A DNA stretch of 45,145 nt, taken from positions 186,272 to 231,416 of the forward strand of contig PAQF01000025.1 in NCBI GenBank assembly GCA_002709695.1. The letters run 5' to 3'. The position numbers were made by a program, and so were the translations under genes. Position 1 is the stretch's first letter. The number at the start of each line of letters is the position of its first letter. Shown here in pieces: positions 1 to 45,145 of this stretch. Origin of the DNA: Candidatus Poribacteria bacterium. Lineage in GTDB: Bacteria > Poribacteria > WGA-4E > UBA9662. Under the pieces are notes generated by a model, which made no database searches, was not told the origin of the DNA, and saw nothing but the letters and a program-made list of their open reading frames with translations.

Positions 1-44
1 GCCATAAACCCACAACCAACATACCCCAGTTTCACAGGATTCAT
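1..44 (-). CDS. Gfo/Idh/MocA-family oxidoreductase, N-terminal fragment (cut by window edge)
   Basis: Only about 14 codons are inside the window. Reading leftwards from the ATG at 44 gives MNPVKLGYVGCGFM. This matches the first beta-strand and glycine-rich loop (GxGxxG-like, here GYVGCGF) that opens the NAD(P)-binding Rossmann domain of Gfo/Idh/MocA oxidoreductases. An in-frame ATG at 59 would add five residues; a purine-rich GGATGGGG stretch lies between the two and favours the ATG at 44. The identification rests on family knowledge of this N-terminal motif and on very little sequence, so other Rossmann dehydrogenases remain possible. Confidence 0.5.
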   Translation of the reverse strand, partial: MNPVKLGYVGCGFM

Positions 45-431
45 GATTATTAACCCCATCCAAATCACAAATATTTATAATAAAAGTATCACAAATGCTA
101 AAAATGAAAATTCAATTAAGACCGAACAACCAGCGAAAAAAACAAAGAGACGTGACCCTCTTACTACAGAATTCCGTCCAGCACCCCAAACAAAACTGCC
201 AATCTCAGCATGAGTAAAGCACACTAATAACGATACTAAAATATGGTCTCGTATAATCACTTAATCAAACAAAGGAAAGAAAAAACTAGATATGAGTCAC
301 TCTACACAGAAAGAGCGAAAAATCGAAAAGCTTCCAATAACAACATTAACAAGAAAGGTCGACAGTAACAAAGGGGCACACAAAAAGATTAACAACTATG
401 TAAAATCGAAAAAAATTACTCTAGACTATAT
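45..431. other. intergenic stretch, no supported gene
   Basis: This 387-base AT-rich stretch lies between the start of the left-edge oxidoreductase and the end of the DUF1501 gene. The only open frame is a 61-codon minus-strand frame at 75-260 that starts with GTG, has no Shine-Dalgarno sequence and resembles no family I know, although it is hydrophobic. No clear terminator hairpin follows the DUF1501 stop. It probably carries the promoter of the left-edge oxidoreductase, but I could not pick one convincingly. Confidence 0.5.
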
Positions 432-1736
432 TTAAGCAAATAAACCTTTGATTACATTCCCTCCATTCACGACGCGAATGGGGCGCCCAACTCGCGACCA
501 ATTCTCCGAATTATGATCAATACCAAAAGATGCACAAAGAGATACAAAAATATCTTGAACCGACACAGGCTGATCAACAACTTTCATTCCATCCTCGCTG
601 GTTGAACCAATCACCTGCCCCCCACGAATACCACCACCACCAAGAACTAACGACCAACCACTCGCAAAATGATCCCGACCTTCGTTCTCATTAATTTTAG
701 GTGTCCGTCCAAACTCACCTAACCACATAACAATGGTTTTATCCAACAATTCTCGATCTTCCAAATCTCGGATTAACGTCGCAAAAGCTGGGTCAACTGT
801 GCTCATCAGGTTTCCCACTTGCTCAAAATTATTACTATGTGTATCCCACCCGTCTAGTGAAACCTCAACAAACTTGACACCTGACTCCACAAGACGTCTA
901 GCCATCAAACAACCTTGACCAAAACGATTCATACCATAAGCTTGGCGTAAAGCAACAGGTTCCTCATGCAATTCAAAGGCCTTCGTTTTCTCAGAATTGA
1001 TCATCTTGTCAGCTTTTTCATATATTGCTTGATGTGCTTCCGTACTACGACCAATTCGCTTCTTCAGGAAATCCTCCTGTAATCCACTCATTAAAGCCAA
1101 ACGCTGCTTAAATCTACGTTGATCCATTTGAACTGGATATTTGATATCATCAATTGGTTTCATTGGATCATTAACCGTAAAAGGGTCATGTTTAGCTTTT
1201 AAAAAACCACTGGTGAAGCTTGGAGAGTTTATACTAACACAGTTCGGAAGCTCAAAACCTGGTTCTCCTAAGTAATGTGAAACAAGTGATCCAAACGTCG
1301 GGTGCTTAACAGAACCGGTTGGAGCGTAACCAGTGTGGAGAAGATACCTTGCCCGTTCGTGATTCCCCTCACGTGATACCATCGACCGAACTATTGAGAG
1401 ATGATGCGCTTGTTCAGCGACTTGTGGTAGCGTTTCAGCAACCTCTACCCCCTTCACGCTAGTCTGAATTGCCTTGAACGGTCCACCGTTAGCAGTACCA
1501 GGCTTAGGATCAAATGTATCAAGCTGACTAGGCCCCCCATTCATAAACAAAACAATACAGTGTTCTGCAGAGGCAACAATATGATCTGGCTGTGCAAACA
1601 CTGGCAAGTGCATATGCTTTAGAGCTATCATGCCTAAAAAGCTGTTCACTCCAAACTTAAGGAAGTTCCGCCTAGAAAGATCTTGGGGACACAAACCTCC
1701 CAAACGGTTCTCAATAGCCTCTGTGCTATTCTCCAT
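432..1736 (-). CDS. DUF1501 family protein with Tat signal
   Basis: This 434-residue protein belongs to the DUF1501 family, which has an alkaline-phosphatase/sulfatase-like fold and is abundant in Planctomycetes, Poribacteria and relatives. A twin-arginine motif (SRRNFLK, residues 21-27) followed by a hydrophobic stretch predicts Tat export of a folded protein. Typical family segments are visible: VLFMNGGPSQLDTFDPKPG at 62-80, a GWDTHSNNF segment, and EFGRTPKINENEGRDHF near the C-terminus. AGAGGA lies five bases before the ATG. The gene has its own promoter, overlapping the terminator of the upstream tRNA. The enzymatic activity of the family is not established; hydrolysis of a sulfate or phosphate ester is an inference from the fold. 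Confidence 0.9.
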   Translation of the reverse strand: MENSTEAIENRLGGLCPQDLSRRNFLKFGVNSFLGMIALKHMHLPVFAQPDHIVASAEHCIVLFMNGGPSQLDTFDPKPGTANGGPFKAIQTSVKGVEVAETLPQVAEQAHHLSIVRSMVSREGNHERARYLLHTGYAPTGSVKHPTFGSLVSHYLGEPGFELPNCVSINSPSFTSGFLKAKHDPFTVNDPMKPIDDIKYPVQMDQRRFKQRLALMSGLQEDFLKKRIGRSTEAHQAIYEKADKMINSEKTKAFELHEEPVALRQAYGMNRFGQGCLMARRLVESGVKFVEVSLDGWDTHSNNFEQVGNLMSTVDPAFATLIRDLEDRELLDKTIVMWLGEFGRTPKINENEGRDHFASGWSLVLGGGGIRGGQVIGSTSEDGMKVVDQPVSVQDIFVSLCASFGIDHNSENWSRVGRPIRVVNGGNVIKGLFA

Positions 1737-1776
1737 TTCGATCCTCTTTTAGCCTAAGACTTCTACTCTAGCGGAG

Positions 1777-1805
1777 ATTATAACAAAAAAGCGGTCCGAA
1801 ATCAA
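1777..1805 (-). promoter_or_regulatory. sigma70-type promoter for the DUF1501 gene
   Basis: On the minus strand TTGATT (1800-1805) and TATAAT (1777-1782) are separated by exactly 17 bases. The DUF1501 start codon is about 40 bases downstream. The -35 hexamer falls in the loop of the tRNA terminator hairpin and the spacer covers one stem arm and the T-run, so the two signals share DNA. Prediction from consensus only. Confidence 0.6.
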
Positions 1806-1814
1806 TCGGACCGC
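1785..1814 (-). terminator. intrinsic terminator after tRNA-Asn
   Basis: On the minus strand an 8-bp perfect GC-rich stem (GCGGTCCG, 1807-1814, with its complement 1791-1798) encloses an 8-base loop and is followed by six T residues (1785-1790). An additional A-T pair extends the stem to nine pairs. It lies 11 bases beyond the tRNA 3' end and is a textbook Rho-independent terminator. Confidence 0.9.
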
Positions 1815-1825
1815 TCTTTACGAAG

Positions 1826-1898
1826 CTCCCCCGGACGGACTCGAACCGCCGACCTGGTGGTTAACAGCCACTCGCTCTACCAACTGAGCTACGGAGGA
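1826..1898 (-). tRNA. tRNA-Asn (anticodon GTT)
   Basis: The 73-base minus-strand sequence folds into a complete cloverleaf. The acceptor stem is TCCTCCG/CGGGGGA, the D-stem GCTC/GAGC, the anticodon loop CTGTTAA with anticodon GTT, and the T-arm is GGCGG-TTCGAGT-CCGTC. The discriminator base is G, as expected for tRNA-Asn. The bottom pair of the anticodon stem (27-43) is an A-C mismatch, which leaves four good pairs. No CCA is encoded, so it must be added enzymatically. Confidence 0.95.
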
Positions 1899-1920
1899 AT
1901 ATTCTAATCAAACAAATAAA

Positions 1921-1949
1921 ATTTTACTCAATCGATTCAAAGATTTCAA
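1921..1949 (-). promoter_or_regulatory. promoter of tRNA-Asn
   Basis: Minus-strand TTGAAA (1944-1949) and TAAAAT (1921-1926) are separated by 17 bases. The predicted transcription start would be around 1914, about 16 bases before the tRNA 5' end. Consensus-based prediction. Confidence 0.55.
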
Positions 1950-1985
1950 GAAAATTCTTCCACTTTTTCTTATAACAACTGTTAC

Positions 1986-2645
1986 TCATGTTAAAGGCGA
2001 AGTCATCAAAACAAATCTGACTCCAGATATCACTTTCCGCTCAACACCTTTCATCGTCTTCGTAACCAGCACTAAATCTTGATCAACATCTCCAACAGGT
2101 ATTACCAGCCGTCCATCAACAGCAAGCTGATCAATCAACACATCAGGTATAGTTGAAGGAGCAGCAGTTACAATAATACGATCATAAGGTGCATGGTCTG
2201 CCCAACCATAATAACCATTACCAACTTTTGATTCAATATTTTCATATCCCAACGATCCAAGAAGTTCCCATGCCCGGTCAGCCAATTCTTGAATAATCTC
2301 AACTGTATAGACACTATCAACAATTTCAGCTAAAACTGCAGTTTGATAACCACTACCAGTACCAATCTCAAGAACTTTCGATTGAGAATCCAATTCTAAC
2401 AACTCTGTCATAAGTGCAACAATGTAGGGCTGAGAAATTGTTTGCTGACAATCAATAGGAGCCGCCTGGTCGTGATATGATCTGGTTGTCATATCAGATC
2501 TCATAAAAAGATGACGTGGTACATTTAACATGGCGTTTAGCACTAATTGATCACAGATACCTCGTTCCCAAATTTGCTTATGGATCATCTGTTTTCGACG
2601 CTGCTCATAAACAAGAGATGAAACATTATTCGAATTCACCACCAA
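1986..2645 (-). CDS. pcm: protein-L-isoaspartate O-methyltransferase
   Basis: The product uses S-adenosylmethionine to methylate isoaspartyl residues in aged proteins and so starts their repair. The protein (about 219 residues, normal for the family) shows the typical N-terminal region (IWERGICDQLVLNAMLNVPRHLF), the substrate segment DQAAPIDCQQTISQPYIVA, and SAM motif I VLEIGTGSGYQTAVLA near residue 90. The start is ambiguous: TTG at 2645 and GTG at 2642 and 2639 are all in frame, with a TGA stop just upstream. A GAGGG sequence favours GTG 2642 or 2639. It follows sppA by about 14 bases and is the last gene of the unit. Confidence 0.93.
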   Translation of the reverse strand: MVVNSNNVSSLVYEQRRKQMIHKQIWERGICDQLVLNAMLNVPRHLFMRSDMTTRSYHDQAAPIDCQQTISQPYIVALMTELLELDSQSKVLEIGTGSGYQTAVLAEIVDSVYTVEIIQELADRAWELLGSLGYENIESKVGNGYYGWADHAPYDRIIVTAAPSTIPDVLIDQLAVDGRLVIPVGDVDQDLVLVTKTMKGVERKVISGVRFVLMTSPLT

Positions 2646-2659
2646 ACGCCCTCATTCTC

Positions 2660-4996
2660 TCAATTCAGCACATAAAAATTATATGGAGCCATCAAGAAAA
2701 CTCGATCTTTGCCAAATTGCTGTAACACCTGCTTCTGTCTTAAAAAAACATCCAAAACGCCCAAATCAAAAGATAAAATATTATTGAAGAGACGACCTAG
2801 CCACGTGGACTGAGGCAAAGACACTAGTTCAACTTGCTTCCCCACCAACCCTGACTCCCGACGTGCAACTGACAAAGCAAGATCTAAACCACCCAATTGA
2901 TCAACTAGCCCAATCTTGTACGCTTGCCGACCTGTCCAGACACGACCACGTGCAATTCGATCCACTTCCTCTTTAGTCATCCCACGACCATCTGCAACCT
3001 TGGTAACAAAACCATCGTAAATTTCTTCCACCGATGCTTTCATAGACTGCCGATGTGTCTCAGAATAATCACTATAATCACTATAAAAATCCGCATTTTT
3101 GCCACGCTTAATAATCTCTTTTTCAATACCAACCTTATCATATAAATTCTTCAAATTTAATTTACCAGTGAAAACACCAATTGATCCTGTAATCGTACTT
3201 GGCTCAGCAATAATCTGATCAGCCAACGTAGCAATATAATACCCTCCAGATGCAGCTGTATCTCCCATGGACACAATAAGAGGTTTCCGAACCTGCTTCA
3301 AAAGCTGCAATTCCCGCCAGATCTCATCTGCGGCCAGCACAAACCCTCCACCACTATCAACCCGAAGAACAACAGCCTTAACAGAATTATCTTCCCTAAC
3401 TGACCTGATCGCTTCCCCAATCGTATCAGACCCCATAAAGACACCACCCGTGAAAGGATTTACAAAACTTTTCCCTGTTATCATATCACCAATAGCATGA
3501 ATAACAGCTATCTTCGAAGTACCAATCTTCCAGTTATAATCATGATAGGTTTGACCAAAATAACGATCGCCTTTTACCAAATCCAACTGCCTACGAACGA
3601 TCAATTCCTCAATTTCATCTTCATAAATAAGTCTATCTACAAGATTATTCTCCAATGCCTGCTTGGCGGTAAAAGGTCCTTGATCAACTAACCCTTTGAC
3701 ATGTTCTGGAACCCAATTCCGCCCTTCTGCTACCATCTGTATAATTTGGTTGTAAATATCATCGAGTAAGTTGTTAATCTGCTGACGATAATTTTCTGAC
3801 ATCCCAGATCGACTAAATCTTTCAGTTGCTGACTTATACTCCCCAATACGTTCGAAATCGCTATGTACCCCCAATTTATCCATAAGAGGCTTGACAAACA
3901 TCGGTTCACTTCGAATTCCAACCAAATCCAGAGTACCCAAAGGGTGAAAGAAAATTTGGCTAGATACTGAAGCCAGCATATAGGCACCAGTTGAACAAAC
4001 CTTACCGTAACAAATAACTTCTTTGCCCGAATCTACAAGCTGTTTAAGTAGATCTCGACGCTCCTGCATTCGAGCGACACCAACATTACTCTCTCCAATT
4101 CGAACCAACACACCAACAACAGAAGGATCATCTTTCACAATTTGTAATAAATAATCTATTTCGTCCATTTCTATATCAAGAAAAAACTTACGTCTCGATT
4201 TCGTTCGACTCAACTGCGAAAGTCGAAATTCGCCAACACTAACCCTTAATTTCTTATCCGGTAAAAACGATTGAAAAGTACCAAATCCTATATTGCCTAA
4301 ATTGAGACCAAATCGAATGTCAAAACTCTTATCATTCCAATAGCTAGAACGAAAAGTCAAAAAATCCATGGGGCGAATATCCAAACCGTAACGAAACTCA
4401 ATACCATCAATATCTTCGACTCTTCTCAAATCCAACGAAAATGTAATGCGAGACGTATTTGGCCGCAGGGCTAATCCGAAATCATAGGTTCGACCACCAA
4501 CTAACATCGGACGATTTAAATCGCGAGCAACGGTACCAATCGAAAAATTATTCCGTCGAAACATCAATCCTAATGACCAAGAAGAAAAATCGTCGTAATT
4601 TTGATAACTCAACCTATCATAATCAGCCAAACTAGCATTAATCCAGCTATAACTTGTACCTGCATATAGTGAACCAAGCAAACGGGTTCCATTTGCGATA
4701 GTATAACGTTTGAAAGCAGGACCATCTTCTATCCCGATATACTCCAAACCCAAACCAGATTTTGCCGCTACCACAAAAAATGCATCATCTCCCTTCGAGC
4801 TACCAGAGTAAGTACGTAAGTAAGACAACTCAACATCGCTCCGGCAGGCAACCCCTGCAGGGTTGAAAAAAGTTGCAAGCGCTCCATCACTAATTGCAAC
4901 TGAATTTGATGGCAGTTGCGTCATTTTTTTTACTGCATCCACAGCTGAAGAAAACAACAAAACGATCAGAACAAACAACAGAATATAAGTTTTCAT
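2660..4996 (-). CDS. sppA: signal peptide peptidase SppA-like protease fused to an N-terminal beta-barrel-like domain
   Basis: The product is predicted to be an envelope serine protease with a Ser-Lys dyad (family S49). From the ATG at 4996 the protein has 778 residues. Residues 1-21 form a signal peptide. Residues 25-260 are a strand-rich region with a PorV/FadL-like opening (ATFFNPAGVA at 41-50) and many alternating aromatic/polar strands. Residues 265-720 are two tandem S49 domains, as in the long (67K) SppA type. The likely catalytic lysine is K388 (GEYKSATERF) and the serine is S583 (DTAASGGYYIA). Frame-open codons upstream of 4996 overlap the preceding gene and lack a signal peptide, so the start at MKTYILL is preferred although no strong ribosome binding site is visible. 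SppA proteins degrade leftover signal peptides; the barrel domain suggests outer-membrane association, which is an inference. Confidence 0.85.
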   Translation of the reverse strand: MKTYILLFVLIVLLFSSAVDAVKKMTQLPSNSVAISDGALATFFNPAGVACRSDVELSYLRTYSGSSKGDDAFFVVAAKSGLGLEYIGIEDGPAFKRYTIANGTRLLGSLYAGTSYSWINASLADYDRLSYQNYDDFSSWSLGLMFRRNNFSIGTVARDLNRPMLVGGRTYDFGLALRPNTSRITFSLDLRRVEDIDGIEFRYGLDIRPMDFLTFRSSYWNDKSFDIRFGLNLGNIGFGTFQSFLPDKKLRVSVGEFRLSQLSRTKSRRKFFLDIEMDEIDYLLQIVKDDPSVVGVLVRIGESNVGVARMQERRDLLKQLVDSGKEVICYGKVCSTGAYMLASVSSQIFFHPLGTLDLVGIRSEPMFVKPLMDKLGVHSDFERIGEYKSATERFSRSGMSENYRQQINNLLDDIYNQIIQMVAEGRNWVPEHVKGLVDQGPFTAKQALENNLVDRLIYEDEIEELIVRRQLDLVKGDRYFGQTYHDYNWKIGTSKIAVIHAIGDMITGKSFVNPFTGGVFMGSDTIGEAIRSVREDNSVKAVVLRVDSGGGFVLAADEIWRELQLLKQVRKPLIVSMGDTAASGGYYIATLADQIIAEPSTITGSIGVFTGKLNLKNLYDKVGIEKEIIKRGKNADFYSDYSDYSETHRQSMKASVEEIYDGFVTKVADGRGMTKEEVDRIARGRVWTGRQAYKIGLVDQLGGLDLALSVARRESGLVGKQVELVSLPQSTWLGRLFNNILSFDLGVLDVFLRQKQVLQQFGKDRVFLMAPYNFYVLN

Positions 4997-5031
4997 TTTG
5001 CAAATTCTATGACAAATTATCCACTTAATTA

Positions 5032-5997
5032 CTAAACTCCAATTTTCCCAATTGATTCTCCGCTGGACACCATCGGATAAATTGGTTGGGACCAAAAAAC
5101 ACCATCCACCGGGGAATAAATGACTTCACGAAGACTACCAAACACATCATGAATTTCCGCAATTGGCTGACCAATTTCAACATAATCTGCCAATGCAACA
5201 TGATAATAGACGAAACCACCGCAATTGCTTATCACCGAAGCAAATTGGTGCGCTACAAACTGCTCCGCGGGAAGCTCCGGTTCACCATCAATGAAATCAT
5301 AAACTTTCAAAACATTTAGTATCCCACGAATTCCCTTCGAAATACTGAGCTGATTCCAACCATGGCAACCACCTAACTCAGGATCGATCGTCGGAATTCC
5401 AATATCTGGAGCAGCTTGCGCCAATTGTCCTTTTGGACCCTTCTGATCAAGGATATATCCAATACCAAACACTTGTGCGAGCTGAAAACAGGCTTTATGC
5501 AACGGATGATCGTGACTAACCCTGACTCTAACCTCATCAATCATAGGCTTAACCCCACCTTGATGCAAATCAATACAAATATCCGCTTGTTTGACAATAT
5601 GATTAAACAAATAATGAGCTATCCGTTCGCTTGAAGTTCCATCAACTTTGCCTGGAAAACACCGATTCATTTTCAAATTATCAACAGGGCTATAAGCTTG
5701 CTTAGCGTGAAACGCATGAACATTAACAATTGGAATTGCAATAATTTGCCCACGCAAGACACGTGGAGACACTCGGCGTATAACTTCATGGATAACAGCC
5801 AATCCATTTAGTTCATCACCATCGCTTAACGCCTGAAGATAAATCGTCTTCCCATCGACTAATCCATTAATCAAAACAACAGGTAATTCTATAGGCCTTC
5901 CATCCTGCATTTCACCAATGGGAATTCTTCCCTCAATCTTTTCACCTGGTGATGCTTGCAACTCTCCAGCAATAATTGACTTTTGATCGCGTGCCAA
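5032..5997 (-). CDS. succinylglutamate desuccinylase/aspartoacylase-family metallohydrolase
   Basis: This 321-residue protein belongs to the AstE/AspA branch of the M14 zinc carboxypeptidase fold, which usually removes acyl groups from amino-acid derivatives. Visible landmarks are QALSDGDELNG (55-65), AIPIVNVHAFH (87-97), NRCFPG (111-116) and IDLHQGG (142-148). In the family the first zinc motif reads HGDE; here the histidine position is Asp59 (DGDE), while Glu62 and His145 are kept. The C-terminal part (about 240-321) is a beta-rich domain with a lipoyl-like hairpin. The start is a TTG just downstream of a good promoter, with a GAGTGGA ribosome binding site. The substrate cannot be told from sequence. 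It is the first gene of the unit with sppA and pcm. Confidence 0.85.
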   Translation of the reverse strand: MARDQKSIIAGELQASPGEKIEGRIPIGEMQDGRPIELPVVLINGLVDGKTIYLQALSDGDELNGLAVIHEVIRRVSPRVLRGQIIAIPIVNVHAFHAKQAYSPVDNLKMNRCFPGKVDGTSSERIAHYLFNHIVKQADICIDLHQGGVKPMIDEVRVRVSHDHPLHKACFQLAQVFGIGYILDQKGPKGQLAQAAPDIGIPTIDPELGGCHGWNQLSISKGIRGILNVLKVYDFIDGEPELPAEQFVAHQFASVISNCGGFVYYHVALADYVEIGQPIAEIHDVFGSLREVIYSPVDGVFWSQPIYPMVSSGESIGKIGV

Positions 5998-6017
5998 AAT
6001 TCCACTCTTGAATATCT

Positions 6018-6046
6018 ATTATATAAATTTGAGCTGTTTATGACAA
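6018..6046 (-). promoter_or_regulatory. sigma70 promoter of the astE-like/sppA/pcm unit
   Basis: Minus-strand TTGTCA (6041-6046), a 17-base spacer and a perfect TATAAT (6018-6023). The expected transcription start near 6011 leaves only about 14 bases of leader before the TTG start codon at 5997. This is among the best consensus promoters in the window. Confidence 0.75.
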
Positions 6047-6177
6047 AAATCTGACTGACATTAAGTTAGTATATGGTCGGCCATCTTTTTGATTTTTCTG
6101 GCTTGAAAGTGCTACTGGAATTGGAGTGAGAATTACCCTAGAAACAGCAATAACGGAACATTATTACTCCGTGGAAC

Positions 6178-6202
6178 AAAAAAAGGATCAGAAAACTAAT
6201 CC
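6178..6202 (-). terminator. intrinsic terminator ending the flagellar/envelope block
   Basis: On the minus strand GGATTAG (6196-6202), loop TTTT (6192-6195), CTGATCC (6185-6191) and then a run of seven T (6178-6184). The stem has six Watson-Crick pairs and one G-U pair. The upstream arm lies within the last codons of the SH3 gene and the hairpin contains its TGA stop, so the coding sequence and terminator overlap. It separates the 28-kb block from the astE-like promoter. Confidence 0.85.
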
Positions 6203-6598
6203 TACCTTGCTAACAAGCAAAATGATGCTCCTTCTAGCGATTTGCCGATAGCTTAGTTTTACAAGTGGTGGAGGAATAATAGTAACACCCTCACTTTGCA
6301 CCCAGCCAGCAATATTTGTTTTAATGCTAACTTGCACCCAATCAGATCTCACTTGTACAACCTCTAGTTTGGTCCCTTCATGGGCTTGGGCAAATGGGAC
6401 AGAATCTAAGGAAGGCCTCCTGCGAATTGCAGACTTATCGTTAAAAAGTAGCATAGACACATTATTCTGCCCTTCGTGAGTGGGAGCTGCAAAAATATAG
6501 AGCAGAAGCAAAACTGAGATGCTTAGCAGCGTAAACATACCAATAAAAGGAAATGATCTCCGTTTTAAGACTCGCTCTTCTGAAAACGAACTTAGCAC
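6188..6598 (-). CDS. membrane-anchored SH3-domain protein
   Basis: This is a 136-residue protein with a short basic N-terminus, one membrane segment (about residues 18-38), a bacterial SH3 domain (about 45-108) and a C-terminal tail. The SH3 part shows the usual pattern: short strand, RRRPSLDSVPFAQAHEGT, a strand, SDWVQVSI, then AGWVQSEGVTII. Such domains bind cell-wall peptides in many envelope proteins, so a periplasmic peptidoglycan-binding role is likely but inferred. It starts 5 bases after the stop of the preceding gene, so the two are translationally close. Its 3' end forms part of the terminator. Confidence 0.75.
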   Translation of the reverse strand: MLSSFSEERVLKRRSFPFIGMFTLLSISVLLLLYIFAAPTHEGQNNVSMLLFNDKSAIRRRPSLDSVPFAQAHEGTKLEVVQVRSDWVQVSIKTNIAGWVQSEGVTIIPPPLVKLSYRQIARRSIILLVSKVGLVF

Positions 6599-6603
6599 GA
6601 AAA

Positions 6604-7506
6604 TTATCTTTTGGTAATTTTCACTATGTCGCTAGCAATAAAGTGCCCAGATGTATTTGGATCAACTGAGAGCAAAATTGTTCTCCCTTTAACATCAGCA
6701 ACAATCGCATCAGCACGTTTCTCCTCACCCAACACAACCAATTCACCAGTAACAGGATGGATAATCTCTTTCGGAATCTTGATCAATGTGATCGTGCTAC
6801 CTACAAAAACTGGATCGAACGCAGTCATTGAAAACATGTTTCCATCGATGGAAAGAATCTTCGCATTTTCAGTAACTACCTGCTCTGCAAGAAGTTCAAC
6901 TATTTCTTCTTCTAGCAACGGAGGCCGGCGAACACGGTCATGAACTTCAATTGCCACCTTTATACCTTTACCATCGTTTCCTGAATCAACCGTTTTAATT
7001 TCAAAGTGCGATAGGTACATAACAGACGTAAACTCATGCACTTCTACTACCAAACCATATCCTAAAGATCCGCCAATAGGGTAGCGCATATTCGACATTG
7101 CATCGTAAAGCCCCTTTGGACGATAGATTTCCAGTAACATTCCACGTCGAACACCATCCTCAATACCAAGGTTAATATGAGCTTTTCGTTCATCAACACT
7201 TAATACAAAACCATCCTCCAGAACTTTCTTGATTATCTCATCCTCTTCACTTTCTGACTCTGTAGAAACCGAACTGACTGTAGAACCAACTTGGTCTGAA
7301 GCATCGGTAGAAGAAGCAAGCAGAGCATAATAAAACACTGAAAAAGTGCGGACAACCTGAGAAACTACATCGCTAAAATAGGCTACAGTCAAAGATGGCT
7401 CGTAACTTGAAAGAGAGCTATTTGCAGATGTTTGATCCACCGCAATTATAAAAACCAACATTAACACACAAAATATAACAACAATATCAGTTAGACTTTT
7501 TCTCAT
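6604..7506 (-). CDS. exported protein with FlgT-C-like beta domains
   Basis: From the ATG at 7506 the protein has 300 residues; GAGGA lies eight bases upstream and the product opens with a signal/anchor helix (about 8-26, ending TSANSS). Upstream in-frame codons would overlap the preceding gene and spoil the signal. The middle (about 95-150) reads DGFVLSVDERKAHINLGIEDG followed by RRGMLLEIYRP, the pattern of a small beta domain found in FlgT C-termini and related flagellar/envelope proteins. The C-terminal half has a second similar set (AKILSIDGNMFSMTAFDPVFVGSTITLIK). I cannot assign a specific function. The gene follows another protein with the same kind of domain, which suggests the pair work together. 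Confidence 0.65.
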   Translation of the reverse strand: MRKSLTDIVVIFCVLMLVFIIAVDQTSANSSLSSYEPSLTVAYFSDVVSQVVRTFSVFYYALLASSTDASDQVGSTVSSVSTESESEEDEIIKKVLEDGFVLSVDERKAHINLGIEDGVRRGMLLEIYRPKGLYDAMSNMRYPIGGSLGYGLVVEVHEFTSVMYLSHFEIKTVDSGNDGKGIKVAIEVHDRVRRPPLLEEEIVELLAEQVVTENAKILSIDGNMFSMTAFDPVFVGSTITLIKIPKEIIHPVTGELVVLGEEKRADAIVADVKGRTILLSVDPNTSGHFIASDIVKITKR

Positions 7507-7547
7507 AATAGCAATTCCTCGATCACAAACCAATCGAAACCATATAA

Positions 7548-8270
7548 TTACCAACTCGTTTGAAAAATCGAAAGATAGGGAGCAGAATCCAGATCTGAAT
7601 ACGCAATTGGTATATCATCTACAGGATCATTGTTAACAAACAGTAAAACCGAACCAAGTGCAACACCAGCAATCGATGCCCCAACTAAAATCTTGCTATT
7701 CCTATCAAGCCTTTTGGTCCGTTTTTCAAAAAGACGCTTGTCTGATTCCGTACGCGATAAGTTATATAAGTCATACGAACTGTTGGCACGTTGATGCGAG
7801 TAAACGGCAGTGAGCCCCAAACTAACTCCAGTGGAAAAAGTCAGCCAAGCTAATGCCTTACTTTTCCTGCGAACCGGAGGTTTGTAAGATTCAGATAGCT
7901 TTGCTTCAGACGCAATCTGCATCAAAAAACCATCACCGTTTGCTTTCTCACCATCCCTTAAAGCAGCAATATCCTTCAAAGCAACAATCTTGTGAGCAAC
8001 TTCTACCTGCTTTCCCAACCGAAGATCGACAACTTCTGCCACAGCCCCCTGCGCAAAAAGTTGGACAATTTTCACACTACCCACATAATCCAATTTACCA
8101 TTCACATCTTCATAAACCCGATAAGTCTCATCAGGCCCCGCCCCACTTTCCGTTCCAACATCAACATAAACCCGAGTCCCCTCGACGAGCAAAACATAAC
8201 CATGTTCAGCAACCGAAACGAAACTAAGACAAAAAAACAACAGTATTACAAACGAAAATTTCTTAATCAT
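7548..8270 (-). CDS. secreted/membrane protein with FlgT-C-like domain and two membrane segments
   Basis: The protein has 240 residues. A signal peptide (about 1-21, ending VSVAEHG) is followed by a beta domain of the same type as in the next gene (GYVLLVEGTRVYVDVGTESG, then TYRVYED, about 24-100). A basic stretch (RRKSKALAWLTF) leads into two hydrophobic segments (about 140-157 and 190-210) separated by a charged loop, an arrangement reminiscent of DUF5683-type envelope proteins. Its ATG overlaps the stop of the cNMP-domain gene by four bases, indicating translational coupling. Function unknown; placement points to envelope or flagellar accessory work. Confidence 0.6.
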   Translation of the reverse strand: MIKKFSFVILLFFCLSFVSVAEHGYVLLVEGTRVYVDVGTESGAGPDETYRVYEDVNGKLDYVGSVKIVQLFAQGAVAEVVDLRLGKQVEVAHKIVALKDIAALRDGEKANGDGFLMQIASEAKLSESYKPPVRRKSKALAWLTFSTGVSLGLTAVYSHQRANSSYDLYNLSRTESDKRLFEKRTKRLDRNSKILVGASIAGVALGSVLLFVNNDPVDDIPIAYSDLDSAPYLSIFQTSW

Positions 8271-8851
8271 TGAACGAGTTCAAGAATTTCCTTCTTCGGA
8301 ATCATACCGAGAATCCCTTTCTGTTTTTCCAGATGAGTCTTAAGTTGGCCCAATTTTTTCTCGTTTGTTTCGGATTCTTTTTTAAAAGACTGAGCTTGCT
8401 TCCGAAACTTACCCATCCTCTCCTCAATTTTCCCCGCACGATCCGCTTCACTTTTATGCAGGTTCGTTGTATCCTGCAACCTTGTGGCTAAACTCTCCAT
8501 AAGTCGTACCGCAATTTCAGGAGTATCTGAGACAATCGACTCTAACCCACCAGTATAAACATAAACTTTACACTCGATGGGATCACCTCTCTCATCGAAA
8601 TCCTCCATGGTCTTAATGGATGCAGTCCGAGGAACCCCAAGAATCTCTGACATCTCACCGAGAATAGCTCCGGTAGCAGGCGGTGCTGTAATCTCCGCAA
8701 CTTGCTCAGGACCTTTAAAAACACCTAGAGTACCTTCATGCAAAATAAAAATGGACCCATCTCCATCTGTATCTTCTTGAATTAGAACCTGATCTGGTTC
8801 ATAGATACGAAGATTAGGATCACTTGATGACACAGTATATCCGTCTGGCAT
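8267..8851 (-). CDS. cyclic-nucleotide-binding-domain protein without DNA-binding domain
   Basis: This 194-residue protein has an N-terminal cNMP-binding beta-roll (about 14-115). It shows the typical start (LRIYEPDQVLIQEDTDGDGSIFILHEG), the ILGEMSEILGVPRTASI phosphate-binding cassette (about 68-84) and a following helix. The usual CRP/FNR helix-turn-helix is absent; residues 120-185 are instead a charged, lysine/glutamate-rich coiled coil. The GE(M)S...RTAS arrangement resembles the cassette that binds the cyclic nucleotide phosphate, so ligand binding is plausible. GGAGG lies six bases before the ATG. It may sense a nucleotide second messenger and act through protein contacts, possibly on the envelope or flagellar genes around it; that is an inference. 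Confidence 0.8.
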   Translation of the reverse strand: MPDGYTVSSSDPNLRIYEPDQVLIQEDTDGDGSIFILHEGTLGVFKGPEQVAEITAPPATGAILGEMSEILGVPRTASIKTMEDFDERGDPIECKVYVYTGGLESIVSDTPEIAVRLMESLATRLQDTTNLHKSEADRAGKIEERMGKFRKQAQSFKKESETNEKKLGQLKTHLEKQKGILGMIPKKEILELVQ

Positions 8852-8874
8852 GCTATACCTCCATCATTTTATTG

Positions 8875-11800
8875 TTAATCAGCAATTGAGAGAACATAAC
8901 GAAACCCAATTCCACCATACACATCCGCGGCAAAAGCTTTCTTACGATTTGTTAGATAGGTGACCCGGCCACTCCGAATCTCTAGCCCACCTCGAATTAC
9001 TTTTTCTTTATTAAGAATCACTTGTTGGATGGCCTTTTCCAAATCGGAGAAGTCAATGACATCTTTCGACTCAACGACATAACGAACCTTGCCCATCAAC
9101 TCCATCGTTGTGTCCACCTCCATACCAGCTTGTATCAGGCCTCTTTCAATCTCCTTCATCGAATCTTCACCAATCTTCTGATCGCCTTGCAACAAAGCAC
9201 GAAGGCCGCCAATTGCTTTTGCCTCTCCACCATTTAGATTCGGTCCAATTGGATTAGATCGCGGGGTAGGTTGATAACCAGCCGAATACCAGTCACTGAC
9301 CCACTCCCAAACGTTCCCACACATATTATACAAACCATCTTCCGTTTGCCCCTTCGCAAACCTATTAACCGGCATAACTCCCATTCCACCAACTGGATCA
9401 ACGAAATTGGTAATTGTACCATTCCAGCGATCCCCCCAAGACCAAAAAGTCCTGTTATCCTTCTCACGATTAGAGGAACCAAGCTTCGATGACCCCAGAG
9501 CCGTGCGTTCCCACTCAGCTTCCGTTGGCAATCTATATCCCACAACAGCCTGTATTCTATCAGTTATACTCCCATCTGCATCTATCAACTCACCAACATT
9601 GCTATATGCTTTAGGTAAACTAGCTGATTCACTTAACCAGTTACAATACGCCATCGCGTCATAAAAACTAATAAACACAACAGGGTACCCTTTCATACCA
9701 GAAGGATGCTTACCATCTTTCCAATGAGGTGGCGCCATATAAGCAGTGGCCTCAACAAACTCTTGATACTCAGCATTTGTGACTTCAAAACGACCAATAA
9801 AGTATGAAGATAACGTAACCTCGTGCTCAGGTTTTTCATCTTCCTCACCAAATGTACTCCCCATTAAGAAACCACGATCATTCCTAGGAATATAGACCAT
9901 TCCCGGCGGAGGCACTAGATCTATCGAAGAAGAAAAAGCTTCTGTCTCATTATTTGCCAAATCTCTGAATTTTGCCCAAACAGTTTTTTCGCCAGGGTGA
10001 GGATTGATACGCCATTCCTTTAGTGGAGAAAATGGCTCCCAATCAACTACTTGCCCTATTTTTGACCGAAAATTTTTATTGTTGGAAATCATCATCTCAG
10101 AAATACCACTCTGATCAGTGATAGCAAACGATAAACGCACTCTAGGAGACGAGGTCTTAGAACTCCCACCATTAATTAGAAAACCATTGGACAACAAGCT
10201 GGGAGCATTATCATCCATTTCCAGTTCTCTTTTAATGAAAGTTGTGTCACCTATGAATACTGTAACTGATGATATAGTTAATTTATCATCCTCTCGAAGG
10301 ATGGAATACTGGTTGCCCTGCTGAACATCGGATACCAACCAATGCCGTGATTTCTGGCCCAAAGTTACCAATACTTTGTTTGGAACTTCAACACCAGCAG
10401 CCCTCAACTCATTCCTAAAAGTTTGTGAACATAAACAATTATCAAGTTCTGTGACCCGTGTTTCTGTAACAGAAACACTCGACGAAATTTCCTCTAAGGA
10501 ATATTTACCCGCTACAAGTTTCAAATGGTAACTACCAGCAGGAATATCTGAAATTGTTACAGGAGTCTCATAAAACCGAGCCAATTTGCCCAAATAAACC
10601 GTTTCAGGTGTAAATTGAGGTTCAAGAGTCAGCATTGCCCCTGAGGGATCGGATATAACTGTTATACTACCGGTCCCTCGATTCATCTTTAATATTGGAA
10701 CCTTAGTAACCTCACCCGCTCGAATTAAAACAGTCCGTTTCTCCGGCAAATAGAAAGGACGATCTATTTCGAGTTTACTCATCCGAAGAACTTTTGCAGA
10801 TTTCGGGTACCCTCGTTTAAGTTTATCCATCAATGTAAGAGTCAATCGTAGCTTTTGCTCAGGCCCCGGTGGGCCTTCAACTGTCTTACTAGGAATACCT
10901 ATGATTTCTGTATTTTCTTCCGCTTGTACTCTAATTACTCTGGCATCATCGGGACGCAACTCTTGTTTTTCAAGATACTCCTGATAAGTAACAACCTTGT
11001 TTTGATCAGCATCCAAAATAGCAAAGATAGCATCTGACCCAACAGAAGAATAATAACCCAAGTATTCCCCTAACTGCACTGTCTTATCATTATTAACATC
11101 TATCTTGTCAAAAATAAGCTCATAACCTTCGCTAAGTGTAGAAACAAGCTCGATTTTCCTAATATGGTCATAAACTCGCTTAATTCTTGTTCTAAAATAA
11201 AAATCATCTTGCGCTACCTCAACCACATCACCAGGAGCAAATATGGAGGTATCTGCGACATATATTTGCTGAGCAGTCGCTTGTGCTTTCTGAGTCAGAA
11301 CAGCAAAAACTTCAGAATTATCTACTTTTTGGATCGAAATAGCACTTCCAACTGGAAAATCGTTTCTACTAGCAAGACTACTGACATACACTTGAATTTG
11401 AGAAGCACCAGACTCAACAACCTCAGCTAGATAAGCAGGAGCAACAACAGGAATAGAAAAAATCCGTGGACTTTTCGGGGGGGCAATCTTAAAAATCTTG
11501 GCATTGCCTAACCCACCAACCTCCCCGGTTGTTGCTTCAAAAGTATCCAAGAGAGAAGGCCTGATAAACAACGCTGGTATCGAATCAATTACCCCAATAC
11601 GAACAATTTCATGGTCACTCACTTTCTTGGGCAAGTTGCCATCTTGACTTTGCTCTATACGAACAGTATCCCCCGCAGCAAAACTGCGACTACTCCGTAC
11701 CAACACCCGGTCATGTCCAATACCAGCATTACGAATAAGTGGAACTGGACCCCCAATAGGCTTAACGACATCAGCTGTCTGTTTGGTTTTGATTTCTTGA

Positions 11801-12027
11801 GGCGTTCTCTTTTGCGCTCGCCTCAATTCACGATCAATACGAATAACGGCGTCTGGTGGGCTCGTTTCAATGTGTAAATAGCCGAAGTTTTTGGATTCCT
11901 CTTCCGCCAACGCTACACTTTCCAACATGCCCGCTGAATATAACAGCACAAACAGCATCACCCACCAGAAAGGTACCTCTTTGTGCAAAAGTTCCAAAAA
12001 TCGACTCAAATTTTTCTGCCTTCCCAT
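8875..12027 (-). CDS. large exported multidomain protein: beta repeats, EF-hands, PEGA and C-terminal FGE-sulfatase (SUMF1) domain
   Basis: The 1050-residue protein begins with a signal/anchor segment (about 18-42), then a PEGA-like strand pair (48-70). Two or three beta modules follow at about 104-300 (pattern: hydrophobic strand, F..GD.V.I, acidic turn, paired strands). Two EF-hand-like calcium loops lie at about 307-321 (DKIDVNNDKTVQLGEY) and 337-352 (ILDADQNKVVTYQEYL). Next come a PEGA domain (452-510), a beta-sandwich (about 605-705) and an FGE-sulfatase/SUMF1 domain (708-1046; PPGMVYIPRNDRGFLMGS, YRLPTEAEWERTA, NMCGNVWEWVSDWY, GGIGFRYV). About 70 residues (935-1005) are inserted between the NPIGP turn and the RGG strand of the SUMF1 domain. 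In other bacteria this fold modifies sulfatases or serves as a binding/ergothioneine-type module; the role here is unknown. It overlaps flhX by 22 bases. Confidence 0.85.
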   Translation of the reverse strand: MGRQKNLSRFLELLHKEVPFWWVMLFVLLYSAGMLESVALAEEESKNFGYLHIETSPPDAVIRIDRELRRAQKRTPQEIKTKQTADVVKPIGGPVPLIRNAGIGHDRVLVRSSRSFAAGDTVRIEQSQDGNLPKKVSDHEIVRIGVIDSIPALFIRPSLLDTFEATTGEVGGLGNAKIFKIAPPKSPRIFSIPVVAPAYLAEVVESGASQIQVYVSSLASRNDFPVGSAISIQKVDNSEVFAVLTQKAQATAQQIYVADTSIFAPGDVVEVAQDDFYFRTRIKRVYDHIRKIELVSTLSEGYELIFDKIDVNNDKTVQLGEYLGYYSSVGSDAIFAILDADQNKVVTYQEYLEKQELRPDDARVIRVQAEENTEIIGIPSKTVEGPPGPEQKLRLTLTLMDKLKRGYPKSAKVLRMSKLEIDRPFYLPEKRTVLIRAGEVTKVPILKMNRGTGSITVISDPSGAMLTLEPQFTPETVYLGKLARFYETPVTISDIPAGSYHLKLVAGKYSLEEISSSVSVTETRVTELDNCLCSQTFRNELRAAGVEVPNKVLVTLGQKSRHWLVSDVQQGNQYSILREDDKLTISSVTVFIGDTTFIKRELEMDDNAPSLLSNGFLINGGSSKTSSPRVRLSFAITDQSGISEMMISNNKNFRSKIGQVVDWEPFSPLKEWRINPHPGEKTVWAKFRDLANNETEAFSSSIDLVPPPGMVYIPRNDRGFLMGSTFGEEDEKPEHEVTLSSYFIGRFEVTNAEYQEFVEATAYMAPPHWKDGKHPSGMKGYPVVFISFYDAMAYCNWLSESASLPKAYSNVGELIDADGSITDRIQAVVGYRLPTEAEWERTALGSSKLGSSNREKDNRTFWSWGDRWNGTITNFVDPVGGMGVMPVNRFAKGQTEDGLYNMCGNVWEWVSDWYSAGYQPTPRSNPIGPNLNGGEAKAIGGLRALLQGDQKIGEDSMKEIERGLIQAGMEVDTTMELMGKVRYVVESKDVIDFSDLEKAIQQVILNKEKVIRGGLEIRSGRVTYLTNRKKAFAADVYGGIGFRYVLSIAD

Positions 12028-12296
12028 TTTTTATCTATAGAATATACAAAAGCCAGAATCTCAGCGACAGCACGATAAAACTCTTGGGGAATTTCCGTAC
12101 CAACCTCTAACTTCACAAGAGCCTCCACAACTTCGGGTTGCTCATAAACTGGTACTTCATGTAAGTTCGCAATCTCCAAAATCTGTTTTGCGATTTCCCC
12201 CTCTCCAGCAGCAACAATATGAGGAGCAACACGCTCATCCGGCTCATAACGAAGTGCCACTGCCTTCTGCCGTTTCGAATTCTCATGCACTAACAT
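12006..12296 (-). CDS. flhX: FlhB C-terminal-domain protein (FlhX/FlhB2 type)
   Basis: This is a stand-alone copy of the cytoplasmic domain of the flagellar export switch protein FlhB. From the ATG at 12296 it has 96 residues. The sequence KAVALRYEPDERVAPHIVAA, then EIAKQILEIANLHEVPVYEQ and IPQEFYRAVAEILAFVYSID follows the family almost throughout. The NPTH autocleavage motif and the membrane domain of FlhB are missing, as is usual for FlhX proteins. A GTG at 12314 could also start the frame but would overlap more of the preceding gene. FlhX can partly replace the FlhB C-domain in switching export from hook to filament subunits. It sits directly behind a FliK-like gene, the partner that triggers this switch. 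Confidence 0.9.
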   Translation of the reverse strand: MLVHENSKRQKAVALRYEPDERVAPHIVAAGEGEIAKQILEIANLHEVPVYEQPEVVEALVKLEVGTEIPQEFYRAVAEILAFVYSIDKKWEGRKI

Positions 12297-13641
12297 CAAC
12301 CCGCACAAGGTCACCCTGCAAAGCTACAGTTACTGGAACCATATCAATACCGATTCCATCCTTATCAACAACCTGGAGACGTACGTCCTCAAGGTTGTAA
12401 TTCAACGCTTTCATCCGAGAGAGCAAATCACCTTTCTCTTTCTCAATAAAAGAATTGTACGATTGATCTTCAGTAAGGATAGCACAAATCATATCACGAT
12501 GCAAGACCTGGAGATTAACCTTGACTGTACCTAGATTCTCAGTCTCAATCACCATCTGCAATTGAAGATTTTCGAGATCAATCTGATCCGAAGAGTTACT
12601 TCTACCTAAGACCTCTGCTGTTAAATGCTTATCACCATAATAGAGGGGAATCTGCAAGTAAAACTGCCCACCATTAATAATATCACGAGTCCTAGCAAGC
12701 TCATGCGAATCAATACTCACAAAAACCCGCTCTATGGCTTCTAAAGTCTGCGATAAATTCCTGTGAACAGCATTACGAAGTTCATTTACAGACAAACTCT
12801 CCTTGACCTGCAGATTTAGCCGCAAAAGCAACGCTTTCAAATTGCGATCAGTACCCTTTAAAAATTGTTGGATACTTTCCTGAGAATCCAACAGTCCCAA
12901 TAGTTTTGCCTCATACCCCAATCCAAGCCTATCAGCAAACTGACTAATTTGATCAGCAAAATCAGCATCATTAGGATCCAAAGATAAAAACTGCAAAATC
13001 TGGTTAATTAATAACGGATCTATTCCTTTGGGTAAATTCCCAAGTAACACACCCAAGGAACTCTTCAAATCATGAAGCCCTTCAGTCAAATCCCGCCTCT
13101 GCTCAAAAATAAGCTGTAAAGCGCTAATGAGATGGGACTGCGGCGGCAATTTCAACAACCACGCCGCTGTTACCAAGTTGGGATGCAAACTAGATTCGAC
13201 ATCGACAGCTGAAACATAGTTTAGCAGACTTTCCAAGTTATCTGCGTTAAGCTGTATATTATACTCAACTAAGGCTTTGGCAAAGGCTTTAGCTTGAACA
13301 TCTACGGAAAAACTAAGACTTTCTAATAATTCGGCAATACTTTTCGACTTATTTGTAGTATTAGTACTATGCGACGTCAATCTCACTGTCACCTGATCAT
13401 CTAATGACAGTATCCGCCCCTGTACATTATCCTGAGGACTCAATTCAATATTCGTTTCAACGACAAGATCCAAGCCATCAAAAGCAACAAGGAAGCTATT
13501 CCCAGCGACTTTTCGTAAAACTCTACCACTGACCAAATCCCCAACTTTTAAAGTCGCTCTAAATTTTTCTAACCCCGCATCTGGTGCACGAGAACCATAC
13601 TGTCTGACAATCCCAAATTTAGGCTGTATATTCACGTTCAT
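12283..13641 (-). CDS. FliK-like flagellar hook-length control protein (second copy)
   Basis: This 452-residue cytoplasmic protein has no signal peptide. Residues about 30-100 form a strand-rich N-domain (LKVGDLVSGRVLRKVAGNSF). The middle is helical and leucine-rich. Residues 335-435 match the FliK C-terminal (Flg_hook) pattern: FYLQIPLYYGDKHLTAEVLG, DLENLQLQMVIETENLGTVKVNLQV, then a helix and a closing strand. FliK measures hook length and flips FlhB specificity. The gene precedes flhX and their ends overlap, a FliK-like/FlhX pairing also seen in Firmicutes. A second FliK domain lies in the FlgJ fusion at 28814-30787, so the roles must be divided. The assignment rests on pattern and context. 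Confidence 0.75.
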   Translation of the reverse strand: MNVNIQPKFGIVRQYGSRAPDAGLEKFRATLKVGDLVSGRVLRKVAGNSFLVAFDGLDLVVETNIELSPQDNVQGRILSLDDQVTVRLTSHSTNTTNKSKSIAELLESLSFSVDVQAKAFAKALVEYNIQLNADNLESLLNYVSAVDVESSLHPNLVTAAWLLKLPPQSHLISALQLIFEQRRDLTEGLHDLKSSLGVLLGNLPKGIDPLLINQILQFLSLDPNDADFADQISQFADRLGLGYEAKLLGLLDSQESIQQFLKGTDRNLKALLLRLNLQVKESLSVNELRNAVHRNLSQTLEAIERVFVSIDSHELARTRDIINGGQFYLQIPLYYGDKHLTAEVLGRSNSSDQIDLENLQLQMVIETENLGTVKVNLQVLHRDMICAILTEDQSYNSFIEKEKGDLLSRMKALNYNLEDVRLQVVDKDGIGIDMVPVTVALQGDLVRVDVSA

Positions 13642-14156
13642 AAATCTTTTCTAGCCAAACGTTCAAGCTCCATTCCAAGTGCTTCGGGCGTTAAATTCAC
13701 ATTTTTGTTAATGATCTGGCGAACCTGATCGTTAGAACGATTAAAATCTCCAATATAATAATACGTTTGAGCAAGAATTAAGTGAATTGTCTTTTTATTA
13801 ACGTGAGGATTGAATGACGACACATAATCTTGGGATGCATTTGCAAAAGCTCTGTTCGCAACATCAAGCGCTTTGGTAAACTGGTCACGTGCTAAATAAA
13901 TCCCAGCGAGAGTAACATTTGCATCAACATTTGAAGGATCTTCCGAGAGAACATTACTCATTAGATCAAATGCCTCATCTACATCCCCTTCCTCAATCAA
14001 TAATCCAGCCTTCTTAATACTGTCGGTTTGATCTACAAATTCCTCCGTGACAGTCAAAGTATTATCAAAGTCTCGATCACCACAACTCAGGAGACACATA
14101 CAAACTACAACAGCAAGAAATCTCAGACACATCACTTTAATATGATTACTATTCAT
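13638..14156 (-). CDS. TPR-containing lipoprotein
   Basis: From the ATG at 14156 the product has 172 residues. A lipoprotein signal ends at LLSCG, with Cys25 as the probable lipidated residue. Residues about 45-165 contain three helix pairs with TPR character (AGLLIEEGDVDEAFDLMSNV, VTLAGIYLARDQFTKALDVA, LAQTYYYIGDFNRSNDQVRQ). Upstream in-frame codons lie inside the preceding gene and would destroy the signal peptide. It begins one base after the stop of the cohesin-like gene and overlaps the next gene by four bases, so it is tightly coupled in the operon. TPR lipoproteins usually act as assembly or scaffolding factors at the inner face of the outer membrane. Confidence 0.8.
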   Translation of the reverse strand: MNSNHIKVMCLRFLAVVVCMCLLSCGDRDFDNTLTVTEEFVDQTDSIKKAGLLIEEGDVDEAFDLMSNVLSEDPSNVDANVTLAGIYLARDQFTKALDVANRAFANASQDYVSSFNPHVNKKTIHLILAQTYYYIGDFNRSNDQVRQIINKNVNLTPEALGMELERLARKDL

Positions 14157-14157
14157 T

Positions 14158-15969
14158 TTAAAATTCAAACACATTAGTAGACGGAGGAATATTCTGATTC
14201 CTTGTATCCTTGCCAACAATACTAACAATAAGTTTTTGCCCTTTAATTGGTGGCTTGCTCAAGGAATAGCGACAAAACCAAACCTCTCTGGAAGAAGCAA
14301 TTTTCTTTAAACTCACAGTTTGGGGAAGAACATCAGGCACCTCTGGGATAACAAAAGCAGCTGTCATTTCAGAAACATCAGACAAAACCGCGATAACTTT
14401 GAACTCATTCTTCACAATAGGATTTCGAATTAACATAATCGGGAAAGTCCTAGTTTGTTCCTCAGGCAGATCGAAAACCGTTACATTAATTGATGACTCG
14501 TCGATTTTTTTCCCTTCAAAGATAGCACGAATAACGATCTTTTCAGCTGACCCAACCCAATCCTGCTGTGGACGAAGAACCACGACAAGATTTTTGACTA
14601 ACACATCAATATGCTCAGATGGCAAAACGTCCCACACAATCTCATCAATTGCCGCTTTCGGCTCAATATCGGTATATCTTGCAAGTTCTAGCTTATGCTC
14701 CTCATTTCTCAATAAAGTCAACTCGGAAGGCATAACCAAATCAATTCTAACAAAAGGAAGAGGCTCTACAACAATACGCATTGTGGCCGTGTCGTAATTC
14801 CCATCGGGATCCGTGACTTTTAAATTTATGTCAAAATGCTGTTCAGAATTTATTGGATTGCCCGTGCGGAATGCTAACCGAGGAGGATTATCTACAATTC
14901 CTTTGGACCTATCAACCTTATCTAAACTAACTCCAGCCACTTTTAATTCTACTGGTAATTGTTCAACCTCCCACCTCAGCTCAGCATTCTTATTGTCCTC
15001 ATCTTGAACATAATTATCAAGCAAGATAATCCCTTCTGCACCAGTACGAAACCTTAACTCAGGAAAAGCTTTGATAATCGGCACATCCTGATTCACCACA
15101 TATATTATAGTGGAATCAACTGCTAATGAATCACCTACTTTTAGAGAAAGTCTTAATGCAACTTTGATCTCATCTTCTCGTGTTTTCGGCAATACTGGAC
15201 GAATTATAAGCTGATTGGCCCCATTCTTATCGATTTCTACAGGCCTACCAAATTTATCTTCTGCATCAATTGCCCAATTTAAAATTGGTTTACCTTCACT
15301 TCCAGAGACAATGGCAAAATCATCCAGATTAATATTATCTCCCGGATTATCATAAACAAATCTTTGCAAACCAAACTTATCTATTTGAAGCAATGTTTTC
15401 TTGACCTGAATTTTTGCTCCAATTACATCCTTAAAAGACTTCGGTTCTGCCTGTCCCTTATTAAATTGTGTGAAAAACGTATATTTGCCTCGATCCCAAT
15501 CTTCTGGCTTAACATTAAACTTAACCTCCGCTGTTCCTTCAGCGACCGCGACAAAACGGATCTGGGCAATAACACCTGTCCCTTTAGGATATGGAAGTGC
15601 ATTTGAAACAATAGCAAAACCAACTTCATGATTATTAATTGACTTATTTAAAGCAACATTGCCATTATGGAAATCACCTTGATCAAAAGGTATAACAGGA
15701 TCTTTGACTCGCAATTTATCAGGTTCAAACGACAAGTATATTTCTGCAGCAGAGCTAGGAACTTGGCCAACATCGATAAACACTTCAAGTGATATTATAT
15801 CCCCCTGCTGGACAACAATCTCATTCCTTTGTGTTTTTTGACTCCTTAATTCTATTTTCGCTGCATCCGCAGTCAGGCCCAAAAACATAATAGGAACCAA
15901 ACAAACGCCCAATAGCCATTTTATACAATCGAACTGTAAAAAAAACAAATAACGTAGATATGTTTTCAT
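14158..15969 (-). CDS. secreted protein with N-terminal cohesin-like domain and Ig/cadherin-like repeats
   Basis: This is a 603-residue protein with a long hydrophobic signal segment (about 17-37, ending TADAAK). Residues 38-160 have the cohesin pattern: a QGDIISLEVFIDV strand, AAEIYLSFEPDKLRV, GFAIVSNALPYPKGTGVIAQIRFVA. Residues about 200-500 hold tandem beta-sandwich units with the FRTG...D.D.....W cadherin/Ig-like style (for example LRFRTGAEGIILLDNYVQDEDN and LAFRTGNP). The last 90 residues form another beta domain. Cohesins bind dockerins, and a dockerin is present in the giant protein of the same operon (17106-21338). The gene overlaps the lytic transglycosylase stop by four bases. A surface adhesin or scaffold role is inferred. 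Confidence 0.75.
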   Translation of the reverse strand: MKTYLRYLFFLQFDCIKWLLGVCLVPIMFLGLTADAAKIELRSQKTQRNEIVVQQGDIISLEVFIDVGQVPSSAAEIYLSFEPDKLRVKDPVIPFDQGDFHNGNVALNKSINNHEVGFAIVSNALPYPKGTGVIAQIRFVAVAEGTAEVKFNVKPEDWDRGKYTFFTQFNKGQAEPKSFKDVIGAKIQVKKTLLQIDKFGLQRFVYDNPGDNINLDDFAIVSGSEGKPILNWAIDAEDKFGRPVEIDKNGANQLIIRPVLPKTREDEIKVALRLSLKVGDSLAVDSTIIYVVNQDVPIIKAFPELRFRTGAEGIILLDNYVQDEDNKNAELRWEVEQLPVELKVAGVSLDKVDRSKGIVDNPPRLAFRTGNPINSEQHFDINLKVTDPDGNYDTATMRIVVEPLPFVRIDLVMPSELTLLRNEEHKLELARYTDIEPKAAIDEIVWDVLPSEHIDVLVKNLVVVLRPQQDWVGSAEKIVIRAIFEGKKIDESSINVTVFDLPEEQTRTFPIMLIRNPIVKNEFKVIAVLSDVSEMTAAFVIPEVPDVLPQTVSLKKIASSREVWFCRYSLSKPPIKGQKLIVSIVGKDTRNQNIPPSTNVFEF

Positions 15970-17099
15970 TTTGAAGCGAGAATGTTCCTGACAGCCAAAA
16001 CCTTGTTTACATAACTACGAGTTTCAAAAGGAAGTGTGTTACCTCTACGAACTCGAGTTGGCCCTGCATTATAGGCAGCTAATGCCGTCGATTCATTTTT
16101 AAAAGTCTTTAATTGTTGGCTCAAATACTTTGCGCCACCAAGCAAATTTTGCTGAGGGTTAAAAATATTTTTAACTCCCATTTCACGAGCAGTTGGAATT
16201 CTAAGTTGCGTCAATCCCATGGCCCGCTTAGGCGAAACAGCCTTATAATTCCCGGCTGATTCAATATAAACTAATGCTTTCAATAAATTCGGGTCAAGAC
16301 CATTTCGGGTAGCAGCATGAGTAATCAATCTATCATAACGACGCAAGCGACGCAAGATAGTCGAATCAAGCTTCTTTACCAATGGAACTTTTAGTTTGGG
16401 CAAGTCTTTGGAGCGAGCTAACGATGCCTCAGCAGATATCGAGCCTCCTGATTCGTTAACCTTTGGCTGACTCAAATTAGAATCAGCTGCTGGAGAAATA
16501 TCAGCTATTCTGTCATCAAAAGCAGTAACCACAACATCCTGAATTCTAGGAGTAACCAATTGAGACACACGAACAACCTTATCAAATTTTCCAATTTTGG
16601 CAAAACGAGCACGATCTTGTCTTGAAAACAGAGGAGTTGCAACAAATGAATTGTTTAACAAATTTGAATTGACATCTAGGGTAGCAGAAGCAACAGTTTG
16701 ACTGGAGCTACTATTTGCCGGCAGTATTTGTGCATTCACCGCTGCAGCAGCAGACGGAGAGAGAGGACTAATTACATTCAAATTGCTACGGACCAATGCC
16801 TGACGATACTTTGCCGGCTCAAGATCTACAAGCGATTGTCCATATAAAGAAGAATCCACATGAACACTCCAATGTTCCAAAACACGAAACCCTTTTATCA
16901 ACGCACTTCCACCATTATAAGCAATATATGTGGACGGATCAGAAGTCGTGTATTCAATCTTCGTATTACCACGGTAATCCATTAGCATCAGCTTATAAAC
17001 ATGCTTAACCCTTGCGTTTACAAAGGCCGAAAAGCACAGAAGAAAGGCAAAGCCTACTAAGGAGAGAGAAAAAACTTTTCTATTGGAATGAAGAATCAT
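15966..17099 (-). CDS. lytic transglycosylase (SLT domain), probable flagellar peptidoglycan-opening enzyme
   Basis: This 377-residue periplasmic enzyme has a signal peptide (about 8-29), an N-terminal strand-rich region (30-90), a low-complexity linker (about 100-240) and a C-terminal SLT goose-lysozyme-like domain (about 252-377). The catalytic glutamate is E280 in LVYIESAGNYKAVSPKRAMGLTQL. The other family motifs, NLLGGAKYLSQQL and ALAAYNAGPTRVRRG, are intact. It cleaves peptidoglycan glycan strands with formation of anhydro-muramyl ends. FlgJ in this operon lacks its own muramidase domain, so this enzyme is a good candidate for opening the wall for the rod; that link is an inference from context. 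Confidence 0.88.
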   Translation of the reverse strand: MILHSNRKVFSLSLVGFAFLLCFSAFVNARVKHVYKLMLMDYRGNTKIEYTTSDPSTYIAYNGGSALIKGFRVLEHWSVHVDSSLYGQSLVDLEPAKYRQALVRSNLNVISPLSPSAAAAVNAQILPANSSSSQTVASATLDVNSNLLNNSFVATPLFSRQDRARFAKIGKFDKVVRVSQLVTPRIQDVVVTAFDDRIADISPAADSNLSQPKVNESGGSISAEASLARSKDLPKLKVPLVKKLDSTILRRLRRYDRLITHAATRNGLDPNLLKALVYIESAGNYKAVSPKRAMGLTQLRIPTAREMGVKNIFNPQQNLLGGAKYLSQQLKTFKNESTALAAYNAGPTRVRRGNTLPFETRSYVNKVLAVRNILASK

Positions 17100-17105
17100 G
17101 GAATC

Positions 17106-20100
17106 CTATTTTAGAATAACCATTTTCTTTATAGCATCATAGTGATTAGTAATCAATTCATAAAAGTAAATACCGCTTGCAACCTGCTCTCCAAAATCGT
17201 TTTGACCGTCCCAATAAATCGCATGCTCTCTTCGAGTATAATCACCAACGGGCTGAACACCTATATCAATGCGCCGAATTTGTTGACCAGTGGCATCATA
17301 AACCACAATCGTAACAGAAGATGGCTGACTGAGACGGTAAGGAATCCAGGTTTCTGGATTAAACGGGTTAGGATAATTTTGAATCAATTCTGTCTGAGAA
17401 GGAGTCTTTAAAGGTTCAATAGATCTATTCCAAACATTTGGCAACTTCACTAGATTCTGATCATCACCAACAACCGTTAACTCCTTAAATTGGAGTTCTG
17501 ATATATCATCAGTACGTGCGATGAAACGAAACTTCGCTAACGATCCTGTCCCCATGATGCTATCATCATCACCCGTAACCATATTAGCAACAATAATCTT
17601 CCTAGTCCCATAATTTGTTTCATAATCACGACTAATAAAGAACGAACGAGAAAGAGCTGGATTTGTCCCAAAGAGATCACCTTCCTGAACAGAATCTTCA
17701 ACCAATCCTAGAGATTTTGGGTCGTATTCAACTTCAAATGCATAACCTCGAACCCTGTTAAAGTCTACAACAAAACTCACATCGATAACGTCGTTCATTT
17801 GCACAACGTTAGGCGTAATTGGTGTACTCAGGCGAACAACATTGGTAATCACACTTGGTGCAGCTGCAGGGGGTGGTCCACTAGACGCAGTTGGAGGAAC
17901 GCCAAGTTTACCAAAGTTCCGTGCCAGAATCGAAAAATCGCTAAGATTCACCTTCCCATCATTATTAATGTCCGCATCCTCATCGAAAACCTCACTACCT
18001 TCAACAGTTCCAAAAACGGTCATCAAAGTACTCAAATCAGCAATATTTATACGGTTATCATTATCAACATCGCCACCAGTTAAACGCTGAGATTTCCCAT
18101 CCTGTGAATAGATATTAATATCCTGCAATTTGTCACCAGGAACCACTCGAAGCATATAAGAATTTGACCCAACAGCTTTAGATATATACTGGCCACGAAT
18201 ATATGACGGAGCTTTAGCAACTAATTCCCACGTGCCTGTTGGGATGCCATTAATGGTATAAGTACCATCAGGTTTTGGCGTTATTTGAATCCCTTCTAAG
18301 GCGGGATCCTCATCATTAGTAATACTAGTAATTACTTCCTGCTCAACACTAGCTTCAGCTTCTTCATTACCATTAGCCTTGGGTTTCGGTGCAGGAACTC
18401 CACTTAATCCTATCGGTATATCCTCCGTTTGACCAGGTCTCCGAAGAGCAAAGGTAACCAACGCTGAATGATCCTGACGACCCTCAAGCAAAATTTTCCC
18501 CGTTATGCTCGCATAAGGAACAACTTGGACACGAAGAGCAGGGTTAATTGCAATAGGAGAGATATCCTCCACATCACCATTTTCGTTAACAGCAACTACT
18601 GATGTGCTACGATTATTCGTGGCTTCATCAAAGTCGAACGAGATCGTAGTATTAATTGGACGTGTACCAAAATCCTTTTTAACCTTGAAACCAATTTTAG
18701 CTAGCGTGCGATACTCATTCAGTTTAATTATCGCAGTTGGATTCTTGACAACAATACTATAATCCAATTGATAACCACTAATTCCATTGGCCATACTATC
18801 TTCAATAGCATCCCCGTGATTATCATTTTCTAAGATCTCTTGCTGGTTCGTCTCGACATCATCGAGATCGAATACTAGCGTATTTTTGTAATTTTCGAGT
18901 TGCTGATCTGTAGGATTCTCAATCCCTTGCGCTCGTAATTCATCGACCGAAGAAAGCTGACGGAAAGGCTGATCAACGTTTCCAACTTGAAGAAAACGGT
19001 CATCAAAAGTAAGATACACACTAGCACCTGAAATGGCGACAGCTGGGCTACGAAGTTGTACAGCAACATCAAACTCCTCCCCAGGACCAACGACGAGAGC
19101 ATTAGGCCGTAATCGGATTTGAACCTTACGTATAGTCAACGCTCCTGAACTAATATCATATCCTTCATTACCACTACTATCAGCAATCCTGGCATAGATA
19201 TAATAGGAACCATTGAGATTAATACCATTATCCAACTCAAAAGATTGGATATCCCAAGAGTAACTCCCTTGTCCAATACTACTCGAAGCAGCAGACACCC
19301 CCTCAGCAACCGTACCAGACAAACTCGTGCTTTGGTTACCAATCGAATCAATTAGTATATCTACAGCCGAAGACGTTTTCCTTTGATGATAATATAGGTT
19401 TACCGAAACACCATTATTATCCAAATCCTCATTAAGCCACGAGATAGTAAATTCAGTAGTGGCTTTAGAACCTTCACGAATTGGAGAAATAAGTTTAATA
19501 AGAGGAGGATAGGTGATAATCACCTTCCCATCACTCCGAACCGCTTTTTGCTTGATTTGTTTCTCTGTTTTCGAGCCAGTGTCTCTATCACTAATAATTG
19601 CGTATATATAGACTCCATCTTTATTCTCTGGTACACGTGCGGTGGTGAAATCCCATTTATACTGTCCCAACGTACCATCATCATCTTCAGATAGATCAAC
19701 AACAATGAGCTCCGCATTTTCACTTAACGAAACAACATCGGCCGTTGATAGATCCAACGGGCTATAAAACAGATTAATTCTGGCATTACCCCGATTCTTT
19801 TTATCATTCCATTGAATTACCACAGAACCATCAGTCACGGCAATATCATCCTCTGGAGACAGGTTCAAGATATCAACATCATGCCGAACCTCAATTTTAC
19901 CAGGACTACGTGCAAGATCCGACGAGATCGCAGTAAAGTCCTCAATAATACCGTAAATTGTATAGATTCCTTCAGGGATTTCATGAGTATCCCACACAAT
20001 TGAAGTCACTTCACTTCCAACCGTTAAATTCACAGCATCTGGTTCATCAGTCCCAGCGGAAGCCGGCACAATAACACCTGCAGTACCAACAGCGACACTT

Positions 20101-21338
20101 GCTCTCAACTGATCGGCATCCTTCGGGCCATAGTTAGATTTTTCGGCATAATACAACATAATCTTCGCTTCAGGATTCGGACCAACCGCACTAAAATCGA
20201 TAATACCTTGATCATCAAAGCGAGTCGGTGGTAATCTATCCGGAACTAATATCTTCACCACAGGTTGTTCTGGCATTTTGGTGATAATTGGCCCCGTTGA
20301 ACTAAAATTCTCGCTCGGCCCCGCAGAACCAGATATACTAAAACCAAGAGCAGTTTCTGTTTCGATAATTATCCCTAATTTATCATTCTCTCTAGCAATT
20401 TCTTCAGACTCAACCTTTGCTACTAGTATGAAGTTGTTCGTCACTGGATCAGTTGAACCAAGCATCCCTTTGATTTCCTCATCCAAATCAAAAATCATTG
20501 TGACAACATCCGTCTGAACTTCACCGATGGCACTATCACTTTCATTAAACATCTTGAATGGTTCAGCGTCCCGATAAAGGCTCAAAGTTGCCACAGATTC
20601 ACGAACAAACGGAGGCTCAAATCGCAAAGAAAGAGACCGAAGTTTCTGGGTAACATCTGATTTTATTTCAATTGCCGCAAGTTCAATCGATTTTCCAAAC
20701 GATACTGGAACATTCTCTTTAAGAGCCGTTACCGTAATCGACTCAATCCCCCTGGCTATTGGCCCCTCTACCACTCTTTGGTCTGCTGGTGGCGCGACAG
20801 CCGCAGCTTGCAAAAAGAAAAAAGCATTATTACCAAAATTTAAAACTATTTGATCTCCACGTGCAGTTTGCTCAGGTTGAACGATCACAACCAGCAAGAA
20901 ATTACTAACTGTTTGTTCATCAAGAGTTCCAATTGGGTACCCCAATCCACGCTTCTGTAAATTCAGCAAAGCTCTACCGTTTTCATCTAACTTCCCGTCA
21001 GCAACAAATTCACCTGCATTCCTATCAGGGACCCCATCACTGTTAACATCGTCATAAAGCTCAATCCGATCAATAGCACTATCCTTCACGCCTTTGTTAC
21101 CTTGTTGATCTGGATTTTGATTCGAGACCCTTAGAAAAAACCATTGATCCTCATTTCCATCATCAGTAATGGAAATTTTTGCTGTAACGGCCTCTAAATC
21201 ACCCGGATCCACGATATTGTCGCTTGTTACAGGTTCTATTTTAATATCAGTGACAAGCCCCCAAGAAAGGCCTGTAATAAGAATCAAACTAGAAATACAG
21301 GTAACCGCCACCAGGAACTCTTGGGTTGTTTTCTTCAT
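17106..21338 (-). CDS. giant secreted protein with cohesin-like, regulatory, dockerin and C-terminal sorting-like domains
   Basis: This 1410-residue protein has a signal peptide (1-28). Residues about 30-730 are tandem beta-sandwich modules with repeated SYSWDI/KWDF-type strands. A cohesin-like domain lies at 739-938 (PGEEFDVAVQLRS, ASVYLTFDDRFLQV), a carboxypeptidase-regulatory-like domain at about 944-1080, and a dockerin with two calcium loops at 1086-1145 (DVDNDNRINIADL and DINNDGKVNLSDF). A proline-rich linker (1146-1161), a second cohesin-like domain (1162-1300) and a C-terminal 90-residue domain (1321-1410; NYPNPFNPETWIPYRLS, ending KKMVILK) follow. That last domain resembles FlgD-type Ig/type IX sorting tails and is common in Poribacteria. 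With both cohesin-like and dockerin modules it could polymerise or bind the other cohesin-like protein. A scaffold role is inferred. It sits between flgL and the transglycosylase. Confidence 0.85.
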   Translation of the reverse strand: MKKTTQEFLVAVTCISSLILITGLSWGLVTDIKIEPVTSDNIVDPGDLEAVTAKISITDDGNEDQWFFLRVSNQNPDQQGNKGVKDSAIDRIELYDDVNSDGVPDRNAGEFVADGKLDENGRALLNLQKRGLGYPIGTLDEQTVSNFLLVVIVQPEQTARGDQIVLNFGNNAFFFLQAAAVAPPADQRVVEGPIARGIESITVTALKENVPVSFGKSIELAAIEIKSDVTQKLRSLSLRFEPPFVRESVATLSLYRDAEPFKMFNESDSAIGEVQTDVVTMIFDLDEEIKGMLGSTDPVTNNFILVAKVESEEIARENDKLGIIIETETALGFSISGSAGPSENFSSTGPIITKMPEQPVVKILVPDRLPPTRFDDQGIIDFSAVGPNPEAKIMLYYAEKSNYGPKDADQLRASVAVGTAGVIVPASAGTDEPDAVNLTVGSEVTSIVWDTHEIPEGIYTIYGIIEDFTAISSDLARSPGKIEVRHDVDILNLSPEDDIAVTDGSVVIQWNDKKNRGNARINLFYSPLDLSTADVVSLSENAELIVVDLSEDDDGTLGQYKWDFTTARVPENKDGVYIYAIISDRDTGSKTEKQIKQKAVRSDGKVIITYPPLIKLISPIREGSKATTEFTISWLNEDLDNNGVSVNLYYHQRKTSSAVDILIDSIGNQSTSLSGTVAEGVSAASSSIGQGSYSWDIQSFELDNGINLNGSYYIYARIADSSGNEGYDISSGALTIRKVQIRLRPNALVVGPGEEFDVAVQLRSPAVAISGASVYLTFDDRFLQVGNVDQPFRQLSSVDELRAQGIENPTDQQLENYKNTLVFDLDDVETNQQEILENDNHGDAIEDSMANGISGYQLDYSIVVKNPTAIIKLNEYRTLAKIGFKVKKDFGTRPINTTISFDFDEATNNRSTSVVAVNENGDVEDISPIAINPALRVQVVPYASITGKILLEGRQDHSALVTFALRRPGQTEDIPIGLSGVPAPKPKANGNEEAEASVEQEVITSITNDEDPALEGIQITPKPDGTYTINGIPTGTWELVAKAPSYIRGQYISKAVGSNSYMLRVVPGDKLQDINIYSQDGKSQRLTGGDVDNDNRINIADLSTLMTVFGTVEGSEVFDEDADINNDGKVNLSDFSILARNFGKLGVPPTASSGPPPAAAPSVITNVVRLSTPITPNVVQMNDVIDVSFVVDFNRVRGYAFEVEYDPKSLGLVEDSVQEGDLFGTNPALSRSFFISRDYETNYGTRKIIVANMVTGDDDSIMGTGSLAKFRFIARTDDISELQFKELTVVGDDQNLVKLPNVWNRSIEPLKTPSQTELIQNYPNPFNPETWIPYRLSQPSSVTIVVYDATGQQIRRIDIGVQPVGDYTRREHAIYWDGQNDFGEQVASGIYFYELITNHYDAIKKMVILK

Positions 21339-21406
21339 ATTCCCTTCCTAAAAATACGTTATAAAATAAATTCAACCAGCACTAATCCAACATAAAGTAA
21401 GCTTTT

Positions 21407-22810
21407 TTAACTGAACATATTTAGCAAACTTGATGCTGACGACATCAACTGTGACCCTGTAGACAAACTTGCACTCAGAAGTGCTTGCTGTGTCTGATAC
21501 TCAACAAGCGCAGTTGTCATATCAATTTCTTCAACTTTCTGCAGAAACCCCTTTAGCCCGAGGATCTGATCTTCAAGCCTAGATCGCATGACGTGAAGAC
21601 GGTCTATCCGTGCACCAGCTTCAGTTTGGTGCACGGTGATCTGTTCAGTTGTGCGCTCTAACTTACTTGCCACTTCACCGATGGGGCCCATCCCACCATT
21701 ACGAACTGCATCTCGTAATTCAATTAAATGATCAAAAACTCTTTGAAAAACTATACTACCAGGAACTCCAGTAGGAATAAACGAATTACGCCCAACACGC
21801 TCCTGCTTGGTACCATTATCACCAACATACCGAACACCAATAATATCACCTATACCAACATCTTCATTCTTAAGAACCGCCGCACCTCTTTCCACAGAAT
21901 AACTCCGTTGTAAGGAATGCCTGAGCCTAATCACAGCTCGGTTTTCAAGAATATCCGTTTCTACACTTTCTACAATTATATCCTCGCCTCCATCAACGTC
22001 CTGAACCCTAATTTGTTGGCCCGCTTCAATCGTATTTTGCACTTGATCCAATGGAAGCACTAAAGAACCCACAGCAGCATCTTTGGTTAATGGCGTCACT
22101 ATTGACCCATCGGCATTTGAAATCTGTGCATTTCCATCAACGAAGTACGGCCTAGCCAACTGCCCTGTAACTGTAATCACAGATCGATCACCAACAACTT
22201 GGATTGATTCAATTAAAACTTTCTCGCTTACATCCCCACTAGACAAAACAATTTCGTCACCAGCATTAAAATTACTTCCGTCACCTGCAGAAACCTCTAA
22301 AGTTCGGAGGGAGGGGTTACTTAAAATAGTATATTGACGAGTAAAAGGTTCAGTTGAACCACGCTGTGTTTCAAACGCAACACCTTCAGTCTTGGTACCA
22401 GCAAATAAGGGAACACCAGCGAAATCAATATTTACCATGTCCACCACAGATTCAATTAACTGTCCAATCTCAGCAGAATAATATTTATAATCACTAGAAT
22501 TGTTGGTTTCAGACTGGGCCATATGAGCCAAATCCTGCGCTCGGAATAAAACATCTGAAACCCCTTGATAAGCCCCATTAGCCACATCTATCAAAGCTTC
22601 CGAATGCTCAGTATTTGAAACAAACTGCTCACTTTGATCAATGTTTGCTTTCAAATCCAATATACGATTTGCACGACCAGGATCCGCCGAAGGTTTATCA
22701 ACCTTAAGCCCTGTTGACAACTGCATTTGCGCTCTCTCTAAGGCTCCAAGCCGTGTCTCAATTCTTTTTTTGAGATTATTTCCTATCGTTTGCAGTGTTA
22801 CCTTTGGCAT
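21407..22810 (-). CDS. flgL: flagellar hook-associated protein 3 (FlgL) with inserted beta domains
   Basis: FlgL forms the junction between hook and filament. The N-terminal flagellin-like helices (residues 1-140; LSTGLKVDKPSADPGRA) and the C-terminal helices (about 355-467; VEYQTQQALLSASLSTGSQL) are typical. At 467 residues it is much longer than the usual 300 or so. The excess is a central region with two similar beta units at about 170-231 and 246-313 (each with an N/A-GD or AGQ turn, paired strands and Y.V..GA.). AGGAA lies upstream of the ATG. It follows flgK by about 70 bases. The beta units will sit on the outer surface of the junction if exported normally. Confidence 0.92.
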   Translation of the reverse strand: MPKVTLQTIGNNLKKRIETRLGALERAQMQLSTGLKVDKPSADPGRANRILDLKANIDQSEQFVSNTEHSEALIDVANGAYQGVSDVLFRAQDLAHMAQSETNNSSDYKYYSAEIGQLIESVVDMVNIDFAGVPLFAGTKTEGVAFETQRGSTEPFTRQYTILSNPSLRTLEVSAGDGSNFNAGDEIVLSSGDVSEKVLIESIQVVGDRSVITVTGQLARPYFVDGNAQISNADGSIVTPLTKDAAVGSLVLPLDQVQNTIEAGQQIRVQDVDGGEDIIVESVETDILENRAVIRLRHSLQRSYSVERGAAVLKNEDVGIGDIIGVRYVGDNGTKQERVGRNSFIPTGVPGSIVFQRVFDHLIELRDAVRNGGMGPIGEVASKLERTTEQITVHQTEAGARIDRLHVMRSRLEDQILGLKGFLQKVEEIDMTTALVEYQTQQALLSASLSTGSQLMSSASSLLNMFS

Positions 22811-22881
22811 TATTCACATTCCTAAAATTTAATCTAATTAAAGTTTTTCAATATAACTTGAATTACGGTGGAGCCATAAAT

Positions 22882-24360
22882 TTATCTTGGAGCCATACGA
22901 TTAATCACAGTATCTGTCATACCATCTATAGTTGTCATCAGACGTGCTGCTGCTTGAAAAACATTTTGAGCTATTAAGACATCAACTAACTCTTCATCAA
23001 TAGAAACACCAGAAATATCCTGATACCTCGAATCCAGTTGTTCTCTGATAAGTTCCGCACTTTTGAGTTGCCTAGCATTAGACTGAGTGCGTCCACCCAA
23101 CGTAACAACAGAAGAATTATAAAAATCGAAGACGTTTAACGTGTTGTCAGCAAATAACAAATTATCGCGAACTTGCACAATTTGGTTTGCAACACTATTA
23201 TCTCCCCGTGCCCCGCCTTGCCCAGCCGCAATATTATTTAGATTTGTCTTTATATCCCCAGTAAGGGCAATAGTAGCAGCAGCTCGCACAGGAGCCTCCA
23301 GAAGCACTTCTTCTGTCCCCGAAGCCACTGCCCCATCAGGCAAATTGAACTGAAAGAAAGATCTACCTGCTTCGCCATCCAAACCAGTACCATTTTGATG
23401 CATCCCATTAATTTCACGCGAAAGCTTGTAAGCAACCGAATCAAGATTCTTCATAAGTCCAGGTATAATCTCATCCTGAACATTAAGTAACCCACCGATT
23501 GCTCCCGACTCAACTCGAAGATCAGATAATCTCCCTACCCGGTTGGCCACTATCTTAGATAACTTTGTACTCCCACCGTCATTGTCCTTGCTCACAACCT
23601 GCAATTTATTAACTTCTTCCTGCCGAATAATTGCCGTCCCATCCAAAAAAAGCGATACTGTACCATCAGCATTCTCAAAAACTCTCACATCAACCAAATC
23701 TGCAATTTCGGATACAACACCATCACGCAAGTCCATAAGATCATGTGCCGGGAAAGGACCAACTTTTGATCTACCAATATCTTCGTGAACTTCAGCTAAC
23801 TGCTCTAAAAGCGAATTCACTCGATCAACCCGAATCTGAACATCTTCCGCGAACCCCGCCTGTATCAACTCTAATTCCTCGTAGGCACTTCTTAAATCAC
23901 CAGCTAAGGCTTCACCTTTGGCACGCAACTCCGCTCGAAACGCAGCATTAGGTGGTTCCTGAGCAAGAGTTTCCCAAGCATTAAAAAATTCGGATAAAGT
24001 AGAATTAAAACTGGACGAACCCGAAAACTCATTAAAAACCACTTCTATACGGCTTAAACCCAGTTCTTCAGATTCCAAACGCCCCAATCTTTGATCAACT
24101 TGCCGAATCTGATTTTCAACAAAGACATCACGACGCCTAGTAATAGTAGTTAGAGAAACCCCCGTACCCAGTTGAATCGCCCGGCTGAAAGCAGAAGGAC
24201 CTCTGTACGGCAACCCTGGAGTTGGCCGAATAACAGCAACCTGGCGGTGGTACGTTGGATCACCTGCACTGGATATATTCTGCTCACTAGTTTGGAGAGC
24301 AGACTGATAAGACTGCATGGTACGCCTGCTCATATCCAAAATACTAAAAAGATTCGACAT
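22882..24360 (-). CDS. flgK: flagellar hook-associated protein 1 (FlgK)
   Basis: FlgK is the first hook-filament junction protein. The 492-residue product begins with the rod/hook-type N-terminal helix (MSNLFSILDMSRRTMQSYQS, TSEQNISSAGDPTYHRQVAV). It continues with the FlgK-specific VSLTTITRRRDVFVENQIR and ends with a typical C-terminal helix (DVLIAQNVFQAAARLMTTID). AGGAG lies eight bases before the ATG. The order flgN-flgK-flgL is conserved. Length is within the family range. Confidence 0.95.
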   Translation of the reverse strand: MSNLFSILDMSRRTMQSYQSALQTSEQNISSAGDPTYHRQVAVIRPTPGLPYRGPSAFSRAIQLGTGVSLTTITRRRDVFVENQIRQVDQRLGRLESEELGLSRIEVVFNEFSGSSSFNSTLSEFFNAWETLAQEPPNAAFRAELRAKGEALAGDLRSAYEELELIQAGFAEDVQIRVDRVNSLLEQLAEVHEDIGRSKVGPFPAHDLMDLRDGVVSEIADLVDVRVFENADGTVSLFLDGTAIIRQEEVNKLQVVSKDNDGGSTKLSKIVANRVGRLSDLRVESGAIGGLLNVQDEIIPGLMKNLDSVAYKLSREINGMHQNGTGLDGEAGRSFFQFNLPDGAVASGTEEVLLEAPVRAAATIALTGDIKTNLNNIAAGQGGARGDNSVANQIVQVRDNLLFADNTLNVFDFYNSSVVTLGGRTQSNARQLKSAELIREQLDSRYQDISGVSIDEELVDVLIAQNVFQAAARLMTTIDGMTDTVINRMAPR

Positions 24361-24380
24361 ACATAACTCCTAACATAAAA

Positions 24381-24878
24381 CTAAATACGGTGATCAAACA
24401 TCCCCTTACCGACCGGCGACCGTAAGCTTCCATCATCCTCATAGGTCTCACCCGGCTCTTCAATCCGCGTAACTTGATCGATAAGGAAACTAACATACTC
24501 ATACTCGCTTAACAACAACTCTTTATTAGTCGCATTGACATACTCAAACTCTGTTCTTACACGCTGTACTTCATCAAAAATATCAACAAACTCAGATTTG
24601 AGGGGTTCTTCAGCTAATTCAATCAATGTAGCTGCATCCATGGATTTAGAACCTACATGGGGGAAAGCAGACAATTCAGCCAACAAATCATCACGTTCTA
24701 ACTCAACGCTATTGATTCTATAAATTAGCTTTTCCTTCTCAGAAATAATATCAGCGAGATCTTCAATTTTCCTTTCAACTAGGACCTGACGCTCCTGATA
24801 AAGCAACTCCAGAAGATTACTGTACTTCTCCAACTCATACTTAACTAAACTGTACAGATTCAAAAGGTGATCTTGCAT
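24381..24878 (-). CDS. flgN: FlgN-type export chaperone
   Basis: This is a 165-residue, mostly helical cytoplasmic protein placed immediately before flgK, the position of FlgN, the chaperone of FlgK and FlgL. It has the FlgN layout: an N-terminal helix LYSLVKYELEKYSNLLELLYQERQVLVERKIEDL, then SEKEKLIYRINSVELERDDLL, and a last long helix. A TTG at 24884 could start six bases earlier, but the ATG at 24878 fits the family better. A possible promoter lies at 24948-24976. No FlgM anti-sigma gene is seen beside it. Confidence 0.8.
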   Translation of the reverse strand: MQDHLLNLYSLVKYELEKYSNLLELLYQERQVLVERKIEDLADIISEKEKLIYRINSVELERDDLLAELSAFPHVGSKSMDAATLIELAEEPLKSEFVDIFDEVQRVRTEFEYVNATNKELLLSEYEYVSFLIDQVTRIEEPGETYEDDGSLRSPVGKGMFDHRI

Positions 24879-24947
24879 GTTCAATACCCAATTGCTATAG
24901 TCAAATTACTATACCCATAATATCGACCCACAACACACAAACTTTAT

Positions 24948-24976
24948 AATATACAACCTGAGATAACAACTAACAA
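24948..24976 (-). promoter_or_regulatory. possible internal promoter before flgN-flgK-flgL
   Basis: Minus-strand TTGTTA (24971-24976), a 17-base spacer and TATATT (24948-24953), in the 110-base gap between flgF and flgN. It could give separate, late expression of the hook-filament junction genes. Sequence match only. Confidence 0.4.
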
Positions 24977-24989
24977 CATGAATACTAAC

Positions 24990-25778
24990 TTATAATGTCA
25001 TTCCAAGTCGGGCAAGCTGAATGGCGTTACCAATAGTTGCATCCTGAGCCATCATTACCTTTTGGTTAGCTTGATAGGCACGTGTAATCGTGATCAAATC
25101 GACCATTTCAGTAACAACACTTACATTCGACATCTCAAGCGTACCTGTACGAATATTTGGGTTTTCAACTGAATCAACCGTGAGGTTTGGATCCGACGGA
25201 ACAAACATGCTATTACCAAGTTTCATAAGCTTATATGGTTTCAAAAAATCGACAACCTGCAAACGATCCACAAACTCTCCATCCACTAACACATTACCAT
25301 TGGGATCAATATCCACTTCACTACCAGTAACCTCAATTGGCCCCTTGTCCCCTAAAACCAAATGCCCTTCTGTGGTCACAAGCATTTTGTCAACATTCAA
25401 GACAAAATTCCCATTTCGCGTATAGGCTTGACCTACAGGAGCTTGGACTGTAAAAAAACCATCTCCTAAAATAGCCAAATCTAATGTGTTTCCAGTATTT
25501 TGATAATTCGCTGGTGCCACAAAATCATGCGCAGTTTCCGCAAAATTTGCGCCAGCACCCAATCTACCAACTTCGGGTCGGGGATCAACAATAAAGTTTT
25601 TCCCAATCCTTCGTGGATCATTAATCCGATTCAACAATACACTTGGAAAAGCCTTTGAAATAGCAATATCTCTTTTATAACCAGACGTATTCGCATTAGC
25701 CAGATTATTAGCAACGATCTCCTGACGTGAGGCTTCATTAAGCATTCCAGATGCAGAAATAAACAATCCACGAGTCAT
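24990..25778 (-). CDS. flgF: flagellar basal-body rod protein FlgF
   Basis: This proximal rod protein has 262 residues. The N-terminus MTRGLFISASGMLNEASRQE followed by IVANNLANANTSGYKRD is the conserved rod motif. The C-terminus (TLEMSNVSVVTEMVDLITITRAYQANQKVM) is the matching helix. It is distinguished from FlgG by its sequence and by the presence of a clear flgG at 33614-34390. AAGGAAG lies just before the ATG. Its position after flgE is unusual, because flgF and flgG are normally adjacent. Confidence 0.88.
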   Translation of the reverse strand: MTRGLFISASGMLNEASRQEIVANNLANANTSGYKRDIAISKAFPSVLLNRINDPRRIGKNFIVDPRPEVGRLGAGANFAETAHDFVAPANYQNTGNTLDLAILGDGFFTVQAPVGQAYTRNGNFVLNVDKMLVTTEGHLVLGDKGPIEVTGSEVDIDPNGNVLVDGEFVDRLQVVDFLKPYKLMKLGNSMFVPSDPNLTVDSVENPNIRTGTLEMSNVSVVTEMVDLITITRAYQANQKVMMAQDATIGNAIQLARLGMTL

Positions 25779-25796
25779 AAAAATCTTCCTTCTATC

Positions 25797-25843
25797 AGGA
25801 ATTAGCTCACAAAAACAATTTTAACTCTCATGAACTAATTCCT
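25797..25843. repeat. 9-bp perfect inverted repeat between flgE and flgF
   Basis: AGGAATTAG (25797-25805) and its complement CTAATTCCT (25835-25843) enclose 29 bases. On the coding (minus) strand the T-run precedes the hairpin rather than following it, so it is not a standard terminator for flgE. It could be an mRNA processing or stability hairpin ahead of flgF. Confidence 0.55.
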
Positions 25844-25857
25844 AAAAAAATTCGAGA

Positions 25858-27480
25858 CTACCGTTTCAATCCCATAGCCTCGGTTAAAATATTATCCGAA
25901 GTGGTAATTACACGAGCATTAGCTTGAAATCCACGTTCAGTTGTAATCAAGTCCGTAAACTCCTCTGTCAAGTCAACATTCGACATCTCAAGAGCACCAG
26001 CGGTGATTTCTCCCATATTTCGCGTTCCAGCCGTAACAAAAGCAGGAGCACCAGACGAAGGAGAAGTCGTCACCATGGTATCCGACAACACAGTCAAACC
26101 TTCAGCATTAGGAATATCAGCAGCAGCAAGCTGTGCTATAGCTTTGTTAACACCATTAGAAAAAATACCATCAATTAAACCAGTGGCACTGATACTAAAC
26201 GAAACTAAATTCCCCGGCCCAACACCATCTTGCCTTTGAGCAATAGCATTATGGCTATCAGCAAACTGGGTCAAATTGGCAAAATCAAGTTTGACAGCAA
26301 GTTCCCCTGCCCCAGTTTCATTACCTTCAGCATCAATTGGCTGAACGTTAATGTAAGCAATTGCAGGATCAGCTGTCGAAAACGAAGCAGTCTGATTATT
26401 AAACTGGATTAACCCTGTCCTAACTTTATCATCACCATTAGTAACCACCTTGGCATCGGTTATATGCGAATCTTCTATGTTCCATCTCCACGTTCCAGCG
26501 GGATTTACCTGACCATCAGGCCGCACTGCTTCTTTGGTGAAAGTAATTTCAGCGTCGTGGCGTTGTCCCAAACCATCAAAAATACCAATCTCTGTTTTAT
26601 GGAATTTTGAAATATACTCAAGCGAAGCAGTACCAGCTTTAATTTCGTCACCAAATTTAAGCGTAACGAGCTGTCTACCATCTGCATCCGAAAAAGTCAC
26701 AGTGCTATCAACAATTGCTAGTGCTTCACCACCATCTAGGGAAGCCGTAAATGTATCGGCACCTTCCGCTCTTTCAACACGTACCTTGTGAGATCCTGGT
26801 CTCAAATCTCCACCATCCTGCGCCGGTGTGACAGAGCTTAACAACCCCGTACCACCATCAGAAACAACTTCAACTGCCCCAGCTCTCGCATCTAGGTTAG
26901 ACGCAAATTGAACGAACGAAGTTTTTCTTGATATCGAGCGCATAAAAGGGAAGGAAACGGAAGAGATAGCATCCGGATTGGCTGTGTTAACCTCACCTGT
27001 CACAGGATCTGCCTGCCAACCTAGTACTTTATACCCATTTGGTCGATAGACTAAATCACCACTCTGATCAATACCGAAATTCCCATTCCTGGTAAAAGCT
27101 CTAATGGAAGACGCTTTGATAGATCGAGATGATTCTTCCTGAGCTTTTGTTCCTCCAGCAGGAACTTCCAAAACAAAATGGCCTTTCCCACGAAACATCA
27201 AATCAGTCGGCATATCAGTCGTCTGCGCACTACCATTCCTCTGCAACACATCAATAGAGCCAATTTGAGACCCCGTACCTACAGATTGTGGATTGACGCC
27301 CCCTCTATCCCCTTGTGCCGCCACTGCAGCTTTCAAGGTTTGTGAAAATGCCTCACGGAAAACAACACGGGATTTCTTAAAACCAATTGTATTAATATTC
27401 GATAGATTGTGTCCAATAACATTAATCTTAGTTTGGTGGTTCTTCAAACCGCTCAATCCTGCATAAAGTGCACCAATCAT
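25858..27480 (-). CDS. flgE: flagellar hook protein FlgE
   Basis: This 540-residue hook subunit has the N-terminal motif MIGALYAGLSGLKNHQTKIN, then NLSNINTIGFKKSRVVFREA, and a C-terminal helix typical of hook proteins (ALEMSNVDLTEEFTDLITTERGFQANARVI). The central part contains the variable beta domains expected for FlgE. AGGGGG precedes the ATG at a good distance. It lies between flgC and flgF. Length is in the usual upper range for hook proteins. Confidence 0.95.
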   Translation of the reverse strand: MIGALYAGLSGLKNHQTKINVIGHNLSNINTIGFKKSRVVFREAFSQTLKAAVAAQGDRGGVNPQSVGTGSQIGSIDVLQRNGSAQTTDMPTDLMFRGKGHFVLEVPAGGTKAQEESSRSIKASSIRAFTRNGNFGIDQSGDLVYRPNGYKVLGWQADPVTGEVNTANPDAISSVSFPFMRSISRKTSFVQFASNLDARAGAVEVVSDGGTGLLSSVTPAQDGGDLRPGSHKVRVERAEGADTFTASLDGGEALAIVDSTVTFSDADGRQLVTLKFGDEIKAGTASLEYISKFHKTEIGIFDGLGQRHDAEITFTKEAVRPDGQVNPAGTWRWNIEDSHITDAKVVTNGDDKVRTGLIQFNNQTASFSTADPAIAYINVQPIDAEGNETGAGELAVKLDFANLTQFADSHNAIAQRQDGVGPGNLVSFSISATGLIDGIFSNGVNKAIAQLAAADIPNAEGLTVLSDTMVTTSPSSGAPAFVTAGTRNMGEITAGALEMSNVDLTEEFTDLITTERGFQANARVITTSDNILTEAMGLKR

Positions 27481-27504
27481 TTTACCATTTACCCCCTAAA
27501 TTTA

Positions 27505-27915
27505 TTATGAACGTCCAATACGCATAGCATCTCTTGCCATTATTTTTGCTGCATTAATTGCCTGAACATTTGCTTCGTACGACCGGGTAGCTGTAATCAT
27601 GTCCACCATTTCAGTTACTGTATCCACATTAGGCATATGTACGTACCCATTTTCATCAGCATCTGGGTGACCAGGATCAAACTTAAGTTTCAATGGATTC
27701 GATAATGAACGATCCTCCCGAATCCCATTTGGCGGTATGTAAACGCCCTTTAAACCCGGCTTTGCCATGTAAGTTACAAGCATCCTTCGAAATGGCCCTC
27801 CAGATTCGGTACGCGTGGTATTTACATTTGCGATGTTATTCGCAATCACTTCCATCCGTGTCCTTTCTGCCGTTAGGCCAGACGCACTGGAAGCGATTGC
27901 TGCAATGAAACTCAT
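27505..27915 (-). CDS. flgC: flagellar basal-body rod protein FlgC
   Basis: This proximal rod subunit has 136 residues, the normal size. The N-terminal motif SASGLTAERTRMEVIANNIA followed by NVNTT and the family-specific YVHMPNVDTVTEMVDMITAT segment followed by RSYEANVQAINAAK identify FlgC. GGAAGGGG lies upstream of the ATG. FlgC is normally next to FlgB and FliE; neither is near it here, so these would have to be elsewhere in the genome. Confidence 0.95.
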   Translation of the reverse strand: MSFIAAIASSASGLTAERTRMEVIANNIANVNTTRTESGGPFRRMLVTYMAKPGLKGVYIPPNGIREDRSLSNPLKLKFDPGHPDADENGYVHMPNVDTVTEMVDMITATRSYEANVQAINAAKIMARDAMRIGRS

Positions 27916-27930
27916 AAGCCCCTTCCTATA

Positions 27931-28329
27931 CTATACAATTACAGCACTATCAATATTTGTAAAAACATTATCTTTCATGCGACCACTATCAACGACCGTT
28001 ACAACTGTCCGGTTTTTGATACTTACAATCATCGCAAGATCATCCATCAATAACAAAGAGTCAGTTGCTCCCTTCTGCGAAGCCCGATCTATAGCTAACT
28101 CAATCTTGTCTATATCATTCGACGTTAAATTTATTTGGCGGACATCCAAACGCCCTTGAGCATGAGCACTGAATTGCACCCGTTGCCCTTTATCCACCAA
28201 ACGCTGATTAAGCACTCTCTTGAAAGAAACTCTTTCACTTTGTTTCCCTCTGGATACTCTGGATAACGAAGAAGACTTCGCCTGCTCCACCGATTTATGA
28301 GCGTTTACTTCGTTAGTACGAACAACCAT
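27931..28329 (-). CDS. flagellar operon protein of the TIGR02530 type
   Basis: This 132-residue soluble protein has a C-terminal half that matches the small flagellar-operon family TIGR02530: FSAHAQGRLDVRQINLTSND, then AIDRASQKGATDSLLLMDDL and AMIVSIKNRTVVTVVD. It sits directly after flgD, its usual neighbour in Firmicutes and several other phyla. The biochemical role is not established in the family. The N-terminal 50 residues are basic and poorly structured. Confidence 0.85.
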   Translation of the reverse strand: MVVRTNEVNAHKSVEQAKSSSLSRVSRGKQSERVSFKRVLNQRLVDKGQRVQFSAHAQGRLDVRQINLTSNDIDKIELAIDRASQKGATDSLLLMDDLAMIVSIKNRTVVTVVDSGRMKDNVFTNIDSAVIV

Positions 28330-28339
28330 CTAGATAATC

Positions 28340-28798
28340 CTATATTTCCGTTCCCATTGTGTTAGTTAAAGGAGGTTCAGAAACTGTTTTCACTAATGAG
28401 GCATCTATTTCTCGACCACCAACTAACAAGGATATTTGCCCATCTTCTCCCATCCGAATTGAAGAAACAATACCACCAATCAAATCACCATCGTTCCCTC
28501 CACCTAATGGAGCCGCTTCAATATACTTACCTAAGATTGTACTCGCTTGCATTAGAGCTGCCGCTGCAAAATTCTTATTTAGATTCTGCATTTGTTCAAG
28601 CGCACTGAATTCAGCCATCTGCGCTACAAATTGTTGATTATCCATCGGTTCTAGTGGGTTTTGGTGTTGCAACTGTGTTGTCAGCAATTTCAAGAAAGCC
28701 TGCTTATCTAATGAATTCTTTGTTTCCTTGACAGAATACGGATCATCCGTCTTTCCGATCAAGTCTGCAACGTTGAAACCAACTGGATTTATACCCAT
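28340..28798 (-). CDS. flgD: flagellar hook capping protein FlgD
   Basis: FlgD forms the temporary cap on which hook subunits polymerise. The 152-residue form has the conserved N-terminal part ([20 protein letters not shown], then [20 protein letters not shown]) and a short C-terminal region, so it lacks most of the tudor/Ig-like domain of long FlgD proteins. The ATG at 28798, with AGGAG seven bases upstream, is preferred over an in-frame TTG at 28804. It lies 10 bases after the FlgJ-FliK fusion. Confidence 0.93.
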
Positions 28799-28813
28799 TC
28801 TCAATCTCCTATG

Positions 28814-30787
28814 TTATACCAAATGATCAAACGAAAATGATCGACCTGAAACGCTTTGCACATCTTCCGAACTCTGCTTACCTGCTGCCGTTTGTCGAAT
28901 TGCCTGAGCCATCTGATCCATATCACGATTTGAACCATTCCACCCACCTTGACGATATCCCATATTTTCCTGCCAACCATTAAACTGGTTCGGTTGATGA
29001 GAATTGGATCCATTTTGCGAATCACCACTTCCAGTTGTCACCTGAAAATTGTCAATTTGAATCCCTTGATCAGCCAGCACACTACGAAGTTGGGCGAGAT
29101 TCCCACGAACGACCTCACCAACCATGATATTCCTTACATGAATCCGCGCATTGAGCGAATTGTCTTCAAACAAAAGCCTAATATGAAGCCGACCCAATCT
29201 GGGAGGTTCAAGATCAATAATAGCCTCCTGCATACCTCGAGCCAATTGAGGGCTAATCTTATCAATAATCTGAATCATCACACGATCGGCATTAGCTAAT
29301 TGTAATGTCGCTGAACTATTAAGTCCTTCGGAACTATTCATTAAAGCAGCGAGTTGATTTGTATCCAGATTTTGAATCTGATTCCAACTCAGCGATAAAT
29401 TCTGGACCGAATTTGTGATTGTCCCTGGAGTACTAGCTAGCATTTCAGAGGGCAACTGAATTTGCTGAGAATCCGACGACTGTTGCTGTTGACCATTACT
29501 CTGATTTGGATCCAACTGCATTAAAGCAATCCTAAGCCGTTGTAAAAAAGCAAGGTTTCTCTGATCACTATTATCAACATTTGCTAATAACTCAATTAGT
29601 GCTGATCTACCACCATCTTCTACTTTTGGCTGGGAAATCAAAAAATCGCGAACGGAATCAATTAGAGAAGCTCTAGAACGAACTCGCCTGAGAAGCTCAG
29701 ATTCTCCATTCTCAGAGGAATCGGCATCAATAGAAGGAGTTTGAGCCACATAAAATTGGCGAGAACTCGTCTGGTCCGTATCAACCTGTTGACGGGAAAC
29801 TGAGACATTCTCAATATTTTGTTGACTCAATTCCACATCCGACGATGAATTCTCAGACATAACAGAATACTGATTTAGTACAGCCGAAATAACTTCTTCC
29901 TCGACCGACATCATTTCAACCTCAACGCCTTCGGAATCTGTTGGCACAATTTCCAGCCCCTCTGAAGAAATTTCCACTCCCTCAGTTCCAACTCGATCCG
30001 CATCCGCATTAACAACCACAGACAACCCTGAATCATAATCTACCTGCGAAACAACTGTTGCATCCTCAGATAAACTCTCCAGATTGTCGTCTGTAGGCAT
30101 AACCCCTTCAAACCGAACAGTACCCGTAGCTTCAACATCGATTGCGGTTTCCGCTACATCCAATGTATCAGACACAGAAACAGGCTCGATTTCTCCATCA
30201 GAAATTACTTGGGACAAAGAGGCAAGGGATTCCAAATCAACATCCGAATCCAATGATTTTTCCAACCCACCTCCGGCCAGCCCAGCAACTACAGCCGCTA
30301 AGACCTCTTCTAAATCCGCCACTGCTTGTTGCCCATCAACTTCACCCAACGATACATCAGCATTTTCAGAACTACCCTCGACTGTATCAATATACTGACT
30401 AAGTTGCCGTATCAACATATCAGCTAAACCAAGTTGACCACTTTCTGCCATCCTCAGAGCATACTGTTCATCAAGCATACTGTTAAATATCTTCATTGAA
30501 GTACTGTTGGAACCGAGAAAATCTGTTTGACTAGCTGTATCTCGCATCATAGAAAGTAATTGGGCGGTAAAAATAGCTTCAAACTCCTTCGCTGTCTCCG
30601 TCAGCTTCTCAGCATTAGAGTTCACTGAGGCTCCTGTAATCACCCCTCTCTTGATACCCTCAACTTTAGGATTATTCTGCTTCCCTCCACTAAGAGATGA
30701 CAGCACTTTCTTAGATGCAACACCAGGTGCAGTAGTATCTAGGCTTTCATCTGTTAACTCTTGCAATAAAACAGGAAAAACTTCCAT
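28814..30787 (-). CDS. fusion of FlgJ rod-binding domain and FliK hook-length control domain
   Basis: In this 657-residue protein two flagellar functions are joined. Residues 60-130 are the FlgJ rod-binding domain (TAKEFEAIFTAQLLSMMRDT, LDEQYALRMAESGQLGLADM). Residues 135-400 are an acidic, low-complexity linker. Residues 495-585 are the FliK C-terminal domain (IIDLEPPRLGRLHIRLLFED, then RGNLAQLRSVLADQGIQIDN). A Gln/Asn/Gly-rich tail follows. FlgJ normally caps the growing rod and FliK sets hook length. No muramidase domain is present. The gene lies in the position of flgJ between flgI and flgD, where fliK is also often found before flgD. There is no frameshift or stop between the parts. Confidence 0.85.
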   Translation of the reverse strand: MEVFPVLLQELTDESLDTTAPGVASKKVLSSLSGGKQNNPKVEGIKRGVITGASVNSNAEKLTETAKEFEAIFTAQLLSMMRDTASQTDFLGSNSTSMKIFNSMLDEQYALRMAESGQLGLADMLIRQLSQYIDTVEGSSENADVSLGEVDGQQAVADLEEVLAAVVAGLAGGGLEKSLDSDVDLESLASLSQVISDGEIEPVSVSDTLDVAETAIDVEATGTVRFEGVMPTDDNLESLSEDATVVSQVDYDSGLSVVVNADADRVGTEGVEISSEGLEIVPTDSEGVEVEMMSVEEEVISAVLNQYSVMSENSSSDVELSQQNIENVSVSRQQVDTDQTSSRQFYVAQTPSIDADSSENGESELLRRVRSRASLIDSVRDFLISQPKVEDGGRSALIELLANVDNSDQRNLAFLQRLRIALMQLDPNQSNGQQQQSSDSQQIQLPSEMLASTPGTITNSVQNLSLSWNQIQNLDTNQLAALMNSSEGLNSSATLQLANADRVMIQIIDKISPQLARGMQEAIIDLEPPRLGRLHIRLLFEDNSLNARIHVRNIMVGEVVRGNLAQLRSVLADQGIQIDNFQVTTGSGDSQNGSNSHQPNQFNGWQENMGYRQGGWNGSNRDMDQMAQAIRQTAAGKQSSEDVQSVSGRSFSFDHLV

Positions 30788-30799
30788 TACCCAAACCCT

Positions 30800-31864
30800 T
30801 TACATAATAATTAAAGTTGCATGCAACGCACCTGCTTTTTCCATTAATTTCAAGACTTCGATCAGGTCTTCAGTCTTTGTACCAACAGATTTAAGAGCAG
30901 AAATAACATCACCTAAAGTAGTCCCTGCAGAAGACACCGGAGTAATGTTGATGGTTGTTGGAATCTCATCACCCTGACCATTACCGAGAGAAACAGCAAA
31001 CGGGGAAATTTGAACACCTTCACCAATGACAACCGCCCCAGTTTTAGGGTCAACAACAACAGTAGCTTGTGTATTAGGCTCAATCTTTAATTCACTGAGC
31101 GCCGCAATAAAATTGACCAGCTTGCCACCATGATACGCTTCGGGAACCTCAACCTTAACAGTCCCTGAATCCATTGGTTCAGCTATCCCATTCCAAAAAG
31201 TTTCATTAATTTTTTTAGCAATCAAGCTGGAAGTACTATAGTTAGGGTGATTCAAACGGAGATTTATCGAATCCATATCATCTAGGCTGATCTCCAAATC
31301 ACGCACCACTAAACCACCAGACGAAATTTTCCCATTTGGTGGCAATGTTCCGCCACGAGCCCCCTTTGGCCTAGTAACCACAATTCGCCCCTGAGCCGTT
31401 GCATATACTTTCCCATCTCCAGCTTGCAACCGCGCGAAAAGTAACGTTCCATTGTTCAAATCCTTAGCATCACCCATTGAGGAAACAAACACATCAAGCC
31501 GATCCCCAGTTTTAGCGAAAGGCGGAAGATCAGCCGTCACTATCACTGCCGCAATATTCCTGGCCTGCAACTGATCTGGATCTAGGCGAACACCTTCCAT
31601 CCGACTCAACATATTTGATAATGCTTGCCGGCCTAAAACTAAACGAGTACTATCGCCAGACCCTGGCAAACCAACGACAATCCCCATGCCCAATAGCTGG
31701 TTCGAGTTAATCTCCTGAATTCGGGTCACATCACCCACTTGAACTTCCACAGCAACTGCAGAAGTAACAAGAATGAGAAAGAACAATGACGAAATTCGAA
31801 ACACACTGCGCGTTGATCCCAAATAACGCATTTTCTTTCTTATCACCATGATTTCATTTCCCAT
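30800..31864 (-). CDS. flgI: flagellar P-ring protein FlgI
   Basis: FlgI polymerises around the rod in the peptidoglycan layer. The 354-residue product has a signal peptide (about 14-38) followed by the diagnostic VGDVTRIQEINSNQLLGMGI and VVGLPGSGDS, and later AVIVTADLPPFAKTGDRLDV. Internal ATGs at codons 6 and 12 could also be the start; none has a clear ribosome binding site. Length is normal. It starts about 5 bases after flgH. Confidence 0.96.
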   Translation of the reverse strand: MGNEIMVIRKKMRYLGSTRSVFRISSLFFLILVTSAVAVEVQVGDVTRIQEINSNQLLGMGIVVGLPGSGDSTRLVLGRQALSNMLSRMEGVRLDPDQLQARNIAAVIVTADLPPFAKTGDRLDVFVSSMGDAKDLNNGTLLFARLQAGDGKVYATAQGRIVVTRPKGARGGTLPPNGKISSGGLVVRDLEISLDDMDSINLRLNHPNYSTSSLIAKKINETFWNGIAEPMDSGTVKVEVPEAYHGGKLVNFIAALSELKIEPNTQATVVVDPKTGAVVIGEGVQISPFAVSLGNGQGDEIPTTINITPVSSAGTTLGDVISALKSVGTKTEDLIEVLKLMEKAGALHATLIIM

Positions 31865-31868
31865 TTGG

Positions 31869-32513
31869 TTAAAAAAGCAGACTCAGAAGCGAACCAACAA
31901 AACGAAAGGGAAAAGCAATAATGTCAACAACCTTCCCTCCTTGTCCCTGTTGCTCCGGTGCGCGATACTCAATTCTGGCATTCGCTAATGCCGATGAGAT
32001 AACACTATTATTAGGAGAAATATCTGAAGGGCGAACAATTCCTTCAACCTTAATCTCCGTTTCCTGATCGTCTATCGCAGTATGTTGAGTCCCCGCAACT
32101 CTCATATTACCATTTTCAAACACTTCTACGATAGTAGCTGTTACCGTTGCCACAAAACTTGTTTGACGTGAAGTCGTTTGGGCTCCACCCCGTTTCGTTT
32201 GCCCCGTTAGTGAGGCCGACCCAGCTCCATCTGGTATGGAACCCAAGAACCCAGCTCCTCCCGGCAAATTAGCATTTGCGCTCAAAGCAGAACTGCGATT
32301 TTTAGACGATTGTGCATTCTGGTTAGCTTGCGCATTCTGAACAATCACCACCGTTAGCAGATCGCCAACTTTCCTGCTAATTAAATCGGTGTACAGTTCA
32401 TCAGCAAGTTGCCCTTCTCGATACAAAACTTGTGCATCCAACTCAGTCGTTACAACCAAGCAAGTCAGGACAAAAACAACAACCACAAAAAACCTAGAAA
32501 ACGTACTTAGCAT
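31869..32513 (-). CDS. flgH: flagellar L-ring protein FlgH
   Basis: FlgH forms the ring in the outer membrane. The 214-residue protein contains the family segments RKVGDLLTVVIVQNAQANQN, then FVATVTATIVEVFENGNMRV, EIKVEGIVRPSDISPNNSVI and a C-terminal aromatic end. Most FlgH proteins are lipoproteins with an LxGC lipobox; here the signal peptide has only VLTC and a likely ordinary cleavage after LDA (residue 27). The lipid anchor may therefore be missing. The ribosome binding site is weak. Confidence 0.93.
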   Translation of the reverse strand: MLSTFSRFFVVVVFVLTCLVVTTELDAQVLYREGQLADELYTDLISRKVGDLLTVVIVQNAQANQNAQSSKNRSSALSANANLPGGAGFLGSIPDGAGSASLTGQTKRGGAQTTSRQTSFVATVTATIVEVFENGNMRVAGTQHTAIDDQETEIKVEGIVRPSDISPNNSVISSALANARIEYRAPEQQGQGGKVVDIIAFPFRFVGSLLSLLF

Positions 32514-32546
32514 AAATAATCCGATTTCAAATACCCCAAAAGCTAA

Positions 32547-33560
32547 TCACTGAACAGCAACTTGCACATCACCATTGGGCATCACAACACCAAAAATGAC
32601 TCTCTTGGACAAACGATTCTTTACTGATATTTCCTGGCCAATAAAGCCATCAGCCAAAGCTGTACCAGAGCTTTTCACCCGAACTCCGTTAAAATTCGCA
32701 ACGATTGTCACTAATTTTCCGCTTAAGATTTTCGGAATTCTTTCGACCATATTAGATATTAAGACAGTTCCCTTGGAAACACGGCGGTTTGCACGCATCT
32801 GTTTAAGCTGCGTTTCATGAACAGGGGCAAGTCTCGCTTGGCCTAGAGTTTGAGTGGAGCCCTCAAAATCCTTTAAGTCCAGCGGGTCGCCTCTGGTGAA
32901 GTTCTTTTTTGCAATCAATACTTTAGAAGTTAGTTTCACGCTAAATGGAATCTTAACTGACTTTCGATTAACACCATCAATCGAAATGTCTAAATAGACG
33001 TTAATATCTCCAGCAAGAAATTGAGATCGGAGTCGACGCAAGGAAAAATCAAGCTTACCAGTTGGCAAACTAAGATTTGGCACTGAAGTATCTGCTTCAA
33101 TTTGGTATTCGCCCCCATTAAAGCGTTGTGTCAGTTCTTCTAACAACGCACTTTGGGCAAAACTAATTAGCTCTTGCGCATCGACCGACTGAGACTTCCT
33201 GCTAACAAGCACCTTTGTGCTCTTTGAAATATCAAACGAACTTGGCTCAAGACCAACTTTTCGCAATGCCCTCTTGGCAATCTTCAATGAATTCCCAATA
33301 AAATCAGCATCTATAGTCACAGGAGGACGACCAACAAGAGGTGAGTACTTCAGCCGTAAAGATTGGACAACATCAATCTGGTTTTTAGTAAGCTGTTTAC
33401 CCTCGATTTTATGGGAGATATCTCCCATAAAAATGGATGGACCATCAACCTCTACCACATCAACAAATGTAATTTTAATCGTTTGAGCTGAAGCTACACC
33501 ACAAACAACCAAGAAAACAACCAGCGAAACTACTAAAGACCCACAAACTCTCAAATGCAA
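32547..33560 (-). CDS. flgA: flagellar P-ring assembly chaperone FlgA
   Basis: FlgA is a periplasmic chaperone for FlgI. The 337-residue product has a signal peptide (about 8-25, ending VASAQ) and a C-terminal SAF-type domain (about 225-337; VLIAKKNFTRGDPLDLKDFE, then RRVSKGTVLISNMVERIPKI and VRVKSSGTALADGFIGQEIS). An N-terminal extension of about 200 residues makes it longer than enterobacterial FlgA, as in many other phyla. Two TTG codons (33560 and 33554) are possible starts; AAGGTGGG fits the second better. It lies between flgG and flgH. Confidence 0.9.
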   Translation of the reverse strand: MHLRVCGSLVVSLVVFLVVCGVASAQTIKITFVDVVEVDGPSIFMGDISHKIEGKQLTKNQIDVVQSLRLKYSPLVGRPPVTIDADFIGNSLKIAKRALRKVGLEPSSFDISKSTKVLVSRKSQSVDAQELISFAQSALLEELTQRFNGGEYQIEADTSVPNLSLPTGKLDFSLRRLRSQFLAGDINVYLDISIDGVNRKSVKIPFSVKLTSKVLIAKKNFTRGDPLDLKDFEGSTQTLGQARLAPVHETQLKQMRANRRVSKGTVLISNMVERIPKILSGKLVTIVANFNGVRVKSSGTALADGFIGQEISVKNRLSKRVIFGVVMPNGDVQVAVQ

Positions 33561-33613
33561 CCCACCTTAAAAAGAGTCAAGTTCACTTACATCAAAGAAA
33601 TACCAATCCAAAT

Positions 33614-34390
33614 CTACCTACGAATTTGGTTCGCTGTCGACAACATGTCATCGGAAGCAAGAATTGCACGCGAATTCGCTTCATAGGCACGTTGCGCCGT
33701 AATCAAGCGAACCATCTCTTCAACGACTTCAACATTGGAAATCTCCAGAAACCCAGAAGTAAGCGTTCCAAACTGGTCTTCTGTAGCTTCTCCAGAAGCC
33801 GCGGTTTGGCGGTAGAAGTTTGCACCGAGACTCTGCAAACCTGCAGGGTTAGGAAACCGGAAAATCTGAATCTGCCCGACCTGTTGGGGTTCTTCCTGGC
33901 CATCAGAACGAACGGAAACGGTCCCATCAGGACCAATCGACACATCTGCAGCATCCTCTGGAATATTGATGGAAGGATCAAGGACATGACCATCAGTAGT
34001 AACAATCCGAAACTGATCATCCAACTTAAAAGATCCGTCACGTGTATAAATTAAGTTTTGTTTATCATCAACAACCTTAAAGAAAGAATACGGACTATCA
34101 AGTTTCAAATCGAAAACATTTTTCGTCTCGACAACGTTCCCAAGAGAAAACATCCGTTGTGTTGCTCCTGTCCTTACACCATGCCCCAGTTGTATCCCAA
34201 CAGGAACAATCGTTTGCTGTGTGCTCTGCACACCAGGTGTTCGAAGCGTCTGATACAACAGATCCTGAAATTCAACCCGCGCTTTCTTGAAACCTGTCGT
34301 ATTAACATTAGCTAAGTTATTAGCAATCGTATCAACATTGAATTGTTGAGCTCGCATGCCAGTTGCAGACGTAAACAATGCGTTAATCAT
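33614..34390 (-). CDS. flgG: flagellar distal rod protein FlgG
   Basis: The 258-residue distal rod subunit shows the conserved N-terminus MINALFTSATGMRAQQFNVD followed by TIANNLANVNTTGFKKARVE, the FlgG-specific QDLLYQTLRTPG segment, and the C-terminal FLEISNVEVVEEMVRLITAQ followed by RAYEANSRAI. AAGGA lies just before the ATG. It is the first gene of the long flagellar/envelope block. Confidence 0.96.
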   Translation of the reverse strand: MINALFTSATGMRAQQFNVDTIANNLANVNTTGFKKARVEFQDLLYQTLRTPGVQSTQQTIVPVGIQLGHGVRTGATQRMFSLGNVVETKNVFDLKLDSPYSFFKVVDDKQNLIYTRDGSFKLDDQFRIVTTDGHVLDPSINIPEDAADVSIGPDGTVSVRSDGQEEPQQVGQIQIFRFPNPAGLQSLGANFYRQTAASGEATEDQFGTLTSGFLEISNVEVVEEMVRLITAQRAYEANSRAILASDDMLSTANQIRR

Positions 34391-34539
34391 AGATTTCCTT
34401 CTCTATTCCTGATTTATAAAGGCGCCTAACAGACAAAAACCCATAAAGACACACGATCAGGTTTCTAAAATATAAATTATTTGGGAACACTATAAAATTC
34501 AGGTACCAACAACAACCTGATAAAGGAGGGAACTAGTAA

Positions 34540-34707
34540 ATGGAGGAACAACAATGCATCCACACAAAACCCAAGCGACGATGCAATAACAGCTATTTCA
34601 ATCGTTCAACAGCCGTCGGCCTCTGCGAAGCAGTCCAGCCAAAAAAATCAAGTAACAACTACAGTTCCCTTTGTCGACTCCCCAACAGAGCCACGATGCT
34701 AGATTAG
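34540..34707 (+). CDS. possible small basic protein, unrecognised
   Basis: This 55-codon frame starts MEEQQCIHTKPKRRCNNSYF. It has an unusually good Shine-Dalgarno (AAAGGAGGG, ending nine bases before the ATG) and ends in a palindrome (ATGCTA-GAT-TAGCAT) that contains its TAG stop. Five cysteines are spread along it. It lies divergent from flgG. No family is recognised and it may be chance. Confidence 0.2.
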   Translation: MEEQQCIHTKPKRRCNNSYFNRSTAVGLCEAVQPKKSSNNYSSLCRLPNRATMLD

Positions 34708-34741
34708 CATACAGTTTTTTCTTTGTCAACCAAAAAAACTG
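34696..34741. repeat. two adjacent inverted repeats downstream of sdhB
   Basis: The first is ATGCTA-GAT-TAGCAT (34696-34710). The second has 9-bp perfect arms, CAGTTTTTT (34712-34720) and AAAAAACTG (34733-34741), around a 12-base loop. Together they could slow or stop transcription arriving from either side, but neither is a standard GC-stem plus T-run terminator. Confidence 0.45.
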
Positions 34742-34916
34742 CTTCTTTATCCCATTTCTTTCTAGCACAATTCCATCCTGCTTCCATTGACTCCACACTA
34801 CCCACCACCGTTGTAATAAAGCTCTAAAACAAACATTTAATATTAAAAGCTTAATCAATCCTAAATTATTGTTTTGCCAGCACGACATTATCCCACTTGG
34901 AATAAAGCATTTAGGT

Positions 34917-35663
34917 TCATTCCTTCGGTTTAAAGATTCTAAACAACTTTTTCAATGGATCATAGAACTGATCAACAACCCGCTCTTTCAGCGGAATAAT
35001 AGCATTATCAGTAATAGTGATATGCTCGGGACAAACCTTAGTACAACACTTAGTAATGTTACAATAACCAATACCATCAGTTTCCTTCAAATCTCCCAGC
35101 CGATCTTCAGTATCCAGTGGGTGCATCTCCAACGATGCCGTGTAGACATAATGACGAGGCCCAACAAAATTATCATGCAAATGATGATCACGCAGCACAT
35201 GACAAACATCTTGGCACAAAAAGCACTCAATACACTTACGAAATTCCTGTACACGATCGATATCTTCCTGCTGCATTTCCCAAGTTCCATCTTCAAAATC
35301 AGGAGGTCTCGGACTAAACTTCTTGATCTTCTTCTTAACTTGGTAGTTCCAAGAAACGTCTGTCACAAGATCTTTAACGAGCGGAAAAGCACGCATAGGC
35401 TCAATGGTTACAGGTTTATCGAGTGGCAGGTCATCTAACCTTGTCATACACATCAACTTGGGATGGCCATTAACTTCAGCTGAACAGGAGCCGCATTTTC
35501 CAGCTTTACAATTCCAACGCACAGCCAAATCATTTGCTTGTTCGGCCTGAATCTGATGTACCGCATCCAGAACCACCATACCCTCTGAAACATCAGTTTC
35601 ATAATCGACGAATCCAGACGAATCAGTATCTCCACGCCATACTTTGAACTTGGCTGTCGCCAT
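34917..35663 (-). CDS. sdhB: succinate dehydrogenase/fumarate reductase iron-sulfur subunit
   Basis: This subunit carries electrons from the flavoprotein to the membrane quinone. The 248-residue protein has the plant-type 2Fe-2S motif (CKAGKCGSC, with a further Cys after NGHPKLM, near residues 52-72) and two bacterial ferredoxin-like clusters (CIECFLCQDVCHV near 140-152; CNITKCCTKVCPEHI near 196-210). It overlaps the sdhA stop by one base and is last in the operon C-A-B. Direction of the reaction (succinate oxidation or fumarate reduction) cannot be told from sequence alone. Confidence 0.95.
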   Translation of the reverse strand: MATAKFKVWRGDTDSSGFVDYETDVSEGMVVLDAVHQIQAEQANDLAVRWNCKAGKCGSCSAEVNGHPKLMCMTRLDDLPLDKPVTIEPMRAFPLVKDLVTDVSWNYQVKKKIKKFSPRPPDFEDGTWEMQQEDIDRVQEFRKCIECFLCQDVCHVLRDHHLHDNFVGPRHYVYTASLEMHPLDTEDRLGDLKETDGIGYCNITKCCTKVCPEHITITDNAIIPLKERVVDQFYDPLKKLFRIFKPKE

Positions 35664-37486
35664 TAACCTATCTCCTCTATAATTTTCTGAAGATCTCCAC
35701 GCATCTCTGAGATTTCCTCACGGGAAACCAACATTTCCCCATCTCCACCTTTTCGAATGACGGTATTGTATTTCTTTGTATCCGGTTCTTCCTTATCCGG
35801 GTAATCATCACGGGAATGAGCCCCGATACTGGCTTTTCGCTCCAGCGCTGCTAAAGCTATAGCTTCAGCAGAAGTCAACAGATTATACAAATCAAGAGCT
35901 GTATGCCAGCCTGAATTATACTCACGGTTTCCGATAGCGGCTACCCCCTCTGATCTCTGACGAAGCCCAACAATTTCTGACAAAGCGCTACTAATCCCTT
36001 CTTCACTCCGAGCAATTCCAACTAATTTCTGCATTATTTCCTGCAAGTCGTATTGTACCTGATATGGGTTGCCGCCACCCCCACCTGCTTGATTTTCAAG
36101 CGGCTTAAGAGCCCAATCAGCAATGGAACGAACCTGATCCTCATCAAGCAGCACCGAATCATTTTCTTTAGCAAATTGAGCTGCATATTCACCCGCACGT
36201 TTACCAAAAACCAGTAAATCAGACAAAGAATTCCCACCTAAGCGATTAGCACCGTGCAAACCTGCCCCACACTCACCAGCAGAAAAAAGCCCCGGCACAC
36301 AGGTCATTTGCGAATCCGAATCCACCCGAACCCCACCCATCGCATAATGTGTAGTTGGCCCAACTTCCATTGGTTCTTCAGTGATATCGATGTTCGCCAA
36401 CTCTTTAAATTGATGATACATACTCGGCAATTTTCGTCGAATGTGCTCCGCAGCATTAGGCAACTTCTCTCGAATCCAAGCAATATCAAGAAACACTCCA
36501 CCATGTGGGCTACCTCGCCCTTCTTGTACTTCCCGCACAATGCAACGCGCCACATGATCACGAGTAAGTAATTCAGGTGGCCTACGTGCTTCTCGATCTC
36601 CTTGTGTATATCGCCAACCTTCCTCTTCATTATCTGCTGTTTGCAATCGATACAATTCAGGGATATCATCAAACATAAATCTTCGACCTTCACCATTCTT
36701 TAATATTCCACCTTCTCCCCGAACCCCTTCTGTAACAAGTATACCCTGAACGCTCGGAGGCCAAACCATTCCAGTTGGATGGAATTGTACAAACTCCATA
36801 TCGATCAATTCCGCCCCTGCATGGTAAGCGAGTGCATGACCATCACCCGTATATTCCCAACTATTGCTAGTAATTTTATAGGCTCTTCCAATACCACCTG
36901 TTGCTAGAACAATAGCCTTAGCAGGAAACATCTTAAAGCGTCCTTTTTCTCTTTCATAACCAAAAGCACCGCTAACACGATCTCCATCCTTAGTCAAAGC
37001 GACAACTGTACACTCCATGTGAACATCAACACCTTGATGGATACCATGATCCTGAAGCGCTCTTATCATTTCCAAACCAGTACGATCCCCAACATGTGCC
37101 AACCGAGGAAATTGGTGACCACCAAAGTTGCGTTGTAAAATGCGACCATCATCGGTACGATCAAAAAGCGCTCCCCAACCCTCCAACTCTCTTACACGCT
37201 CAGGAGCTTCCTTGGCATGCAACTCAGCCATTCGCCAATTGTTCAAATATTGCCCCCCACGCATAGTGTCAGCAAAATGAACCTTCCAACCATCCCTTTC
37301 ATCCACATTGGCTAAAGCCGCCGCTATTCCACCCTCAGCCATTACCGTGTGAGCTTTACCTAACAAAGACTTACAAACTAAGCCCACAGAAACCCCTGCC
37401 GAGGAGGCTTCAATTGCAGCCCGCAACCCTGCCCCACCTGCACCAATAACCAAGACATCATATTCATGTGTTTCATATTGAGCCAC
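35663..37486 (-). CDS. sdhA: succinate dehydrogenase/fumarate reductase flavoprotein subunit
   Basis: The catalytic subunit interconverts succinate and fumarate. The 607-residue protein has the FAD-binding GAGGAGLRAA motif (about 15-24), the histidine for covalent FAD attachment (H46 in KAHTVMAEGG), the active-site segments QFHPTGM, LTRDHVAR and HYAMGGV, and a C-terminal helical domain (RKASIGAHSRDDYP). Length is normal. It starts about 15 bases after the membrane subunit gene. Confidence 0.97.
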   Translation of the reverse strand: MAQYETHEYDVLVIGAGGAGLRAAIEASSAGVSVGLVCKSLLGKAHTVMAEGGIAAALANVDERDGWKVHFADTMRGGQYLNNWRMAELHAKEAPERVRELEGWGALFDRTDDGRILQRNFGGHQFPRLAHVGDRTGLEMIRALQDHGIHQGVDVHMECTVVALTKDGDRVSGAFGYEREKGRFKMFPAKAIVLATGGIGRAYKITSNSWEYTGDGHALAYHAGAELIDMEFVQFHPTGMVWPPSVQGILVTEGVRGEGGILKNGEGRRFMFDDIPELYRLQTADNEEEGWRYTQGDREARRPPELLTRDHVARCIVREVQEGRGSPHGGVFLDIAWIREKLPNAAEHIRRKLPSMYHQFKELANIDITEEPMEVGPTTHYAMGGVRVDSDSQMTCVPGLFSAGECGAGLHGANRLGGNSLSDLLVFGKRAGEYAAQFAKENDSVLLDEDQVRSIADWALKPLENQAGGGGGNPYQVQYDLQEIMQKLVGIARSEEGISSALSEIVGLRQRSEGVAAIGNREYNSGWHTALDLYNLLTSAEAIALAALERKASIGAHSRDDYPDKEEPDTKKYNTVIRKGGDGEMLVSREEISEMRGDLQKIIEEIG

Positions 37487-37501
37487 TAGATAATCCTCCC
37501 T

Positions 37502-38299
37502 CTAAAACAAAATCCTTGGATCAGTCCAGTCCATCATAGAGCTCAACCGAATGTAAATATCAGAGCATGCAACTGAACATAAGCTCATCCAAGCCCAACG
37601 CATATGTTGGCTATTCAGACAGCTTACGCAGTTGTAGGCTGTTCGGCGAATAGGTGCACCGGAAAGCCTATCCAAAAAACCACCAACCAGATGTCGCAGA
37701 GAATGACAACCAAGTGTATAACCACTCAATAAAAACACATTAATCGCTAGAATCAACGTGCCAAGTCCAATACCAAAAGTTTTTCCACCATTCCCATCAT
37801 CAAACCACATCGCCTTCCAAACATCAAATGCTAATAACAGAACAAATACCAGCGCAAAATATAGAAAGAACCGATGCACATTTTGTAGAATCAATGGAAA
37901 AGAGCTTTCTCCACGATAACCTTTACGAGGTTCACCAACTGCACAAGACGGAGGATCCGCCCAGAAAGCCTTATAATATGCACCTCGATAATAGTAACAT
38001 GTCAAACGGAAACCAGCGGGAGCCCATAAAATCAAAAATGCAGGCGAAAAAGGGGCCCACGAGGGCCACCAAGCTGGCTTAGCACCAAACCAACTGTGCT
38101 CAGAATTACCAAAGATTTCAGGAGCGTAAAAGGGTGACAAATAAGGACCGTGATGATAATGCTCTCCTTGAAACGCGGCCCATGTTGTATAAACAATGAA
38201 AGCCGACAAACCACAAAAAACCACCAAAGGTTGGATCCACCAAGTATCAGATCTGGACGTTTCACCAAATTTACGCTTGATTAAAGTGAGTTCTGTCAT
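37502..38299 (-). CDS. sdhC: succinate dehydrogenase cytochrome b membrane anchor (five-helix, mycobacterial Sdh1-like type)
   Basis: The 265-residue membrane protein has five likely transmembrane helices (about 20-42, 80-105, 135-160, 170-195, 230-255). HHGPYLSPFYAPEIF near residue 50 and QNVHRFFLYFALVFVLLLAF near 137-156 fit the single-chain anchor family of actinobacterial Sdh1-type enzymes. Histidines in QNVHRFF and CHSLRHLVGG are candidates for haem ligands. The ATG at 38299 with AAGAGA upstream is preferred to an in-frame TTG at 38326. It lacks the two-subunit (SdhC+SdhD) arrangement, consistent with this type. First gene of the operon. Confidence 0.85.
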   Translation of the reverse strand: MTELTLIKRKFGETSRSDTWWIQPLVVFCGLSAFIVYTTWAAFQGEHYHHGPYLSPFYAPEIFGNSEHSWFGAKPAWWPSWAPFSPAFLILWAPAGFRLTCYYYRGAYYKAFWADPPSCAVGEPRKGYRGESSFPLILQNVHRFFLYFALVFVLLLAFDVWKAMWFDDGNGGKTFGIGLGTLILAINVFLLSGYTLGCHSLRHLVGGFLDRLSGAPIRRTAYNCVSCLNSQHMRWAWMSLCSVACSDIYIRLSSMMDWTDPRILF

Positions 38300-38354
38300 T
38301 CTCTTTATATCTTTCTCAACTACCAAGGTTAAAAAAAGCTATTACTTAATTGTT

Positions 38355-38396
38355 ATAGATTACTTCATGTCAAAAATAGATTACTTCATGTCAAAA
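38355..38396. repeat. perfect 21-bp tandem repeat upstream of the sdh operon
   Basis: Two identical 21-base units (38355-38375 and 38376-38396) lie back to back. On the sdh coding (minus) strand each unit contains TTGACATGAAGTAAT, so each carries a perfect -35 hexamer (TTGACA). The first base of the second unit lies two helical turns from that of the first. The sdhC start codon is 56 bases downstream of the nearer unit. It may be a duplicated promoter element or a pair of operator sites; no good -10 box stands at 17 bases from either. Confidence 0.85.
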
Positions 38397-39514
38397 TAAG
38401 GACAATCTACTGAAAAAAATAAGCAGGTTCAGCAAACCCTAGAGCACTTTACCAGAAAACTTTACACAATGCCACTAAAATCTCATCTCCACAGCCTCAT
38501 TCAATAACCCATTTCTCGTCTGGGCGGAGACATACTTTGAGATACTCCTACTTCATAATTCCAATATGAGAGATAGAAATCTCCTTTACAAAGGCAGCTA
38601 GGATGATTTCCTTAATACCCAGCGAGATTGCTACTAGTGCGATTATAGGTTTCGGAACCAAGGCTTGGTAATATAAAAAACCTCATAGCCAACATCTATA
38701 TTTATCTACACAATAACAATCTAAAAGGCAAGATTTCCATCCCTATAATATAACCTTGATATTAATCTCAAGGTCCAATTCTTCATGATAACCATATTCA
38801 ACTTTAACTAACAACGCCCAACTTATCAATATAAAAATTGGCTGGCATTTCCTTAACACCATACAGTTCATAAACACCCAAACCATCTCTAAGTACCAGA
38901 TTAGGATATTACTCCTTGGGCAACTCGCCTAAGACTTTCGTAATTGTGGTCATGACCAAAAAGCATACTTCCTTGAGATAAATGATTTCCAGATTCTTGA
39001 TTGCTCATTTCTTGACCAACGCTGATTTGGTTATGCTTTGAAATTTCTCGGAGCACCTCACACTCAAACAAAACAAGTATACTGGAACACATTAAAACCA
39101 CTACTAGTCGCGTTACTTCATAATCGCCTTAGAAAGCACATAAGTCACTCCCCAATGGCATGGGGTTCATACAATAACAACCCTACTCCGCCCCAAATCC
39201 TATCCTCTACGCACTCCAAGTATCAAATCCAGAAGCAATCTAAAAAAACGAGGAAAACCAGACAGTTTTCTTAATGCCAAGACTCTTTTCATCCGAAAAC
39301 TGCCAAACACTCATACCATCAATTCTCTTTAGACTTCCGGATTCAGCTAATTTATGATAATATGGGCTCTTAATTCTATTCCATCCTATTTACGATGGAG
39401 CTATTGGCACTTGAGCAAAAAAGTAGCCACTAAAGGCGAAAACTCCTAAAAACAAGAAGATCAACCGTACAACACATTAAACCAACTTAAATCTGGTAAA
39501 TCGAGAGCTAAATA
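38397..39514. other. gene-poor region with signs of decayed coding sequence
   Basis: The 1.1-kb stretch between the sdh repeat and the HAD gene has no intact gene I can support. On the minus strand it contains a broken thioredoxin/TlpA-like remnant (38804-39121) and, near 39247-39350, a short frame reading RIDGMSVWQFSDEKSLG that recalls the C-terminal catalytic-domain end of GH2 glycosidases. Stops and frameshifts interrupt all of these. It probably also contains the promoter of the plus-strand genes; an AT-rich TATGATAATAT near 39354 could be part of it. Confidence 0.5.
38804..39121 (-). pseudogene. remnant of a thioredoxin/TlpA-like lipoprotein gene
   Basis: On the minus strand, frame-corrected reading gives ATG-AAG at 39121 and a hydrophobic segment ending VLFECEV that looks like a damaged lipoprotein signal. 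About 25 codons before the end it reads YPNLVLRDGLGVYELYGVKE, then MPANFYIDKLGVVS and a stop. The last part is the conserved C-terminus of TlpA/redoxin proteins (Yxx..G.PT.F.ID..G). A TAA stop lies directly before YPN, at least one frameshift separates the two halves, and the CxxC part is missing. The C-terminal match is convincing; the N-terminal link is less so. Confidence 0.4.
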
Positions 39515-40183
39515 GTGATTCGAAAAGCAATTATTTTTGACATGGATGGAGTGATCATAAATAGCGAGCCACTCTATGAACTTGCCGACATAGATTTTTT
39601 GAGTAGAAGAGGTATTACTTATAACCGAGAATCAATAGCTAACATTCTGCTAGGCAAGAGTTTATGGGATACTACACAAATACTCAAAGATATACATAGT
39701 ATTGCCGAAAGCACACAGCAACTAATGGAAGAACGACTAAACCTTATAGAAGAATTATATCAATCTTCGCTAACTTATATTACCGGGTTTTTAGAAATCC
39801 ACCAATATTTGGTAGAAAGAGAAATCAAAACTTGTATAGCAACTGCCTCCCATAACCACTTACTTGACGTTGCAAATAAAAAATTAGGTTTAGCGAATAT
39901 TTTCGGACAGGATATCTTCAAGATCTCAGATGTAGGAGACAAATCAAAGCCAGACCCTGCAATTTTTCTATATGCCGCTGACAAGCTTAAAACACCACCT
40001 GAGGAATGTTGCGTAATCGAGGATTCTCCAAATGGCATTATGGCAGCTAAGAATGCGGGTATGTATTGTATTGGAATAACAACTTCTAGAACAAGCGAAG
40101 ACCTAAATTTAGCTGATTTTGTTGTCTCCTCACACAACGAAATCATTCAACTTTTCAAACAATCTGAATCTGAAACAGTATAA
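39515..40183 (+). CDS. HAD-superfamily hydrolase (beta-phosphoglucomutase-like)
   Basis: This 222-residue cytoplasmic enzyme belongs to HAD subfamily IA. Motif I is FDMDGV (D9 nucleophile, D11 acid/base), motif II lies at IATASHN, motif III at KSKPDP and motif IV at VIEDSPNG. A helical cap domain spans residues 15-85. It starts with GTG, preceded by GAGAGC. Members dephosphorylate or isomerise sugar phosphates. The next gene starts five bases after its stop, so they form an operon with the sugar-acid dehydratase. Confidence 0.9.
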   Translation: MIRKAIIFDMDGVIINSEPLYELADIDFLSRRGITYNRESIANILLGKSLWDTTQILKDIHSIAESTQQLMEERLNLIEELYQSSLTYITGFLEIHQYLVEREIKTCIATASHNHLLDVANKKLGLANIFGQDIFKISDVGDKSKPDPAIFLYAADKLKTPPEECCVIEDSPNGIMAAKNAGMYCIGITTSRTSEDLNLADFVVSSHNEIIQLFKQSESETV

Positions 40184-40187
40184 AAAT

Positions 40188-41882
40188 ATGGAATTAAACG
40201 AAACAACAGGAATACAAAAAGGATTAACAAACTATGGAGATCCCGAATTCAGCATTTACATACGAAAAGCCTTTGCTAAGGCTATGGGATACAATGACGA
40301 TGAACTTAATAGACCAATTGTAGGGATTGTTAACACTTTTAGCGGATTTAATAGTTGCCATCAGAATTTTAGTGACCTGATTGAAGCATTAAAAAGAGGC
40401 ATTCTCTCTCAAGGAGCACTGCCGATTGAGTTTCCAACAATCTCCCTCGGTGAGATTTTCACTTCTCCAACCACAATGATGTTCCGGAATCTAATGGCAA
40501 TGGATACTGAAGAAATGATCAAAGCTCAGCCAATGGATGGAGTCGTGCTTTTAGGCGGTTGTGACAAAACTGTACCAGCCCAATTAATGGGAGCGCTTAG
40601 CGCCGACAAACCTGCGATCTGTTTGGTAGCAGGTCCAATGATTACAGGAAATTACCAAGGAGAAACGCTGGGAGCATGTACAGACTGTAGGCGATTCTGG
40701 AGAGAATACAGAGCTGGACAAATAGACGAAGAACAAATAGAGTTAATCAACAACCACTTATGTTCAAGCACCGGAACCTGTATGGTAATGGGAACAGCCA
40801 GTACAATGGCAGCACTAGCAGAAGCTATGGGAATGATGTTACCAGACGGAGCAGCAATTCCAGCAGTGATGGCTGAACGGCGCAGACATGCTGAAGCCAC
40901 AGGTAGAACAATTGTAACAGCAATACAGAAAGATTTAAAACCATCTCGTATTTTGTCAAAACGTTCATTTGAAAACGCAATTCGTATCTTGATGGCTATC
41001 GGTGGTTCAACGAATGCTATTATTCACTTAACTGCTATAGCAAAACGAATTGGGATTCAGCTTACCCTAGCTGATTTCACTCGCATTGGGGATCAAACAC
41101 CCGTTTTAGTTAACCTGAAACCAAGCGGGCAATACTACATGGAAGACCTGGCTAAATCTGGTGGTATCCCAACTGTGATGAAAGAATTAGAGGAATCTCT
41201 TCATCGCCAAGAAACCACCATTAATGGAAAGACTATCGGACAAAATTTAATGGAAGTCCCATTACCACCTAAATGGCAAGATGTTATTAAAACTAGAAGT
41301 AACCCCTTGCTAACAGGAGAAGGGTTGACATGCTTGTTTGGCAACTTAGCACCAAATGGCGCTATTATCAAGCGTTCTGCAGCCTCACCTCACCTGCTCC
41401 ATCACCAAGGCCCCGCACTGGTTTTTAAATCAATTGAAGATTTACATAACCGAATTGACCAACAGAACCTGCATGTTACAAATAACCACGTGCTTGTGCT
41501 TCAAAATGCTGGCCCAGTCGGTGGGCCTGGAATGCCAGAAGCCGGCTATCTCCCTATTCCCAAGAAACTCCTACAAGCAGGCGTAAAGGATATGGTTCGG
41601 ATCTCCGATGCTCGTATGAGCGGCACTGCATTTGGCACCATTATTCTACACATATCTCCAGAAGCGGCTGTCGGGGGGCCACTAGCAACCATACAGGATG
41701 GAGACATGATTGAACTAAATGTGAATAAAAAAAGTATACAACTACTCATTGATGACAACGAATTGAGAAGACGAATAGAAAACATTAAGTTACCCAAACC
41801 ACACTTCCAAAGAGGATATGGTGCACTATACACCAATCATGTCGAGCAAGCCCATCTTGGATGCGACTTTGATTTTCTTTAA
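40188..41882 (+). CDS. IlvD/EDD-family dehydratase, probably for a sugar acid
   Basis: This 564-residue iron-sulfur dehydratase removes water from a polyhydroxy acid to give a 2-keto-3-deoxy acid. Likely cluster cysteines are C57 (NSCHQNF), C125 (LLGGCDKTVPAQLMGA) and C198 (STGTCMVMGTASTMA). The last part contains DARMSGTAFGTIILHISPEA (about 476-495). The sequence flavour (NTFSGFNSCHQ, GGCDKTVPAQ) is closer to L-arabonate/D-xylonate-type dehydratases than to valine-pathway IlvD, an inference. The ATG at 40188 is preferred; longer forms would overlap the HAD gene. No other branched-chain biosynthesis genes are nearby. Confidence 0.88.
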   Translation: MELNETTGIQKGLTNYGDPEFSIYIRKAFAKAMGYNDDELNRPIVGIVNTFSGFNSCHQNFSDLIEALKRGILSQGALPIEFPTISLGEIFTSPTTMMFRNLMAMDTEEMIKAQPMDGVVLLGGCDKTVPAQLMGALSADKPAICLVAGPMITGNYQGETLGACTDCRRFWREYRAGQIDEEQIELINNHLCSSTGTCMVMGTASTMAALAEAMGMMLPDGAAIPAVMAERRRHAEATGRTIVTAIQKDLKPSRILSKRSFENAIRILMAIGGSTNAIIHLTAIAKRIGIQLTLADFTRIGDQTPVLVNLKPSGQYYMEDLAKSGGIPTVMKELEESLHRQETTINGKTIGQNLMEVPLPPKWQDVIKTRSNPLLTGEGLTCLFGNLAPNGAIIKRSAASPHLLHHQGPALVFKSIEDLHNRIDQQNLHVTNNHVLVLQNAGPVGGPGMPEAGYLPIPKKLLQAGVKDMVRISDARMSGTAFGTIILHISPEAAVGGPLATIQDGDMIELNVNKKSIQLLIDDNELRRRIENIKLPKPHFQRGYGALYTNHVEQAHLGCDFDFL

Positions 41883-41986
41883 TTTTTTGTTTCATATAAT
41901 CAAAAAAATTAATCTAAGCTAAGCCACATTGAACAAATATAACAACTAAAGTTTACTTCGATACTTAATCAAAGAAAGAAACACAG

Positions 41987-43174
41987 ATGGTAGATTCACT
42001 AGCAGGCATACGCATTTTAGATCTAACACGGATTTTAGCCGGCCCCTATGCAACAATGATCCTTGGAGACTTAGGCGCAGAAATCATCAAAATTGAGCAA
42101 CCCGAAGTAGGAGATGAAGCACGTGGTTTTGGTCCCTTTAAGAATGATTTCAGTCTATACTTCATGAGCATTAATCGAGGCAAAAAGAGTGTTACCCTAA
42201 ACCTGAAAGACCCTCAAGGCAAGAAAATTTTCCTTGACCTCGTCAAAAAATCCGATATTGTAATCGAAAACTTCCGTCCTGGCACCATGAAGAAACTTGG
42301 CTTAGATTACCCAACACTCAAGGCTCACCACCCTTCGCTAGTTTACGCTGCCTGTTCAGGGTTCGGGCAAACTGGCCCCTACGCTACACGGGGGGCCTAT
42401 GACATGATTATACAAGGCATGGGAGGTATCCTCAGCATCACCGGCGAACCAAACCGCCCACCGGTACGAGTTGGCACTTCCATCGGAGATATTACCTCTG
42501 CCCTATTCACAACTATTGGCATTTTCTCTGCATTGCGCTACCGAGAACAAACAGGCAAAGGTCAACTAGTGGATATTGGAATGCTTGATTGTCAAGTAGC
42601 TATCTTAGAAAACGCACTGATGCGATACTTTTCAACCAACGAAATCCCTCAGCCACTAGGGCGAAGGCATTCATCGATTACCCCATTCGAGGTTTTTGAA
42701 TCCAAAGATAACTATGTTGTTATAGCCATCGGCAATAACGAGCTATGGGAGAAATTTTGTCAACACATCAATAAACCAGACCTCATCAATGATCCCAAGT
42801 TCTGCACCAATGCCCTGCGAACAGAAAACCACGAGCAACTCTTTCCAATTTTAACCGAAATCACAACCCAATTTACAACCGACCATTGGGTCAAATCAAT
42901 GGAATCAATTGGTGTACCATGTGGTCCTGTCAATACCATCGACAAAGTCGTAACTGACCCACAAGTGATAGAACGAGAAATGATCGTGGAAGTAGAACAC
43001 GAAACAACTGGAACTTTAAAAATTCCAGGAATTCCAGTTAAGCTCTCAGAGTCTCCTGGCCGCATTGAGCATCCAGCACCCAACCTAGGGCAACATACCA
43101 TGGAAGTGCTGAACGAGTTACTGGATATGGACGAAACCGAAATTGAAACACTAAAACAAAATAATGTGATTTGA
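41987..43174 (+). CDS. CaiB/BaiF-family (class III) CoA-transferase
   Basis: This 395-residue enzyme moves coenzyme A between carboxylic acids. The N-terminal motif LAGIRILDLTRILAGPYATM followed by ILGDLGAEIIKIEQP, the catalytic aspartate D139 in TRGAYDMIIQGMGG, and the C-terminal GVPCGPVNTIDKVVTDPQVI are all typical. Length is normal. It lies 100 bases after the dehydratase on the same strand. The substrate acid cannot be told; with the neighbours, activation of a small organic acid from sugar-acid breakdown is possible. Confidence 0.95.
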   Translation: MVDSLAGIRILDLTRILAGPYATMILGDLGAEIIKIEQPEVGDEARGFGPFKNDFSLYFMSINRGKKSVTLNLKDPQGKKIFLDLVKKSDIVIENFRPGTMKKLGLDYPTLKAHHPSLVYAACSGFGQTGPYATRGAYDMIIQGMGGILSITGEPNRPPVRVGTSIGDITSALFTTIGIFSALRYREQTGKGQLVDIGMLDCQVAILENALMRYFSTNEIPQPLGRRHSSITPFEVFESKDNYVVIAIGNNELWEKFCQHINKPDLINDPKFCTNALRTENHEQLFPILTEITTQFTTDHWVKSMESIGVPCGPVNTIDKVVTDPQVIEREMIVEVEHETTGTLKIPGIPVKLSESPGRIEHPAPNLGQHTMEVLNELLDMDETEIETLKQNNVI

Positions 43175-43222
43175 ATAAGTCTAAACACTTGATATATTAC
43201 GAGTAAAACAATCCCAACGATT

Positions 43223-44074
43223 ATGAAGGAAACATCAACATCCAAACAGAACAAATATACGACCTCCATTGAATGGCTACCAATTCTAGCTTATCACAAA
43301 ATAGGAACTCAGAAAGAGCTGGGGATCACTTGGATAACACCATCACTTTTCGAGAAACAGATTGCCTTTTTGCACAGCGAAAAGTATCAAGCCATTTCAC
43401 CAAACGATTTAACAGAAGCCATTTTCGGAACAAAGCCACTACCCAAAAAACCTGTCATGATAACCTTCGATGATGGGTATGAAAGTTTTTACACTCATGC
43501 CTTTCCGATCTTAAAACGCTATGGATTTACAGCTACTATCTTCATGCTAACCGGATACGTGGGAAAATGGAATTTTTGGGATGCGAGACTAGGTTGGAAA
43601 CGCTTCAAGCATTTAAGTAAAGAACAAATCATTGACCTCTCTATGGAAGGCTTTACATTCGGTTCGCACGGACTAAACCATCTGTTTTTAACGATCCAGC
43701 CCCATAAAACTATCCAAACAGAACTCCAAACATCTAAATCAATTTTAGAAGATATCCTACAAAAACCCGTCGACTGTTTTGCATACCCATACGGAAATTA
43801 CAATTCTAAAATCACACAACTAGTTAAAGAAGCAAACTATCGCACAGCATTCGCCCTAACTCCCAGTACACAAATCACCAACAGCGAAATCTACCATCTA
43901 CCACGTATGGGAATCTATCTATGGGACACTTTAAAAACTTTTAATACGAAATTACGACAAACTGGAGAGATGAAATTCTGGATTGAATGTACCAAAAACA
44001 TTCTGATCAACCGCTTGACATACGGCAACTTAATTCGATTCTATGCTAATTCAAGCCAACTAACGAAAGTCTAA
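43223..44074 (+). CDS. polysaccharide deacetylase (NodB homology domain)
   Basis: The 283-residue protein has the NodB catalytic motifs MITFDDGYESF (80-90, with the metal-binding D83/D84 pair) and GSHGLNH (147-153). It also contains the arginine-type segment CFAYPYGNYNSK and a LAYHKIG start near residue 22. Such enzymes remove N-acetyl groups from chitin-like or exopolysaccharide chains. There is no signal peptide, which suggests a cytoplasmic or atypically exported form. The C-terminal 50 residues are basic. It starts 48 bases after the CoA-transferase gene. Confidence 0.92.
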   Translation: MKETSTSKQNKYTTSIEWLPILAYHKIGTQKELGITWITPSLFEKQIAFLHSEKYQAISPNDLTEAIFGTKPLPKKPVMITFDDGYESFYTHAFPILKRYGFTATIFMLTGYVGKWNFWDARLGWKRFKHLSKEQIIDLSMEGFTFGSHGLNHLFLTIQPHKTIQTELQTSKSILEDILQKPVDCFAYPYGNYNSKITQLVKEANYRTAFALTPSTQITNSEIYHLPRMGIYLWDTLKTFNTKLRQTGEMKFWIECTKNILINRLTYGNLIRFYANSSQLTKV

Positions 44075-44126
44075 TATAACACCATACATTAAGGACATTC
44101 CTCGAAACAAATCACAGACAAAGTAG

Positions 44127-44843
44127 ATGCTCGCACATATTCTTTATCAACTATCACGCATTTTTGGTGATGGCCCTCTAACTAGTCAAGATTGCCAACG
44201 AATAATAGACTGCTGTTCCTCGTTATCATTTTCCAACCAGATGCGAGTCTGGACACGCTTAATCTGCTTGCAACCTATTCTTAAGGCTATAAACCAGTAC
44301 GTTCCCACAGTACCAGGTAGAATCATCGACCTCGGTAGTGGCTACGGAGTACTCAGTTGCTTACTAGCCTCCAGTAGGAAACAAGAAATATTGGGTATCG
44401 AAGTTTCTTTGCCACGCATATCAATCGCTCAACAGATTACCAAGGGCCTACCAAACTTAAACTTCCAACACGGAGACATTGCGAATGTATCAGTAGAACC
44501 AAGTTCCACAATTCTGTTAATTGATGTTTTATGCCTTTTTCCTAATGAAACACAACAACACATTCTTTCTACCTGTGCAAACAAACTAGTTGATAATGGT
44601 ACTCTAATACTGAAGGACAACACAACAATACCCAAATGGAAATTTCATTACGCTAACTTGGAAGAAAGAATCAAACTATTTCTTGGTATTTATAGTACAC
44701 CAACTTTAAAACGACCTAATTATCTCTCCCCTGACACATGGCGCAACCTAGTAATAAAATCAAACTTAAAGATTCGAGCCGAATTTTTCGTCAATTCACT
44801 AGCTCCTTATCCAGGCATCATTTATATCTGCCAAAAGTCATAA
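44127..44843 (+). CDS. class I SAM-dependent methyltransferase
   Basis: This 238-residue protein has SAM motif I (GRIIDLGSGYGVLSCLLA, 64-81), the acidic loop ILGIEVSLPRISIAQ (about 87-102), and motif IV-like ILLIDVLCLFPNETQQHIL. The N-terminal 40 residues are helical. The substrate is unknown; the fold matches small-molecule methyltransferases. It follows the deacetylase on the same strand by 50 bases. Confidence 0.85.
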   Translation: MLAHILYQLSRIFGDGPLTSQDCQRIIDCCSSLSFSNQMRVWTRLICLQPILKAINQYVPTVPGRIIDLGSGYGVLSCLLASSRKQEILGIEVSLPRISIAQQITKGLPNLNFQHGDIANVSVEPSSTILLIDVLCLFPNETQQHILSTCANKLVDNGTLILKDNTTIPKWKFHYANLEERIKLFLGIYSTPTLKRPNYLSPDTWRNLVIKSNLKIRAEFFVNSLAPYPGIIYICQKS

Positions 44844-44854
44844 TAGCCTAGCAG

Positions 44855-45145
44855 CTAAACATCTACTTCAAGAACCTCCATCCAAACACCACGGACGAAT
44901 CCAGGATATTCTCCTTCACTAAAAGCAGGATAATAAACACTTTCACCAACAAAATCGTGTACATTGTTGTCACCTCCACCACTAGGTATATGCACACGGC
45001 AGACATGTTTTTGCTGCTTATATAGTTCAGTCAAAGTTGGCGTTCCTGGTTCAACAAGATAATACTCCAAAGCGGACTCATCCACTTCCACTCCAAGCCC
45101 TGGTAATTCCGGTACTGAGATCATTCCATTTGAAACTTCTAACCG
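44855..45145 (-). CDS. enolase-superfamily (mandelate racemase-like) enzyme, C-terminal fragment
   Basis: About 96 C-terminal codons are visible; the gene continues beyond the right edge. The segment NGMISVPELPGLGVEVDESA is the conserved end of the barrel in mandelate racemase/muconate lactonising enzymes, where dG.i.vP..PGLGve closes the fold. The rest is an unusual C-terminal tail of about 65 residues with histidines and glycines (HIPSGGGDNNVHDF). Related enzymes dehydrate sugar acids, in line with the IlvD-type dehydratase nearby. It converges on the methyltransferase gene with 11 bases between stops. Confidence 0.7.
   Translation of the reverse strand, partial: RLEVSNGMISVPELPGLGVEVDESALEYYLVEPGTPTLTELYKQQKHVCRVHIPSGGGDNNVHDFVGESVYYPAFSEGEYPGFVRGVWMEVLEVDV

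Follow-up and report, generated by a model that had tools for sequence, protein, structure and literature searches.

FlgJ is an early export substrate of the flagellum; many bacteria have a cargo domain at its C-terminus, and this domain is known to vary. In dual-domain FlgJ proteins, the N-terminal rod-binding domain is followed by a peptidoglycan hydrolase, which is a glucosaminidase in Salmonella and an M23 or SLT domain in other variants. There are also single-domain FlgJ proteins (in Borrelia and in delta- and epsilonproteobacteria), which end after the rod-binding domain, have no hydrolase and may be assisted by a separate SLT enzyme. Rod building by FlgJ and hook measurement by FliK are usually treated as separate stages performed by separate proteins. 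FlgJ caps the rod and is then ejected, and FlgD next caps the hook, before the hook starts to grow (PMC8517470, PMC11247099). Salmonella FliK (405 aa) is composed of FliK-N (1-207), a flexible linker (208-267) and FliK-C (268-405); the N-terminal ruler domain, which carries the export signal, binds FlgD and FlgE, and FliK-C binds FlhB (PMC6972891). As rod and hook form, FliK is secreted intermittently, and it switches export only if its transit is slow enough (PMC13344023).

Here we describe a gene in which a FlgJ and a FliK domain are joined. It lies in a stretch of 45,145 nucleotides (the window) of a Candidatus Poribacteria genome (GCA_002709695.1, contig PAQF01000025.1; hereafter the source genome, G000). 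Like dual-domain FlgJ, the encoded protein bears a C-terminal cargo behind a rod-binding domain and is encoded after flgI, but the cargo is the export switch of FliK and not a hydrolase. Single-domain FlgJ, including one encoded elsewhere in the same genome, resembles the fusion in lacking the hydrolase, whereas the fusion continues for about 510 more residues, FliK-C included. As in Salmonella FliK, the switch-domain fold is followed by a disordered tail (PMC6972891); the FliK-N ruler domain, however, has given way to a FlgJ domain, and the linker is acidic and far longer. The YscP/PscP ruler/switch proteins of injectisomes share the switch fold (Z 9.8 for PscP) but have no FlgJ domain, and the genes around the fusion are flagellar. 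We found no description of a FlgJ-FliK fusion in the literature searched; within that material, the protein combines two known families in a new way.

One frame with FlgJ and FliK domains

The fusion gene occupies positions 28814-30787 of the minus strand (ATG start at 30787, end at 28814) and encodes 657 aa. This is the single frame of the interval, and the plus strand there has many stops. A Pfam-A search of the protein gave two significant families and no others. Residues 81-128 match Rod-binding (PF10135; E 1.2e-12, 48.7 bits, with a cut-off of 25.1), and residues 513-591 match Flg_hook (PF02120; E 1.2e-16, 60.8 bits, with a cut-off of 29.8). The first-pass annotation, which missed the minus-strand location, had read this stretch as FlgJ and FliK domains in one open frame without a stop or frameshift, and the search bears this out.

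The FlgJ domain (30347-30622, residues 56-147, with the Pfam core at 30404-30547) keeps the family-invariant residues. No peptidoglycan hydrolase family was found in the protein with Pfam-A. The dual-domain FlgJ equivalog TIGR02541 (NCBIfam) reached 58.7 bits against a cut-off of 193 and, as this match spans the N-terminal part of dual-domain FlgJ alone, the fusion has no such hydrolase. At the other end, the FliK C-terminal (T3S4) export-switch domain (29003-29302, residues 496-595, Pfam core at 29015-29251) matches the solved FliK-C structure 2RRL by sequence alone (E 4.9e-5), and is followed by a C-terminal tail (28817-29002, residues 596-657) that is predicted to be mostly disordered.

Between both domains lies an acidic, low-complexity linker (29303-30346, residues 148-495), mostly disordered by prediction. 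Its length had been put at about 350 residues, and the count is 348, with 17.8% D+E against 4.3% K+R, a net charge of -47 and no Cys. The linker stands where the N-terminal ruler domain of FliK would be. No similarity to FliK N-terminal regions was detectable among the few FliK proteins compared, FliK-N being generally hard to align; thus, the binding of FlgD and FlgE, which is the role of FliK-N in Salmonella, is not indicated.

A structure prediction had also been suggested in the first-pass annotation, and an AlphaFold2 model built on an 18-row alignment agrees with the domain reading. The FlgJ part is predicted as three helices (58-85, 96-116 and 121-141) in a block with pLDDT mostly of 70-90, residues 169-359 of the linker have pLDDT below 50 nearly throughout, weak helices appear at 364-423, and the FliK-C fold at 500-590 is confident (pLDDT about 94). 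The top Foldseek match of the model is 2RRL (E 2.8e-5). With VIA-align, the FliK-C model superposes on 2RRL with Z 9.1 and on the switch (SS) domain of PscP with Z 9.8, in both cases with an rmsd of 2.8 Å over about 86 residues. For the FlgJ helices (residues 52-138), the Foldseek and VIA-align matches were generic helical ones and were set aside.

A search for full-length orthologs covered 98 genomes. An unbroken ortholog of 650 aa with 76% identity was found in a congeneric species (Candidatus Poribacteria UWMA-0119, DTUY01000052.1; G001, contig C52), and a diverged, intact one of 598 aa, in the same gene order, in another family of the same class (Candidatus Poribacteria Dive96_bin1.70, JAJRTO010000425.1; G075, contig C361). 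Profile searches recovered both Pfam domains in each of them. The latter ortholog is 39% identical to the source protein in the FlgJ part and 38% in FliK-C, and its linker is not meaningfully alignable; between the two congeners, linker length is nearly constant. Nei-Gojobori dN/dS between G000 and G001, calculated by segment, was 0.07 for FlgJ, 0.05 for FliK-C, 0.14 for residues 1-55 and 0.15 for the tail, and, within the linker, 0.41 for residues 148-330 and 0.11 for 331-495. Purifying selection therefore acts on every segment of the fusion, linker included, the first half of the linker being the loosest. As values stay at 0.05-0.15 in the domains, N-terminus and tail and at 0.11-0.41 in the linker, translation and selection extend over the whole frame. 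The related genomes are metagenome assemblies, and two genes might in principle have been united by an assembly or sequencing error. Such an artefact has a practically negligible probability, as independent assemblies of three species from two families share the in-frame fusion and the gene order, and codon-level selection runs across the linker. The FlgJ-FliK fusion is confirmed as real and conserved, and as one gene.

Two flagellar gene sets and the place of the fusion

The three genomes that carry the fusion each hold two flagellar gene sets, A and B. This second set in Poribacteria is brought to light here, with no previous description in the papers searched. Rod-binding matches occur at two loci of the source genome and Flg_hook matches at three. 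One locus of each kind belongs to set A, in separate genes; the third Flg_hook match is weak and belongs to a different, FliK-like protein. Set A is distributed over contigs C40 (flagellin, fliD, fliS, a sigma-54-type regulator, flgB-flgC-fliE-fliF to fliJ, a motE-like gene, fliK, flgD and flgE), C73 (motB and fliM to flhA) and C17 (flgF-flgG-flgA-flgH-flgI-flgJ-flgM-flgN-flgK-flgL, the flgJ product having 107 aa). As this is a second, complete set with separate FlgJ and FliK, which the first-pass annotation had missed, the fusion belongs to just one of the two flagella.

Set B is made up of the window operon and genes of contig C26. All of the window genes are on the minus strand and, in order of transcription, are flgG (distal rod, 33614-34390), flgA (32547-33560), flgH (L ring, 31869-32513), flgI (P ring, 30800-31864), the fusion, flgD (hook cap, 28340-28804), a TIGR02530 family flagellar protein gene (27931-28329), flgC (proximal rod, 27505-27915), flgE (hook, 25858-27480), a flgF-like rod protein gene (24990-25778), flgN (chaperone, 24381-24884), flgK (22882-24360, assigned by position and size, with a match to the related set A protein) and flgL (21407-22810, with a Flagellin_N match). 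The fusion sits between flgI, directly upstream, and flgD, which starts 9 bases past its stop codon; as had been proposed at first sight, it takes the place of flgJ before flgD. An identification of the TIGR02530 neighbour as FlgV was dropped, as FlgV has two transmembrane helices. On C26 there are flgB-fliE-fliF to fliJ, a motE-like gene, motA-motB, fliL to fliR, flhB, flhA, flhF, flhG and a sigma factor. Several gene names on the flanking contigs derive from local BLAST against named set A proteins, or from position and motif, and not from curated HMMs.

No fliK is present among the set B genes of C26, and set B has no FlgJ or canonical FliK besides the fusion. The same two sets occur in G075, where set B comprises the fusion (C361) and a basal operon without fliK (C399). 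The FlhB of set B has the NP-H autocleavage motif (NPVH at 269), and the partner that a FliK switch needs is therefore there. Of the Poribacteria tested, only the three fusion carriers have two full-length FlhA genes; the other flagellated genomes, some of them incomplete, have one each. In a maximum-likelihood tree, the set B FlhA proteins from the two families form one clade (100/99 support), and set A FlhA groups with the FlhA of several other Poribacteria that have a single copy. Copy pattern and tree thus mark set B as one distinct system, with the fusion as its trait.

Rod-binding matches were found in 14 of the 85 genomes of the phylum. All 14 have separate FlgJ frames of 104-192 aa, and the long fused frame is present in three of the 85; further Rod-binding searches in the phylum yielded no long fused frame in the eight genomes reached. 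Outside the phylum, 302 of the 387 genomes surveyed in all were searched (Rod-binding in 93, Flg_hook in 119, both in about 90), and in none of them were the two domains in one frame among the matches listed. Long Rod-binding frames from other phyla (at least 376 aa, plus some below that length) were read individually. They have SLT, M23 or glucosaminidase C-termini, are over-read or encode an unrelated protein, and FliK-C was absent from all of them by inspection.

Gene order suggests how the fusion may have originated. In set A, fliK-flgD-(TIGR02530)-flgE form one block, with fliK directly before flgD, and flgG-flgA-flgH-flgI-flgJ form another. In set B these blocks abut, and the fusion is found exactly at the junction of flgG-A-H-I-J and fliK-flgD-TIGR02530-flgE. 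We infer, from gene order, that flgJ and fliK probably merged where the two blocks met, and such a merger of the junction genes would explain the position of the fusion exactly.

A proposed role in rod and hook assembly

We consider it fairly probable that the fusion is a bifunctional early export substrate of the second flagellum, composed of rod cap, spacer and FliK-C switch, and derived from the merger of junction genes. In this model, the FlgJ domain would lead the chain and, taking over from FliK-N, provide an export signal of the rod type. The molecules exported first would settle at the rod tip as the cap, and later ones, during hook growth, would act as rulers secreted intermittently. 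The N-terminal end of such a ruler would slow at the tip while FliK-C passes FlhB and, once the hook is long enough, FliK-C would flip FlhB, export thereby turning to the filament type. Peptidoglycan would be opened by a separate enzyme, perhaps the SLT lytic transglycosylase encoded at the same locus (15966-17099, minus strand). For the stricter proposal, in which one obligatorily bifunctional protein would work at the rod tip first and as a ruler later, FliK-N being dispensable if FlgJ heads the ruler, we see about even chances. Points against the bifunctional reading are that the linker resembles none of the FliK N-terminal regions compared, that the switch might be thrown too early if FliK-C is exported while the rod is being built, and that a second FliK-like protein with its FlhX-like partner (12283-13641 and 12006-12314) could share the switching role.

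Several other readings have to be weighed. It had originally been suggested that a ruler starting at the rod cap would tie rod completion to hook length. In this reading, the FlgJ cap would stay at the tip with its tail hanging down the channel to FlhB, and both would be measured from one anchor. The linker, which is long, disordered and of nearly constant length in the two congeners, would suit this arrangement. Nevertheless, literal anchoring at the cap conflicts with the known order of assembly, in which FlgJ is gone and FlgD in place before hook growth (PMC8517470, PMC11247099). Moreover, several cap subunits would put several tails in one narrow export channel, and FliK works as separate molecules, secreted intermittently (PMC13344023). 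With FlgJ lost from the rod tip ahead of hook growth, we regard the tethered arrangement as quite improbable; separate molecules used in sequence seem more likely than a cap-anchored ruler.

Proteolysis of one chain, or a partly internal start, might alternatively yield FlgJ and FliK that work separately. A disordered linker would be cleavable and, in the source genome, some of the internal GTG, TTG and ATG codons have a weak Shine-Dalgarno-like motif in front; such an internal start is, however, not conserved (none in G001 and one, weak, in G075), and a comparison of the two families showed no conserved protease site, which leaves this reading unlikely, if less so than the tethered one. That set B is a decaying or specialised relic without a working flagellum, in which the fusion is merely tolerated, would fit its restriction to three of the 85 genomes of the phylum and the lack of a flagellin gene assigned to set B in the source genome. 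This seems very improbable, as the rod, ring, hook, junction, motor and export genes are complete and intact in the three genomes, and the dN/dS of the fusion is far below 1.

That selection maintains a natural fusion of this kind suggests that a single export substrate is able to serve the rod and the hook stages alike. The fusion also allows one to ask directly what is required of the N-terminal half of a ruler, whether just to lead the chain and slow at the tip, or to bind the hook cap specifically.

Other observations on the two gene sets

The FlgD proteins of the two sets differ in length, with 154 aa in set B (28340-28804) and 231 aa in set A (L028:1787-2482), and 144 and 224 aa, respectively, in G075. 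The two flagella differ in their hook caps. Between flgL and the SLT transglycosylase gene, the window encodes a secreted protein of 1410 aa (17106-21338, minus strand) with an NPFNPETWIPY-type C-terminal ending. G001 has an ortholog in this position, and in G075 flgL is followed by a gene for a protein of similar length.

Further along the same strand there is a gene for a 452-aa protein (12283-13641) whose end weakly resembles FliK-C (PF02120, E 2.8e-4, below the cut-off). It is overlapped by a 102-aa FlhB-C-like gene of the FlhX type (12006-12314; PF01312 positions 262-335, E 6e-21). The pair is kept in G001 (80% and 90%), and G075 has a distant FliK-like homolog elsewhere. Such pairs may be common, since many other genomes show a second Flg_hook protein.

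A third FlhA, consisting of the N-terminal part alone (about 250 aa, PF00771 positions 1-239), occurs in three related genomes (G000:C34:36996-37736, also L095:8969-9733; G001:C403:48228; G002:C505:9691) and, in G000, lies outside the flagellar operons. Additionally, G000 has 14 flagellin-N matches, FlgL included (e.g., G000:C30:37022, C37:6004, C75, C79, C80 and C85), and some of these frames encode 1380-1589 aa, far above the usual size of a flagellin.
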